Assembly: GCA_030655515.1 (NCBI GenBank)
Contig: JAURVI010000038.1
Location: forward strand, 1-64,000
Origin: Polaromonas sp.
GTDB lineage: Bacteria > Pseudomonadota > Gammaproteobacteria > Burkholderiales > Burkholderiaceae_C
Reading direction: 5' to 3'
Length of the DNA: 64,000 bases
The notes beneath the pieces were generated by a model, which did not search any database, was not told the DNA's origin, and was given only the letters and a program-made list of their open reading frames with translations. Position 1 is the stretch's first letter. Every line of letters begins with the position of its first letter. Of this stretch, positions 1 to 64,000 are shown one piece after another. Made by a program: the position numbers and the translations under genes.

Positions 1-51
1 GGCCAGCGGGTCGAGGCGTTGATGGCAAACGCAATCAGGCACATACGCTGG

Positions 52-370
52 CCCCCACGCTTTTCACTGCGTGTAATGCGCTGCCCCCCGAGGGGGCTAT
101 TTTTCCTGGGGGCGGCCCGGCGGAAAAATCCACCCCCACGCTTTTCACTGCGTGTAATGCGCTGCCCCCCAAGGGGGCTATTTTTCCTGGGGGCGGCCCG
201 GCGGAAAAATCCACCCCCACGCTTTTCACTGCGTGTAATGCGCTGCCCCCCGAGGGGGCTAATTTTCCTGGGGGCGGCCCGGCGGAAAAATCCACCCCCA
301 CGCTTTTCACTGCGTGTAATGCGCTGCCCCCCGAGGGGGCTATTTTTCCTGGGGGCGGCCCGGCGGAAAA
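52..370 (-). repeat. Four tandem copies of an 81-bp GC-rich repeat (CCCCCACGCTTTTCACTGCGTGTAATGCGCTGCCCCCCGAGGGGGCTA...GGCGGCCCGGCGGAAAAAT), just 3' of ygfZ
   Basis: Units begin at 52, 133, 214 and 295 (spacing 81); core hairpin GCCCCC-TCG-GGGGGC; minus-strand reading gives repeated peptide [27 protein letters not shown]. Confidence 0.95.
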
Positions 371-393
371 TTTTGACGGCTCTACGCTGCGCA

Positions 394-1380
394 CTAAATA
401 TCTTCGAGCAAGGGGTAGGGCAGCGGCAGCAGCGTCAAGGCAGCACCTACGGCACTCCCCAGTGTGAGACGGCCATCACCGGCATTGGCCGCGGCAGCCG
501 TCTGCATCGACACAATCACGTCAAAACCCGCCGTTGGATGAGGGGCGCAGGCGGCGACCATGCCGCAGGGTTGGTCGGCATCCGAGGCGTGAAAAACTTC
601 TTGGCCGACGACCGGTGTTCCCCTGGTGTGCGCCAGGTAGGCCCGGCGTTTCAGGGTGCCGCGAAACTGGCTGCGCGCCACCACTTCCTGGCCGGGGTAG
701 CAGCCTTTTTTGAAGCTGACACCGCCGACCGATTCGTAGTTGAGCATCTGCGGCACAAAGGCTTCGACAATCGGCTGCGTGATCATCGCGATGCCTGATT
801 GCACACTCAGCCAGTGCCACAAGTCCAGCGCCAAGGCCGGCCCTGCGGGTGCGGCGGTTCCGGTCGGCGCGCACCACAAGGTGCGCGGCTGGCCGGCACC
901 GGGGTGCAAAAACACCAGGCTTGCAGCATCAAGGTCGACCTTGCTCCATACCGGATGGGCACCACCGGCGACGGATTCGATAGCGCTTCCGGCCAGGCCG
1001 TAAAGGATGTAATCTGCGCTGGCGTCGCTGAGTCTGGCTTTGGCCCGCAGTACAAACATAGCCAGGCGCTTGAGCGTGGCCGCCAGAATGTCCGCGCTGC
1101 ACACCAGAAGAATTTCATCGTGGCTGCGTTTGAAGGCGATGAAGCTGGCCTGCATGCGGCCTTTGGCGTTGCAAAAAGCGGCCAGGCGCGCTTCTGACAA
1201 ACCGAGCAGTGCCACGTCCTGCGTCAGTTGGCCTTGCAGAAATTTTGCAGCTTCTTCGCCGGCCACACGAATCACCCCCAGGTGCGTCAATTCGGCGCTG
1301 CCGGACAGGGCGGCGGTCACAGCCGGGGGGGCAAGGGGTAATTTGGAGGTGGAAGTAATAAGCATGGGCTGAATTATCAT
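394..1380 (-). CDS. ygfZ: YgfZ/CAF17-type folate-binding Fe-S assembly protein
   Basis: Contains KGCYPGQEVVARSQFRGTLKRRAYL (YgfZ signature); likely start MIIQPMLITS at 1380 rather than the ORF-track start. Confidence 0.9.
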   Translation of the reverse strand: MIIQPMLITSTSKLPLAPPAVTAALSGSAELTHLGVIRVAGEEAAKFLQGQLTQDVALLGLSEARLAAFCNAKGRMQASFIAFKRSHDEILLVCSADILAATLKRLAMFVLRAKARLSDASADYILYGLAGSAIESVAGGAHPVWSKVDLDAASLVFLHPGAGQPRTLWCAPTGTAAPAGPALALDLWHWLSVQSGIAMITQPIVEAFVPQMLNYESVGGVSFKKGCYPGQEVVARSQFRGTLKRRAYLAHTRGTPVVGQEVFHASDADQPCGMVAACAPHPTAGFDVIVSMQTAAAANAGDGRLTLGSAVGAALTLLPLPYPLLEDI

Positions 1381-1412
1381 AGCCTCATTGTTTTCTGGAA
1401 GGTGGCAGGGTT

Positions 1413-2420
1413 GTGCGTCGTTTTTTGATGGGTTTGCTGGTGTTGCTGTTGGTCGCTGGCCTGCTGGTGTCCGGTGCCGTCGGTTGGTGGCTGCACGCAC
1501 CCTTGCGCCTGAAACCGCAGCCGGGCAGCCAGGTGCTGGACCTGGAAATCGAACCGGGCACACCCGCCCAGGGCGTGGCTGAAGCCGTGGTGGCCAGCGG
1601 CGCCGACGTGCCTGCCGTCTGGCTGCACACCTGGTTTCGCCTGTCCGGCCAGGCGCGCCAGATCAAGGCCGGCAGCTACGAGATCACGCCGGGCACCACC
1701 CCGCGCGCCCTGCTGGGCATGCTGGTGCGCGGCGAGGAAAGTCTCAAAAGCGTCACGCTGGTGGAAGGCTGGAATTTCCGCCAGGTCCATGCGGCCCTGC
1801 AAAAAGCAGAGGCGCTCAAGCCCGACACACAAGGATTGAGTACCGAGGCCATCATGGAACAACTGGGCAAGCCGGGGGTTCACCCTGAAGGCCGCTTTTT
1901 CCCCGACACTTACACCTACGCCAAAGGCGCCAGCGACCTGGCCGTGCTCAAACGCGCCGCGCGCGCGATGGACAAACGCCTTGGCGCCGCCTGGGCGCTG
2001 CGCAGCCCCGATACCCCTTTGCAGACGCCTGAGCAGGCCTTGATTCTGGCCAGCATCGTCGAAAAAGAAACCGGCAAATCCGCTGACCGGGCGGAGATTG
2101 GCGGCGTATTCACCAACCGCCTGCGCATCGGCATGATGTTGCAGACTGACCCGAGCGTGATTTACGGCATGGGCCCGCAATTTGACGGCAACCTGCGCAA
2201 ACGCGACCTGTTGACGGATACGCCTTACAACACCTATACACGGGCTGGCCTGCCGCCCACGCCGATTGCCATGCCCGGCAAGGCGGCGCTGCTGGCAGCG
2301 GTTCGACCGGCGCCGACCAAGGTCCTGTATTTTGTGGCACGCGGCGATGGCACCAGCCATTTCAGCAGCAGCCTGGACGAGCACAATCGCGCCGTCAACA
2401 AATACCAGCGCGGTCAGTGA
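1413..2420 (+). CDS. mltG: Endolytic transglycosylase MltG (YceG)
   Basis: N-terminal [46 protein letters not shown] motifs; adjacent to tmk. Confidence 0.93.
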
Positions 2421-3103
2421 TGGTGATGCAAGGCCTGTTCATCAGTTTTGAAGGCATCGACGGCGCGGGAAAATCGACGCACATCAGCGCACTCGCCGAC
2501 GCTTTCCGGACGCAGGGCAGGGCCGTGACCCTGAGCCGCGAACCCGGCGGCACGCCGCTGGCCGAGAAGCTGCGGACCCTGATCCTCAACGATGCGATGG
2601 ATCCGCTGACCGAAGCCCTGCTGATTTTTGCGGCCCGGCGCGACCACTTGACGACCGTGATCGCCCCGGCACTGGCGCGCGGCGAGGTGGTCCTGTGCGA
2701 CCGCTTCACCGACGCCACCTTTGCCTACCAGGGCGCCGGGCGCGGTTTTGACCTCGAAGTGCTGTCGAAACTGGAGCTGTGGGCGCAGGATGTGCAAGGG
2801 TTGGGGCACGATTTTGTTCATGAACTTGGGAAAAAGGGAGCGGCTGCGGCGATTGTCCAGCCGGACCTGACGGTCTGGTTCGACCTGCCGCCCGAAGAGG
2901 CCGCGCAGCGCCTGGCCGGTGCCCGCTTGCCGGACAAGTTCGAGGCCCAGCCGGTGGCGTTTTTCCGCCGCGTGGCCCAGGGCTATGCCGACCGCATGCG
3001 CAAGGACCCCGGGCGTTTTGCCCGGATAAACGCCGCGCGCGCGCGCGAAGACGTCTGGCGTGAGGTGGCGCAGGTGTTTTCCAGCAAAGGCTGGTTGCCA
3101 TGA
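2417..3103 (+). CDS. tmk: Thymidylate kinase
   Basis: [17 protein letters not shown]-loop, [29 protein letters not shown]. Confidence 0.96.
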
Positions 3104-4212
3104 GCAACGGCTCTCGGGCCCAAGGCCAAAACCCGCCCATGGCGCCCTGGCTGCAAACCCAGTTGCGCAGCCTGCTGGCCCAGCGCGGCCATGCCTGGCT
3201 GCTCAGCGGCCCGTCCGGCCTGGGGCAGTTTGAACTGGCGCTGGCGCTGGCCCGGGCCTGGCTGTGTGAGCAGCCTACGGATCAGGGTGCCTGCGGCGCT
3301 TGCGGCAGTTGCCACGCCGTTGATGTCCACACCCATGCCGACCTGTGCATGTTGATGCCCGAAACCCTGTCGCTGGCCCTGGGCTGGCCGCTGGACGAGA
3401 AAACCCAGGACGATCTGGACAGCAAAAAACGCAAGCCCAGCAAAGAGATCAAGGTTGATGCGGCGCGCGAAGCGGTGGCCTTCACCCAGTTCACCCGCTC
3501 ACGCGGCACCACCAAAGTGGTGCTGGTCTACCCGGCCGAGCGCATGAACGCCATCACCGCCAATACCCTGCTGAAAACGCTGGAGGAGCCGCCCGGCGCG
3601 GTCAAGTTCATTTTGGCCACTGAAGCGATGCACCAGTTGCTGCCGACCATTCGCAGCCGTTGCCAGGGCCACACCATGCACTGGCCGGCGTTCGATCACG
3701 CGCTGACCTGGCTGGCTGAGCAAGTCAAGGCAGAAGGAAAATCCGGCGCCGCCGCGCCGGCCGCCGCCGATTTGCACACCCTGCTGGCCGCGGCCGGTGG
3801 CCGGCCGGCCGATGCGCTCGTGCGCTTGCAGGCCGGGCCCAGCCGCGAAGCCGCACAATGCTGGCATGCCCTGCCCAAAGCCGTGGCCCGCGGCGATGTC
3901 AGCGCCCTGGCCGACTGGGCGCCGGCCCAGGCGGTCGATGCGCTGCAAAAGCTTTGCCACGACGTGCTCGCCGTCAAAGCCGGGGCGCAGCCACGCTTTT
4001 TCAGCGCCCGGGATTTGCCGCTACAGCCAGCCGATGACAGGGCTGGCAAGGGGAAGGGGGCAGGTTCCGGCAGCGGCCCGGGTTTCCTGGCACTGGCCGC
4101 CTGGTCCAAGGAGTTGGCCGCCAGCGCGCGCACCGTCGAGCACCCCTACAATCCGGGCCTGATGCTGGAATCGCTGGTCAGCCGGGCACGGCTGGCGCTC
4201 AATTCGAAATAA
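3100..4212 (+). CDS. holB: DNA polymerase III subunit delta'
   Basis: [29 protein letters not shown]; follows tmk with ATGA overlap. Confidence 0.92.
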
Positions 4213-4261
4213 GCGCCTTTCTTGCCGCCAGCCTGGCGGCCAAACCGATAAACTATTCATC

Positions 4262-4657
4262 ATGAGTACATCGCCTCCCGCCACCGCTGCCGGCGCTACC
4301 GCAACCAGTTCAAGCGCCAACCGGCCCAGCGTCATCCAGTTGGCGATCAAGGAAAAAGCGGCGTTGTACGCCGCTTATATTCCTCTGTTCACGGAAGGTG
4401 GTATTTTCATCCCCTCGGTGCGCGACTACAAGCTGGGCGACGACGTGTATGTGCTGCTCACGCTGCCGGAAGACACGCAGCGCTACCCGGTGGCGGGCAA
4501 GGTGGCCTGGGTCACGCCGGCCCGCGCCTCCGGCAACCGGACACAAGGCGTGGGTGTGCGTTTTCCCAATGACGAAAAGTCCCGCTTGCTGAAGATCAAG
4601 ATCGAGGAAATCCTCGGCGCACACCTGGCCTCTGATCGCCCGACCCAGACGATATAG
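4262..4657 (+). CDS. PilZ domain protein
   Basis: KEKAALYAAYIPLFTEGGIFIPSVRDYKLGDDVYVLLTLPE...GVGVRFP; tmk-holB-pilZ-tatD order typical of beta/gammaproteobacteria. Confidence 0.85.
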   Translation: MSTSPPATAAGATATSSSANRPSVIQLAIKEKAALYAAYIPLFTEGGIFIPSVRDYKLGDDVYVLLTLPEDTQRYPVAGKVAWVTPARASGNRTQGVGVRFPNDEKSRLLKIKIEEILGAHLASDRPTQTI

Positions 4658-4687
4658 GGATATCGGGAGGCCGGCTCCAAGTTCTGG

Positions 4688-4745
4688 CTGCTATGATTTT
4701 GATGGCTTTAAACGCCCATTCGATATGGGCTACAGCCATTTTTCA
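4688..4745. repeat. Short AT-richer dispersed repeat (GGCTGCTATGATTTTGATGGCTTTAAACGCC..TATGGGCTACAGCCATTTTT)
   Basis: Resembles elements at 20521-20588 and 32113-32166 (GCTAT-n-TT-n-ATAGC type core followed by GCGC/GCC..GGAGCC-ATTTT). Confidence 0.45.
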
Positions 4746-4769
4746 CACAACAATCGGGTCCTTTTCTTG

Positions 4770-5567
4770 ATGTTCACAGACTCCCACTGCCATCTGAGTT
4801 TTCCGGAACTACAGGCCCAGTTGCCGCAGATTCGTCAGGCCATGCAGCAGGCCCAGGTTGGGCGCGCGCTGTGCATTTGCACCACGCTGGAAGAGTTCGA
4901 GACCGTTCATGCGCTGGCCACGACTTACGATAATTTCTGGTGCAGCGTCGGTGTACATCCCGACAATGAAGGCGTGACCGAACCCGGCGTGGACGATTTG
5001 GTGCGGCGCGCTGCCTTGCCCAAGGTTGTCGCCATCGGCGAAACCGGACTGGATTACTTTCGCCTGGGCGAACGCAGCCGGGCCGACATGCGCTGGCAAC
5101 GGGAGCGTTTTCGGATCCATATTCGCGCCGCCCGTCAAACCGGCAAGCCGCTGGTCATCCACACCCGCAGCGCCTCGGAGGACACACTGGCGATTTTGAA
5201 GGAAGAGGGCGAGTCGGCGGGCCAGGCCAGCCGGGCCGGTGGCGTTTTCCACTGCTTTACCGAAACCCAGGCGGTTGCCCGTGCCGCGCTGGACCTGGGG
5301 TTTCACATTTCGTTTTCCGGCATCCTGACCTTCAAAAACGCCGCCGATCTGCGTGAAGTCGCCCGCTTTGTTCCGCTGGACCGCACCCTGATCGAGACCG
5401 ACAGCCCCTACCTGGCACCCGTCCCTTACCGCGGCAAAACCAACAACCCGTCCTATGTGCCCTTTGTCGCGCAGCAGATTGCCGAACTCAAGAAACTGCC
5501 GCTCCAGGCCATTGCCGAAGCCACCAGCCGCAACTTCGAGCAGTTGTTTGCGGGGGTGACGAGATGA
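4770..5567 (+). CDS. tatD: TatD family DNase/hydrolase
   Basis: MFTDSHCHLSFPE, AIGETGLDYF, HCFTET, ETDSPYLAPVPYRGKTNNPSYV. Confidence 0.93.
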   Translation: MFTDSHCHLSFPELQAQLPQIRQAMQQAQVGRALCICTTLEEFETVHALATTYDNFWCSVGVHPDNEGVTEPGVDDLVRRAALPKVVAIGETGLDYFRLGERSRADMRWQRERFRIHIRAARQTGKPLVIHTRSASEDTLAILKEEGESAGQASRAGGVFHCFTETQAVARAALDLGFHISFSGILTFKNAADLREVARFVPLDRTLIETDSPYLAPVPYRGKTNNPSYVPFVAQQIAELKKLPLQAIAEATSRNFEQLFAGVTR

Positions 5568-6235
5568 ATAAATACTTCATAAAATGGATTAAAAAATCTA
5601 TATATCTATTTGTTTTTATAGGGTTTATTCCTGCGAATGCAGGGTCTTATGAAGACTTTTTCAGTGCCATCAAACGTGACGATGCCGATACCGTCACACA
5701 GTTGCTGGCACGCGGTTTTGACCCCGACACCATGGACCTCACAGGTCAAAATGGTCTTTACCTGGCGCTGCGGGAGCCTTCGCTCAAAGCCGCCGGGATT
5801 CTGGTGGACTGGCCCAAGACCGATGTCAACAGGCTCAACGCCCAAGGGGAAAGCGCGCTGATGATGGCGGCGCTCAAAGGCCATCTGGACATCGCCGCCA
5901 GATTGATCCAAAAGGGCGCCGACGTCAACAAAACAGGCTGGGCACCGCTGCATTACGCCGCCAGCAACGGGCACCTGGCCATCATGAGTCTGCTGCTCGA
6001 CAACCATGCCTATATCGATGCCGAGTCGCCCAACGGCACGACACCGCTGATGATGGCCGCGCTTTACGGCACCGCTGCGGCCGTCAAGCTGCTGCTTGAA
6101 GCCGGCGCCGATCCGTTGCTCAAAAACCAGCAGGGCCTGACCGCGATCAATTTCGCCCAGCGCGCCAGCCGCGCCGAAGCCGTCGAAATCATTGCCGCAT
6201 TTGTTCGCAGCCGCCAACCCAAAGGAAAATGGTGA
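5564..6235 (+). CDS. Secreted ankyrin-repeat protein
   Basis: Signal-like N-terminus (KKSIYLFVFIGFIPANAG) then GESALMMAALKGHLDIAARLIQKGADVNKTGWAPLHYAASNGHLAIMSLLL repeats. Confidence 0.88.
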   Translation: MNKYFIKWIKKSIYLFVFIGFIPANAGSYEDFFSAIKRDDADTVTQLLARGFDPDTMDLTGQNGLYLALREPSLKAAGILVDWPKTDVNRLNAQGESALMMAALKGHLDIAARLIQKGADVNKTGWAPLHYAASNGHLAIMSLLLDNHAYIDAESPNGTTPLMMAALYGTAAAVKLLLEAGADPLLKNQQGLTAINFAQRASRAEAVEIIAAFVRSRQPKGKW

Positions 6236-6338
6236 TATACCTTTCGAGCGGCTGGTTAAGGAGCGGTGCCTCGGAAAGCTCACGAACAGGCCCAGTATCC
6301 ACCGCTTAACTGAACGACAACCCTCAGGAGAAATTTCC

Positions 6339-6983
6339 ATGCTCACCCTCTGCGGCTCCCCCATTTCCAATTACTACAACAAGGTCAAGCTCGCGTTGCT
6401 GGAAAAAGGTGTGCCCTTTACCGAAGAAAACACGCCCACACGCAGCACCGACGAGGCCGTCCTCAGCGCCTCGCCTCTGGGCAAAATCCCCTTCATCCGG
6501 ACCGCGCGGGGCGGGCTCTGCGAAAGCCAGGCCATCCTTGATTATCTTGAGGCCATCTGCCCCCAGCCGGCGCTGCTGCCAGCCGATGCGTTTGCCGCGG
6601 CCAAGGTGCGCGAACTCACCACCTTCATCGACTGGCACCTGGAAATCGCGGCACGTCAGTTGTATGGGCAAGCGTTCTTCGGTGCCCCGCCGCTGAGCGA
6701 GGGCAACCTCGCCCGCATCCGCAAGCAGCTCGAAGGCAATATTGCCGCCTTCAAGCGCCTGGCCAAATTTTCGCCCTATGTGGCCGGCGACACTTTCACC
6801 CAAGCCGACTGCGCCGCCTTTGCCAGCTTGCCGCTGGTGGGCCTGGCCAGCAAGGTCGCGTATGGCGAAGACCTGCTGCTGGCCGGCGGCGTGGACTACA
6901 AGGCCTACGTCAAGTTCATCGGCGAACGGCCTGCCGCGCAGAAGGTGGCGGCAGACCGCAAGGCGGCGCAGGCCAAGGGGTAG
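6339..6983 (+). CDS. Glutathione S-transferase family protein
   Basis: MLTLCGSPISNYYNKVKLALLEKGVPF..LGKIPFIRT..GLCESQAILDYLE GST N-terminal fold motif. Confidence 0.88.
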   Translation: MLTLCGSPISNYYNKVKLALLEKGVPFTEENTPTRSTDEAVLSASPLGKIPFIRTARGGLCESQAILDYLEAICPQPALLPADAFAAAKVRELTTFIDWHLEIAARQLYGQAFFGAPPLSEGNLARIRKQLEGNIAAFKRLAKFSPYVAGDTFTQADCAAFASLPLVGLASKVAYGEDLLLAGGVDYKAYVKFIGERPAAQKVAADRKAAQAKG

Positions 6984-7241
6984 CGGCTCCGGGTGGCGAC
7001 CCATGGCGCCCGGCGAAGGATCCGTTCAGCAGTAACCCTGAGGAAGCGCGGATCCAATCAACTTTGATCACGCTCAGTGGCGTGGCGCGCATTTTTTGTT
7101 TGCGCTGCTACAAGAGCTTCCCCACCTTTGTCAAACACAAGTTCACCGTGGTTGAATCGCGCAAGCGACTGACCACGGAACCTGATTTCTCAATTTTTTT
7201 TTCAGCAGCCTTCATGCCGGGGCTACCGGTATGAGCTGCTG

Positions 7242-7255
7242 TTGATGTACGTCAA
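7242..7255 (+). promoter_or_regulatory. FNR/CRP-family-like site TTGATGTACGTCAA upstream of the hemerythrin gene
   Basis: One mismatch to TTGAT-N4-ATCAA; about 160 bp before the 7414 start. Confidence 0.4.
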
Positions 7256-7413
7256 GCCTGCCGCAGTGGCGCTTGCTACATTGAACCTAGGAGAAGTCGC
7301 TGACCGCTTGCCATCCATGGATACGCCACATAAATAACTGACGTTGGCCGATCTGGGCACCTTCACCTTTTCGGTGCAATCGGATGCGTCCATTTTTTAG
7401 GTTAGGTTGAAAC

Positions 7414-7944
7414 ATGAAAGTCAACCACACCGTTGCAGGCCGGGATCATCCCGACGAGCCATTGGCCGGTTTCTCGCAGTGCCATCTGGGCATCCTTTCG
7501 CAGTTGCAGGCTTTCGTGGAGTTGCCTGCGCTGCAGGCTGCGGCTGCGCAGGCGCGCCACATCGCGGCGAGTACGCTGGCCTTGTTCAAGAACGAGGTGC
7601 ATGAGCACCATGTGGAAGAAGAGAGTGTGCTGTTTCCCGCGGTTTTACGCAGCGCCGCGCCGGGCGAAGAATTCAGCCGCGTCCAGGTCATGGTGAAGCA
7701 CCTGACCGCGGAACACCGGGTGATTGAATCGCTCTGGAAAGAGTTGGAGCCCGCAGTCAAGGCCACGGCCAAAGGCAAGCCGACCGATCTGGGCCGGGAT
7801 GCGGTGGAACGGCTAGTGCGTGCCTACCTGTCCCATGCCCGTTTCGAAGAACAGCACTTTCTGCCCCTGGCCGAGTTGGTCCTGGGCCGCAACAGCGCTC
7901 ACATGGCGGCACTGGGCCGGTCGCTCCACCTGTATCCTGCTTAG
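7414..7944 (+). CDS. Hemerythrin HHE-domain protein
   Basis: HEHHVEEESVLFPAVL, LTAEHRVIESLWKEL, HARFEEQHFLPLAELVL histidine/glutamate motif pattern. Confidence 0.85.
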   Translation: MKVNHTVAGRDHPDEPLAGFSQCHLGILSQLQAFVELPALQAAAAQARHIAASTLALFKNEVHEHHVEEESVLFPAVLRSAAPGEEFSRVQVMVKHLTAEHRVIESLWKELEPAVKATAKGKPTDLGRDAVERLVRAYLSHARFEEQHFLPLAELVLGRNSAHMAALGRSLHLYPA

Positions 7945-8139
7945 CAGGTGGTGGGTCACTACTTTTAGAACTTGTCGGGATCGGGGCCGGTCCACGCACA
8001 GTTTGGAGAAGTGGCACCGGTTGTCTGACTGGCCCCGATTTATAAGTGGACTCAGGGCGGGTTGGGTAGCAATTGCAGCTAAGTCTGCTCGGGCGTTGAA
8101 GCGGCACGACAAGGCTGAGAAATCAGCAGAAACACCAGG

Positions 8140-8505
8140 ATGATGAAAAACAATTTATTGGGTGGCGGGCTTGTTTACGTCACCGACGCCGGCCGAATGT
8201 GTCCCGCGTGCCGACAGCCTGTTGCCGCCTGCATCTGCAAACAGGCCAGGGCGGTCGCGGCCACGGATGGCATAGTCCGGGTTTCCCGCGAAAGCAAAGG
8301 CCGGGGAGGTAAAAGCGTCACGGTCATCAAGGGGTTGACGCTGGAGGCGCTGGCGCTGGCCCAGTTCGGCAAGCAGCTTAAAACGGCCTGCGGCTCCGGC
8401 GGTACCGTCAAAAACGGCGTGGTTGAGGTGCAGGGCGATCACGTTGCGCGGGTGATCGATCTGCTCAAGAAGCAGGGCTGGGCGGTCAAACAGGCCGGTG
8501 GGTAG
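8140..8505 (+). CDS. yciH: SUI1/YciH family translation factor
   Basis: VRVSRESKGRGGKSVTVIKGL...QLKTACGSGGTVKNGVVEVQGDHVARVIDLLKKQGW. Confidence 0.9.
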   Translation: MMKNNLLGGGLVYVTDAGRMCPACRQPVAACICKQARAVAATDGIVRVSRESKGRGGKSVTVIKGLTLEALALAQFGKQLKTACGSGGTVKNGVVEVQGDHVARVIDLLKKQGWAVKQAGG

Positions 8506-8665
8506 TTAATGTGCCATCTGACGGCTTCGCCGCTTTGGGTGACCCGCGAAATGCCTTTTGGCCGCTGACTGCGGGCCTTGTTTTAGAGCTTGCGCAGGAT
8601 TACCATGAGATCGTCGTCACGCGATAGGCGCGCCAGGCGGCTTTGAGGTACTGTCCGGAGGCTTT

Positions 8666-9298
8666 ATGCCGCAACTCATTGCGTCGGTCGAGGGCGTCGA
8701 AATCAAGCATGTCTACCTGCGCAAGGACCGGACGACACTCGGGCGGCGGCCGCAAAACGACATTGTGTTCAACAACCCGGTGGTCAGCGGTGAACACTGT
8801 GTGTTTGAATTGCAGGGATTGGCGGACGTGTATGTGCAAGACTTGGCCAGCACCAACGGCACTTACATCAACGGCAAGATGATCAAGTCCCGGCAATTGC
8901 TTCATGACAACGACGTTATCGCAATCGGCAATTTCAGAATTCAGTACTTGACGGCCTCGGAGGAATCCGGCTTCCACGAAACCGCCACGATGAAGCTCGA
9001 TGCCCACGCCACGCCGGACGTTGCCGGCACATTGCACGCCAGTTTCAAGGTGCTGTCGGGTTCTTCGTCCGGGCTGGAAGTGCCGGTGGTCAAGGCGGTG
9101 ACTACTTTCGGTCAGCCGGGGGTCAGCGTCGTGGCCGTTTCGCACCGGCGCTACGGCTACTATGTCGCCCCTTTGGAGGGGGATGTCCAGCCGACGCTCA
9201 ACGGCAAGGTTATCGGGGCAGACGGGGTGCCTCTGGCTCACAACGATGTGTTGGAACTGGCCGGAACCAGCATGCAGTTTTTATTGAAGGACGGGTAA
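8666..9298 (+). CDS. FHA domain protein
   Basis: TTLGRRPQNDIVFNNPVVSGEHCVFE..VQDLASTNGTYINGKMI. Confidence 0.9.
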   Translation: MPQLIASVEGVEIKHVYLRKDRTTLGRRPQNDIVFNNPVVSGEHCVFELQGLADVYVQDLASTNGTYINGKMIKSRQLLHDNDVIAIGNFRIQYLTASEESGFHETATMKLDAHATPDVAGTLHASFKVLSGSSSGLEVPVVKAVTTFGQPGVSVVAVSHRRYGYYVAPLEGDVQPTLNGKVIGADGVPLAHNDVLELAGTSMQFLLKDG

Positions 9299-9421
9299 TA
9301 AGGCACGGGCGGGTTTCACTTGGTAACGCCCTGACAGGGTATTTTTTAACCAACGCGGCGTTTGTGAATTATGCTGGCGCAGGAGCCGGTCGGGCTCAGT
9401 GCGGACACAAGGAGAAACACC

Positions 9422-10225
9422 GTGAATCCATCGACATGGCTGATGATCTTGCTGGGCGTTGCTTCAGGCATCGTGTTGGGGGCGGGGCTGCATTGGGGCT
9501 GGTTACGTCGCGATGCCGCCAAGAAGCGGCGCATGCCGGCGCGCTGGCTGTTGAACGCACGGGGGCTGGTGACCACCGAAGAGCGGGACGTCTGGCAGTG
9601 GCTGCGCCTGGCTTTCCCCGACCATGTGGTGATGGTCAAAGTGCCTGTCATGCGGTTTACCATTCCGAGCACTAAAGGCCAGCCTGAAAACAGGACCCAA
9701 CACTGGTACGCGCTGCTCGATGGCGTCTATTGCACCTTTACCGTCAGCAATCGGGACGGCAAAGTGGTCGGGTGTGTGGACGTGCCGGGCAAGCGCGGTG
9801 TGGCCAAAGCCCACAGACAGATGAAAGAAGATATGTTGCTGGCGTGCGGTATTGGCTACACCACGGTACGGGGCAACAACTTGCCCTCAGGCAGTGCGAT
9901 GCGGATGGCGTTTTTAGGCGAGGCCGAGATGGCCGAGCCGGCAACCCAGGAAGCCCAGGAAACACGGGGCGGCGACAGCAGCTTCCACGCGGCGCTCAAT
10001 GAGTTCGCCGATGAAAAAATCCATGCAGCCAGGGCGGCAGCGATGAAAGAACTCAAGGACAAACAGGCCGCCGAGTCCGACCCACGAGAGAAAAATCGCA
10101 ACGTCGGCTTCAACCCCGACGGCACCGGTTCTTTCATGACACGGGAAAAACCGGACCGCTTTGTCGTTCAGTGGGAAGACTCCTTCACCATGCCGGCCGA
10201 AAGCCGACCCGCCAAGCTGTCCTGA
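9422..10225 (+). CDS. Membrane-anchored DUF2726-like (restriction-endonuclease-like fold) protein
   Basis: N-terminal TM; WLRLAFPDHVVMVKVPVMRF...GVYCTFTVSNRDGKVVGCVDVPGK..MKEDMLLACGIGYTTVRG resembles DUF2726; GTG start. Confidence 0.6.
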   Translation: MNPSTWLMILLGVASGIVLGAGLHWGWLRRDAAKKRRMPARWLLNARGLVTTEERDVWQWLRLAFPDHVVMVKVPVMRFTIPSTKGQPENRTQHWYALLDGVYCTFTVSNRDGKVVGCVDVPGKRGVAKAHRQMKEDMLLACGIGYTTVRGNNLPSGSAMRMAFLGEAEMAEPATQEAQETRGGDSSFHAALNEFADEKIHAARAAAMKELKDKQAAESDPREKNRNVGFNPDGTGSFMTREKPDRFVVQWEDSFTMPAESRPAKLS

Positions 10226-10251
10226 ATTGCCTGAAGCGTCCAGATCATTCC

Positions 10252-10425
10252 ATGTACACGCACCCGTCACCACGTCCAGCCGAGCCATCATCAGGCCGCT
10301 GGCGTGCCCGCCGCCTGATGATGGCGGTGCTCGCCTATTGCTCGGCCGTGTTGGTCAGTGTGGCTGCCGCGGTAGCTTTGGTGGACGCCGGTGTCCCGGT
10401 AGAGGCGCTGATCACGGTGTTCTGA
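10252..10425 (+). CDS. Small hypothetical membrane protein
   Basis: MYTHPSPRPAEPSSGRWRARRLMMAVLAYCSAVLVSVAAAVALVDAGVPVEALITVF; one TM segment. Confidence 0.35.
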   Translation: MYTHPSPRPAEPSSGRWRARRLMMAVLAYCSAVLVSVAAAVALVDAGVPVEALITVF

Positions 10426-10429
10426 GTCC

Positions 10430-10594
10430 ATGAGTTCGACCACGCGTTCAACCCGGCCTGATGATGAGCCGCCGCTGTCGCCCGGCGGGAAACCTGTGCC
10501 CAGCCCCACCGAATTACCGGTCGAACCCGACCTCGGGCCGGTGCCGCCAATGGCACACCCGGAAGAGCCCGGCATGGTAAGACCCGCGCTCTGA
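10430..10594 (+). CDS. Small proline-rich hypothetical protein (54 aa), below the ORF-track cutoff
   Basis: Own translation: MSSTTRSTRPDDEPPLSPGGKPVPSPTELPVEPDLGPVPPMAHPEEPGMVRPAL*; start 4 bp after preceding stop. Confidence 0.4.
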   Translation: MSSTTRSTRPDDEPPLSPGGKPVPSPTELPVEPDLGPVPPMAHPEEPGMVRPAL

Positions 10595-10737
10595 AAGTCG
10601 CAGCCATGCCTGCCCACTTGTCCGACAGTCAAACGCCAGGACCTGAATGAGTCGCTGGATCCCCCATCCAGCCGCGACGCCTTGCTCGGCGTGTAGAGCG
10701 GGAGAGGGAGCAGGAGGCTTCCAGCGGGTTATTCGAC

Positions 10738-10930
10738 CTTGACGTTGGCCTTCTTGACGATGATATGGTTGATTTCGGCATTCAGCTTGTTGACGATTTC
10801 CTTGGGGGTGCCGGCGGGGACTATGATCCCCAGCCAAGCCACGACCTCGAAGGGAAGGCCGGCCTCGGCCATGGTGGGAATGTCCGGCATGGCCGGAGAA
10901 CGCTTGGGGTGGGCGGGCAGCAGTCTTTCG
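10738..10930 (-). pseudogene. Remnant of a Bug/TctC tripartite tricarboxylate receptor gene
   Basis: PDIPTMAEAGLPFEVVAWLGIIVPAGTPKEIVNKLNAEINHII matches the conserved C-terminal region of the family; rest of gene absent. Confidence 0.75.
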
Positions 10931-10954
10931 AAATGTTTCGAGCAGAAATATCGC

Positions 10955-11665
10955 TTATTTGAAAAGCTCCAGCAGGCGATCCAGTCCGCCTTCATTGATG
11001 GCCACCATGGCCTGCTCGCGCACGGCGGGTTTGGCGTGGTACGCTACCGACAGCCCGGCCACGCCCATCATCGGCAGGTCGTTGGCGCCGTCGCCCATGG
11101 CAATCGCCTGGCGGGGCTCAATGCCCAGCATCTCGCAGGTTTGCAGCAGCATTTTGCATTTTTCCGCACCGTCGCAGATGTCGCCCCAGGGCTGATCGAG
11201 CATCCTGCCGGTGAGTAAACCGTTTTTGACCTCCAGCACGTTGGAACGGGTGTAGTCAATGCCGAGCTCGTCACGAACGCGGTCGGTAAAAAAGGTAAAA
11301 CCGCCACTGACGAGCAGCACTTTCAGTCCGGCAGCTTTGCACGCCTGCACCAGCCTGGCGGCGCCGGGGTTGAGCCGGAGGCGCTCGTGGTAGACGTCCT
11401 CCATGCTGTCCACGCTGACACCTTCGAGCAGCGCCACGCGCCGGCGCAGGCTTTCCTTGTAGTCGGTGATTTCACCGCGCATCGCGGCTTCGGTAATCGC
11501 TGCCACTTCGGCCTTGCGGCCGACGGCGTCGGCAATTTCATCGACACACTCGATGTTGATGAGGGTCGAATCCATGTCGAACGCGATCAGCTTGTAGTCG
11601 CTGAGCTTCAGGTCGGGCGTGGCGATGTTGACAACGAGGCCGGGGAGGTGTTCAGCAGGGGTCAT
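10955..11665 (-). CDS. serB: Phosphoserine phosphatase
   Basis: LIAFDMDSTLINIECVDEIAD, LLVSGGFTFFTDRV, AMGDGANDLPMMGVAG. Confidence 0.95.
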   Translation of the reverse strand: MTPAEHLPGLVVNIATPDLKLSDYKLIAFDMDSTLINIECVDEIADAVGRKAEVAAITEAAMRGEITDYKESLRRRVALLEGVSVDSMEDVYHERLRLNPGAARLVQACKAAGLKVLLVSGGFTFFTDRVRDELGIDYTRSNVLEVKNGLLTGRMLDQPWGDICDGAEKCKMLLQTCEMLGIEPRQAIAMGDGANDLPMMGVAGLSVAYHAKPAVREQAMVAINEGGLDRLLELFK

Positions 11666-14600
11666 GCGGGCGTGGCTTCCGTGGTGGTTTTGGGTTGTCC
11701 AAGGGATTTGAGTACATCGCGAACCAGTTGCGCCCGGTCTTTCGGTTCCGTGATCTCCCGTTCGATGCGCAGCTTGTCGTTGCCTGCCAGCTTGATGTGC
11801 TTGTTCTTCTGGATCAAATGCATGATGGCCATCGAATCGATGGGCGGGTCTTTCTTGAAGGTGATGTGGATCACGCTTGGTGCGGCATCGACCTTGATGA
11901 CGCCATAAGGCTTGGCGATCACGCGCAGGCGGTGCATGTCGATCAGGGTTTGCGCCTGCGGCGGCAGCTTGCCGAAGCGGTCCACGATTTCTTCGAGCAG
12001 CGCATCGATCTGGTCGGTGGTTTTGGCGGTCGCCAGTTTTTTGTAAAACGACAGGCGCAGATGGACATCGCCGCAGTAGTCGCTGGGCAGCAGGGCCGGC
12101 GCGTGCAGGTTGATTTCGGTGCTGATGTTGAGCGGTGCCAGCAAGTCCGGCTCGCGGCCCGCCTTGAGCGAGGCCACGGCCTCGCCCAGCATTTCGTTGT
12201 AAAGCTGAAACCCGATCTCCATCATGTTGCCGCTCTGGCTTTCACCGAGCACTTCGCCGGTACCGCGGATTTCCAGGTCGTGCATCGCCAGGTAGAAGCC
12301 CGAGCCGAGTTCTTCCATCTGCTGGATGGCTTCGAGCCGCTGGCTAGCCTGTTTGGTCAAACCTTCGATGTCAGGCACCATCAGGTAGGCGTAGGCTTGG
12401 TGGTGGCTGCGTCCGACGCGGCCGCGCAACTGGTGCAACTGGGCCAGGCCGAACTTGTCAGCTCTGGACATCACGATGGTGTTGGCGCTTGGCACGTCAA
12501 TGCCGGTCTCGATGATGGTCGAGCACAGCAGCAGGTTGTAGCGCTGCGCGATGAAGTCCTTCATGACTTTTTCGAGTTCACGCTCGGGCATCTGGCCGTG
12601 CGCCACGGCGATGCGCGCTTCCGGCAGCAGGGCTTCGAGTTTTTCGCGCCGGTTCTGGATGGTCTCGACCTCGTTGTGCAGGAAGTAAACCTGGCCGCCG
12701 CGCTTCAATTCGCGCAATACGGCTTCACGGATCACGCCGTTGCTTTCGCTGCGCACAAAGGTCTTGATCGCCAGGCGCCGCTGCGGCGCGGTGGCAATCA
12801 CGCTCAAATCGCGCAGACCTTCGAGCGCCATGCCCAGGGTGCGGGGGATCGGCGTGGCGGTCAGGGTCAGCACATCGACCTCGGCGCGCATGGCTTTCAT
12901 CACCTCCTTGTGGCGCACGCCGAAGCGGTGTTCCTCGTCGATGATGAGCAGGCCCAGACGCTGGAACTTGACATTCTGGCTCAGCAGCTTGTGCGTGCCG
13001 ACCACGATGTCGATGCTGCCGTCGGCGATGCCCTTGATGGCGGCGGTGATTTCCTTGCCCGAGCGGAAACGGCTCATCTCGGCGACTTTGACCGGCCACT
13101 TGGCAAAACGGTCCACCAGCGTCTGGTAATGCTGTTCGGCTAGCAGCGTGGTGGGCGCCAGCAGTGCGACCTGTTTGCCGCCGGTGATCGCGATGAAGGC
13201 CGCGCGCAGCGCGACCTCGGTCTTGCCGAAGCCCACGTCGCCGCAGACCAGCCGGTCCATCGGCCGCGGGCTGATCATGTCCTGGATGACGGCGTGAATC
13301 GCGGCGCGCTGGTCGGCAGTTTCCTCAAAACCGAAGTCGTTGGCAAAGGTCTCGTAGTCGTCCGGCGAATAGCGGAAGGCGTGGCCTTCGCGCGCGGCGC
13401 GGCGGGCGTAGATGTTGAGCAGCTCGGCGGCCGAGTCGCGTATCTGCTCGGCCGCCTTGCGCTTGGCCTTTTCCCACTGGCCGCTGCCCAGGCGGTGCAG
13501 CGGGGCCTCGTCGGCGCTGACGCCGGTGTAGCGGCTGATCTGCTGCAATTGGCTGACCGGCACATACAGCGTGGCGTTGTCGGCGTACTGCAGGTGTAAA
13601 AACTCGGTGATGCCCTGGCCCAGGTCCATGTTGACCAGTCCCTTGTAGCGGCCGATGCCATGCGCGCTATGCACCACCGGGTCGCCGACGTTGAGCTCGC
13701 TCAGGTCCTTGATCAGCGCCTCGACATCGCTGACGCGCTCCTGTTTTTTGTCGCGCCGCCGCGTCACTACGCCGGCTGCAAACAGCTCGGTTTCGGTGAC
13801 GAAATCAATACCGCCATCGAGCCAGGCGAAGCCCGTATTCAGCGCCGCCGTGGCAATGCCCAGTTTCTCGGTACTTCGCTGGAAGTCTTCCAGCGAATCA
13901 AAAGCCGGCGGACTCAGGCTGCTGGCGCGCAAAAAGTCCAGCAGGCTTTCGCGCCGGCCGTCGCTTTCGGCCAGCAGCAACACGCGCTGCGGCGTGCTCT
14001 GGATATGCGCCTTGAGCCGGGCCAATGGGTCGTCGGCGCCGCGCACGACAGCCATAGGCTGTAGTGCGTTGAATTCGGCGTACGGGGAGGACCCCTCACC
14101 CCTGCCCTCTCCCAGCGGGAGAGGGGGTAACTCCGCCTTAATCCCCGCTCCCGCTGGGAGAAGAGGGTTAGGGGGAGGGCTCTTCGCTCTCAACGCCAGT
14201 TGCGCATAGTCGTTGGCGCGCGCATAAAACTGTTCGGTGCCGAGAAACAGCGTTTCGGGCGGCAGGGCCGGGCGGTCCGGCGCGTCTTTGACGAGGCGGT
14301 AGCGGTCCCTGGTGTCCTGCCAGAAGCGCTGGAAGGCCGTTTCGAGGTCGCCGTGCAGCACCACGGTCGCATCGCTGCCGAGGTAGTCGAACACCGTCGC
14401 CGTTTCTTCAAAAAACAGCGGCAGATAGTACTCGATGCCGGCGGTCGCCACGCCGTTGCCGATGTCTTTGTAGATGCGGCTTTTGGTCGGGTCGCCGGCT
14501 AACAGCTCGCGCCAGCGGTTTCTGAATCTGGCGCGGGCGTCATCGTCCATCGGGAACTCGCGGCCCGGCAGCAGGCGCACTTCGTGTACCGGGTAGAGGC

Positions 14601-15213
14601 TGCGCTGGCTGTCCGGATCAAAGGTGCGGATGCTGTCGATTTCGTCGTCGAACAGGTCCACCCGGTAAGGCACGGCAGAGCCCATGGGAAACAGGTCGAT
14701 CAGGCCGCCGCGCACCGCGTATTCGCCGGGGCTGACCACCTGCGTGACATGGCTGTAGCCGGCCAGGGTCAACTGGCTTTTGAGTTTGGCCTCGTCGAGT
14801 TTTTGCTTGACCTTGAAATGAAAGGTGTAGCCGGCCAGGAAGCTCGGTGGGCCCAAGCGGTAGAGCGCGGTGGTGGCGGGCACGATGACAACATCCGCAC
14901 CGGTGTCTTTGCTGCGTTGGGAGATGCGCCACAAGGTCGCCAGCCGCTCGCTGATCAAGTCCTGGTGCGGTGAGAAAGTGTCGTAGGGCAGGGTTTCCCA
15001 GTCGGGGAACAGCGCGCAACGCAAATCGGGCGCAAAAAAGGCAATTTCGCCCTGCAGGCGCTGGGCCGTGGCGGCATCGGACGTGACGATGGCGGTCAGC
15101 CGTCCGGCGGATTTTTCCTGTAGGCCCAACTGCGCCAGCAACAGGGCGTCGGCCGAACCGGCGGGTTGCGGCAGGGTATAGCGTTTGCCGGGAAGCAGTT
15201 TGGGTAGAGCCAT
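11662..15213 (-). CDS. mfd: Transcription-repair coupling factor
   Basis: DRLVCGDVGFGKTEVALRAAF, DEEHRFGVRHKE, LTATPIPRTLGMAL, QLRGRVGRSHHQAYAY; likely start MALPKLLPGKRYTLPQ at 15213. Confidence 0.96.
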   Translation of the reverse strand: MALPKLLPGKRYTLPQPAGSADALLLAQLGLQEKSAGRLTAIVTSDAATAQRLQGEIAFFAPDLRCALFPDWETLPYDTFSPHQDLISERLATLWRISQRSKDTGADVVIVPATTALYRLGPPSFLAGYTFHFKVKQKLDEAKLKSQLTLAGYSHVTQVVSPGEYAVRGGLIDLFPMGSAVPYRVDLFDDEIDSIRTFDPDSQRSLYPVHEVRLLPGREFPMDDDARARFRNRWRELLAGDPTKSRIYKDIGNGVATAGIEYYLPLFFEETATVFDYLGSDATVVLHGDLETAFQRFWQDTRDRYRLVKDAPDRPALPPETLFLGTEQFYARANDYAQLALRAKSPPPNPLLPAGAGIKAELPPLPLGEGRGEGSSPYAEFNALQPMAVVRGADDPLARLKAHIQSTPQRVLLLAESDGRRESLLDFLRASSLSPPAFDSLEDFQRSTEKLGIATAALNTGFAWLDGGIDFVTETELFAAGVVTRRRDKKQERVSDVEALIKDLSELNVGDPVVHSAHGIGRYKGLVNMDLGQGITEFLHLQYADNATLYVPVSQLQQISRYTGVSADEAPLHRLGSGQWEKAKRKAAEQIRDSAAELLNIYARRAAREGHAFRYSPDDYETFANDFGFEETADQRAAIHAVIQDMISPRPMDRLVCGDVGFGKTEVALRAAFIAITGGKQVALLAPTTLLAEQHYQTLVDRFAKWPVKVAEMSRFRSGKEITAAIKGIADGSIDIVVGTHKLLSQNVKFQRLGLLIIDEEHRFGVRHKEVMKAMRAEVDVLTLTATPIPRTLGMALEGLRDLSVIATAPQRRLAIKTFVRSESNGVIREAVLRELKRGGQVYFLHNEVETIQNRREKLEALLPEARIAVAHGQMPERELEKVMKDFIAQRYNLLLCSTIIETGIDVPSANTIVMSRADKFGLAQLHQLRGRVGRSHHQAYAYLMVPDIEGLTKQASQRLEAIQQMEELGSGFYLAMHDLEIRGTGEVLGESQSGNMMEIGFQLYNEMLGEAVASLKAGREPDLLAPLNISTEINLHAPALLPSDYCGDVHLRLSFYKKLATAKTTDQIDALLEEIVDRFGKLPPQAQTLIDMHRLRVIAKPYGVIKVDAAPSVIHITFKKDPPIDSMAIMHLIQKNKHIKLAGNDKLRIEREITEPKDRAQLVRDVLKSLGQPKTTTEATPA
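14089..14185 (-). repeat. Palindromic GC-rich repeat inserted in frame within mfd
   Basis: CCCTCACCCCTGCCCTCTCCCAGCGGGAGAGGGGG..CTCCCGCTGGGAGAAGAGGG; translates as SPPPNPLLPAGAGIKAELPPLPLGEGRGEGSSP. Confidence 0.85.
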
Positions 15214-15340
15214 GAAGCAGTCGTCAAAAAGTAACAGGAAGCGGTGAAACAAAAGGCAAACACCCCAAACCGGGAGGCGTGGGGTGTGAGCAGCCTTGGT
15301 CGGCCTTTGAAGTCGTGATTTTAGAATCTATGATGAAGCC

Positions 15341-16162
15341 ATGACGACAAACAGTCTCAAATCTCTGGTCCCCCGCTTTTTTGCGCTGATCCCATGTGCG
15401 GGCCAGGGCACGCGGGCCATCGGTGAAGGTGCGGTACCGGGCGCAGGCGTGCAACTGCCTAAACAGTACCAGCCGATTGCCGGAATACCGATGGTGCAGC
15501 ATACCTTGCAGGCTTTTTCCCAGGTGGCGCGTATCGAGTCCTGTCTGGTGGTGATCGCCCCCGGCGACAGCTTTTTCACCCGGCAGCCGGGCGCCGCCTA
15601 CGAAGTCGCACCCTGCGGCGGCACCAGCCGCGCCGCCAGTGTGCTTAACGGCCTGGACTGGCTGGCGCTCGCCGGTGCCGAGCCCGACGACTGGGTGCTG
15701 GTGCATGATGCGGCGCGCTGCCTGATCACCAGCACCCTGATCGAGCAACTCATCGACGCCTGTCACAGTGACCCGGTCGGCGGCCTGCTGGCCCAGCCGG
15801 TACACGATACGCTCAAGCAAGGCCAGAACGGACGGGTGCTGGTCACCGTGGAGCGCGCGGACAAGTGGCTGGCGCAAACGCCGCAGATGTTTCGTCTGGG
15901 GGCGCTGACACAGGCCCTGAAGATGGCCGTCACGCTGGGCGAGACCGTCACCGACGAAGCCAGCGCGATGGAAGCTGTCGGGCTCAGTCCCAAGCTGGTG
16001 CGCGGCAGCGCATACAATTTCAAGGTGACTTACCCGGAAGATTTTGTGCTGGCCGAAACCCTGATCAGCAGCAGAACCAAGCCGCATACGCGAAAAGCAG
16101 CCAGTCCGACAGCGGCAACCAGGAATGCTCCACCTGATGAACCTCGCCATGAACCCGCCTAG
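15341..16162 (+). CDS. ispD: 2-C-methyl-D-erythritol 4-phosphate cytidylyltransferase
   Basis: [40 protein letters not shown]. Confidence 0.94.
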
Positions 16163-16904
16163 TCCCGCTGACGGGCCGCCCCAAGGAAAATTAGCCCCCT
16201 CGGGGGGCAGCGAAGTACACGCAGTGACGAGCGTGGGGGCTTCAGTGGAGGCCCGACAATTTTCCGCCGGGCCGCCCCAAGGAAAATTAGCCCCCTCGGG
16301 GGGCAGCGAAGTACACGCAGTGACGAGCGTGAGGGCTTCAGTGGAGGCCCGACAATTTTCCGCCGGGCCGCCCCAAGGAAAATTAGCCCCCTCGGGGGGC
16401 AGCGAAGTACACGCAGTGACGAGCGTGGGGGCTCCATTTCGCATCGGCGAGGGCTGGGATACCCACGCGCTGGTGCCGGGGCGAGTACTCGTCATCGGCG
16501 GTGTGACGGTTCCGCACAGCGCCGGTTTGCTCGGGCATTCGGATGCGGATGTGCTGTTGCACGCCATTATTGACGCCTTGCTCGGCGCGGCCGGGTTGGG
16601 CGACATTGGCGGGCATTTTCCGGACACCGACGCGCGCTTCATGGGTGCAGACTCCGCTGTCCTGCTGGCAGAAACCGGACGTCTGCTGGCCGAGCGGCAA
16701 TGGCGCATCGGCAATATCGACAGCACCGTGATAGCCCAGGCCCCCAGGCTGGCCAGCCATATTCCGGCGATGCGCCAGCGCATTGCCCAGGCCCTGGGGC
16801 TGGACGCCGCGCGGGTCAATGTGAAGGCGAAAACGGCCGAAAAGCTGGGGCCGGTGGGGCAGGGCCTGAGCATTGAAGCGCGTGCCATTGCGCTATTGTT
16901 TTAG
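16125..16904 (+). CDS. ispF: 2-C-methyl-D-erythritol 2,4-cyclodiphosphate synthase with repeat-encoded N-terminal extension
   Basis: Core [59 protein letters not shown]; core has no own ATG; possible starts 16125/16137/16149 or repeat-supplied GTG at 16425. Confidence 0.93.
16174..16435 (+). repeat. Three tandem 96-bp copies of the GCCCCCTCGGGGGGC repeat at the ispF 5' end
   Basis: GCCGCCCCAAGGAAAATTAGCCCCCTCGGGGGGCAGCGAAGTACACGCAGTGACGAGCGTG.. units start at 16175, 16271 and 16367 (spacing 96). Confidence 0.95.
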
Positions 16905-16953
16905 GCGCTGCTTGCGCCGTTGCGCCAAGGACTGAAAGCTGATTTCTATGTGA

Positions 16954-16975
16954 AAAACGCCGGATGCGGCGTTTT
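16954..16975. terminator. Bidirectional intrinsic terminator between ispF and envZ
   Basis: AAAACGCCG-GATG-CGGCGTTTT. Confidence 0.8.
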
Positions 16976-18351
16976 CAACCCCTTCGCAGCTTGATGTGCG
17001 CGGCCAGTCCGCCCGAGGCGGTGTTGGCCAGCGCCAGGACACCGCCCATGCGATGCATGGTTTTTTCGACAATCGCCAGCCCCAGGCCGGCCCCGGTGGC
17101 GGCAGTGCGAGCCGCATCGCCCCGGAAAAAAGGTTTGGTCAGGTTGCTCAGCGCCTGCGGCGAGACCCCGGTGCCATGATCGCGCACCTTGATCAGTACC
17201 CACTGGTCGCGTTCCTTGGCGGCGATTTCAACCACCGCGATGCCGGTCTCCGGTGTTTTGCCATAACGCCGGGCATTTTCAAGCAGGTTGGCGATCACGC
17301 GCGACAGTTCCACCTCGTCGGCCAGCACCACGATGGGGCCGGGCAGGTTCACATGGACACGCATATCGGTGTACTCGGCCACCGCGTAGACGGCCGCATC
17401 GATGATGGCGTTGAGCGACAGCGGCGCCAGTTGCGGCGGGTGGGGCCGTGCGTAGTCGAGGAATTTGTCAATGATGGCGTCAAGCTGGCTGATGTCGGCG
17501 GCCATGTGGGCCCTAGCCTCCTCGTCGGTCACGCTCATCTCGGTTTCCAGGCGCAGCCGCGCCAGCGGTGTGCGCAGGTCGTGCGAAATGCCGGCCAGCA
17601 TGATGACCCGGTCCTCCTCGATTTTGGAGAGCTGTTCGGCCATCCGGTTAAAGCCGATGTTGACCTCGCGGATTTCGCTGGTCGCCACCTGTTCGTCGAG
17701 CAGGCTGGCGTCAAAGTCGCCGTCCCGCATGCGGCTGGCCGCAAACGACAGTTGCTTGAGCGGGCGGTTGATCAGCCGCGCAATCAGCGCTGCGCCGACC
17801 AGAGACATCACCGCCGCAGTGATCAGCCAGAGCAGCCAGGTTCCGCCCTGCAAGGGCCCCAGGCGAGACGGGTCGGTCAGCAGCCAGTAGGCGTCGTTAT
17901 CGATGGCAAACCCCACCCACAGGCCCGGTATGCCGTTGACGGACTTGGCCACTACTGTACCCGCGCCCATGCGGGCGGTCAGCTCATCACCGATGCGCTC
18001 ACTGAAAGGGTCGTTGACGAACCGCTCGTATTTGTCGCTCGGCTCGCGCGGCGAGATACGCACGCCCTCTTCGTCGCTCAGGGTTTTGATCAGCCAGACC
18101 CGGGTGATGGCGTCCGAATATTTCAGCGCAGCACGGCTCAAATTGACCAGCGAGGCGAGTTGCTTGGCGCTTTGCACGGCGCGCGGTTCGAATTCCAGCG
18201 CCCGGAAGGTTTGCAGCCAGGCCACGACAGAGCCAATCAGCAGCAAGGCCAGAAAGAAAAACGTGCGCCAGAACAGGCTCAGGCCCAGGCGTGGGCGCAT
18301 CTCCAGCGGGGCGGGGGCGGTTTCCAGGGGCGCGGGGCTGGTGCCTTGCAT
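16975..18351 (-). CDS. envZ: EnvZ-type sensor histidine kinase
   Basis: Two TM, HAMP, LAGISHDLRTPLARLRLETEM, VRDHGTGVSPQ, GAGLGLAIVEKTM; downstream of ompR-like regulator. Confidence 0.85.
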   Translation of the reverse strand: MQGTSPAPLETAPAPLEMRPRLGLSLFWRTFFFLALLLIGSVVAWLQTFRALEFEPRAVQSAKQLASLVNLSRAALKYSDAITRVWLIKTLSDEEGVRISPREPSDKYERFVNDPFSERIGDELTARMGAGTVVAKSVNGIPGLWVGFAIDNDAYWLLTDPSRLGPLQGGTWLLWLITAAVMSLVGAALIARLINRPLKQLSFAASRMRDGDFDASLLDEQVATSEIREVNIGFNRMAEQLSKIEEDRVIMLAGISHDLRTPLARLRLETEMSVTDEEARAHMAADISQLDAIIDKFLDYARPHPPQLAPLSLNAIIDAAVYAVAEYTDMRVHVNLPGPIVVLADEVELSRVIANLLENARRYGKTPETGIAVVEIAAKERDQWVLIKVRDHGTGVSPQALSNLTKPFFRGDAARTAATGAGLGLAIVEKTMHRMGGVLALANTASGGLAAHIKLRRG

Positions 18352-18443
18352 GCAAAAGTCGGTTGGGTGGCTGGCAGTTTAAGCGGCTAAAGCAAGCCGG
18401 AAGGTGGCCGATCCGGGGTTGGGTCGGCGGCAAAACGCATCCG

Positions 18444-19181
18444 TTAATTCGCTCCGTCCGGCACGAACACATAACCGATGCCCCAGACGGTCTGGATGTA
18501 GCGGGGCGTCGCAGCGTCCGTCTCAATGAGTTTGCGCAGGCGTGAGACCTGAACATCCAGGCTGCGGTCAAAGGGCTCGAACTCACGGCCGCGCGCCAGC
18601 AGCGCCAGCTTTTCTCGGGACAGCGGCTGGCGCGGATGCCGAACCAGCGTTTTGAGCATGGCAAATTCGCCGGTGGTCAGTGGCAATTCTTCGCCATTTT
18701 TCTGCAAGGTACGCAGCCCCATGTCGAAGCTGAAGGGGCCAAAAGTGACGACTTCCTGCTCGGCTGAAGGTGCGCCCGGCACTTCGGCGACGGGGCGGCG
18801 GCGCAGTACGGCATGAATGCGCGCCAGCAGTTCCCTGGGGTTGAAGGGTTTGGCCAGGTAGTCGTCGGCCCCGACTTCCAGGCCGACGATGCGGTCCACG
18901 TCTTCGCCCTTGGCGGTCAGCATGATGATGGGGGTGCGGTCACTGGCGGCGCGCAGGCGCCGGCAGATCGACAGGCCGTCTTCGCCGGGCATCATCAGGT
19001 CCAGCACGATCAAGTCTACCGAGTCGCGCATCATGATGCGGTTCAGCGCCTTGCTGTCTTCTGCGAGGATGACTTCAAAGCCTTCCTGCATCAGGTAGCG
19101 GCGCAGCAGGTCGCGGATGCGGGCGTCATCGTCAAGAATCAGGATCTTGTCAGCGCGGGATGTGTTGCTTTCTTGTGCCAT
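18444..19181 (-). CDS. ompR: OmpR-family response regulator
   Basis: ILILDDDARIRDLLRRYLMQEGFEV..LDLMMPGEDGL, SLDVQVSRLRKLIETDAATPRYIQTVWGIGYVFVP. Confidence 0.9.
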   Translation of the reverse strand: MAQESNTSRADKILILDDDARIRDLLRRYLMQEGFEVILAEDSKALNRIMMRDSVDLIVLDLMMPGEDGLSICRRLRAASDRTPIIMLTAKGEDVDRIVGLEVGADDYLAKPFNPRELLARIHAVLRRRPVAEVPGAPSAEQEVVTFGPFSFDMGLRTLQKNGEELPLTTGEFAMLKTLVRHPRQPLSREKLALLARGREFEPFDRSLDVQVSRLRKLIETDAATPRYIQTVWGIGYVFVPDGAN

Positions 19182-19281
19182 AAGATCATCGTAATTTGTA
19201 ACATGGCAATTTTGAAGGCTAAAAGTCCGGTTTCGGGATTTTCTGTGTACTTTGACACACTGTTACAGATGTTGCGAATCT

Positions 19282-19371
19282 GGCAACCTGTCGGGCTTTG
19301 GTCGTCGGGAGTGAAAACAAGGCCTCAGCGGTCAATTTGCAGCCGACGATTCCAAAGTCCGACAGGCTGCC
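19282..19371. repeat. Long inverted-repeat element (possible non-autonomous mobile repeat)
   Basis: GGCAACCTGTCGGGCTTTGGTCGTCGG ... CCGACGATTCCAAAGTCCGACAGGCTGCC arms. Confidence 0.75.
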
Positions 19372-19414
19372 AGCCCTTGCAGGAATGACAATCAGTGATT
19401 TTGGAGATTGGTCC

Positions 19415-20518
19415 ATGGATCAGGTTGATTGCGTTGTCATAGGCGCGGGCGTCATCGGCTTGGCGGTCGCGCGTGCGCTGGCCTTGCAGGGGCGAGAAGT
19501 GATGGTGCTCGAAGCAGCGGATGCCATAGGCACCGGCACCAGCTCGCGCAACAGCGAAGTCATCCATGCCGGCATTTATTACCCGCAAGGCTCACTCAAA
19601 GCCCGGCTTTGCGTGTTGGGCAAGCAACTGCTGTATGACTACTGCGCCGGGCGCAGCATCAGCCACCGCCGCTGCGGCAAACTGATAGTCGCCACCGACG
19701 CGGCACAACTTGCGCAATTGCAGGGCATCATAGCGAAAGCCGCTGCCAACGGCGTGCATGATCTGGTGTTGCTGACCCGCGAACAGGCGAGGGCGCTGGA
19801 GCCGCAACTCGAATGTGTCGCTGCCCTTCATTCGCCCAGCACCGGCATTGTGGACAGCCATGGGCTGATGTTGGCGCTGCAGGGCGATCTCGAGAATGCC
19901 GGCGGACTTGTCGTTTTGAATTCGCCGCTGGCCCTTGCTCGCTGCGAACAGGGAGCTATTATTTTAGTAGCGGAAGACGGCGCCGAGCTGCAGGCCCGAA
20001 CCGTGGTGAATGCGGCCGGCCTGCAGGCGCAAGCCCTGGCGCGGCGGTTCCACGGCCTGCCCGCAGAGGGTGTGCCGCCCAGTTATTACGCTAAAGGCAA
20101 TTACTTCACGCTGTCGGGCCGTTCGCCCTTCAGCCGCCTGATTTACCCGGTTCCCGAAGCGGCCGGACTCGGCGTGCATCTGACGATTGACCTGGGCGGC
20201 CAGGCCAAGTTCGGCCCCGACGTGCAGTGGGTGGACTCGCCCGACGACCTGGTGGTGGACCCGTCACGCGGCGATGCGTTTTACGCCGAGGTTCGTAAAT
20301 ACTGGCCGGCCCTGGAGGACGGCGCGCTGATCGCCGGCTACGCCGGGATTCGCCCGAAAATCCAGGCACCACACGAAGCGGCCAAAGACTTTCTGATCCA
20401 GGGACCGGCCGAGCACGGCGTCCGAGGGCTGGTGAACCTGTTCGGCATCGAGTCGCCGGGGCTGACCAGTTCGCTGGCCATCGCCGAACATATCTGCGCA
20501 CTGCCTGAGAAGGCATGA
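19415..20518 (+). CDS. FAD-dependent oxidoreductase, L-2-hydroxyglutarate dehydrogenase-like
   Basis: [78 protein letters not shown]. Confidence 0.88.
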
Positions 20519-20520
20519 GG

Positions 20521-20588
20521 CCTGTAGGCGCTATGCCTGTAGATGCTATTAATTTGGTAGCTGTTTGCAACCGTATCTATTGATCTAG
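20521..20588. repeat. Copy of short dispersed repeat (CTACAGGC..GCTATTAATTTGGTAGCTGTTTGC)
   Basis: Similar in core to 4688-4745 and 32113-32166. Confidence 0.5.
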
Positions 20589-21637
20589 CAACCCTTTTTT
20601 ATCGCCAAAGCGGCCTGCGTGACGAGTTCCGGGCCGCGATAGATCAGCCCGGTGTAGATCTGCACCACGTCGGCGCCGGCCTTGATTTTGGACACGGCGT
20701 CAGCGCCGCTTAGAATGCCGCCGACGCCGATGATGGGGAAACCCTGGCCCAGCGCCGCACGCAACTGACCGATGACGCGGTTGCTGGCCGCCAGCACCGG
20801 GGCGCCGCTCAGGCCGCCGGCTTCTTCGGCGTGCGGCAGGCCCTTGACGGTTTCGCGGCTCAGTGTGGTGTTGGTTGCGACCACGCCGTCCATGCCGTGG
20901 CGCTTGAGGGTGGCGGCAATCACCTCGACCTGCACCGCGTCGAGGTCGGGCGCGATCTTGACAAAAATCGGTACCCGCTTGCCGTGTTGTCTTTCCAATG
21001 TTTCGCGGCGTTCGGCGATGCGGCCCAGCAGCGCGTCCAGGGCCTCGTCGCTTTGCAGTGCGCGCAGGTTTTTGGTGTTGGGGCTGGAGATGTTGACGGT
21101 CACGTAGTCGGCATGCGGGTACACGCCTGCCAGGCAGATCAGGTAGTCATCGACCGCGTTTTCGATCGGCGTCGCGGCGTTCTTGCCAATGTTCAGGCCC
21201 AGCAGCAGCGGGCTAGGGGTGTTCTGGCGGCGAAAGGCGGACTTCTGCACGTTGGCGATGAAGGCGTCCAGCCCGTCGTTGTTGAAGCCCAGCCGGTTGA
21301 TCAGCGCCTTCGCCTGCGGCAGGCGGAACATGCGCGGCTTGGGGTTGCCCGGCTGCGCCTTCGGCGTGACGGTGCCGACTTCAATAAAACCAAAACCCAT
21401 GGCCGCCAGTCCGTCGATGCAGCGCGCGTTTTTGTCCAGTCCGGCGGCCAACCCGACGCGATTGGGAAACTTCAGGCCGGCCAGTTCAACCGGATCGTCG
21501 ACCCGGCCCGCGCACCAGGCCAGCGCCAGCGGCGTGTGCTGGGTGCGGGCCAGCGCGGCCAGCGTCAGTTCGTGGGCGGTTTCCGGGTCGAGGCCAAATA
21601 AAAAGGGACGAGCAAGAGCGTAGGGGAGCAGGGACAT
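20585..21637 (-). CDS. pyrD: Dihydroorotate dehydrogenase (quinone)
   Basis: [92 protein letters not shown]. Confidence 0.96.
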
Positions 21638-21713
21638 TGGATAATTCAGTCTGGGCGGCAGTTAGCCATTGTCGCAAAACCCGACCCGCTGACCTCAACC
21701 ATCCCAACCTGAC

Positions 21714-22385
21714 ATGACGCAAGACGAACTTAAAACACTGGTGGGCCAGGCCGCCCTGAACTATGTCGAGCCCGGCAGCATCGTGGGTGTCGGCACCGGC
21801 TCCACCGTCAACAAGTTCATTGACGCGCTGGCCGGCATCAAGCACACCCTTGCCGGTGCCGTCTCCAGCTCGGTGGAGTCCACCGACCGCCTGCAGGCGC
21901 TGGGCATTCGCGTGTTTGATGCGGCCGATGTCGAGGAACTGGCGGTCTACATTGACGGCGCCGACGAAATCGACCACGCCGGCTACATGATCAAAGGCGG
22001 TGGCGCGGCGCTGACGCGCGAGAAAATCGTCGCGGCCCAGTCGCGCAAATTCGTCTGTATCGCCGACGAATCCAAGTGGGTGGCGACACTGGGCCACTAT
22101 CCGCTGCCGGTGGAAATTATTCCGATGGCGACGCGGCGCATCGTCCGCGAGTTTGCGGCCTTGGGCGGCAGCGCCACCGTGCGTCTGAAGAACGGGAAAC
22201 CGCTGCTGACCGATAACGGCCAGCACATTCTGGATGTCACCGGGCTGAAGATCAGCGATCCGCTGGCGTTTGAATGCCGGGTCAACCAGTGGCCCGGTGT
22301 CGTCACCGTCGGTGTGTTTGCGCTGCACAAGGCCAGCGTGTGCCTGCTGGGAACGGCCAGCGGCGTCAAGACGCTGACGTTTTAA
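21714..22385 (+). CDS. rpiA: Ribose-5-phosphate isomerase A
   Basis: [43 protein letters not shown]. Confidence 0.95.
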
Positions 22386-22392
22386 AGCGGTT

Positions 22393-23049
22393 TTAGAAAC
22401 GAATGCCGGCGGGATTGTCTGCTGTTGGCCCTGCTGTGCTTGGCGCCGCCGGCGGCGGCAGGGTCGGACGGGCGGCGCTGCGGACAGCCGGCACCGACGG
22501 AGCAACCGTGACCAGCGGCGTTGCCGGTGTCTGACGGTAGCTGGCCGGGAGCACCGACGATTTGGGATAACCGGCGGCATCGAGAAACTGTGTCCATTCG
22601 GCGTCCGAAAAACCCTTGAGCTGCTGGCTGCCAATGGTCAAAAACGGCAGCGAGTTGTCGCCACTCAAGCGTTGCAACGCTTGCCCATCTTCAGAAGTGG
22701 TGACTGTTTTTTCCGAAAAAGGAATGCCCCGGGTGGTGAGCATGGCGCGGGCCGAAGCGCAGGGCCCGCAGTTGTCTCCGGAGTACAGCGTCACCGGGTA
22801 CTGGCCGGCCACTTTGCGCAGTTCAAACGGCAGCGAGATGTTGGCCGCCGCTATGCCGGCCTCGCTGGTGGACGACGTGACCTTGGCATGGGTCGAGGGC
22901 GGTGGCGGCTGGTCGGAGAAAGTCACTTTGCCGTCCGGGCCGACGATGCGGTACACCTGCTGAGCTTGTGAAGGAGAGGGAAATACGCCGGCAGCCAACA
23001 CAACAAGGAGTCCATTGAATGCTACAAATTTAATGGCGGTTGAGGTCAT
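22393..23049 (-). CDS. Secreted DUF4124-glutaredoxin fusion protein
   Basis: Signal peptide; AQQVYRIVGPDGKVTFSDQPPPP (DUF4124) then VTLYSGDNCGPCASARAMLTTRGIPFSEK (CGPC glutaredoxin-like). Confidence 0.8.
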   Translation of the reverse strand: MTSTAIKFVAFNGLLVVLAAGVFPSPSQAQQVYRIVGPDGKVTFSDQPPPPSTHAKVTSSTSEAGIAAANISLPFELRKVAGQYPVTLYSGDNCGPCASARAMLTTRGIPFSEKTVTTSEDGQALQRLSGDNSLPFLTIGSQQLKGFSDAEWTQFLDAAGYPKSSVLPASYRQTPATPLVTVAPSVPAVRSAARPTLPPPAAPSTAGPTADNPAGIRF

Positions 23050-23075
23050 GCATTGCTCCAGTTTCAGTTTCAGTT

Positions 23076-25151
23076 TCAGGTCATGCCCTGGTGACGCAGC
23101 AGCGCATCGATCGAAGGTTCGCGGCCCCGGAAGGCCTTGAACGACTCCATCGCCGGGCGGCTGCCGCCGGCTTCCAGAATGGCTCGGCGGTACTTTCTTC
23201 CAGTTTCCACTGTCACGGTGCCGGGTACGGCGTGGGTATCGGTCGTTATACCCGCAGTTTCGGTGGTTTTGGCGTTTTCTTCGAAGGCTGCGTAGGCATC
23301 GGCCGACAGGACTTCCGCCCACTTGTAACTGTAATAGCCAGCGGCGTAACCGCCGGAAAAAATGTGACTGAATGTATGCGCGGTGCGACTGTAGGGCGGT
23401 GGCGTGATCACGGCGTATTCCTTGCGCACCTCGGCCAGCAGGGCCATCAGATCATCGCCGGGCTGGTACTGTGTGTGCAGCAGCATGTCGAACAGCGAAA
23501 ACTCGATCTGGCGCAAGGTCTGCATGCCGCTCTGGAAGTTTTTCGCGGTCAGCATCTTGTCGAACAGCGCGCGCGGCAGAGGCGCGCCGGTATCCACATG
23601 GGCCGTCATGTGTTTGAGCACATCCCACTCCCAGCAGAAGTTTTCCATGAACTGGCTGGGCAGCTCGACCGCGTCCCACTCGACGCCGCTGATGCCGGAG
23701 ACATCGCGCTCGTTGACCTGGCTCAAAAGGTGGTGCAAGCCGTGGCCGAACTCGTGGAACAGCGTGGTCACGTCGTCGTGGCTCAAGAGCGGCGGTTTGC
23801 CGCCCACGCCGTCGGCAAAGTTGCAGACCAGGTGCGCCACCGGTGTTTGCAGTTTGCCCGTGTCGGGGCGCAGCCAGCGGGCGCGCACGTCGTCCATCCA
23901 GGCGCCGCCGCGTTTGCCGGTGCGGGCCGGCTGGTCCAGGTAGAACTGGCCGATGAGCTGGCCGTTGCGCTCGATGCGGTAAAACTCGACGCCCGGCTGC
24001 CACACGGGGGCCGTGTCCTGGCGGATCGCCACTTCAAACAGGGTCTCGACAATCTTGAACAGGCCCGCCAGCACCTTGGGCGCGGTGAAGTATTGTTTGA
24101 CTTCCTGTTCGCTGAAGGCGTAGCGTGCTTCCTTGAGTTTTTCGCCGATGTAGGCGTAGTCCCAGGGCTGCGGGTCTCTCAAGCCCAGGTGTTGCGCGGC
24201 GAAGGTGCGCAGGTCGGTCACATCCTGGATGCCGTAGGGCTTGGCGCGCTGGCCGAGATCGCGCAAGAAGTTGATGACCTGTTCCGGTGAGTCGGCCATC
24301 TTGGTCACGACCGACACCTCGCCGAAATTGCGGTAGCCCAGCAGGCGGGCTTCTTCGAGCCGCAGCGTCAGGATGTCCTGCATCACGGCGCTGTTGTCGA
24401 AGCGGCTGTACTCGGGCGGCGACTGGTCGCTGGCGCGGGTGCTGTAGGCCTGGTACAGGGTTTCGCGTAGCGTGCGGCTAGCGGCGAACTGCATGACCGG
24501 CAGGTAGCAGGGCATCTTGAGCGTGAGTTTGCAGCCGTCTTTGCCCTCGGCTTGAGCTTGGGCTCGCGCGGTTTGAATGACATCGGTCGGGACGCCGGCG
24601 AGTTCGTCTTCGCGGGCATAGTAGGCCCAGGCGTCGGTCGCGTCCAGCGCGTTTTCGCTGAACTTCTGGCTCAGTTCGGCCTGGCGTTCCTGAATGGCCG
24701 CAAAACGCGCCTTGGCCGCGCCAATCAGTTCGGCGCCCGACAGCACAAAGTTGCGCACCGCATTTTTATGCGCTTGGCGCTGTTCGGCGTTCAACGTGGC
24801 CGCATCAATCGCCTTGTATTTGGCGTACAGGCGTTCGTCCGCGTCCAGGCGCGTCCAGAACTCGGTGACGCGGGGCAGGGCCGCGTTGTAGGCGGCGCGC
24901 AGCTCGGGCGTGTCGGCGACGCTGTTGAGGTGGCTGACGGCACCCCAGGCGCGGCTGAGTTTTTCGGTGGCAACATCCAGCACCGCGGCAATGTCGTCCC
25001 AGCGGGCCGGGAAATCAGGCGCCGTGACCTGTTCCAGCGCATCATTGGCCTGGTTTAGCAACTTGTCGACCGCGGGGCCAACGTGCTCCGGCGAAATGCG
25101 GTCGAACAGCGGAAGGTCGGAAAAATCGAGCAGCGGGTTCGGATGGGTCAT
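23076..25151 (-). CDS. prlC: Oligopeptidase A (M3 metallopeptidase)
   Basis: LFHEFGHGLHHLLSQV (HExxH), GGYAAGYYSYKWAEVLSADAYAAFEE. Confidence 0.95.
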   Translation of the reverse strand: MTHPNPLLDFSDLPLFDRISPEHVGPAVDKLLNQANDALEQVTAPDFPARWDDIAAVLDVATEKLSRAWGAVSHLNSVADTPELRAAYNAALPRVTEFWTRLDADERLYAKYKAIDAATLNAEQRQAHKNAVRNFVLSGAELIGAAKARFAAIQERQAELSQKFSENALDATDAWAYYAREDELAGVPTDVIQTARAQAQAEGKDGCKLTLKMPCYLPVMQFAASRTLRETLYQAYSTRASDQSPPEYSRFDNSAVMQDILTLRLEEARLLGYRNFGEVSVVTKMADSPEQVINFLRDLGQRAKPYGIQDVTDLRTFAAQHLGLRDPQPWDYAYIGEKLKEARYAFSEQEVKQYFTAPKVLAGLFKIVETLFEVAIRQDTAPVWQPGVEFYRIERNGQLIGQFYLDQPARTGKRGGAWMDDVRARWLRPDTGKLQTPVAHLVCNFADGVGGKPPLLSHDDVTTLFHEFGHGLHHLLSQVNERDVSGISGVEWDAVELPSQFMENFCWEWDVLKHMTAHVDTGAPLPRALFDKMLTAKNFQSGMQTLRQIEFSLFDMLLHTQYQPGDDLMALLAEVRKEYAVITPPPYSRTAHTFSHIFSGGYAAGYYSYKWAEVLSADAYAAFEENAKTTETAGITTDTHAVPGTVTVETGRKYRRAILEAGGSRPAMESFKAFRGREPSIDALLRHQGMT

Positions 25152-25258
25152 GGCGGTTAGCTGTGGGCGGTAGCGCCAAATCTAAAGAGACAAAAAGAGA
25201 CAAAAAAATTCAACGCCAGGAAAGCCGACGTGCCGGACAGTTTCAGGGTGAACAGGCC

Positions 25259-25735
25259 CTAATCCTGCGCGCTTTTCTTGAGGCTTCTTTGCTTCGGTTT
25301 TTTGGCGCGTTTGACGGTGCCGCCCGGACTCAAGCGCTGGTTGCCGAGCACACGCAGGGTTTTGACTTCGGGCCGCTGGCCGTAGCGCGCGCTGTTTTTC
25401 AGCACCTTGACATCGCGCGGGCCGGGCATGCGGTCTTCATTGACCTTTTTTTCCTTGGGCGGCATCGGCCGCCACAGCACCAGCAGCTTGCCGATGTGCT
25501 GGATCGGTGCGGCGTTGAGCGTATCGGCCAGGGCCTGGAACATGGCCTCGCGGGCGGAGCGGTCGTCCGACTGCACGCGGACCTTGATCAGGCCGTGCGC
25601 CCTCAGCGCGGCGTCGATTTCCTTTTCGACGGCGGCGGTCAGGCCGCCCGCGCCGATCATCACGACGGCGTCCAGATGGTGTGCGTCGGCGCGGTGGTCT
25701 TTGCGCTGGGCGGGGGTAAGTAGTATTTGAGCCAT
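25259..25735 (-). CDS. yhbY: YhbY family RNA-binding protein
   Basis: LTPAQRKDHRADAHHLDAVVMIGAGGLTAAVEKEIDAALRAHGLIKVRV; divergent from rlmE. Confidence 0.87.
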   Translation of the reverse strand: MAQILLTPAQRKDHRADAHHLDAVVMIGAGGLTAAVEKEIDAALRAHGLIKVRVQSDDRSAREAMFQALADTLNAAPIQHIGKLLVLWRPMPPKEKKVNEDRMPGPRDVKVLKNSARYGQRPEVKTLRVLGNQRLSPGGTVKRAKKPKQRSLKKSAQD

Positions 25736-25767
25736 GTTCCGATTATCGGTGAGAGGACAATGCGCGT

Positions 25768-26463
25768 ATGAAAGTAAATACCCAAAGCAAAAAGGTCAAT
25801 AAAGCGTGGCTGAACGACCACGTCAACGATACCTACGTCAAGCTGGCCCAAAAAGAGGGCTACCGGGCCAGGGCGGCCTACAAGCTCAAGGAAATCGACG
25901 AAACGCTGGGGCTGATTCGGCCCGGCGACTGCGTGGTGGACCTGGGCAGCGTGCCCGGCGCCTGGAGCCAGTATGTGCGCCGCAAGCTGTCGCCTTCCGG
26001 CGCTGCCGCCGGCGCGTTGAACGGGCGCATCGTGGCGCTGGACATCCTGCCGATGGCGCCGGTGGAAGGGGTGGTCTTCATCCAGGGCGATTTCCGGGAA
26101 CCCGAGGTGCTACAACAACTGGAGCAGACTTTGCGCGCGGACAAGGGTTTTGCCAAGGTGGATGTGGTGCTTTCAGACATGGCGCCGAACCTGTCGGGCA
26201 TCGACTCGGCCGACGCCGCCCGCATTGCCCACCTCGTGGAATTGGCCGTGGACTTTGCCGCACACCACTTGAAGTCCGAGGGGGCGCTGGTGGTCAAGCT
26301 GTTCCACGGCGGTGCCTACAGCCCCCTGGTCAAGCTGTTCAAGGACACGTTCAAAGTGGTCAAATCGTTCAAGCCCAAAGCCTCGCGCTCCAACTCATCG
26401 GAAACCTTTCTGGTCGGCATGGGTCTGAAAATCAGGCCGCAAACAGTCGCCGAAGTGGGCTGA
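25768..26463 (+). CDS. rlmE: 23S rRNA (uridine-2'-O)-methyltransferase
   Basis: [52 protein letters not shown]. Confidence 0.95.
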
Positions 26464-26587
26464 AACACAAAAATTACCGCAATTCCGCTTTAAACCAAGG
26501 GATGTCCTGCAACAGGCCTGGGGGTTTTGCCCTTGAAACGCCTAAAATCAGTCGCATGTGTCTTTTGTTCCCCCAACGGAGTCATCC

Positions 26588-28504
<1,917 letters not shown>

Positions 28505-28523
28505 AAGTTTCCATCTACATGAC

Positions 28524-28548
28524 AACCGGGGCGAGTCCCCGGTTTTTC
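28524..28548 (+). terminator. Intrinsic terminator after ftsH
   Basis: AACCGGGG-CGAGT-CCCCGGTTTTTC. Confidence 0.85.
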
Positions 28549-28567
28549 TTTGGTCCGGGAGAACTGA

Positions 28568-29425
28568 ATGATCTGGCAAACCTCGCGCTTTCAAATCGAC
28601 CTCGACCAGCCCCGCGTGATGGGCATCGTCAATGTTACCCCTGACTCGTTTTCAGACGGTGGCAAATACTTTTCCGAAGGCAGCGGCCTGCGGGCCGCGT
28701 TCGGCCATTGCGAGCAACTCATCCGGGACGGCGCCGACATGCTTGACATCGGTGGCGAGTCGTCGCGGCCCGGCGCGCTGCCCTTGCCGCTGGACGAAGA
28801 GCTGGCGCGTGTGTTGCCTGTGGTACGTCATGCCGTTCGGCTTGGAGTTCCGGTATCTGTAGACACCTACAAACCGCAAGTCATGGCGGCCATGCTGGAT
28901 CTGGGTGCCGACATCGTCAACGACATCTGGGCCTTGCGCCAGCCAGGTGCTCTTGAGGTTGTGGCGCAGCACCCGGCTTGCGGTGTCTGCCTGATGCACA
29001 TGCACCGCGAGCCGCAGACCATGCAGGCAGTGCCCATGGAAGGTGATGTGGTGCCTGCGGTACTGGCTTTTTTAAAAGACCAGGCGACGACCCTGGAGGC
29101 GTTGGGCATCGGCAGAACCCGGATTGTGCTGGATCCGGGCATCGGCTTTGGCAAGGCGGTTGAACAAAACTTTTCATTGCTGGCACGGCAACGCGAGTTG
29201 CTTGCGGCAGGCTACCCGCTGTTGGTCGGGTGGTCGCGCAAGTCATCTTTGGCCGCCGTCAGCAGCACTTCGCTGGCCTCGGTGACTCAACTCGATGTGG
29301 CTGATCGCATGGTACCAAGCGTTGCGGCAGCGCTACTGGCCGTTGATCGCGGCGCGCGCATCGTGCGTGTGCATGATGTGCGTGAAACGGTGCAGGCACT
29401 CAAGGTGTGGACTGCTGCGCGTTAG
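28568..29425 (+). CDS. folP: Dihydropteroate synthase
   Basis: [41 protein letters not shown]. Confidence 0.95.
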
Positions 29426-29481
29426 TGCTTGCCTTTAAAATGCCCCATCTCCCCACAAAAAATTCTGCCGGAACAAAACAG

Positions 29482-30816
29482 ATGACCAGAAAATACTTCG
29501 GCACCGATGGCATTCGCGGCACGGTGGGCCAGGCGCCGATCACCCCGGACTTTGTGCTGCGCCTGGCCCATGCGGTCGGCCGTGTGCTCAAAAGAACCGA
29601 AGCCCGGCCCATCGTGCTGATTGGCAAGGACACTCGAATTTCCGGTTACATGCTGGAAAGCGCGCTGGAGTCCGGCTTCAATTCCGCCGGGGTCGATGTG
29701 GTGCTGCTCGGCCCGCTGCCGACGCCGGGCGTGGCCTACCTCACACGCACGCAGCGCGCCAGCCTGGGCGTGGTGATCAGCGCCAGCCACAACGCCTTTG
29801 CCGACAACGGCATCAAGTTTTTCAGCGCGCTCGGCAGCAAGCTGCCTGACGCCTGGGAGCAGGCGGTGGAAGCCGCGCTCGAAGAGCCACCGGTCTGGGC
29901 CGACTCGCCCAACCTCGGCAAGACACGCCGGCTCGACGATGCGGCGGGCCGCTACATCGAGTTCTGCAAAAGCACATTTGCCAGCGACCTGACGCTCAGA
30001 GGCATGAAGATCGTGGTGGACGCGGCGCACGGTGCGGCCTACCATATCGCCCCGGAAGTCTTTCATGAACTGGGTGCCGAGGTGATTGCCATCGGCTGCG
30101 CGCCCGACGGTTTGAATATCAACGACGGGGTCGGCGCCACCCACCCCGACGCGCTGATCAGGTCGGTCAGGGCCAACCAGGCGGACTACGGCATTGCCCT
30201 CGATGGCGATGCCGACCGCGTGCAGCTCGTTGATGCCCAGGGGCGGCTTTTCAACGGCGATGAAGTGTTGTACCTGATGGTTGCCGAGCGCTTGGCGCGC
30301 GGCGAGAAAGTCGCCGGCGCCGTGGGCACTTTGATGACCAACATGGCCGTCGAAGTGGCATTGAAAAACAAGGGGGTCGAGTTCGTTCGTGCCAAGGTGG
30401 GGGACCGCTACGTGCTCGAAGAGCTTGAAAAAAATGGCTGGCTGCTGGGCGGCGAAGGGTCTGGCCACTTGCTGGCGCTGGACAAACACAGCACCGGCGA
30501 CGGCCTGATCAGCGCGCTGCAGGTGCTGCAGGCCTGCGTGCGCAGCGGCAAAAGCCTGGCCGAACTGCTGGCCGACGTGACGCTGTTTCCCCAGACCTTG
30601 ATCAATGTGCGGCTGCAGCCGGGACAGGACTGGACCCGCAGCACCATGCTCGCATCGGAAACCAAAGCCGTGCAGGAGGAACTGGGCGACAATGGCCGCG
30701 TGCTCATCCGCGCCAGCGGCACCGAGCCGCTGCTGCGTGTGATGGTGGAAGCGCGTGCCGCCCAGCAGGCCCATGCCTGTGCCGAGCGGCTGGTCAAGGC
30801 CGTGCAGGCAGGATAG
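29482..30816 (+). CDS. glmM: Phosphoglucosamine mutase
   Basis: [53 protein letters not shown]. Confidence 0.96.
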
Positions 30817-30895
30817 TTTGGCGCCGGATTAAAAACTTCCCCGCCTGGCCATGACTCCCCGCCTTTCAATCCATTGCACGCGCTGGTTCGGTGTG

Positions 30896-32092
30896 CTACG
30901 TCCTCGTCGTGGAGGCACCCTGCAAAAGCATCAGCGCTGCAAAACCCAGCCCACCCAGCGCCGCTGAAAACCACAGCGCACCCGCGCCGAACCAGTCTAT
31001 CGCCAGGCCGAACAGGTAAGGCGACAAGGCTTGCGCAAACCGCGCCGGCACCATGAGCAGGCCCTGGCGCGCGCCATAGCCTTTGGCGCCGAAAAGAACC
31101 AGTGGAAGTGTGCCCTTGGCGATGGTCAGCACGCCGTTGCCGGCGCCGTGAAGCACGGTGAACACCGCACCGGCCGGCACGCCAAAGAACAAAAAAGCCA
31201 TGGCGCCCAGCGGGTGCATGATGCCGGCCAGCCTGCCGGAGACCAGCGGGTGAATATTGCGCAGCAGCCCGTATTCAAGCAGACGCCCGGCGACCTGCGC
31301 CGGACCGACCAGTCCGGCAAAAACCAGCGCAGTAGCCAGCGGCACGCCATGGGCTTGCAGCAGGCGCGGCAGATGTGCGGCCATCGCGGTGCTGATGAAC
31401 CACGTCACGGCAAATACAAAGGCCAGAAGAGCGGCGGTGTATGCGGAGCGGCGGCTAGGCCGAGGAGCGGCAACTGGTTTTTCGGGCAGCCCGAACGCTG
31501 TGTGCCTGACCTCAGGAGCAAGGAAAACGGACGGCACAGAGGGCAGCCCCCAGTTCAGCGGCAGCGCCACCAGCAGATGCAGGCCGGCCCACACCCCGCA
31601 GGCGGCACGCCAGCCCCATTCGAGCTCCAGCCAGGCGGACAGAGGCCAGCCCACGGTGCTGGCAAAACCGGCCAGCAGCGTGATGCCGGTGATGGCGCCG
31701 CGCGCGTCCTTGCCGTACAGATGCACCAGCGTGGCAAACGCTGCTTCATACAGGCCGGCGGCCATGGCCACGCCCAGGATGGCCCAGGCCACAAACAGGC
31801 CGACCGGCCCCTGCGCGAAGGCCAGGGCGGCGAGCCCGGCCGCAAAGATGAAGCTCGTGGCGGCCAGCACCGGCCGGCCGCCATAACGGTCAATCGCCTT
31901 GCCGGCGAAGGGGCCGAGCAGGGCGGACACCACCAGCGCCACGGAAAACCCGAGGAACACCGTCGGCGTGCCGACACCGAGGTCGCGCGCCATCGAGTTC
32001 GCCAGCATGGCCGGCAGGTAATAACTGGACGCCCAGGCCAGGGTCTGGGCAATGCCCAGGCTGGCGACGGTGATGCTGCGGGGTGGGCTCAT
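30896..32092 (-). CDS. MFS transporter at the end of the ars operon
   Basis: Twelve-TM-like hydrophobic protein, FLGFSVALVVSALLGPFAGKAIDRYGGRPVL; co-directional with ACR3. Confidence 0.82.
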   Translation of the reverse strand: MSPPRSITVASLGIAQTLAWASSYYLPAMLANSMARDLGVGTPTVFLGFSVALVVSALLGPFAGKAIDRYGGRPVLAATSFIFAAGLAALAFAQGPVGLFVAWAILGVAMAAGLYEAAFATLVHLYGKDARGAITGITLLAGFASTVGWPLSAWLELEWGWRAACGVWAGLHLLVALPLNWGLPSVPSVFLAPEVRHTAFGLPEKPVAAPRPSRRSAYTAALLAFVFAVTWFISTAMAAHLPRLLQAHGVPLATALVFAGLVGPAQVAGRLLEYGLLRNIHPLVSGRLAGIMHPLGAMAFLFFGVPAGAVFTVLHGAGNGVLTIAKGTLPLVLFGAKGYGARQGLLMVPARFAQALSPYLFGLAIDWFGAGALWFSAALGGLGFAALMLLQGASTTRT

Positions 32093-32112
32093 GGCGTGAC
32101 GAGGTCTTGTCT

Positions 32113-32166
32113 ACTATCAAAAATAGAGCTGCTTCCGCAGGCGCATAAAGGGTTGGAGGCCGATTT
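32113..32166. repeat. Copy of short dispersed repeat (TACTATCAAAAATAGAGCTGCTTCCGCAGGCGCATAAAGGGTTGGAGGCCGATTT)
   Basis: Resembles 4688-4745 and 20521-20588. Confidence 0.5.
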
Positions 32167-33250
32167 AATGAAAAATCCGGCCATCAGGTGGCAGTGGCTG
32201 TGGCGGTGTTGCCGCTGCCACCCCGCAGGCGCGTTGCGGTGCAAACCAGTGCGGCGTGCGGTTGATGATGGCCACCAGCGAAAGCATGACCGGCACCTCG
32301 ACCAGCACGCCGACCACCGTGGCCAGCGCCGCGCCCGATTGCAGGCCGAACAGCGAGATCGCCACGGCGACGGCCAGCTCGAAAAAGTTGGACGTGCCGA
32401 TCAGACAAGCCGGGCCGGCCACGTTGTGCGGCAGCTTCAGTGCCTTGGCCGCGACGTAGCTGATGACGAAGATGCCGTAGCTCTGCACGATCAGCGGCAC
32501 CGCGATCATCGCGATCACCAGCGGCCTGGCCACAATGGTTTCGGCTTGAAAGCCGAACAGCAGCACCACGGTGGCAATCAGCCCGATCACCGACCAGGGC
32601 TTGAGTGTCGCCACGAAGTCGGCCACCGCGTGGCTGGAGCGGCGCTGCAGCACATGCCGCGTCGCCATGCCGGCGGCCAGCGGCAGCACCACGTACAGCA
32701 CGGTGGAGAGCACCAGCGTTTCCCAGGGCACGGTGATGTTGGTCACGCCGAGCAGGAAGGCGGCGATCGGCGCAAAAGCGACGACCATGATCAGGTCGTT
32801 GACCGAGACCTGCACCAGCGTGTAGTTGGCATCCCCCTTGACGAGCTGGCTCCAGACAAACACCATGGCCGTGCAGGGCGCCACGCCGAGCAGAATCATG
32901 CCGGCGATGTATTCGCTGGCCGATTGCGGATCCACCCAGGGCGCAAAAATGTACTGGAAAAACAGCACGCCGAGCGCGGCCATGGTGAAGGGCTTGACCA
33001 GCCAGTTGACCACCAGCGTCAGCAGCAGGCCGCGCGGTTTTTTGCCTACGTCCTTCACCGCCGACCAGTCGATCTGGATCATCATCGGGTAAATCATCAC
33101 CCAGATGAAGACGGCGACGACCAGGTTGACGTGGGCGATCTCCAGCGCGGCAATGCCCTGGAAGGCCGGTGGCGCCAGCAGGCCCAAGCCCACGCCGGCC
33201 GCTATGCCCAGGGCAACCCAGACGGTGAGGTAACGTTCAAACAAGCCCAT
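32165..33250 (-). CDS. acr3: ACR3 family arsenite efflux transporter
   Basis: [28 protein letters not shown].. [34 protein letters not shown]. Confidence 0.94.
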
Positions 33251-33281
33251 GGGACTTCCTTTTTTTTTGTGAATGTGTGGG

Positions 33282-33869
33282 TCAGGCCTTGCCGGCCAGG
33301 TCGCGTGCGGTTTGCTGCACCATGGCCCGCTCGAGTTTTTCGGGCGGCAGGTTGATCAGGATATCCAGACGGCGGCGTATGGCCAGCAGGGTCTGGCGGA
33401 AGGCCTCGAGTTTTTGCGCATCGGTGCCCTTGACCTCCGACGGGTCGGCGTAACCCCAGTGCGCCGTGGCGGGCTGGCCGGGCCAGTAGGGGCAGACCTC
33501 GCCGGCGGCGTTGTCGCAAACGGTAATCACCAGATCCATGACGACCCCCACGCTTTTCGCTTCGTGTAATGCGCTGCCCCCCGAGGGGGCTGTGCTTGCT
33601 TGGGGCGGCCCGGCGCGGCGCACTTCCGGCGAATCCGGCTGGCCGAACTCGTCCCAGCTCTTGCTGCGCAGGCCTTCGGTCGGGATGCCGGCGTTGTTCA
33701 GCACCTGCAGCGCCAGCGGGTTCGGCTGCTGGTTCTCACGCGGGCTGCTGCCGGCCGAAAAGGCCTGGAAGCGCCTCTTGCCGATGTGGTTGAGCGTGGC
33801 TTCGGCCAGGATGCTGCGGGCCGAATTGTGGGTGCATAAAAACAGGACGTTGACGGGGCGCGCGGACAT
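33282..33869 (-). CDS. arsC: Thioredoxin-type arsenate reductase (LMW-PTP fold) with in-frame repeat insertion
   Basis: [47 protein letters not shown]; insertion [27 protein letters not shown] between DSPEV and MDLVITV. Confidence 0.92.
33542..33620 (-). repeat. Single copy of the GCCCCCTCGGGGGGC repeat inside arsC
   Basis: CCCCCACGCTTTTCGCTTCGTGTAATGCGCTGCCCCCCGAGGGGGCTGTGCTTGCTTGGGGCGGCCCGGCG, near-identical to the unit at 52-370. Confidence 0.95.
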
Positions 33870-33936
33870 TGGAAATTCTCCAGAGGTGAGTAGATGTTTG
33901 GCGGCAATACGCTTCAGTCAGCCAATGCCCATGGTC

Positions 33937-34031
33937 TGTCATTCCGGACTGGATCCGGAATCCATGGTGGCGGCATGACGCAGGGCGAAGGTTTGGCGCA
34001 GCATGGATTGCGGGTCAGGCCCGCAATGACA
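33937..34031. repeat. Two-hairpin palindromic intergenic repeat inside the ars operon
   Basis: TGTCATTCCGGACTGGATCCGGAATCCATG ... CATGGATTGCGGGTCAGGCCCGCAATGACA; ends are inverted. Confidence 0.75.
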
Positions 34032-34091
34032 AGGGCGTGTGGTTTTTTCATGGCTGTGCGGTGTCCATGACTGGCCTGACCACCCGGGGGT

Positions 34092-35444
34092 TCAGCAAAC
34101 CGCACCAGCCGTCGCGGCGCAGGGGCCTTCAACGGCGGACACGGCTGGTCGCGGCGCGGGCAGTTGCCCCTCCAGCGCCGGCAGCACCACCACCGGCGAA
34201 AAGCCGCCGCCGGCGGTGCGGAAGTTGGTGGTCTGGCCTGTGTAGGTGCGTGCGGCCAGCAGTTGCACCTGGCCGCGGAAGGTGTAGGCGCGCAGGTCCA
34301 GCTTCAGCCGGGTGGGCACGCCATCGACGTCCACCAGGCGTTCACTGGGCGGCACCAGGGCCTGGGCGATAAAACCGCCGGCCAGGATGTTGCTCCAGAC
34401 GCCGCGTGTGAGTTTGTCGCCGCGGTAGGCGGCCTTGGCGCCATAACCCGCCACGGGCTTGAAGAAGAGTTGCCGGCGGCGCGCCCAGAGATCGTCCGCA
34501 TGGTCGGCGGTAACGAGTTTGGTGTGCGGAACCACCGCCTGCAGCAGGCGCCGGTCTTCAGCCGACACGCCCCAGGAGGCCAGCAGTGCATCGTCGCCGA
34601 GGGTGATGAGGTTGCGCTTGTCGGCAAACAGCGCGTGCGCCCGTGGGTGCGGCGTGACGACCGCCGCGCCCGCCACATAGGCGCTGTGCAGGGCTTCGTG
34701 GGCCGGGTCCGACAGGCTGAAATCCGTCAGGCGGTTGTAGACCAGATCGACCGCCACGCCTGGCAGCGCCGGGTGCCACAGCGCGCCGTCTTTCCACTGC
34801 AGCTCGCGCGCGTCGCCGACGGCGGCGGCGATGCCGTGCGCCAGGAACATCTGCCGTGCCAGTGCAAATTCAGGCGCCAGGTATTGCGCCTCCGGTGCAT
34901 CGTCGACGATCAGCCCACTGTGCAATGGCTGTGCGCCACGCTGGGCCTGCCACTCGGCGCGGAACATGGCCACAAACGCCTGGTTGAGTTGCAGCAGGTC
35001 GCTGGCGCTGTCCATCAGCCCCTGCATGGGCTCGCAGCACTCGCGGTGCGCGTGTGTCAGCGCAGCGTTGAGCAGCGCGCCGCCGGCATTGGTGTTGATC
35101 TCGATCAGGCGCGGGCCGTCGGCACCCAGGTGAAAGTCATACGCCATGAAGACACCGGTGGGGCCGAAATTATGGCGTGCAATCTCGGGCGCGCTGGCCA
35201 GCGCCAGTTGCTGGTAGGCGGGCAGGGCGATCACGCGTTCGATGGCGGCAATCGCCTGGCCCAGCGTCGTGCGGATGGCCGGGTCCAGAAACACCGTCGT
35301 CTCGGAAAACAGGTGCGGGTGTGTCGTCGCCAGTCCGGCCAGCATGCCTTGCAGGCTGGGGTCGGTCTCCATCTGCTGGCGCAGGCGCTCGGGGTTCAGG
35401 GTGCGGCACAGGCAGCCCAGATTCAGTGCCTCGGCGAGGTTCAT
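34092..35444 (-). CDS. ATP-grasp / glutathionylspermidine-synthase-like protein of unknown function within the ars operon
   Basis: GVFMAYDFHLGADGPRLIEINTNAGGALLNAAL; LFFKPVAGYGAKAAYRGDKLTRGVWSNILAGGFIAQALVPPSERL; RLKLDLRAYTFRGQVQLLAARTYTGQTTNFRTAGGGFSPV. Confidence 0.6.
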   Translation of the reverse strand: MNLAEALNLGCLCRTLNPERLRQQMETDPSLQGMLAGLATTHPHLFSETTVFLDPAIRTTLGQAIAAIERVIALPAYQQLALASAPEIARHNFGPTGVFMAYDFHLGADGPRLIEINTNAGGALLNAALTHAHRECCEPMQGLMDSASDLLQLNQAFVAMFRAEWQAQRGAQPLHSGLIVDDAPEAQYLAPEFALARQMFLAHGIAAAVGDARELQWKDGALWHPALPGVAVDLVYNRLTDFSLSDPAHEALHSAYVAGAAVVTPHPRAHALFADKRNLITLGDDALLASWGVSAEDRRLLQAVVPHTKLVTADHADDLWARRRQLFFKPVAGYGAKAAYRGDKLTRGVWSNILAGGFIAQALVPPSERLVDVDGVPTRLKLDLRAYTFRGQVQLLAARTYTGQTTNFRTAGGGFSPVVVLPALEGQLPAPRPAVSAVEGPCAATAGAVC

Positions 35445-35457
35445 GGCGGCGCCCCGG

Positions 35458-35799
35458 TCAGCAGGTCGCGCACGAGGCGGCGTCGGCGACTGCGCAGGCT
35501 TCGCCCTGGCAGCAGTGCTTGGTCATGTAATTCATGAGCTCCACCATGTGGTCAAAGTTGGCGCGGTAAATCAGGTTGCGGCCGCGCGGCTCGCTGCTGA
35601 CCAGGCCGGAATGCGCAAGCTCTTTCAGGTGGAAAGACAGCGCGCTGGGCGCTACTTCCAGCAGTTCGGCAATGGCACCCGGTGTCAGCCCGTCGGGTCC
35701 GGCGACCACCAGCGCCCGGAAGGTGCGCAGGCGCTGCGCCTGCGCCAGCGCGGCCAGGGCTTTGACGGCGCCGGTTTCATCGAGAGGTTTTGTTTCCAT
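35458..35799 (-). CDS. arsR: ArsR family arsenic-responsive repressor
   Basis: LRTFRALVVAGPDGLTPGAIAELLEVAPSALSFHLKELAHSGLVSSEPRGRNLIY; C-terminal Cys cluster CCQGEAC..CATC. Confidence 0.92.
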   Translation of the reverse strand: METKPLDETGAVKALAALAQAQRLRTFRALVVAGPDGLTPGAIAELLEVAPSALSFHLKELAHSGLVSSEPRGRNLIYRANFDHMVELMNYMTKHCCQGEACAVADAASCATC

Positions 35800-35801
35800 A
35801 G

Positions 35802-35830
35802 TTCAAATATAATTGAATGATTGAATTGAA
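35802..35830. promoter_or_regulatory. Putative ArsR operator in the arsR / arsC-arsH divergent promoter
   Basis: TTCAAATATAATTGAATGATTGAATTGAA, repeated TTCAA/TTGAA arms in the intergenic gap. Confidence 0.6.
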
Positions 35831-35852
35831 GCAATCCCAACCAGGAAAAACA

Positions 35853-36278
35853 ATGGCCGACATCACGATTTACCACAACCCCCAGTGCGGCACCTCGCGC
35901 AACACCCTGGCGCTGATCCGCAACAGCGGTGAGGAGCCCGAAGTCATTGAGTACCTCCAAACCCCGCCCGGCCGCGAGACCCTGGTCCAACTGGTGGCAC
36001 AGACGGGGCAGCCGTTGCAGGCGCTGATCCGCAGCAAGGAAAAGTTGTACGGCGAACTTCAACTCGACAACCCGGCGCTCAGTGATGAGCAACTGATGGA
36101 CGCCATGCTGGCCCACCCCATCCTGATCAACCGGCCCATCGTCGTGACGCCGCTGGGCACCCGCCTGTGCCGGCCGTCCGAAGCGGTGCTCGACATCCTG
36201 CCTGCGCCGCAGCAGGGCGCTTTCACCAAGGAAGATGGTGAGCTGGTACTGCAATCCGGAAATGGCGGAACAAAATGA
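35853..36278 (+). CDS. arsC: Glutaredoxin-type arsenate reductase
   Basis: ITIYHNPQCGTSRNTLALIRNSGEEPEVIEYLQTPP, ILINRPIVVTPLGTRLCRPSE. Confidence 0.95.
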   Translation: MADITIYHNPQCGTSRNTLALIRNSGEEPEVIEYLQTPPGRETLVQLVAQTGQPLQALIRSKEKLYGELQLDNPALSDEQLMDAMLAHPILINRPIVVTPLGTRLCRPSEAVLDILPAPQQGAFTKEDGELVLQSGNGGTK

Positions 36279-36410
36279 AAGTGATGGATTCGTGCGCAGG
36301 GCAAGGCGCAAGCCGCAGCGAAGGCTGGCTCGCCTTCGCAAGGGTTGCAACGCCGCCATGGGCGCGAAGGCGCGCTTTCATGTTTCGCTTTTTTCGGATT
36401 GCAGTACCCG

Positions 36411-37148
36411 ATGACAAAGGGGAACGTGTTGCCGGCGCTTGACGATCTGCCCAACCTCGACAAAACCCTGTTCGCGCTGCCCACGGCCGGCGCACTGCAG
36501 GCCTTCCGGCCATCAGTGCATGTGCCGCGCATTCTGCTGCTCTACGGCTCGGTGCGTGAGCGCTCCTACAGCCGGCTGCTCAGCGAAGAAGCCGCGCGCC
36601 TGCTGCAGGCCATGGGCGCCGAAACCAAAACCTTTGACCCGCGCGGCCTGCCGCTGCCCGACGACGCACCCGACAGCCACCCCAAGGTGCAGGAGCTGCG
36701 GCAACTCGCCCAGTGGGCCGAAGGCATGGTCTGGACATCGCCCGAGCGCCACGGCGCCATGACCGGCATCATGAAATCCCAGATCGACTGGATTCCGCTG
36801 GCGCAGGGCGCGTTGCGGCCGACCCAGGGCAAGACGCTGGCGCTGATGCAGGTCAGCGGCGGCTCGCAGTCCTTCAACGCGGTGAACCAGTTGCGCGTAC
36901 TGGGCCGCTGGATGCGCATGCTGACCATTCCGAATCAGTCATCGGTCGCCAAGGCCTTTCTGGAGTTCGACGAGGCCGGGCGCATGAAGCCTTCGGCGTT
37001 TTACGACCGGGTGGTTGATGTGATGGAAGAGTTGGTCAAGTTCACCTTGCTCACGCGCGATGTGTCGCCTTACCTGGTGAACCGGTACAGCGAGCGCAGG
37101 GAGAGTGCGGAGGCGCTGTCTAAGCGGGTGAATCAGCGGGGTTGGTGA
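36411..37148 (+). CDS. arsH: ArsH NADPH-dependent FMN reductase / organoarsenical oxidase
   Basis: [69 protein letters not shown]. Confidence 0.94.
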
Positions 37149-37323
37149 ATCGATAAGGAAAATCGGCCGTTGGCCCCTTGGGGGCGGGCGCAAGCAGCTA
37201 TTGAATTTATAGCGGACTGCGATGCACTTCTTTTCAGGTGCCCGTGGTGATGGTGAGGATTCGGAGCAATAAGTACTTATCGCGTCAGTGCTTGCAGCCT
37301 CGCTGCCTTATCGGCATTGCACC

Positions 37324-37986
37324 TCACTTGTTCGAGGTGTTCAACTCAAAAAGTTCAGTTCTCAGTTGCAGCAATTCCTGTAATAACTTGTTGTTCGGGT
37401 CGGCCGCAACGGCGCGACGTGTCCAAGCCAGCGATTTTTCTTCATCGTTTGGGAGATCAAATGACGATTCATACAGATCGGCCAGACTCCGCATCGCTGC
37501 CGGGACACCGGCCTCGGCGGCTTTCGACAACCATATGAGGGCTTGCTGGGAATCTTCCGCAACACCCAGTCCGTAGGCATAAGCCTCGCCCACCTTGTAC
37601 ATGGCAAGTTTGTCGCCGCCTTTGGCTGCGGCAAAGTTGGCGGGAAAGTCTTTGATGGTTGCGCGGTAGCTTTCGGTGTAGGTTCTTCGCCAGCCGGCTT
37701 CAGGAATGTGAACCCTCATCACCACACCATCGCCGATCCGGACCTGTTTTCTATATTCCAGTTGAAGCTCTTTGGTTCGAGGCAAGGTCAAAGCGATCTT
37801 CAACGTTCCCTCTTTGACGACCAGATCAAGAGGACAGGCTCCCCGAAATTTACCGTTCACGCTCACCTCAGCGCCTGTATGTTTTGCTTCACAGGTCAGG
37901 CGCACGACCGGATCCGCCGCGTATAAATTGCCAGAAGAAAATACCACCGCGCAGAGCGTCAGGACCAGTTGTTTTGATAGGTTCAT
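37324..37986 (-). CDS. Periplasmic protein with PEGA-like N-terminus and Sel1-like repeat
   Basis: Signal peptide; VRLTCEAKHTGAEVSVNGKFRGACPLDLVV; GDKLAMYKVGEAYAYGLGVAEDSQQALIWLSKAAEAGVPAAMRSLADLYE. Confidence 0.7.
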   Translation of the reverse strand: MNLSKQLVLTLCAVVFSSGNLYAADPVVRLTCEAKHTGAEVSVNGKFRGACPLDLVVKEGTLKIALTLPRTKELQLEYRKQVRIGDGVVMRVHIPEAGWRRTYTESYRATIKDFPANFAAAKGGDKLAMYKVGEAYAYGLGVAEDSQQALIWLSKAAEAGVPAAMRSLADLYESSFDLPNDEEKSLAWTRRAVAADPNNKLLQELLQLRTELFELNTSNK

Positions 37987-38013
37987 TTTTTTCTTCAGTT
38001 TTTTACCGGGCCG

Positions 38014-38967
38014 TTAACGGGCAATGCCGGTAGCGGGTCCGCTGGAGCTGCTTCTGCATCCGAAAATGGTCAGTATCTCAACCTTGTAGTCAACGGAGCA
38101 TTTGTACTCGGCATGGCTGCTGCTGGTGGCCGCTTTGAAGGGGCAACTGATTCCGCTGTCCCCCAGAAAGCGCATCGGCTCCCCAGCATTGCTGGTGGTC
38201 GACGATTTGACTTTACTTAGCTCCGCCTGCACCTTGTTTCGCGCAACACTCTCGACGCCGTTGTCTTCCCGGATGCGGTTATCCAGGACGCACCTTTTCT
38301 TTTCATCGCGAACAACGGTGGGAGGTGCGGCGTTGTTTGCGCTATAGCTCCTCTCAACACTTGAATTGGCGGTGTTGCTCGCCACGGCGGACGGTCGATA
38401 GCCTGGGGTTTCGGCGCGCGTTTCCTGAGCTCGCCTGGCAGCGCGCAGGTTTTCCCCGTATCTGTCGGCCTCCCGCTGGATGCCCTGCAGCCTGGCCATG
38501 CCCGCAATGGCCGATGGCACGTAAGGCGCTTCCCGGGAAGGCGTATCGTCCGCCCTTTCCCGAGCCCACTGCTGCTGCCGCTCCTGATCTTGCCTGCGCC
38601 ACTCTTCTTCCTCTGCCGCCTTTTTGCGCGCCTTCTCTGCCCACTCGGCAGCCAGAATCCTCTCCCGCTCAGCGGCGACCCGCTGCTGTTCATTGGCGAG
38701 CCTTTGTTGGCTTGCTGCCAAATTCTTTTTGTCCTGGGCACCTGTGACGAGCCTGGCAGCCTTTTTGTGTTCATTACGGCTGCAGCCGAAATCTCCAGCG
38801 CGGGTACAGGCGTCCGCTTTGTCGAGCACGAGCTGCAGATCCTGCCTGTCTATCTTGTCAAGCTTGTCAACCAGATCCAGGAGATTGGTGTCCTTGGCGT
38901 GCGCCGGCGTCAAGGCCACGAGAACAAGTGCCGCCAGGACAAAAATACCCCATGCATGTTTCTTCAT
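38014..38967 (-). CDS. Secreted coiled-coil hypothetical protein
   Basis: Signal peptide MKKHAWGIFVLAALVLVALTPAHA; charged EKARKKAAEEEEWRRQDQERQQQW stretch; paired cysteines at C-terminus. Confidence 0.6.
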   Translation of the reverse strand: MKKHAWGIFVLAALVLVALTPAHAKDTNLLDLVDKLDKIDRQDLQLVLDKADACTRAGDFGCSRNEHKKAARLVTGAQDKKNLAASQQRLANEQQRVAAERERILAAEWAEKARKKAAEEEEWRRQDQERQQQWARERADDTPSREAPYVPSAIAGMARLQGIQREADRYGENLRAARRAQETRAETPGYRPSAVASNTANSSVERSYSANNAAPPTVVRDEKKRCVLDNRIREDNGVESVARNKVQAELSKVKSSTTSNAGEPMRFLGDSGISCPFKAATSSSHAEYKCSVDYKVEILTIFGCRSSSSGPATGIAR

Positions 38968-39244
38968 AAATCTCCCTGAGTGTCTCAATGCTCGGCCTGG
39001 CGCGCTGCTGTGCTCCAGGAGATTCAAACGCCCGAGCTTTCCGTGGCAGTTGTGCTTCGATCCGCGTTAAAGAGAGCGTATGCCACAAAAATCCCAAGAG
39101 CATCCCATGTTCGTGGGGTGCGTCTCGTCCTTTTATTGACGGGCTTTCATTGATCCTCAGGGCGGCCACTCTGATAATATAACTATATGTCATCGCGAAA
39201 GAGTAGAAGACTTTTTGTGCGGCCAACACTTTCTGGGTAAACCC

Positions 39245-40231
39245 ATGCGAAATCGAAGCGCTTTCTCTTTCTTTTTGTTGTGTCTAGCCTTTAGCGGCAG
39301 CACCTACGCTGCGGCGTTGCGCGTCACTTGTGAAGGTAACGATGTCGGCGCGGAGGTATTGGTCAACGGCAAATTTCGGGGAGAGTGTCCCGTAGATTTA
39401 TCGGTTCCCAATGGCGCCCTCAAGCTGCTGGTTCGCAAGCAAGGCGAGGGCGGCCGTGAGCGCGTGTTTGAACAAGAAATCCGGATGAGCGAGGGATCGG
39501 CGAAGAAGGTTGAAGCGAACCTTGGCCCATGGCGTCTCAGCCCCGCTGAAGTCCAGCGGCAGGACGAAAAAGTAAAGCGCCTTTACGCGCTACCTTTGGA
39601 TCAGCTTGAAAAGCAGGCCCGCTCCGGCGACCCGGATGCCATGGTTGTGCTGGCCCGAAGCTACTCCGGCGGCATTCAGAATCGGCCCATAGACAAAGTA
39701 GTCGGGCTGGCATGGTGGCAAAAGGCAGCCGAAGCCGGAAACGTGACCGCCATGTATAACTTGTCACTAATGAACCATATGGGAACGCCGGAGGTACCGA
39801 AGAATCCGGCGCAAGCCAGGATCTGGTTGGTGAAGGCGTCGGAAGCCGGCTTGGCCAGAGCTACAGAATCTCTCGCGAGTGAGCTGGACACCACAGACCG
39901 AAGCCAGGCAAACCAGGAGGAAATTTTCAGGATGACCCTGCGCGCTGCGGAGCAGGGGAGTCCGTCGAGCATGCTACGAACCGGCTCGGCATATAGCTCC
40001 GGAACAGGAACCCCCAGAAACCTGGAGAGTGCAGTACTGTGGTGGCGCAGGGCCGCAGAGGCTGGCAATCAATACGCCATGTTTGAGCTGGCCAACAGTT
40101 ATGAAAAAGGCCAGGGCGTTGCTGCCAACCACGAGCAGGCAGTCTTCTGGTGGCGCAAGGCGGCCGAGTTGCAGAATGGCTTCAGAAACGAAAAAGCGGT
40201 AGAGGAACTGAAGAAACGCGGGCTGCTTTAA
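39245..40231 (+). CDS. Periplasmic Sel1-like repeat protein with PEGA-like N-terminus (paralog of 37324-37986)
   Basis: LRVTCEGNDVGAEVLVNGKFRGECPVDLSV; repeated AVLWWRRAAEAGNQYAMFELANSYEKGQGVAANHEQAVFWWRKAAE. Confidence 0.8.
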   Translation: MRNRSAFSFFLLCLAFSGSTYAAALRVTCEGNDVGAEVLVNGKFRGECPVDLSVPNGALKLLVRKQGEGGRERVFEQEIRMSEGSAKKVEANLGPWRLSPAEVQRQDEKVKRLYALPLDQLEKQARSGDPDAMVVLARSYSGGIQNRPIDKVVGLAWWQKAAEAGNVTAMYNLSLMNHMGTPEVPKNPAQARIWLVKASEAGLARATESLASELDTTDRSQANQEEIFRMTLRAAEQGSPSSMLRTGSAYSSGTGTPRNLESAVLWWRRAAEAGNQYAMFELANSYEKGQGVAANHEQAVFWWRKAAELQNGFRNEKAVEELKKRGLL

Positions 40232-40532
40232 GCCTCATGTAGTGCGGTCGCCCAATCGAGGGGCGATGGAGTCTTCCAATCTGTCCGCATATCAGATCGG
40301 AGTTTTCAGAGACACCCACGCAGTCAGTAATTCCACCTGCTTGCGGAGCCAGTTCGTCGGCATGTTCTGCGTTCCCCAGACAGCGATGCGCCCCGCGTAT
40401 TTCCCCATCAACCAGAACTGGCGCGCCGCGACAAAGGCCACGCTCCCCTCGAAGTCTTCTGAACTCAGAGGGCGCGCGCTACGGCCGTCCTGGAGATACC
40501 CCGTTGCCAGCGTTCATCAGAGCGGGCAGCGA

Positions 40533-40550
40533 CTGTCATCAAACTGCCAT
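40533..40550 (+). promoter_or_regulatory. Pho box upstream of phoX
   Basis: CTGTCATCAAACTGCCAT: 16/18 to CTGTCATAAAWCTGTCAY. Confidence 0.75.
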
Positions 40551-40624
40551 CGAATCGACATGAACACGTCACTACGCGCTTCCAGAATCTCCCCATCAGT
40601 CAAAAACACGATGGAGAGTGATTC

Positions 40625-42580
40625 ATGGGTCAGGGATTCGGCAAGGATTACGAGCAGGGTGAAGGCGTCAACACGACGTCCAATCCCTTCATTCATGAAA
40701 TAGACGGCGCGCGCCGCCATGTGCTGCGTTGCACCACGGCGGCGGTTGCGCTGCTGATGGGCTCACACACCTTGGTGGCCGGCGCGGCAAAGGTCGGCAA
40801 AGGCAAGCCGCTTGGTTTTGCCGGTGTGCCGGTTTCCGCCGCCGACGCGCTGGTGGTGTCGGCCGACTACGAAGCCCAGGTGCTCTACCGCTGGGGCGAT
40901 GCGACCGGGATGGCCACGGGGGCACCCGCCTTCAGCGCGGACGCTTCCAACAGTTGGCAGGAGCAAATGCTGCAAGCTGGCATGCACCACGATGGCATGG
41001 AGTTTTTCCCGCTGGACAAAAACCCGCGCCACGGCCTGCTCGCCATCAACCACGAGTACACCGACGACGGCCTGCTGCACAGCGATGGCATGCAGACCTG
41101 GACGGCGGAGAAAGTGCGCAAGTCCCAGGCCGCGCACGGCGCCAGCGTGATCGAGGTGGTGGAGCGCGCCGGTGTCTGGCGGGTGATGCCCAACTCACGT
41201 TACGCGCGCCGCATCACGGCCAGCACCCCCATGTTGTTCAGCGGCCCGGCGGCCGGGCACGCGCTCTTGAGAACCGCGGCCGACCCGAGCGGCACCCGCC
41301 CGCTGGGCACGCTGAACAATTGCGCTGCGGGCCAGACCCCCTGGGGCACGTTTCTGACCTGCGAAGAAAACTGGAACGGTTATTTCTCGGCGCAGGACAA
41401 GCCCAACCCGGATGAGTTGCGTTACGGCTTGCGCAGCAAGGGTTTTGGCTACCGCTGGCACGAGTTCGACGAGCGTTTTGACGCGGTGAAAAATCCCAAT
41501 GAGCCGCACCGCTTTGGCTGGGTGGTGGAGATCGATCCGCAAGACCCGACGCAGACCCCGATCAAGCGCACCGCGCTGGGCCGCATCAAACACGAAGGGG
41601 CCACAACGACCTTGAGCCGGGACGGCCGCGCCGTGGTCTACATGGGCGACGACGAGCGTTTTGAATACGTCTACAAGTTTGTCAGCCGTGACAAGGTCAA
41701 GCCCGGAGGCTACGCCGCCAACAAGGAACTGCTCGATCACGGCACGCTGTATGTGGCGCGTTTTGACGCGCAGGGCTACGGCCGGTGGTTGCCGCTGGTG
41801 CATGGCGAAGGCGGCTTGACCGCCGCCAGCGGTTTTGCCAGCCAGGCCGACGTGTTGATCAAGTGCCGCCAGGCGGCCGATGCGGTCGGCGCGACAAAAA
41901 TGGACCGGCCCGAGTGGGTGGCCGTACACCCCAACACCGGCGAGGTCTTTGTGACGCTGACCAACAACAGCGTACGCGGGCAGGACGGCTCAAGCAGCCG
42001 CATGGCAGACGCAGCCAATCCGCGCAACGACAACATCATGGGCCACATCATTCGCTGGCGCGAAGGCAAGGGGCAGGGCGCTTTCGCCAGCCGGCTCGAC
42101 GGCGACGCCAGCGCCACAGAGTTCCGCTGGATGCACTTTGCGCTGGCCGGCGACCCCCATGCCGAAAAGGCCGAGTACCGCGGCACCATCAAAGGCGACA
42201 TGTATGGCAGCCCCGATGGCTTGCAGTTCGATGGCGGCGGGATGCTCTGGATACAGACCGATATTTCGACCTCGGCCATGCACAAAGGTGCGTACAAGCG
42301 CATGGGCAACAACGTGATGCTCTGCGCCGATCCGGCGACCGGCGAGACCAAGCGTTTCCTGACCGGGCCCGCCGGCTGCGAGATCACCGGCGTGAGCTTC
42401 ACGCCGGACCGCCGCGCTGTCTTCATCAATATCCAGCACCCCGGAGAAACAGCCAGCGAGCGCAGTGACCCGGCCAACCCGAAAGCGGTGAGCCACTGGC
42501 CCGATGGCCCCGCGGGTGGCCGACCACGGTCGGCCACGGTGGTCATCCGGCGCAAGGATGGCGGCATCGTCGGCACCTGA
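40625..42580 (+). CDS. phoX: PhoX-family (DUF839) alkaline phosphatase
   Basis: GARRHVLRCTTAAVALL, TPWGTFLTCEENWNGYF, SPDGLQFDGGGMLWIQTDIS, PAGCEITGVSFTPDRRAVFINIQHPGE. Confidence 0.9.
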   Translation: MGQGFGKDYEQGEGVNTTSNPFIHEIDGARRHVLRCTTAAVALLMGSHTLVAGAAKVGKGKPLGFAGVPVSAADALVVSADYEAQVLYRWGDATGMATGAPAFSADASNSWQEQMLQAGMHHDGMEFFPLDKNPRHGLLAINHEYTDDGLLHSDGMQTWTAEKVRKSQAAHGASVIEVVERAGVWRVMPNSRYARRITASTPMLFSGPAAGHALLRTAADPSGTRPLGTLNNCAAGQTPWGTFLTCEENWNGYFSAQDKPNPDELRYGLRSKGFGYRWHEFDERFDAVKNPNEPHRFGWVVEIDPQDPTQTPIKRTALGRIKHEGATTTLSRDGRAVVYMGDDERFEYVYKFVSRDKVKPGGYAANKELLDHGTLYVARFDAQGYGRWLPLVHGEGGLTAASGFASQADVLIKCRQAADAVGATKMDRPEWVAVHPNTGEVFVTLTNNSVRGQDGSSSRMADAANPRNDNIMGHIIRWREGKGQGAFASRLDGDASATEFRWMHFALAGDPHAEKAEYRGTIKGDMYGSPDGLQFDGGGMLWIQTDISTSAMHKGAYKRMGNNVMLCADPATGETKRFLTGPAGCEITGVSFTPDRRAVFINIQHPGETASERSDPANPKAVSHWPDGPAGGRPRSATVVIRRKDGGIVGT

Positions 42581-42586
42581 ATTTTC

Positions 42587-42609
42587 AGCCCCGGTCACGG
42601 GGCTTTTTT
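42587..42609 (+). terminator. Intrinsic terminator after phoX
   Basis: AGCCCCG-GTCA-CGGGGCTTTTTT. Confidence 0.85.
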
Positions 42610-42652
42610 ACAGCGCGTCACTCATTTTGCGAAAGACAACAAGGAGTCCACC

Positions 42653-43507
42653 ATGAAAGAACTGCCCAATCCCACTTTTGCATTGTCGCCCGTGGCTTCG
42701 CCGCATTTATCACGGGGGTTACTTCATCAAAGCTCTCATGCTGTCGGTCCAGCCGCTGTTCAAAGGCCTGCCGTGGGGAAAATCCAGGTCGGCTGGGCCA
42801 GGCACCAGGACGAGGTCCGGCAAGCGCAACGCCTGAGGTACCAGGTCTTCGCGCTAGAGATGGGCGCCACGCTGCCCAACACCTTGCCGGGCCACGACAT
42901 CGACCTGTTTGACGATTACTGCGAACACCTGCTGGTACGTGACGAGGGCAGCCAGGAAGTCATAGGCACCTACCGCGTGCTGACACCCACCCAGGCCCAA
43001 CGCGCAGGCAGCACCTACAGTGACACCGAGTTTGACCTGACGCGCCTGCGTTTTTTGCGCCCGCGCATGGTCGAGCTGGGCCGTAGCTGTGTGCATGCGG
43101 GGCACCGGCACGGCGGCGTGATTCTGGCTTTGTGGGGAGCGCTTGCCGAGTTCATGGCGCGCAACCGGCTCGACACCATGATCGGTTGCGCCAGCATTCC
43201 CATGCAGCACACCGGTGCGTCCAGTGGCCAGGCAGCAGCCAGCATCTGGCGCCAGGTCCGGCAACATCACCTGGCGCCCATCGAGTACCACGTGACGCCG
43301 CGCCTGGCCTTGCCGGTCGAACAACTCGATGATTCGCTGGATGTCGAGCCACCGGCGCTGATCAAGGGTTATCTGCGCCTGGGCGCCAAGGTGCTCGGCG
43401 CGCCCGCCTGGGATCCGGACTTCAACGCCGCCGACTTGCCGATGATGATGCGCATTGTCGATTTGCCACAACGTTATCGCAAGCATTTTTCCGGCAAGGG
43501 GGAGTGA
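42653..43507 (+). CDS. GNAT-family N-acyltransferase, OlsB-like (ornithine lipid synthesis)
   Basis: RYQVFALEMGATLP..DIDLFDDYCEHLLVRDEGSQEVIGTYRVLT..MVELGRSCVHAGHRHGGVILALWGALAEFM..MIGCASIPM. Confidence 0.72.
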   Translation: MKELPNPTFALSPVASPHLSRGLLHQSSHAVGPAAVQRPAVGKIQVGWARHQDEVRQAQRLRYQVFALEMGATLPNTLPGHDIDLFDDYCEHLLVRDEGSQEVIGTYRVLTPTQAQRAGSTYSDTEFDLTRLRFLRPRMVELGRSCVHAGHRHGGVILALWGALAEFMARNRLDTMIGCASIPMQHTGASSGQAAASIWRQVRQHHLAPIEYHVTPRLALPVEQLDDSLDVEPPALIKGYLRLGAKVLGAPAWDPDFNAADLPMMMRIVDLPQRYRKHFSGKGE

Positions 43508-44370
43508 TGCGGACGCTGTTCGACAAGCTCGGCGCCCTCGACCGTGGCGGCGCACCGGACCCGGGCGATGACCATGACGATGCGGCCTTGCGTCGGCGAT
43601 ACCGCAGCATTTTCATCTCCGACCTGCATCTGGGCACACCCGGCTGTCAGGCCGCTACGCTGTTGGATTTTCTGAAAGCCCACCCCAGCGACTACCTGTA
43701 CCTGGTCGGCGACATCGTGGACGGCTGGCAATTGCGGCGCAGGTGGTACTGGCCGCAGACGCACAACGACGTGGTGCAAAAGCTGCTGCGGCGCGCCCGC
43801 AAAGGCTGCCGTATCATCTATGTGCCCGGCAACCATGATGAGTTTGCGCGTGAGTTTATCGGCCACCAGTTCGGCGGCATCGAAGTCGTTGAAGAGACCG
43901 TCCACACCACGGCCGACGGCCGCAATCTGTGGATTGTTCACGGTGACTATTTCGATGCGGTCGTGCAGTGCGCCAGGTGGCTGGCCTACGTGGGCGACAA
44001 CCTCTATGAGTTCACGCTCAAACTCAACCGCTACCTGAATCACCTGCGCGCTCGCCTGGGCCTGCCTTACTGGTCCTTGTCGGCCTACCTCAAGCACAAG
44101 GTCAAAAGCGCTCTGAACTACGTGACGGATTTTGAAGTCGCCGTCGCCGGTGAAGCGCGACGCAGAGGCCACCAGGGCGTGGTCTGCGGCCACATTCACC
44201 GCGCCGAGATGCGCGAGATCGACGGCACGCTCTACTGCAATGACGGTGACTGGGTGGAAAGCCGCACCGCGCTGGTCGAGAATTTTGACGGCACCTTGGC
44301 CCTGCTGCACTGGGCGCCCACCCACGAGACGCAGGGCCGCGGCCATGCCGCCAGCACGGTGAGTGCATGA
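43507..44370 (+). CDS. Calcineurin-like phosphoesterase, PlcP-like (UDP-diacylglucosamine pyrophosphatase family)
   Basis: IFISDLHLGTPGCQAATLLDFL, YLVGDIVDGWQLRRRWYWPQTHNDVVQKLLRRARKG, YVPGNHDEFAREF, VCGHIHRAEMREIDG; ATG at about 43507. Confidence 0.75.
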   Translation: MRTLFDKLGALDRGGAPDPGDDHDDAALRRRYRSIFISDLHLGTPGCQAATLLDFLKAHPSDYLYLVGDIVDGWQLRRRWYWPQTHNDVVQKLLRRARKGCRIIYVPGNHDEFAREFIGHQFGGIEVVEETVHTTADGRNLWIVHGDYFDAVVQCARWLAYVGDNLYEFTLKLNRYLNHLRARLGLPYWSLSAYLKHKVKSALNYVTDFEVAVAGEARRRGHQGVVCGHIHRAEMREIDGTLYCNDGDWVESRTALVENFDGTLALLHWAPTHETQGRGHAASTVSA

Positions 44371-45428
44371 AGATCGCGTTGATCACCGACGCCTGGCAGC
44401 CGCAGGTCAATGGGGTGGTGACCACGCTGGTGGAACTGGTGCGTGAGCTGGAAAAACTGGGGCATGGCGTTGAAGTGATTCACCCCGGCCTGTTCAACAC
44501 GCGGCCCTGTCCGGGTTATGCGGGCATCGAACTGGCGATTCGTCCCAAGGCATTGCTCGGCGAAAAGCTGGATGCTTTGCGGCCCGACGCCATTCATGTG
44601 GCCACCGAAGGCCCGCTGGGCTGGGCCGCACGCGGCTACTGCGTCAAGCGGGGTTTGCGTTTTACCACCGCATTTCACACCAAGTTTCCGGAAATCCTGA
44701 ATGTCGCCTTGAAAATCCCGCTGTCCTGGGGTTATGCCCTGTTTCGCCACTTCCACAAAGCCTCTTCCGGGGTGATGGTGCCGACCAACGGGGTGCTGCG
44801 TATGCTGGAACAGCGGGGCTTTCGCAACTTGCGCAGTTGGACGCATGGGGTGGACACGCATCTGTTTTCTTTTCAGCCGCAGCCCCGCCTTTACCCGCCG
44901 GCCGGCCTGCTGGTCAGGCCGGTGTCCCTGTTTGTGGGCCGGGTATCCTACGAAAAAAACATCGAAACATTTTTGCAACTGGATATACCGGGCAGCAAGG
45001 TGGTCTGCGGTGTCGGGCCGCTGGAGGCGTCGCTCAAACAGCGCTACCCGCAGGTGCATTGGCTGGGTGTGCTGGCCAGGACCGAGCTGGCCAAAGTCTA
45101 CGCCGCCGCCGATGTTTTCGTTTTTCCCAGCAAATCTGAGACCTTCGGCCTGGTGATGCTCGAAGCCATGGCCAGCGGCACACCCGTCGCAGCCTTTCCG
45201 GTCGATGGCCCGCTGGAGGTGCTGGGCAAGCAGGATGGCAGTTGTCACGGCGGCGTCATGCATGGAAATCTGAAGCAGGCTTGTTACAACGCGATGATGG
45301 TTCCTCGGCATGAAGCCCGCGCGCGTGCGCTGGATTTCAGTTGGGCGCATGCAGCGCAACTGTTCGAAAAGTACCTGGTGCCGTCACAAAAGAAATCCGA
45401 GCATAAACTGATCGCAGCAGATGTGTAG
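44367..45428 (+). CDS. GT4-type glycosyltransferase, Agt-like (candidate diacylglycerol glycosyltransferase)
   Basis: MKIALITDAWQPQVNGVVTTL, LFVGRVSYEKNIETFL, ADVFVFPSKSETFGLVMLEAMASGTPVAAFPVDGP; ATGA overlap with preceding gene. Confidence 0.78.
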   Translation: MKIALITDAWQPQVNGVVTTLVELVRELEKLGHGVEVIHPGLFNTRPCPGYAGIELAIRPKALLGEKLDALRPDAIHVATEGPLGWAARGYCVKRGLRFTTAFHTKFPEILNVALKIPLSWGYALFRHFHKASSGVMVPTNGVLRMLEQRGFRNLRSWTHGVDTHLFSFQPQPRLYPPAGLLVRPVSLFVGRVSYEKNIETFLQLDIPGSKVVCGVGPLEASLKQRYPQVHWLGVLARTELAKVYAAADVFVFPSKSETFGLVMLEAMASGTPVAAFPVDGPLEVLGKQDGSCHGGVMHGNLKQACYNAMMVPRHEARARALDFSWAHAAQLFEKYLVPSQKKSEHKLIAADV

Positions 45429-45442
45429 ATGCGTATTAGGGG

Positions 45443-45556
45443 CAATACTGTTCGCTTAACCGTTCGGGCTGAGCTTGTCGAAGCCTGTTTGCACTGTGAC
45501 GACCCTTCGACAGGCTCAGGGCGAACGGGGTTGTAGCGCTTCAATGAACAGCATTG
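45443..45556. mobile_element. 114-bp MITE-like palindromic element with near-perfect terminal inverted repeats
   Basis: Ends CAATACTGTTC / GAACAGCATTG; internal arms CCGTTCGGGCTGAGCTTGTCGAAG / CTTCGACAGGCTCAGGGCGAACGG; flanked by perfect 10-bp direct repeats GTATTAGGGG at 45433-45442 and 45557-45566. Confidence 0.78.
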
Positions 45557-45585
45557 GTATTAGGGGCCAAAGTAGCGGAAAAGAC

Positions 45586-45603
45586 TTGTCACGCCGTTGT
45601 CAT
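45586..45603 (+). promoter_or_regulatory. Pho-box-like direct repeat upstream of ppk
   Basis: TTGTCACGCCGTTGTCAT (TGTCA-N6-TGTCA). Confidence 0.6.
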
Positions 45604-45656
45604 CTAATTGAGTGACACTCATGTGTCAATTTTATTACATAAATAGTGCAGTTCGC

Positions 45657-47756
45657 ATGTCCCACTTCCCTGTGTCATTACCCGCTGCGCCTCCTGCCGT
45701 CCAGTTTCTGGACCGTGACCATAGCATTCTTGCTTTCAATGAAAGGGTGCTTGACTGGGCCAGGCGCGCGGACGTCCCCCTTTTGGAGCGGCTGAGGTTT
45801 TTGTGCATTGTTTCTTCCAACCTCGATGAGTTTTTTGAAGTCCGCGCCGCACTGCACTTGACGGCCGCCCAGGCCCATGAACAGAAAGGCCTTTACACCG
45901 CGGAGTCCTTCGAGGCGCTGGCCGAGGCCGCTCACGCGATGGTGGCCCGCCAATATGCCCTGTACAACGACGAGTTGATGCCCGCGTTTGAAAAGCAGGG
46001 CATCAAGGTGGTTTCGCACGGCGACCGCAATCCGGCGCAAAGGCGCTGGGTCCATGCCTATTTTGAGCGTGAGGTCAGGCCGCTGCTGGTTCCGGTGGGG
46101 CTCGATCCTTCGCACCCCTTTCCGCAGGTGGCCAACAAGTCACTGAACTTCATCGTCCGGCTGGGCGGCCGCGATGCGTTCGGCCGCGAAAACGATATCG
46201 CCATCGTCAAAGTGCCCCGGGTGTTGCCGCGGCTGATACCCATGCCGGACAAGGTGTCGGGCAAACACCGATGTTTTGTGTCTTTGTCCAGCGTGATTCG
46301 CGCGCACCTGGGCGAGCTGTTTCCTGGCCGCGAGGTCGGGCAGTTCTCGCAGTTTCGCGTGACCCGCCATTCTGATCTGGCGGTCGATGAAGACGATGTC
46401 AAAAACCTGCGCACCGCGCTGCGCCTGGGTCTGGAGCAGCGCCACTACGGGCAGGCGGTGCGGCTGGAAGTGTCGGCCGGCTGCTCCGAACACCTGTCGG
46501 GTTTCTTGCTCAGGCAGTTCAATCTGCCGGCGGCGTCCCTGTACCGTGTGCAGGGCCCGGTCAACCTGTATCGCCTGACCCAACTGGTGGATCTGGTCAA
46601 TGACCCGCGGCTTCTTTTTCCGCCCTACAAAGCCTGTTACCCGACGCAGTTGGTGCCTGGAGAGTCGTTTTTCGAGCGGCTCAAGCGCGGTGACGTGTCC
46701 ATCCATCAGCCGTTCGAGAGTTTTGACGGTGTGCTCGATTTCCTGCGCGAGGCGGTGAACGATCCGCAGGTGCTGGCCATCAAGCAAACCATTTACCGCA
46801 CCGGCTCGGATTCCGAGTTGATGGTTCTGTTGCGTGAAGCGGTGCGGCGCGGCAAGGAGGTCATGGTGGTGCTGGAGCTCAAAGCACGTTTTGACGAAGA
46901 AGCCAATATCAACTGGGCCGAGATGCTGGAGTCCATCGGCGCGCAGGTGGTCTATGGCGTGGTCGGGCTCAAGACCCACGCCAAAATGCTGCTGGTGACG
47001 CGGCGCGAAGGCCAGCATCTCAAACGTTACGCGCACCTGTCCACCGGCAACTACAACCCGACAACCGCCCGTCTGTACACCGACGTGAGTTATCTGTCGG
47101 CCGATCCGGCATTGACCGCGGACATTGACAATGTTTTTGTCCATCTGGCCAGCCAGAGCAAATTGCCCAGACTCCATCGTTTGCTGCTGGCGCCGTTTCA
47201 ATTGCACCGCAAACTGATCGAAAAAATTGATTCGCTGGGAGAGGCCGCCGCGCTCGGGAAAGAAACCCGAATCGTCGCCAAAATGAACGCGTTGACCGAC
47301 GAGGCCTTGATGCTGGCCCTGATCCGGGCGGGGCAAAGCGGCGTGAAGATTGACCTGGTGGTGCGCGGTGCCTGCATGTTGCCCGCGCAAGTGCCTGGCG
47401 TCACCGACAACATCCGGGTGCGCTCCGTCATAGGCCGTTTTCTCGAGCACTCCCGCGTCTTTTATTTCCGCGATGCCGGTGAAGAGACGCTGTACCTGTC
47501 CAGCGCCGACTGGATGAACCGCAACATGCTCCGGCGCGTTGAGCTGACGTGGACGGTGACGGATCCTCTGATTCGTCAGCGCATCATTGACGAATGCCTG
47601 GTCGCCTACCTGCATGACAGCCAGGACGCCTGGGACTTGCAGCCCGATGGCACTTACCTGCGGGTCAGCGAACCGGGGCAGGGCGAACAACATGGCGCAC
47701 AGGATGCGCTGATGGCGCGCTACGCGGTCAGCAGTTCGGTGAGGTCGCTGGGGTGA
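45657..47756 (+). CDS. ppk: Polyphosphate kinase 1
   Basis: FLDRDHSILAFNERVLDWA, LCIVSSNLDEFFEVR, AIKQTIYRTGSDSELM, YAHLSTGNYNPTTARLYTD. Confidence 0.97.
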   Translation: MSHFPVSLPAAPPAVQFLDRDHSILAFNERVLDWARRADVPLLERLRFLCIVSSNLDEFFEVRAALHLTAAQAHEQKGLYTAESFEALAEAAHAMVARQYALYNDELMPAFEKQGIKVVSHGDRNPAQRRWVHAYFEREVRPLLVPVGLDPSHPFPQVANKSLNFIVRLGGRDAFGRENDIAIVKVPRVLPRLIPMPDKVSGKHRCFVSLSSVIRAHLGELFPGREVGQFSQFRVTRHSDLAVDEDDVKNLRTALRLGLEQRHYGQAVRLEVSAGCSEHLSGFLLRQFNLPAASLYRVQGPVNLYRLTQLVDLVNDPRLLFPPYKACYPTQLVPGESFFERLKRGDVSIHQPFESFDGVLDFLREAVNDPQVLAIKQTIYRTGSDSELMVLLREAVRRGKEVMVVLELKARFDEEANINWAEMLESIGAQVVYGVVGLKTHAKMLLVTRREGQHLKRYAHLSTGNYNPTTARLYTDVSYLSADPALTADIDNVFVHLASQSKLPRLHRLLLAPFQLHRKLIEKIDSLGEAAALGKETRIVAKMNALTDEALMLALIRAGQSGVKIDLVVRGACMLPAQVPGVTDNIRVRSVIGRFLEHSRVFYFRDAGEETLYLSSADWMNRNMLRRVELTWTVTDPLIRQRIIDECLVAYLHDSQDAWDLQPDGTYLRVSEPGQGEQHGAQDALMARYAVSSSVRSLG

Positions 47757-48229
47757 TGGACCTGATCCTGTGGCGTCACGCAGAGGCTGAAGACTGGCAG
47801 CCCGACGATGCGCACCGGGGCAGTGACCTGGACCGCGCACTGACAGCGCGCGGCGAGAAGCAGGCGGCCCGCATGGCCGTCTGGCTGGACCGGCAGTTGC
47901 CGGAAGGCGCGCGCATCCTGGTGAGCCCGGCCCGCCGCTGCGAGCAGACGGCGCTGGCACTGGGGCGAAAATACAAGATCCGCGCGGAACTCGGCCCCGA
48001 TGCGCCACCTTCGCAGTTGCTCGAACTGGTTCAATGGCCGGTCAACAAGCTGCCGATTCTGGTCATCGGCCATCAGCCCGCGCTGGGGCAAGTCATTGCG
48101 CAGTTGCTGGGTTTGCAGGAAAGCGAGTGCGCCGTCAAAAAGGGCGCACTCTGGTGGCTGCGCCACCGTGCGCGCGAGGGCGGCGCGCAAACCGTCGTGG
48201 TCACGGTGCAATCGCCCGAAGTTCTCTGA
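47753..48229 (+). CDS. sixA: SixA-type phosphohistidine phosphatase
   Basis: MDLILWRHAEAEDW, DRALTARGEKQAARMAVWL, ILVSPARRCEQTA. Confidence 0.9.
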   Translation: MMDLILWRHAEAEDWQPDDAHRGSDLDRALTARGEKQAARMAVWLDRQLPEGARILVSPARRCEQTALALGRKYKIRAELGPDAPPSQLLELVQWPVNKLPILVIGHQPALGQVIAQLLGLQESECAVKKGALWWLRHRAREGGAQTVVVTVQSPEVL

Positions 48230-48262
48230 GTTGCCGCGCTCCGCGCTGTCAAGCCTGTGAGG

Positions 48263-49759
48263 CTACAGGCCGGCCAGCACCAGCGCCCAGGGCGTTTTTT
48301 GCCAGGCCAGCGCTTCTTCACGCAGCAAGTGAGCCGACTGCGGGTAGGCGCTGACCCAACTGCTGCGGCAACTCAGCACAAAACGGCGGCTGCCCGCAGT
48401 GCTTTCGATCTGCATGTCCTTGACGTCGGGCGCGCGGCGCGCGTGGCATAGGATCACGGCCAGCCGCAGGCAGAGCAACTGCCGCACGAAGTCCTTGTCT
48501 TCGAAGTCGGCATCGAGCTTGCGCAGCTTGCCGCGGTGGCCCAGCACCAGCAGGCTCAGGCGATGCAGTTCAGGCAGCGCAAAGCCTGGCGCGTCGGCAT
48601 TGTCCAGAATGTAGGCGCCATGCTTGTGGTAGTCGCTGTGGGCAATGTGGCTGCCGATTTCATGCAACTGGGCGGCCCAATCGAGTTTGCGCTGAAAACG
48701 CGCCAGGTCTGCCGGCGACAGACCGCTGCAGGTTTGCTGGAACAGGATGCGGGCCACTTGACTCACGCGTTCGGCCTGGTCGGCATCCGCGTCAAATTTT
48801 CGGGCCAACCGCTGAACCGTGGTGGAGCGTAGATCGGTGATGTCCTGTTCGCGGTCCAGCAGGTCATAGAGCAGGCCATGGCGCAGAGCGCCCTGGGCCG
48901 CCTGCATCTGCTCGATACCGAGCAGATCAAAAACGGCCCGCAACACGCTGACGCCGCCGCCAATGACGGCACGCCGATCATCCTTCATGCCATCGAGCTT
49001 CAGGCGATCTGCGCTTTGGGCTTTGAGCAGCCGGTCCAGCAGCCAGTCCAGCCCGTCCTGCGTGACCAGACCGGGAGGCCCGCCTGCGGCGACCAGCACA
49101 TCGCCGACGGCGGCAATGGTGCCCGATGACCCATGGGCGACATCCCAGTTGCCGGTGCGGTACGTGTTGACGGCTTCGTCCAGCACCGCCTTGGCGGCGA
49201 CTTCGGCCGCCTGGAAAGCGCGAGCATTGAACTGGCCATCCGGAAAATATTTCATCGACCAGGCGACGCTGCCGACCCGGTAGGACTCCATCGTCAGCGC
49301 ATCGAGGCCTTGGCCCAGGATCATTTCGGTGGATCGGCCGCCGATATCAACCACCAGGCGCCGCTCTTCGGACTGCGGCAGCATATGCGCCACGCCCTGG
49401 TAAATCAGGCGGGCTTCTTCGCGACCGGAAATCACGTCAATCGGAAAACCCAGCACCTGGTGGGCACGCAGCAAAAAGTCGTCACGGTTGCGGGCTTCGC
49501 GCAGCGTCTGGGTAGCCACCGCGCGCACCTCGCCTTTTTTGAAACCGGCCAGGCGTTCACCAAAACGCGACAGGCAGTCCCAGCCGCGCTGCATGGCCTC
49601 GGGCGTCAGGTTGCGGTCGCCATCCAGGCCATTGCCCTGGCGCACGGTTTCCTTGAGGTATTCGGTGCGGTGAATCCGCCCGTGGTCGAGGCGGCCTATT
49701 TCGAGGCGGTAGCTGTTGGACCCAAGGTCCACGGCAGCCAGGCGGGTTCCATTTTGCAT
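48263..49759 (-). CDS. ppx: Exopolyphosphatase / GppA-type phosphatase
   Basis: LAAVDLGSNSYRLEIGR, AVATQTLREARN, VVDIGGRSTEMILG. Confidence 0.94.
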   Translation of the reverse strand: MQNGTRLAAVDLGSNSYRLEIGRLDHGRIHRTEYLKETVRQGNGLDGDRNLTPEAMQRGWDCLSRFGERLAGFKKGEVRAVATQTLREARNRDDFLLRAHQVLGFPIDVISGREEARLIYQGVAHMLPQSEERRLVVDIGGRSTEMILGQGLDALTMESYRVGSVAWSMKYFPDGQFNARAFQAAEVAAKAVLDEAVNTYRTGNWDVAHGSSGTIAAVGDVLVAAGGPPGLVTQDGLDWLLDRLLKAQSADRLKLDGMKDDRRAVIGGGVSVLRAVFDLLGIEQMQAAQGALRHGLLYDLLDREQDITDLRSTTVQRLARKFDADADQAERVSQVARILFQQTCSGLSPADLARFQRKLDWAAQLHEIGSHIAHSDYHKHGAYILDNADAPGFALPELHRLSLLVLGHRGKLRKLDADFEDKDFVRQLLCLRLAVILCHARRAPDVKDMQIESTAGSRRFVLSCRSSWVSAYPQSAHLLREEALAWQKTPWALVLAGL

Positions 49760-49849
49760 GTGTGAGCCGGTATTGTGAGGCTCAGCATAGCACTCACGCG
49801 GCACTCTCATGCCCTGACTTTCTTCGCCAGTAAAACAATTTTTTTACAT

Positions 49850-49867
49850 TTGTCATGGGGGTGTCAC
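49850..49867 (+). promoter_or_regulatory. Pho-box-like direct repeat upstream of the kinase-receiver-CheX operon
   Basis: TTGTCATGGGGGTGTCAC (TGTCA-N6-TGTCA), about 44 bp before the 49911 start; CATAGT -10-like at about 49881. Confidence 0.62.
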
Positions 49868-49910
49868 GAAGCAGTTGCAGCATAGTGTGTTGTAACTTTA
49901 TGACCAGATT

Positions 49911-51950
49911 ATGAAATTCTCGTTGGGCTTGGGCAAATACCGTGATTTGCTGTTCGCCATTTTGCTGTTTATTGTTCTGGACCTTGGCATTCTGTTTTTC
50001 AATTTTTTTGCCTCCATCCAGCTCGAGCGCGACGCGAGCCGAATCAACGCGGCCGGCGAGCTGCGCATGCTGACGCAGCAAATCACCAAATCCCTGTTGA
50101 CCTTGCAGGTCGAAAAAAGGGGCGAGCTTCCGATCCAGACCAGCATGGCGCAGCTCAATCAGGGCACGGCGGCATTTGTTCAGGGCCTGGCTTCCCTGAA
50201 AAGTGCGATGACAAAAGATGCCGAGTTCACGATCTTTGGCTTGAATCCGGATGATTTGCGGGACACGCTCAAAAAACTTGAGCGCGAGTGGACGCCACTT
50301 GAAGAGTCTATCCAGCCGGTGATTGCCGTGACCGAGCCGACTATGGAAGATACCGAAATTGCTGCAACCAAGGCGGTTGCCCGCAACATCCGTTTGATGG
50401 CCCTCAGTGATGATCTGGCTACCGGCGTGGAGGCTGCCGCAAAAACCAAGACCGAGCGGATGCGGCAGATTCAGGTCATCGCCATTGTTCTGGCCCTGCT
50501 CAATTTTGTCTACATTGTTTTCAAGTTTCTCCGGCGTTTGAACGCCAGTGACCATATTGCGGAATCCGCCCGCCGCGAGACGGATGACATTTTGCGGACG
50601 GTGTCGGAAGGTTTGTTGCTGGTCAAGGCCGACGGCAGCATAGGCACGCAACTCTCGGCGTCAGTGCATCGACTTTTCATGCGCGAGATCAAGCCCGGAG
50701 AAGATTTTCGCCAATTGCTGCACAGCCTGTTGACCAAAGAGCGGGCCGAAGAAGCGGACAGCTACCTTGATTTGCTGTTTGACCCCAAGGTCAAGCCGGC
50801 GCTGCTGACGCAACTGGACCCGCTCAAGGATGTGCAAATCAGCGTTCCCGGCGACACGTCGGCCAAAGTCCAGTATGTGACTTTCCAGATGACGCAGGTG
50901 CGCGAGGCCGGGCGTGTCAAAGAGCTGCTGGTAACGGTGTTCGATGTCACGCAAAAAGTGCAGCTCGAGCATGAACTTGCCGCGACGCAGGAGGCCGCCA
51001 AAAGCGACGTCGACGACCTGATACGGGTGTTGGAGCAGGAGCCGCTGCTGCTGCAGGACTTTTTGCTGGGTGCCCGCTCGAAGCTGGCCGACCTGAACCA
51101 GGCCATGCGCGCCGTGGGGGGGCGGTCGGAGGCTTACAAAACACTGGTCGATGATGCGGCCAGGCTGGTGCATGGCATCAAGGGCGAAGGTGCGGCGCTG
51201 AGCCTGACCGCCGTCTCGCGCCAGGCCCATGTGATGGAAAATGCGCTGGCTCCCTTGCTCAAGCGCCGCGATCTTTCAGGCGAGGATTTGATTCCCGTCG
51301 TTTTTGAACTGTCCCGGGTGCAGGATCAGGTGGAGCGGCTGCACAAGGTATTTGCAAGAATCGGCAAACCGGCAGCGACCGCCTCGCAACACGAGCCGCG
51401 CTTGATGGATGCCATGGTGACCAACCTTCGGTCTTTGTCGGAGCGGGTGGCGCTGTCCCTGGGCAAGCAGGTTCGGTTAACCGCTTATGTCGATGAAATG
51501 GCCCTGCCTGCCGAGGTGGAGCGGGTACTGCGGGAAGCGCTGCCGCAACTGGTTCGCAATGCGATTGTCCATGGCATTGAGCTGCCGTCAGAGCGCGAGA
51601 GGCTCAGCAAGCCCCCGGTGGGCGAGCTTCGCCTGGATATCGGGCGCGCCGAGGACGGCTTGATTGAAGTCACCGTCAGTGACGACGGGCGCGGCATCGC
51701 GGTTCCCGAGGTCAGGCGGCGCATGGCGCAACTGCGGACTGATTCGGCACAGTTCACTGACGCGCAAGTGCTTGGATTCATTTTCGATCCACACTTTTCC
51801 ACCGCGAGCGAAGTCACCGAACATGCGGGGCGCGGGGTGGGCTTGTCCCTGGTCCGGCAAATCGCCGAGAAGGCGGGCGCCAAGTTGAGGGTGATGACCC
51901 GGCCCAATGTGTCAACGCAGTTCGTTCTGAAGTTCGGGGTGGCGTCATGA
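49911..51950 (+). CDS. Membrane CheA-like histidine kinase: PilJ/NarX-type sensor, PAS-like, Hpt-like, HATPase; no CheW-like domain seen
   Basis: INAAGELRMLTQQITKSLLTLQ (PilJ N-term type), HGIKGEGAALSLTAVSRQAHVMENAL (Hpt-like), LPQLVRNAIVHGIELPSERERLSKPPVGELRL ... GRGVGLSLVRQIAEKAGAKLRV (CheA-type ATPase). Confidence 0.8.
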   Translation: MKFSLGLGKYRDLLFAILLFIVLDLGILFFNFFASIQLERDASRINAAGELRMLTQQITKSLLTLQVEKRGELPIQTSMAQLNQGTAAFVQGLASLKSAMTKDAEFTIFGLNPDDLRDTLKKLEREWTPLEESIQPVIAVTEPTMEDTEIAATKAVARNIRLMALSDDLATGVEAAAKTKTERMRQIQVIAIVLALLNFVYIVFKFLRRLNASDHIAESARRETDDILRTVSEGLLLVKADGSIGTQLSASVHRLFMREIKPGEDFRQLLHSLLTKERAEEADSYLDLLFDPKVKPALLTQLDPLKDVQISVPGDTSAKVQYVTFQMTQVREAGRVKELLVTVFDVTQKVQLEHELAATQEAAKSDVDDLIRVLEQEPLLLQDFLLGARSKLADLNQAMRAVGGRSEAYKTLVDDAARLVHGIKGEGAALSLTAVSRQAHVMENALAPLLKRRDLSGEDLIPVVFELSRVQDQVERLHKVFARIGKPAATASQHEPRLMDAMVTNLRSLSERVALSLGKQVRLTAYVDEMALPAEVERVLREALPQLVRNAIVHGIELPSERERLSKPPVGELRLDIGRAEDGLIEVTVSDDGRGIAVPEVRRRMAQLRTDSAQFTDAQVLGFIFDPHFSTASEVTEHAGRGVGLSLVRQIAEKAGAKLRVMTRPNVSTQFVLKFGVAS

Positions 51951-52321
51951 AGATCAGAGGCCTGATGGTGGTGGACGACTCGATGGTTTTCCGTAACAGG
52001 ATATCCCGGCTGGCGACCGATCAGCGCCTGGCCGGAGTCAAGGTCGTTGCCCTGGCTGAAGACGGTATGCAGGCCATAGCGCAGGCAAAGCTGCATAAAC
52101 CGGACTTTGTCACGATGGATCTGACCATGCCGACGATGGACGGTCCGGCCTGCCTCGAAGCGCTGCGCACCGTATTGCCGGATGCGCGCGTTCTGGTGGT
52201 GTCGGCGCTGAGCGACCGGGCCACGGCCCTGAAAGCCATGACCAAAGGCGCACACGGCTTTCTGCTGAAGCCTTTTTCGGACGAGCAACTGGTCGAGTCT
52301 CTGCAGGAGTTGATGGTATGA
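51947..52321 (+). CDS. Stand-alone CheY-like receiver
   Basis: GLMVVDDSMVFRNRISRL..DFVTMDLTMPTMDG..VLVVSALSDRATALKAMTKGAHGFLLKPF; ATGA overlap with kinase. Confidence 0.9.
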   Translation: MKIRGLMVVDDSMVFRNRISRLATDQRLAGVKVVALAEDGMQAIAQAKLHKPDFVTMDLTMPTMDGPACLEALRTVLPDARVLVVSALSDRATALKAMTKGAHGFLLKPFSDEQLVESLQELMV

Positions 52322-52797
52322 GTACGACTCGGCTCAAAGCCGAAGACATCAAGATATTTTCGGATGCTGCGATGGCTTTTTTTGCCCAGACCACCGGGCA
52401 TAAAGCCGCGGTACGCACGGCCTACCTGCTCGACGGCACAGACACCGTGGTCTGGAATGATTTTCAGGGCCGTATCGAGCTCAGCGGACAATACCGCGGC
52501 AGTGTCACGTTTTCGGCGCCGCGCGGCCTGCTGACCCATGTCCTGCTCAAGATGGGCGAAAGCGACTACACCGATGCGAGCCACCGCGACATCGTCGGCG
52601 AAATCACCAATCAGATGTCCGGTTATGCACGCCGCCATTTTGGCGAGACCATGGACATTTCTCCCCCTCGTGTGATCACGCAAGTCGAAGGCGTCGCGCT
52701 GCCGGGCTTCGAGGCCGCACCCTTTGTCATTCCGATGTTATGGGACCGCTACGAAGCCCATCTGGTCGTGCGCATGGGCAAGGCCGGCGGCTTCTGA
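52318..52797 (+). CDS. CheX-like (CheC/CheX family) protein
   Basis: HRDIVGEITNQMSGYARRHFGETMDISPPRVI pattern; translationally coupled to receiver. Confidence 0.72.
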   Translation: MSTTRLKAEDIKIFSDAAMAFFAQTTGHKAAVRTAYLLDGTDTVVWNDFQGRIELSGQYRGSVTFSAPRGLLTHVLLKMGESDYTDASHRDIVGEITNQMSGYARRHFGETMDISPPRVITQVEGVALPGFEAAPFVIPMLWDRYEAHLVVRMGKAGGF

Positions 52798-52859
52798 AGC
52801 CGTTTTCTGCGCGTAACGGCGGTCATGGTTCATCGTTGACGGGGTGAAAATTCACGATC

Positions 52860-52877
52860 TTGTCACTCCCTTGTCAC
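52860..52877 (+). promoter_or_regulatory. Pho-box-like direct repeat upstream of the lipoprotein gene
   Basis: TTGTCACTCCCTTGTCAC (TGTCA-N6-TGTCA). Confidence 0.6.
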
Positions 52878-52931
52878 ACGCCGCCTTGAAACTATGACGT
52901 GTTACCAACTCATTGACTAGGAGATACCTGT

Positions 52932-53249
52932 ATGAAATTCGTTTTTACCGCTCCCTTCATCGCCATCGGCCTGCTGGCCGGCTGCGCTTCCAGCCCTGCC
53001 GTGCCGCCAGGCATGATGGCCGGCAAGTTCGTCAGTTTTTCCTGCGAAGGAGGGAAGACCTTTAGTGCCCGCGCTGCCGAAGACGGCAAGACGGTTCGCG
53101 TGCGCGGCCACCATGGCAGTGCGGAGCTCGACATGAAGAGTGACGGTGTGTACGAAGGCGACGGCTACACGCTGATGACCAAGGGGGCAGATGGCGTCAG
53201 CCTGATGCACTCCGGCAAGCCTGAAGGCAAAAGCTGCAAGCCAGCCTGA
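52932..53249 (+). CDS. MliC-like (C-type lysozyme inhibitor family) lipoprotein
   Basis: Lipobox LLAGC; SFSCEGGKTFSARAAEDGKTVRVRG..DGYTLMTKGADGVSLMHSGKPEGKSC. Confidence 0.6.
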   Translation: MKFVFTAPFIAIGLLAGCASSPAVPPGMMAGKFVSFSCEGGKTFSARAAEDGKTVRVRGHHGSAELDMKSDGVYEGDGYTLMTKGADGVSLMHSGKPEGKSCKPA

Positions 53250-53251
53250 TT

Positions 53252-53269
53252 TCGTCATTAAACTGTCAT
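53252..53269 (+). promoter_or_regulatory. Pho box upstream of pstS
   Basis: TCGTCATTAAACTGTCAT: 15/18 to consensus, followed by CATAAA -10-like. Confidence 0.78.
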
Positions 53270-53322
53270 GTTAATGACATAAAGTAAGTGCAAGTTTGTT
53301 TATTTCTCCGAAAGGAACTCTC

Positions 53323-54324
53323 ATGAAATCTTTCCCGATCAAATCCATGCTGGCCATCTCCACGCTGGCTTTTCTCGGCGCAGTGCCTTTGGCCGGTTTT
53401 GCGCAGGTTGTCAAAATTGACGGCTCCAGCACGGTCTATCCGGTGACTGAGGCGGTTGCCGAAGAATTCCAGAAGGCCAACAAAGGCCTCAAGGTCACCG
53501 TGGGTGTGTCCGGCACCGGCGGTGGCTTCAAGAAGTTTTGCCGTGGCGAGACCGATATCTCCAATGCATCGCGCCCGATTTCGGCTTCCGAAATGGAAGA
53601 CTGCCGCAAAATCGGCGTTGAGTACTTCGAAATGCCCGTCGCCTTTGATGCGCTGACCGTGGTGATCAACCCCAAGAACACATGGCTCAAGCAGGCCACC
53701 GTCGCCGAGCTGAAAAAAATGTGGGAACCTGCGGCCCAGGGCAAAGTCATGCGCTGGAACCAGGTCAACCCGGCATGGCCCGACCAGCCGATGAAATTGT
53801 TCGGCGCCGGGTCTGACTCTGGCACCTTCGACTACTTCACCGAAGCCATCGTCGGCAAGTCCAAGTCCAGCCGTGGCGATTTCACCGCTTCCGAAGACGA
53901 CAATGTGCTGGTGCAGGGCGTCGCCGGCGACGTCAATGCCATCGGCTACTTCGGTTTTGCGTATTACGCCGAAAACACCAACAAGCTCAAAGCCTTGCCC
54001 ATCATCGAGAAGGAAGGCAAACCTGCGGTGTCGCCCAGTGCTGAAACCGTGATCAAGGGCACCTACCAGCCGCTGGCCCGTCCGATCTTCATCTACATCA
54101 ACGCCAAATCGCTGGCCAAGCCCGAAGTCAAGAAGTTTGTGGACTTTTACATGAGCCAGGGTGCCAAGATGGCCAAGGAGGTGAAGTACGTTCCCCTGCC
54201 GGCTGCTATCTATACGTCAAACATCAAGCACATTGCCGAGAATAAGAAGGGCACCATCTTCGGCGGAAAAAACGAAGTGGGCATCAGCATCGAAGAGCTG
54301 GTCAAGCGCGAAGCCAAGCTCTAG
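53323..54324 (+). CDS. pstS: Phosphate ABC transporter substrate-binding protein
   Basis: VVKIDGSSTVYPVTEAVAEEFQKAN, GVSGTGGGFKKFCRGETDISNASRPI, GSDSGTFDYFTEAI. Confidence 0.96.
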   Translation: MKSFPIKSMLAISTLAFLGAVPLAGFAQVVKIDGSSTVYPVTEAVAEEFQKANKGLKVTVGVSGTGGGFKKFCRGETDISNASRPISASEMEDCRKIGVEYFEMPVAFDALTVVINPKNTWLKQATVAELKKMWEPAAQGKVMRWNQVNPAWPDQPMKLFGAGSDSGTFDYFTEAIVGKSKSSRGDFTASEDDNVLVQGVAGDVNAIGYFGFAYYAENTNKLKALPIIEKEGKPAVSPSAETVIKGTYQPLARPIFIYINAKSLAKPEVKKFVDFYMSQGAKMAKEVKYVPLPAAIYTSNIKHIAENKKGTIFGGKNEVGISIEELVKREAKL

Positions 54325-54352
54325 TATCGATTTATCCGACGGCTTGAACATG

Positions 54353-54392
54353 ATCTGCCTGCAAGCTTCCCCGAAGCTGCAGGCAGATTTTT
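54353..54392 (+). terminator. Strong hairpin/terminator or attenuator between pstS and pstC
   Basis: ATCTGCCTGCAAGCTT-CCCCG-AAGCTGCAGGCAGATTTTT. Confidence 0.82.
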
Positions 54393-54436
54393 GTTGATCT
54401 GCCGTCTTTTACGAAAACAACAAAACGAAACTTACA

Positions 54437-55402
54437 ATGAGTGCCTCTACTACTTCGGACCGCATTGTGATTGCTGAACGATTGACGGGGGCAGCCCGCC
54501 TTGCCGAACTGGCTCAAATCAAGGCCGCGCGCAAACGCAAAGACCGGATCATTGAGTTTGTGCTGCTCATGGCCGCCTGTGTCTCGGTGTTCACCACCCT
54601 GGCCATTGTCTATGTCCTGCTCAAAGAATCCCTGGTTTTCTTCAGCAATGTGCCACTTTGGACATTCCTGACCGATACGCAGTGGACGCCGCTGTTCGAC
54701 GATGCGCACTTCGGCATCGTGGTGCTGCTGTCGGGTACGCTGTCGAGCTCGCTGGTGGCCCTGGCCATCGCGATACCGCTGGGCACCATCATTGCCATCT
54801 ATCTGTCCGAGTTTGCCGAACACCGCGTACGCGAGGTGCTCAAGCCCGTGCTGGAGCTGTTGTCCGGGGTGCCGACCATTATTTACGGCTTTTTTGCCCT
54901 GCTGGTGCTCACGCCCCTGATTCAAAGAATCTACCCCGGCTTGCCTACCTTCAACGTCCTGTCGGCCGGCATTGTGATGGGGATCATGATCATTCCCTAC
55001 GTGTCGTCCTTGTCCGAGGATGCGATGCGCGCGGTACCCATGAGTTTGCGCGAGGGCTCATACGCCATGGGCGCCACGCGCTTTCAGACCGCCACGCGAG
55101 TCGTGGTGCCGGCGGCTTTCTCCGGTATTGCGTCGGCCTACATTTTGGGTATATCGCGTGCGGTGGGGGAGACCATGATTCTCGCGGTGGCTGCCGGGAT
55201 GCAGCCCAACCTGACGCTTAATCCGCTGGAGCCTGCGGCCACCATCACGTCCTTCATCGTGCAGGTGGCACTGGGCGACTTGCCGCATGGCAGCGTGGGG
55301 TATCAGACTATTTTCGCCGCGGGATTGACGCTGTTGTTGATCACGCTGATGTTCAATCTTTTGGGCCATTGGCTGCGCCGCAAATACCGGGAGGTTTATT
55401 GA
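54437..55402 (+). CDS. pstC: Phosphate ABC transporter permease PstC
   Basis: LLSGVPTIIYGFFAL, SEDAMRAVPMSLREGSYAMGATRFQTATRVVVPAAFSGI. Confidence 0.95.
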   Translation: MSASTTSDRIVIAERLTGAARLAELAQIKAARKRKDRIIEFVLLMAACVSVFTTLAIVYVLLKESLVFFSNVPLWTFLTDTQWTPLFDDAHFGIVVLLSGTLSSSLVALAIAIPLGTIIAIYLSEFAEHRVREVLKPVLELLSGVPTIIYGFFALLVLTPLIQRIYPGLPTFNVLSAGIVMGIMIIPYVSSLSEDAMRAVPMSLREGSYAMGATRFQTATRVVVPAAFSGIASAYILGISRAVGETMILAVAAGMQPNLTLNPLEPAATITSFIVQVALGDLPHGSVGYQTIFAAGLTLLLITLMFNLLGHWLRRKYREVY

Positions 55403-56331
55403 TGAGCCGCAACGCAAACCGCACGCAAGAGCTGCGTGCCATCATCAGGTCGCACAAGCGCTGGGATGTCATCTTCGGCCTGGTCGGCGTGGCCGCGATC
55501 TCCCTGGCGATCCTGACACTGGTCGCTTTGTTTACGGAAATGGTGATCGACGGTGCTCCGCGGATTTCCACCGAGTTTTTTACCAGCTTCCCATCGCGCA
55601 GGGCAGGGCAGGCAGGCATTTTGTCGGCTTGGGTCGGGTCATTTTTCGTGATGATCGTCACTGCTGTTTTTGCAATACCGGTGGGTATTGCCAGCGCCAT
55701 CTATCTTGAAGAATACGCCCGCAAAAACTGGTTCACCGATGTCATCGAGATCAACATCAGCAACCTGGCCGGCGTGCCTTCCATTGTCTACGGTCTGCTG
55801 GCGCTCGGGCTGTTTGTCTACACCTTCGGTTTTGGCCAGAGCATTTTGTCGGCTGGATTGACCTTGGCCTTGTTGATTTTGCCGATTGTCATCGTGACCA
55901 CGCGCGAATCGCTTCGGTCCATTCCCCAAACCGTGCGTGAAGGTGCTTATGCCTGTGGCGCAACCAGGTGGCAAGTGGTCAGCGACCACCTGGTGCCTTA
56001 CAGCTTGCCGGGCATCCTGACGGGAGTCATCATCGGTCTGTCCCGGGCCATCGGCGAGACCGCGCCCATCATCACCATCGGCGCGCTGACGTTCATCGCC
56101 TTCCTGCCGCCCGTACCGTTCACGGGAGACCCTGCCGCGGGTCTTTTTGACTGGCTTTTTTCCCCATTTACCGTGATGCCGATCCAGATTTTCAACTGGA
56201 CATCCCGGCCTGACCCGGCCTTTCATGCCAACGCCGCGGCGGCAAGTCTGGTGCTGGTGTTCCTGACCCTGGGCATGAATGGCCTGGCCATCTGGCTGCG
56301 CTACCGCCTTCGCAAAAATATCAAGTGGTAA
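55402..56331 (+). CDS. pstA: Phosphate ABC transporter permease PstA
   Basis: [61 protein letters not shown]. Confidence 0.95.
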
Positions 56332-56354
56332 TCCTTCTCCGAGATCAACGCACC

Positions 56355-57149
56355 ATGCCATCGACCATTACGCTTCCCGACAACGCGCCTGCACTGAAGG
56401 CCCAGTCGAAAAATCTCGACTTTTATTACGGCGCCTTCAAAGCATTGAAGGGTGTCACCATGCCGATCTACGAGAACAAGGTCACGGCCTTGATCGGACC
56501 CAGCGGCTGCGGCAAGTCCACCTATTTGCGCTGCTTCAACCGCATGCACGACCTTTACCCAGGGCATCGCTATGACGGCAAGATCGAGCTTTACCCGGAC
56601 GATGTGGACATCCTTGACCATGCGGTGGACCCGATCGAAGTGCGCATGCGCATCTCCATGGTGTTTCAGAAACCGAATCCGTTTCCCAAATCCATCTTTG
56701 AAAACGTGGCCTACGGCCTGCGTGTGCGCGGTGAAAAATCGGAGAGCTATCTTGAAGACAAAGTGGAGGCCGCCCTCAAGGCCGCCGCCATCTGGAACGA
56801 GGTCAAAGACCGGATGACCGAGTCGGCCACCAACCTGTCCGGTGGTCAGCAGCAGCGTTTGTGCATTGCCCGGTCGCTGGCAACCGACCCGGAGATCATC
56901 CTGTTTGACGAGCCCACGTCGTCCCTGGACCCGATCGCCACCGGAAGCATTGAAGAACTCATCGGCGAGATCAAAAACCAGGTCACGATCCTGATCGTGA
57001 CGCACAACATGCAGCAGGCGGCCCGTGTGTCGGACTACGTGTCCTACATGTACCTGGGCGAGATGGTGGAATACGGCGTTACCAGTGATATCTTCATGAA
57101 GCCGAAACGCCAGGAAACCGAAGACTATATTACCGGAAGGTTTGGCTAA
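56355..57149 (+). CDS. pstB: Phosphate ABC transporter ATP-binding protein
   Basis: [63 protein letters not shown]. Confidence 0.96.
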
Positions 57150-57151
57150 TC

Positions 57152-57853
57152 ATGACCGATAAACACTTGTCCAGCCAGTTTGACAGCGAACTCAGCGGTG
57201 TGTCATCACGCGTGATGGAAATGGGCGGCCTGGTTGAGTCCCAGATTCGAACCGCCGTCTACGCCCTGTCCCAGTTCAGCAGCGAGGCGGCCGATCAGGT
57301 GACCGAGCTGGAAACAAGCGTCAACACGATGGAGATCGACATCGACCGCGAGCTGTCGTCCATCATTGCGCGCCGCCAGCCGACGGCGAGGGATCTGCGC
57401 TTGCTGATCGCGATCTCCAAAACCACCGCCAACCTGGAGCGCGCCGGCGACGAAGCCGAAAAAATTGCCCGCATGGTCCGCTCCATCATTGAGAGTGGTG
57501 CCGCGCGGGCCTTGCCTGCCTCCGAATTGCGCGTGGCGGCCGACCTGGCCTCCGGGCTGTTGCGCAAGGCGCTTGATGCGTTTGCGCGGCTCGATGCCAA
57601 CGCCGCCGTGTCCATCCTCAAGGAAGACGATGCGATTGATAAAGAGTTCGACGGGTTTGTGCGCAAGCTGATCACTTACATGATGGAAGATCCACGGACC
57701 ATTTCATCCAGTCTGGATCTGCTGTTCCTGGCCAAAGCCATTGAGCGCATCGGCGACCATGCCAAAAACATCGCCGAGTTCATTATTTATGTGGTCAAAG
57801 GTGCCGATGTTCGCCATACCTCCATGGAGACCATCGAGTCGGTGGTTCGATGA
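57152..57853 (+). CDS. phoU: Phosphate signaling complex protein PhoU
   Basis: MEMGGLVESQIRTAVYAL, ELSSIIARRQPTARDLRLLIAISKTTANLERAGDEAEKIARM. Confidence 0.95.
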   Translation: MTDKHLSSQFDSELSGVSSRVMEMGGLVESQIRTAVYALSQFSSEAADQVTELETSVNTMEIDIDRELSSIIARRQPTARDLRLLIAISKTTANLERAGDEAEKIARMVRSIIESGAARALPASELRVAADLASGLLRKALDAFARLDANAAVSILKEDDAIDKEFDGFVRKLITYMMEDPRTISSSLDLLFLAKAIERIGDHAKNIAEFIIYVVKGADVRHTSMETIESVVR

Positions 57854-58545
57854 AAACTGTGCCCCGTGTTCTGGTCGTTGAGGATGAACCGGCCATTGCA
57901 GAGCTGATTGCCATCAATCTCCGCCACAACGGTTTTCAGCCCATTTGGGCGATTGACGGTGAAGCCGCCCAGCGTGAACTGGAGGCGGTGTTGCCTGACG
58001 TGATTTTGCTGGACTGGATGCTTCCCGGTCAAAGCGGCTTGTCGCTGGCCAAAAAATGGCGGGCGCACGCAAGAACCAAACCGATTCCGATTCTGATGAT
58101 CACCGCTCGCGGCGATGAGCCCGACAAGATCGCGGGCCTGGACGCCGGCGCGGACGACTACATCACCAAACCCTTTTCCACCCAGGAACTGCTGGCCCGC
58201 ATACGCGCGGTGCTGCGCAGGCGTTCACCCGAGCAGGCCAAGGACAGCGTGACGCTGGATGCGCTGGAACTCGATGCCGCGACCTACCGGGTTTCCTACC
58301 AGGGACAGAACCTGAAGCTCGGTCCGACCGAGTTCAAGTTGCTGCACTACCTGATGAAACACGCCGAACGGGTACACAGCCGGGGGCAACTGCTGGACAA
58401 GGTCTGGGGTGACCATGTCTTCATTGAAGAGCGTACCGTTGATGTTCACGTCAAGCGGCTGCGCGAGGCCCTGGGTGCGGCCGGCGCCATGGTGGAGACG
58501 GTGCGCGGCGCAGGCTACCGCATGACAGCCCATCCGTCCGTTTAG
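57850..58545 (+). CDS. phoB: Phosphate regulon response regulator
   Basis: VLVVEDEPAIAELIAINLRHNGF, LLDWMLPGQSGL, KVWGDHVFIEERTVDVHVKRLREALG. Confidence 0.95.
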   Translation: MKTVPRVLVVEDEPAIAELIAINLRHNGFQPIWAIDGEAAQRELEAVLPDVILLDWMLPGQSGLSLAKKWRAHARTKPIPILMITARGDEPDKIAGLDAGADDYITKPFSTQELLARIRAVLRRRSPEQAKDSVTLDALELDAATYRVSYQGQNLKLGPTEFKLLHYLMKHAERVHSRGQLLDKVWGDHVFIEERTVDVHVKRLREALGAAGAMVETVRGAGYRMTAHPSV

Positions 58546-58550
58546 CGTGC

Positions 58551-58628
58551 GCAGCGCCGGGCCGCCCCCAGCAAGCACAGCCCCCTCGGGGGGCAGAGCG
58601 CTACACGCAAGTGAGCGAACGTGGAGGC
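58551..58628 (+). repeat. Single degenerate copy of the GCCCCCTCGGGGGGC repeat between phoB and phoR
   Basis: GCGCCGGGCCGCCCCCAGCAAGCACAGCCCCCTCGGGGGGCAGAGCGCTACACGCAAGTGAGCGAACGTGGAGGC. Confidence 0.88.
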
Positions 58629-58663
58629 CAGGTTAGCGAAATGCTTTCCTGCACAATTCCTGC

Positions 58664-59989
58664 ATGATTTGGCGCGTCTTTCGGTTTTTTCTTTTTCAGA
58701 TGGCTGGGGCTCTTCTGGGCTGGTTTCTGCCGCTGGATCAACCCCTGCATGGCTTGCTGCTTGGGATCGTGCTGGCCAGCGCACTTTGGGTGCTGCTGGA
58801 TTTGTGGCGCGGCATGATCTTGTTGGCGTGGCTCAAGGAAGGCGACACGGCTTCGCGGACACGGGTCGGTGGGCTGTGGGGCGAGGTGGCTGACCGGACC
58901 TGGCGTCTGACCCAATCACGCGATAAAAAAGTGGCGGAAAGCCAGGGCCGGCTCAACGAATTTCTGGCGGCGATCCAGTCCTCTCCCAACGGCGTGGTGC
59001 TGCTGGATGCGAAAGACTGCATTGAATGGTGCAACGAGACGGCCGCGGGTCATTTTGGCTTTGATCCGCAGCGCGATGTCCTGCAGCACATCGGCAACCT
59101 GCTGCGCGATCCCGTGTTTGTGGCCTATCTCAATGGCGAAAACTACGCCGAAGATATTGTCATTGTCGGCCCGCGCAGCTCGGCGAGCCGGCCGGTCCAA
59201 TTGGCGGTCCATTTGCACCGCTACGGAGAGGGCCGCAAATTGCTGCTGTCGCGTGATGTCACATCGGTCGAGCAGGCGGAGGTGATGCGGCGCGATTTCG
59301 TGGCCAACGTTTCGCATGAAATCCGCACGCCCCTGACGGTGTTGGGGGGTTTTGTCGAGACCCTGCAAACCCTGCCGCTGAGCGACGAGGAACGCGCGCA
59401 TTACCTTGAACTGATGGCCCAGCAGGCACGGCGCATGCAAACGCTTGTCAGCGATCTGTTGACACTGTCCAGGCTGGAGGGGAGTCCGCCGCCAGGCACC
59501 GAGGAATGGGTCCCGGTCGCCGAGCTGATGGCGCTGTGTGAGCAGGATGGAGGCGATCTGTCGAAAATGCTGGTCACGCAAAGTCATGACTTGCGGTTCA
59601 GCGTCGCGGGTCATCATGAAATTGCAGGCTCCCATTCAGAGCTTTTGAGTGCCATGTCCAATCTGGTCAGCAATGCGGTACGTTACACCCCTGCAGGCGG
59701 ATCCATAGAGGTCCAATGGCAAAACATGGCAGACGGGCGGGCAGAGTTTTCAGTCAAAGACTCCGGCCCTGGCATCGCGCCGGAACACATTCCGCGCCTG
59801 ACCGAACGCTTTTACCGGGTGGACCGCAGCCGTTCGCGCGAGACCGGAGGCACCGGCCTGGGCCTGGCGATTGTCAAACACGTGGCTCAGCGCCACGGCG
59901 CCGAGCTGCACATCGAAAGCCGGCCCGGACACGGCTCGCGGTTTTCAATTGTCTTTCCGGCCACGCGGGTGCGACCGATTCCGTCCTGA
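58664..59989 (+). CDS. phoR: Phosphate regulon sensor kinase
   Basis: DFVANVSHEIRTPLTVLGGFVETLQTL, LMAQQARRMQTLVSDLLTLSRLEG, RFYRVDRSRSRETGGTGLGLAIVKHVAQRH. Confidence 0.95.
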   Translation: MIWRVFRFFLFQMAGALLGWFLPLDQPLHGLLLGIVLASALWVLLDLWRGMILLAWLKEGDTASRTRVGGLWGEVADRTWRLTQSRDKKVAESQGRLNEFLAAIQSSPNGVVLLDAKDCIEWCNETAAGHFGFDPQRDVLQHIGNLLRDPVFVAYLNGENYAEDIVIVGPRSSASRPVQLAVHLHRYGEGRKLLLSRDVTSVEQAEVMRRDFVANVSHEIRTPLTVLGGFVETLQTLPLSDEERAHYLELMAQQARRMQTLVSDLLTLSRLEGSPPPGTEEWVPVAELMALCEQDGGDLSKMLVTQSHDLRFSVAGHHEIAGSHSELLSAMSNLVSNAVRYTPAGGSIEVQWQNMADGRAEFSVKDSGPGIAPEHIPRLTERFYRVDRSRSRETGGTGLGLAIVKHVAQRHGAELHIESRPGHGSRFSIVFPATRVRPIPS

Positions 59990-60179
59990 TTCCGGCTTTC
60001 GTGCTTTGCCGGACGATGAACCAGATGTCACCGCCAGAGCGATAGGCAATAGGCCGTCCTCCAAACCTGCGCCCATCAAAAAAAGAGCCGGCGGCTGGTC
60101 GAGTGAAATGAATGTGTCATATTGCCCGTGCAAGATGAATTTCTTCGTACATTTCAGCGTGCCCGTCTTCACAGCCACC

Positions 60180-60617
60180 ATGATTCTCAAACACCCTCTT
60201 TCCGCCAATGAAGCGTCCATCATCGCCGTCGGGGTGCTGGACGACCTGGTGAATGATCTTGTGAAGGCGAGCTGCTTCAAGATATCGCCTGCGTTTCTGG
60301 ACTGGATCGCCGATGAGGCCACGCCTCTGGTGGAGCGACGCCTGGCGCGCTCCTTTGACAGTCTACGGTTCGCAGACAGCCTTCGAATGGGCGATCCGCG
60401 CATTGCATTGGCCCGCTGGGTGCGCCATTGGGTGTGTCCATGGATAGTGGTCAACTTCAACGAGCTGGCCGTGTACCTGCCGGAGTTTGCGGAAAGCCGC
60501 CCCGCAGGCTTGCAGCCTCGGGCACCCGAATCCGTGCGTTTCCCGCGCAAAGCCCAAACCCATCACCACACCCTTCCAGTATCGAGATCGCAACCGATCA
60601 CCGCCAGCGCGGCATAA
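60180..60617 (+). CDS. Hypothetical protein
   Basis: MILKHPLSANEASIIAVGVLDDLVNDLVKASCFKISPAFLDWIADEATPLVERRLARSF; no family recognised. Confidence 0.35.
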   Translation: MILKHPLSANEASIIAVGVLDDLVNDLVKASCFKISPAFLDWIADEATPLVERRLARSFDSLRFADSLRMGDPRIALARWVRHWVCPWIVVNFNELAVYLPEFAESRPAGLQPRAPESVRFPRKAQTHHHTLPVSRSQPITASAA

Positions 60618-60627
60618 AGAGTCACCG

Positions 60628-60700
60628 ATGGCCTTGCTGGACCGACTCGCGCATCACTGCCATATCGTGGACGCGGGCAACGAATCGCACTCTCGTTTCA
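60628..60700 (+). mobile_element. Remnant of IS21-family istB 3' end
   Basis: MALLDRLAHHCHIVDAGNESHSRF resembles the IstB C-terminus (ALLDRLTHHCHIVETGNESHRF). Confidence 0.7.
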
Positions 60701-60713
60701 TTGTGAACAGGCC

Positions 60714-61718
60714 CTAGACCTTTCCGGCCAAATCTCCAGGCGGCGTGAGATGGCGCCGGATGCGCGCGGAAAAGTCGGCGCGCTCATCGGTCGCGCGCGC
60801 CAGAGCGCCGATGTCGGCTCTAGCCCGCAGCTCCGCAAACGGCCGGCTCGTATCGATGAGTCCCAGGTCGTAGAGGTACTCCGGCACATAGCCCGATACC
60901 AGAATGCGCCAGTCGAACGGCACACGGTGCCCGGCGGCGCGCACGATCCGCGCAACTTCGGTCGTGCAATTGGAAAATAGTGTGTTGTAGAAACGCGGAC
61001 GCGCAGCCAGCCGGTTCAACTCCCGGATGTACTGCGCAAGCAGACGGCGCCGCATTTCCGGGGTCGAGAAAATGCGGTACAGCAGAACGGTTTCGCGACG
61101 GATATTGGTGCGGACATAGACGACATCGGTTTCGCGGGTGGCGATGATGATGAGCTCATAGGATTTCATGAAACCCGCCAGGCTCGACCAGCGCTCGGTG
61201 GTTTCACGTCTGGTCTCGATCGAAAAGGCGAGCGGCGGCGCGTTGCGAAAGACGAAGCTCACAATCAGATGCGCCATGCGCGGATCGTCCCAGGTCGACA
61301 CGAACAGATCCAAGGCCTCCAACTCGTCGAGATCATAGCTGCAGTCTTCCCAGCGCGGCACGAATTCGTGACTGCTTTGCCATTCGAATGCGCGCAGATC
61401 GTGCATGGTGAGACGGTTCCCCGCGATTTCTCCGGTCGCCTGGCGGGCGTTCTCCGCGACCCAATTGCGTCGCGGCAGCGCGCGTATCGATGCCCACCAT
61501 ACCGTCCAGCCCAGGATTGCGAGCACGAACACGAGGCCCGCGGCTGCGGGCTGATCGGGAAGAAGCCAGACGCACGCGAATGCGAGGAACAACCATCCCG
61601 CGGCCCATGCCGCCGAATGCCGCGTCCGGCTGAAGTAAAAAAACGCGGCCACGGCATGCAAGATGCCGAGCACGACGACCACGATGATCGCAACGGATAG
61701 GAAATTCAACTGCATCAA
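60714..61718 (-). CDS. DUF4105-domain membrane protein
   Basis: N-terminal TM pair; SYDLDELEALDLFVSTWDDP..VSFVFRN..LAFSIETRRE..YNTLFSNCTTEVARIVRAAG..FDWRILVSGYVPEYLYDLGLI. Confidence 0.8.
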   Translation of the reverse strand: MMQLNFLSVAIIVVVVLGILHAVAAFFYFSRTRHSAAWAAGWLFLAFACVWLLPDQPAAAGLVFVLAILGWTVWWASIRALPRRNWVAENARQATGEIAGNRLTMHDLRAFEWQSSHEFVPRWEDCSYDLDELEALDLFVSTWDDPRMAHLIVSFVFRNAPPLAFSIETRRETTERWSSLAGFMKSYELIIIATRETDVVYVRTNIRRETVLLYRIFSTPEMRRRLLAQYIRELNRLAARPRFYNTLFSNCTTEVARIVRAAGHRVPFDWRILVSGYVPEYLYDLGLIDTSRPFAELRARADIGALARATDERADFSARIRRHLTPPGDLAGKV

Positions 61719-61884
61719 ACGAAGTATCGCACCTCTGGCCCGTGCGAAAAAGTCCGCTTTGCACGCAGTGATACCGAGTTTGGCAAGTCCTCAGCCACTC
61801 GTCACGCTTCACCAACTGATGCGCTGATCGACCTGTCCGGTACGCCCTGGGCGGAAATATCCCATTCGGATTCGACAAGTTCGC

Positions 61885-63654
61885 TCACGGCCGTTGGCGG
61901 GCCGGCGCAATTGTCGGGGCTGCCGCCTTGTCAGGGGTTGCCACACTGACCCTTTTGTACAGCGCCACGTTTTCGCTTTTGTCGGTGGGCCGGCGCAAGG
62001 TGGCCAGGAAGGCCCATTCGGGCATGTCGACCGTGTCGCTGAGCGTGTCCTGCGCATCGGCATCGACCACCAGGTAGGGGCAGGTGGCTTTGGCGGCGGC
62101 CTGACGCAACTCAAGTCGCCCATGGTATTGAAATGCGGCCACCTGCGCGCGGCTCAGGCCATAGACCTCGACACAGGCATTCGGGTCGACCCGGGCCGCC
62201 AACTGCCGCGACAGCGGCGCGTAGCTGCGCGCGTAGTCCAACAGGGGCAGCCACAGCGTCATCAGCAGCAGCCAGCACAGCGTGGTGCCGCCGGCAGGCA
62301 GCACCATCGATTTCCACACCGCGGCGCGCTGGCGACCGGCCCGCCACTTGACCAGCCAGGCCCAGGCCAGGGTGGCCAGCGCCGCGGCCAGAAATGCCAG
62401 CCACGAAAAACTGGGCTCGAAACCCGGTGCCAGCTTGGCGACGTTGGCCGCCGGCTGCCTGGGCATGCCGGTCTGCATCGCGATCCAGATCACCCAGATG
62501 ATGACGGCGCATCCTGTGAAAAACAGCAGGGTGAACCAGTCAATCAGCGACGCGACGCTGCGTTTGAGCGTCGGCAGGGCAAAGGCGGCGAGCGCCGCCA
62601 GCGGTGGCAGGCTTAGCAGCAAGCCGCGGTCGGAGGCCGTGGTGGTCACGGTGGCAGCCAGCGCCACGACTGCAAACCACAGCGGCAGCGCCACATGCCG
62701 ACTGGTCAGTTGTCGCCGCCAGCGCCACAGCGTCCAGGTCGCCAGCGGCCAGGTGGGCCAGGTGAACCAGATCAGCAAACGCGCCAGGCTGCGCCATTCC
62801 TTGCGGTCGGCCGGGCTTTCGAGGCCGGGGATATGGATGCGCCAGCGCCAGAGATCCAGCCCATACGACAGGGCGGCCACGGCCAGGGTCAGCACGCCGG
62901 TCAGGAGTGCCCAGCGCCATGCCCGTGGCAGTTTTTTTTCCGGCTGGTCATTTTGTGCTCTGGCCAAGGCGATCAAAGTGCTGCCGGCACCGAGCAGGAC
63001 AGCCACGCTGGGGGCGCCGCTCAAGGCCAGTCCGCACAAGCCGATGACCAGCCCCAGTGCGGGACCCGAAATTTTGTACGCGCTGCGGTAGGCGCTGGCG
63101 GCCATCGCATAAAAAACCAGCGCCACGAAGCCGAGCTGCGCCAGGGCGGGCGTGGTTTCATGCGACAACTGGGCCAGCCCCAGACTGGCAATCAGGGCCA
63201 ACAGGGCGGCGTCGGCAATGGCCCGGGCGTAATCGACCGGGCTGGCTTCTCCGCCAAAGGCAAAAGCCACCGGCTGGGCCTGCGGGCTGCGCGCCAGATA
63301 ATAAACAGCGTACCAGGTGGCCAGCAAGGTCAGCGCCAGCAACAGGCCGAACGGGATGCGCACCGCCAAGGCAGGGTCGAGAAAGGGCAGGGCCTTGATC
63401 GCCAGTGCGCCCAGCCAGTGGGGCAGCAGCGCTTCAAGCTCGCCCGATTGCCCCAGCAGTTGCGGATGCAGCCAGTGGGTGTTGCCGGCGGCCAGCTCGC
63501 GCATCGCGCCAAACGCGGCAATGTCGGCATTTTTCCAGGGTCCGCGGCCCAGGAACCCGGGCAACAAATAAGCGGCACAGAACAGCAGCAGTGCAAACCG
63601 GGGCAGCCGGCGAACCGCGGACTGGGCAATGATGGCGGGCGAAGGCTTGTTCAA
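61885..63654 (-). CDS. Multi-TM glycosyltransferase-like (ArnT/GT39-like) membrane protein
   Basis: LPGFLGRGPWKNADIAAFGAMRELAAGNTHWLHPQLLGQ, many TM segments; ORF must start downstream of the 63696-63730 terminator (candidate TTG at 63654). Confidence 0.6.
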   Translation of the reverse strand: MNKPSPAIIAQSAVRRLPRFALLLFCAAYLLPGFLGRGPWKNADIAAFGAMRELAAGNTHWLHPQLLGQSGELEALLPHWLGALAIKALPFLDPALAVRIPFGLLLALTLLATWYAVYYLARSPQAQPVAFAFGGEASPVDYARAIADAALLALIASLGLAQLSHETTPALAQLGFVALVFYAMAASAYRSAYKISGPALGLVIGLCGLALSGAPSVAVLLGAGSTLIALARAQNDQPEKKLPRAWRWALLTGVLTLAVAALSYGLDLWRWRIHIPGLESPADRKEWRSLARLLIWFTWPTWPLATWTLWRWRRQLTSRHVALPLWFAVVALAATVTTTASDRGLLLSLPPLAALAAFALPTLKRSVASLIDWFTLLFFTGCAVIIWVIWIAMQTGMPRQPAANVAKLAPGFEPSFSWLAFLAAALATLAWAWLVKWRAGRQRAAVWKSMVLPAGGTTLCWLLLMTLWLPLLDYARSYAPLSRQLAARVDPNACVEVYGLSRAQVAAFQYHGRLELRQAAAKATCPYLVVDADAQDTLSDTVDMPEWAFLATLRRPTDKSENVALYKRVSVATPDKAAAPTIAPARQRP

Positions 63655-63695
63655 GAGATTGAGCTGAGCAGAAGAATGGGTGTAATTTGGGGGCG

Positions 63696-63730
63696 AAAAA
63701 AAAGCGGCCTGAATTTCAGGCCGCTTTTTT
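63696..63730. terminator. Intrinsic terminator downstream of rpmE
   Basis: AAAAAAAAGCGGCCTGAATTTCAGGCCGCTTTTTT. Confidence 0.88.
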
Positions 63731-63763
63731 GCTTGGCTGGAGAAAGGTGTCAGGCGTCGCAGC

Positions 63764-64000
63764 TTACTTGGCAGCGCCGTCCGCTGCGGCTTTGGCGGGT
63801 GTCTTGCCAAAGCGGTTGCGGAATTTCTCGACACGGCCGCCCATGTTGTCCACGGATTTTTGCGTGCCGGTGTAAAACGGGTGCGACTCGCTCGAGGTGT
63901 CGAGCTTGTACAGGGGCAGTTCGCGACCGTCTTCCATCGTCACCATTTCTTTGGCGTTCACGCAGGAGCGTGTGACGAATTTGAAGTTGTTGGACAAGTC
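63764..64000 (-). CDS. rpmE: 50S ribosomal protein L31 type B (truncated by window edge)
   Basis: [66 protein letters not shown]. Confidence 0.93.

Follow-up and report, generated by a model that had tools for sequence, protein, structure and literature searches.

A candidate PhoB-controlled CheA-like kinase, receiver and CheX circuit in a Polaromonas phosphate-starvation island, with a nitrate-linked sister subfamily

The stretch of DNA analysed here (64,000 nucleotides; hereafter, the window) comes from a freshwater Polaromonas-type bacterium and carries, inside a phosphate-starvation cluster, three adjoining genes for a membrane sensor kinase, a lone receiver and a CheX-type phosphatase (hereafter, the triad). 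On balance, we consider that the triad is probably a PhoB-induced, self-contained sensor-kinase/receiver/phosphatase circuit whose output is not flagellar. It belongs to a wider family, of which it forms the branch linked to phosphate; a sister branch occurs in nitrate-assimilation clusters.

The kinase (679 aa, 49911..51950), the CheY-like single-domain receiver (124 aa, 51947..52321, with D10, D11, D58, S86 and K108) and the CheX-family protein (159 aa, 52318..52797) are all encoded on the plus strand. An earlier note on this DNA had described them as a three-gene operon with two ATGA overlaps, and both the coordinates and the overlaps were correct. Profile searches assigned PilJ, Hpt and HATPase_c to the kinase, Response_reg to the receiver and CheX to the third protein; every match exceeded its curated Pfam cut-off, and the domains agree with those proposed earlier. 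The gene order kinase-receiver-CheX was found in 31 of the 33 intact loci that were fetched. When 35-37 relatives were aligned, H421, N550, D591, G593/G595 and G640/G642 of the kinase, D58, S86 and K108 of the receiver, and E95, N98 and P117 of the CheX protein were invariant. The loss of conserved His or Asp residues, which had been named as a result that would count against the module, was thus not seen, and the main catalytic residues are intact across these relatives. The invariance of the Hpt, ATPase, receiver and CheX residues shows that selection maintains the circuit as a functioning set of kinase, receiver and phosphatase.

The third protein scored 58.5 bits against Pfam CheX (cut-off 27) and matched the CheX structure 3hm4 in the PDB with an E value of 1.4e-12. 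The catalytic E-x-x-N of CheX is kept, E95 and N98 being invariant in 35 sequences, and the protein is the predicted phosphatase of the phosphorylated receiver.

The kinase begins with a hydrophobic stretch (TM1, residues about 12-32) on the N-terminal side of a PilJ/NarX-type periplasmic domain (Pfam PilJ, residues 36-141, including G49-x-x-R52), followed by a second hydrophobic stretch (TM2, residues about 189-207), a PAS-like alpha/beta region (residues 230-345), an Hpt domain (Pfam, residues 380-477) with the phospho-acceptor His421, and a CheA-P4-type ATPase (residues 497-679; Pfam HATPase_c 537-675). The PAS-like region was recognised in the AlphaFold model (mean pLDDT 83), which also has the helical sensor, the Hpt bundle and the ATPase. 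Hpt was detected by Pfam in 26/26 members of the kinase family, with His421 invariant, and is similar to CheA P1. The ATPase resembles CheA P4 in sequence (PDB 6s1k, E 3.6e-52) and in fold (Z 21.8, rmsd 2.4 over 168 residues).

The P3 dimerisation domain of CheA comprises about 60 aa in two helices. The corresponding profile, H-kinase_dim, had no match in the 26 kinase members, and in the model the last Hpt helix (485) and the first P4 helix (498) are only about 12 residues apart. A CheW (P5) domain was likewise without a match in the 26 members, and the kinase of the window stops 4 residues past its ATPase match. According to a survey, every CheA has four core domains, P3 and CheW (P5) among them (PMC10782961), and an assignment to CheA was rejected on the absence of these two. 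Judging from its domains, the kinase is predicted to function like CheA yet falls outside CheA. The earlier suggestion that a membrane sensor-CheA hybrid would bypass CheW and receptors is therefore supported in silico, in the form of a self-contained CheA-like/CheY-like/CheX circuit.

The surrounding island has the order phoX, lipid-remodelling-type genes, ppk, sixA, ppx, triad, lipoprotein gene and pstSCAB-phoU-phoBR. The phoX-family alkaline phosphatase (40625-42580; PF05787, E 5e-169) is followed by genes for a GNAT acyltransferase, a calcineurin-type phosphoesterase and a family-4 glycosyltransferase in a row (42653-45428), which resemble and are putatively named OlsB, PlcP and Agt. OlsB, PlcP and Agt serve to remodel membrane lipids when Pi is scarce. 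The polyphosphate kinase gene ppk (45612..47756, plus strand) and the exopolyphosphatase gene ppx (48263..49810, minus strand) lie upstream of the triad, and pstS-pstC-pstA-pstB-phoU-phoB-phoR (53296..59989, plus strand) lies downstream and is conserved in L042, L090 and L092. The placement of the triad between ppx and pstS held, with two refinements: ppx is divergent from the kinase gene, and pstS is directly preceded by a small lipoprotein gene (52932..53249, plus strand) with a Pho box of its own. The lipoprotein (105 aa) has an MliC/PliC-like fold, its match to the lysozyme inhibitor PliC having a probability of 1.00 but an E value of 0.065; a profile search of the PDB gave chance matches only. 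Its gene was present in exactly the same 4/87 Polaromonas genomes as the pho-linked triad.

The Pho box of the kinase, TTGTCATGGGGGTGTCAC, lies at 49850..49867 on the plus strand, 43 bp before the start codon, and consists of two 7-bp repeats (TTGTCAT and GTGTCAC) with a 4-bp spacer (GGGG). The pattern KTGTCAYNNNNKTGTCAY had three matches in the 2.65-Mb assembly, all in the phosphate island, at the promoters of ppk (45586..45603), the kinase and the lipoprotein gene (52860..52877), all on the plus strand; its reversed control had no match genome-wide. Two overlapping Pho boxes precede pstS (53252..53280, plus strand), and a good match, CTGTCATCAAACTGCCAT, begins at 40533, 92 bp before the listed start of phoX. 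Because KTGTCAYNNNNKTGTCAY was drawn up after sites in this locus had been seen, a matrix was also trained on just the promoters of ppk, the lipoprotein gene and pstS, with that of the kinase withheld. With this matrix, the kinase site ranked third among all window positions, and a site was found at exactly -43 in three Polaromonas kinase promoters (20.5, 14.9 and 12.1 bits; shuffling gave p 0.002 for each), the position being identical in L041/L090, from the cultivated Polaromonas strain A23, and in L042. The kinase promoter of G027, from another genus, had a weaker site (8.3 bits at -93, p 0.015), and that of G728 had no Pho box by the matrix. The kinase promoters of the nitrate-linked loci gave nothing above background, and only three matrix sites above 12 bits occurred in the 528 kb of these loci. 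The box ahead of the kinase noted earlier is thus real and not a chance match. Its genome specificity and its shared position in three Polaromonas support the proposed PhoB control of the operon in silico. A promoter with a Pho box is a trait of the Pho regulon, and PhoB would be expected to bind here.

A Pho-box-like site of 15.6 bits was also seen at L106:9783-9800 (minus strand), at -46 of a 44%-identical kinase from another family and in no pho gene context; L105 has a weaker box of this kind. These two sites hint that the pho link may be older.

Pho-type CheX was found in 4/87 Polaromonas genomes, and the pho linkage extends to these four and one other genus. The ppx/triad/lipoprotein/pst-phoBR block is kept in the Polaromonas loci L042 and L090, L043 shows ppx/triad synteny, and G027 keeps ppk-sixA-ppx-triad. 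G728 encodes a 66%-identical kinase and has no downstream pho genes. In the kinase tree, the pho-linked Polaromonas kinases fall inside a well-supported clade with those of G027, G728 and other families, the latter with no recurrent gene context. A general association with ppx or pst, as the earlier note had anticipated, was not found beyond Polaromonas and G027, and the commoner sister group is tied to nitrate genes. A phylum-wide sample of 398 genomes added one further genome only, with two copies. In G448 (L109), pst-phoUBR lies some 3 kb upstream of the triad; since this arrangement does not recur in its relative G343, G448 was left out of the count.

Some loci depart from the common arrangement. 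At L092:12488-14668 (G215), unrelated genes stand in place of the kinase and most of the receiver, the CheX gene is kept but frame-broken, and the lipoprotein gene is kept; this may be decay or a draft-assembly artefact. At L152 and L153 (G812:C4:255313-261316), in a genome of another family of the same class, a pair of related kinases is separated by about 3 kb. An EAL-CBS-GGDEF (c-di-GMP) gene of one family occurs at or near the triads of G027, G343 and G448 (L043:10908-12740, L108:6957-8789 and L109:7300-8817; three genomes from two families), and none was seen beside the Polaromonas triads.

In Burkholderiales, the triad is distributed more widely than its pho linkage. A sister clade, about 33% identical, was present in 17/87 Polaromonas genomes. 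Of the 27 loci of this clade not cut off upstream, 23 have the triad downstream of nrtABC in a nitrate-assimilation cluster, often accompanied by nasT, narK, nirB and nasA. Both the pho and the nitrate versions were found in two Polaromonas genomes, G159 and G182. The siting of the sister triads in nitrate-uptake clusters suggests a little-noticed family of nutrient-linked circuits. Proteins combining ANTAR RNA-binding and PilJ parts, possibly cytoplasmic nitrate antiterminators, were seen near nitrate-linked triads at L099:14716-15765 (minus strand) and in L095, L100, L102 and L104.

The motif G-x-x-R is the nitrate-binding motif of NarX/NarQ and McpN (PMC8199190, PMC6381276). It is present in the triad kinase at G49/R52, within residues 45-53 (I-N-x-A-G-x-L-R-M), which fit the nitrate P-box consensus, and the sensor profile matched the McpN nitrate receptor domain 6gcv (E 7.6e-4). 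Together with the sister subfamily behind nrtABC, these matches favour a sensor that still detects nitrate or nitrite, in a module recruited to the Pho regulon to connect nitrate availability with phosphate and polyphosphate handling. G-x-x-R is, however, common to many PilJ-type domains, so the ligand is not fixed by the motif. The second P-box arginine (S-Q-R) is Q in the pho-linked kinases, the site reading mostly GRQRMLSQR in the nitrate-linked clade versus GELRMLTQQ in the pho-linked kinases, a difference compatible both with nitrate sensing being kept and with a switch of ligand. In addition, a second copy resides in the nitrate cluster of two genomes, which would free the pho copy from having to sense nitrate. 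We regard nitrate sensing by the pho-linked kinase as possible but unlikely.

By analogy with CtpL, which reads PstS in Pseudomonas aeruginosa (PMC9864684), the sensor could instead read the solute-binding protein that serves the adjacent transporter (PstS in this island, NrtA in the sister group). The triad is close to a binding-protein gene in both main contexts, which agrees with this proposal; the other-family triads near no recognised binding-protein gene and the pho-type triad of G027, which has no adjoining pst, do not, and we hold it to be rather doubtful.

Two further alternatives concern the output, for which no effector domain or conserved extra partner was identified as a pointer. 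The receiver and CheX might have no output of their own and instead take phosphate away from PhoR-PhoB or another kinase, as a sink or a buffer against cross-talk. An output-less receiver, a dedicated phosphatase and membership of the same regulon as phoBR are all compatible with such a sink, which we nevertheless judge improbable given that many genomes have the triad away from phoBR and that the kinase has complete catalytic parts of its own.

Neither CheW nor FliM was found in the assembly of the window, absences that are provisional at its completeness of 85%. FliM was also absent from the complete relative G159, where CheW matches were confined to one locus, and most of the carriers examined lacked it, among them Polaromonas A23, whose genome is complete. 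These absences make flagellar chemotaxis an unlikely output; it was rejected on the absence of FliM, which contradicts a flagellar form of the motility named among the outputs in the earlier note. A motility or type IV pilus circuit, to which the chemotaxis-type parts, the Pfam name PilJ and the single CheW-containing locus of G159 and of G182 (each of which could belong to a pilus system) might point, is very improbable in the light of these absences, the lack of recognised pilus or flagellar neighbours and the recurrence of nutrient-uptake contexts.

Under the preferred reading, a PhoB-induced circuit with a non-flagellar output, PhoB would bind the box at 49850 during Pi starvation and the operon would be expressed. 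The PilJ/NarX-type four-helix domain would sense a periplasmic signal, either an oxyanion at G-x-x-R or a binding protein such as PstS, and the CheA-type ATPase would autophosphorylate His421 in the kinase's own Hpt. The phosphate is predicted to pass from His421 to Asp58 of the lone receiver, and CheX, via E95/N98, would strip it off and so determine how long the signal lasts. While phosphorylated, the receiver would bind a target outside the flagellar system, the most plausible candidates being products of neighbouring genes for phosphate or polyphosphate metabolism.

More tentatively, and with somewhat less than even confidence, we propose that the triads form an unrecognised Burkholderiales family of nutrient-linked, CheW-free PilJ-PAS-Hpt-ATPase kinase/receiver/CheX circuits with paralogous nitrate and phosphate branches, the phosphate branch, under PhoB, supplementing the control of phosphate or polyphosphate with a rapid layer that acts post-translationally. 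The parts are known; in the open-access literature we found no description of the combination, of its location in nutrient operons or of the phosphate/nitrate pair. If the proposal is true, chemotaxis-type phosphosignalling regulates nutrient uptake in the absence of receptors, CheW and a motor, and one genome can hold both a phosphate and a nitrate version. Such pairs would be a natural system in which to identify the targets of output-less receivers and to learn how the ligand of a nitrate-type sensor changes.

Among known systems, the CheA-CheY-CheX chemotaxis branch of Thermotoga and Borrelia shares with the triad an Hpt (P1), a P4-type ATPase, a single-domain receiver and a CheX-type phosphatase with catalytic E and N. 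The triad kinase differs in having its own membrane sensor and no P3 dimerisation or CheW (P5) domain, and the triad has no adjoining receptors, CheW, CheR or CheB and is probably not flagellar. With NarX/NarQ and McpN the kinase shares the PilJ/NarX-type periplasmic domain, the P-box and G-x-x-R; in contrast to NarX/NarQ, its catalytic half is CheA-like (Hpt and CheA-type ATPase), its partner is an output-less 124-aa receiver instead of a NarL-type DNA-binding regulator, and its locus is among pho genes. CtpL of Pseudomonas aeruginosa is likewise a periplasmic sensor linked to Pi starvation, but it is a chemoreceptor feeding flagellar chemotaxis, whereas the triad is built on a kinase with its own receiver. 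Finally, the triad is beside pstSCAB-phoU-phoBR and has a Pho box in common with the Pho regulon; relative to PhoR-PhoB, it would not be the master sensor but a second, separate phosphosignalling circuit put under PhoB.
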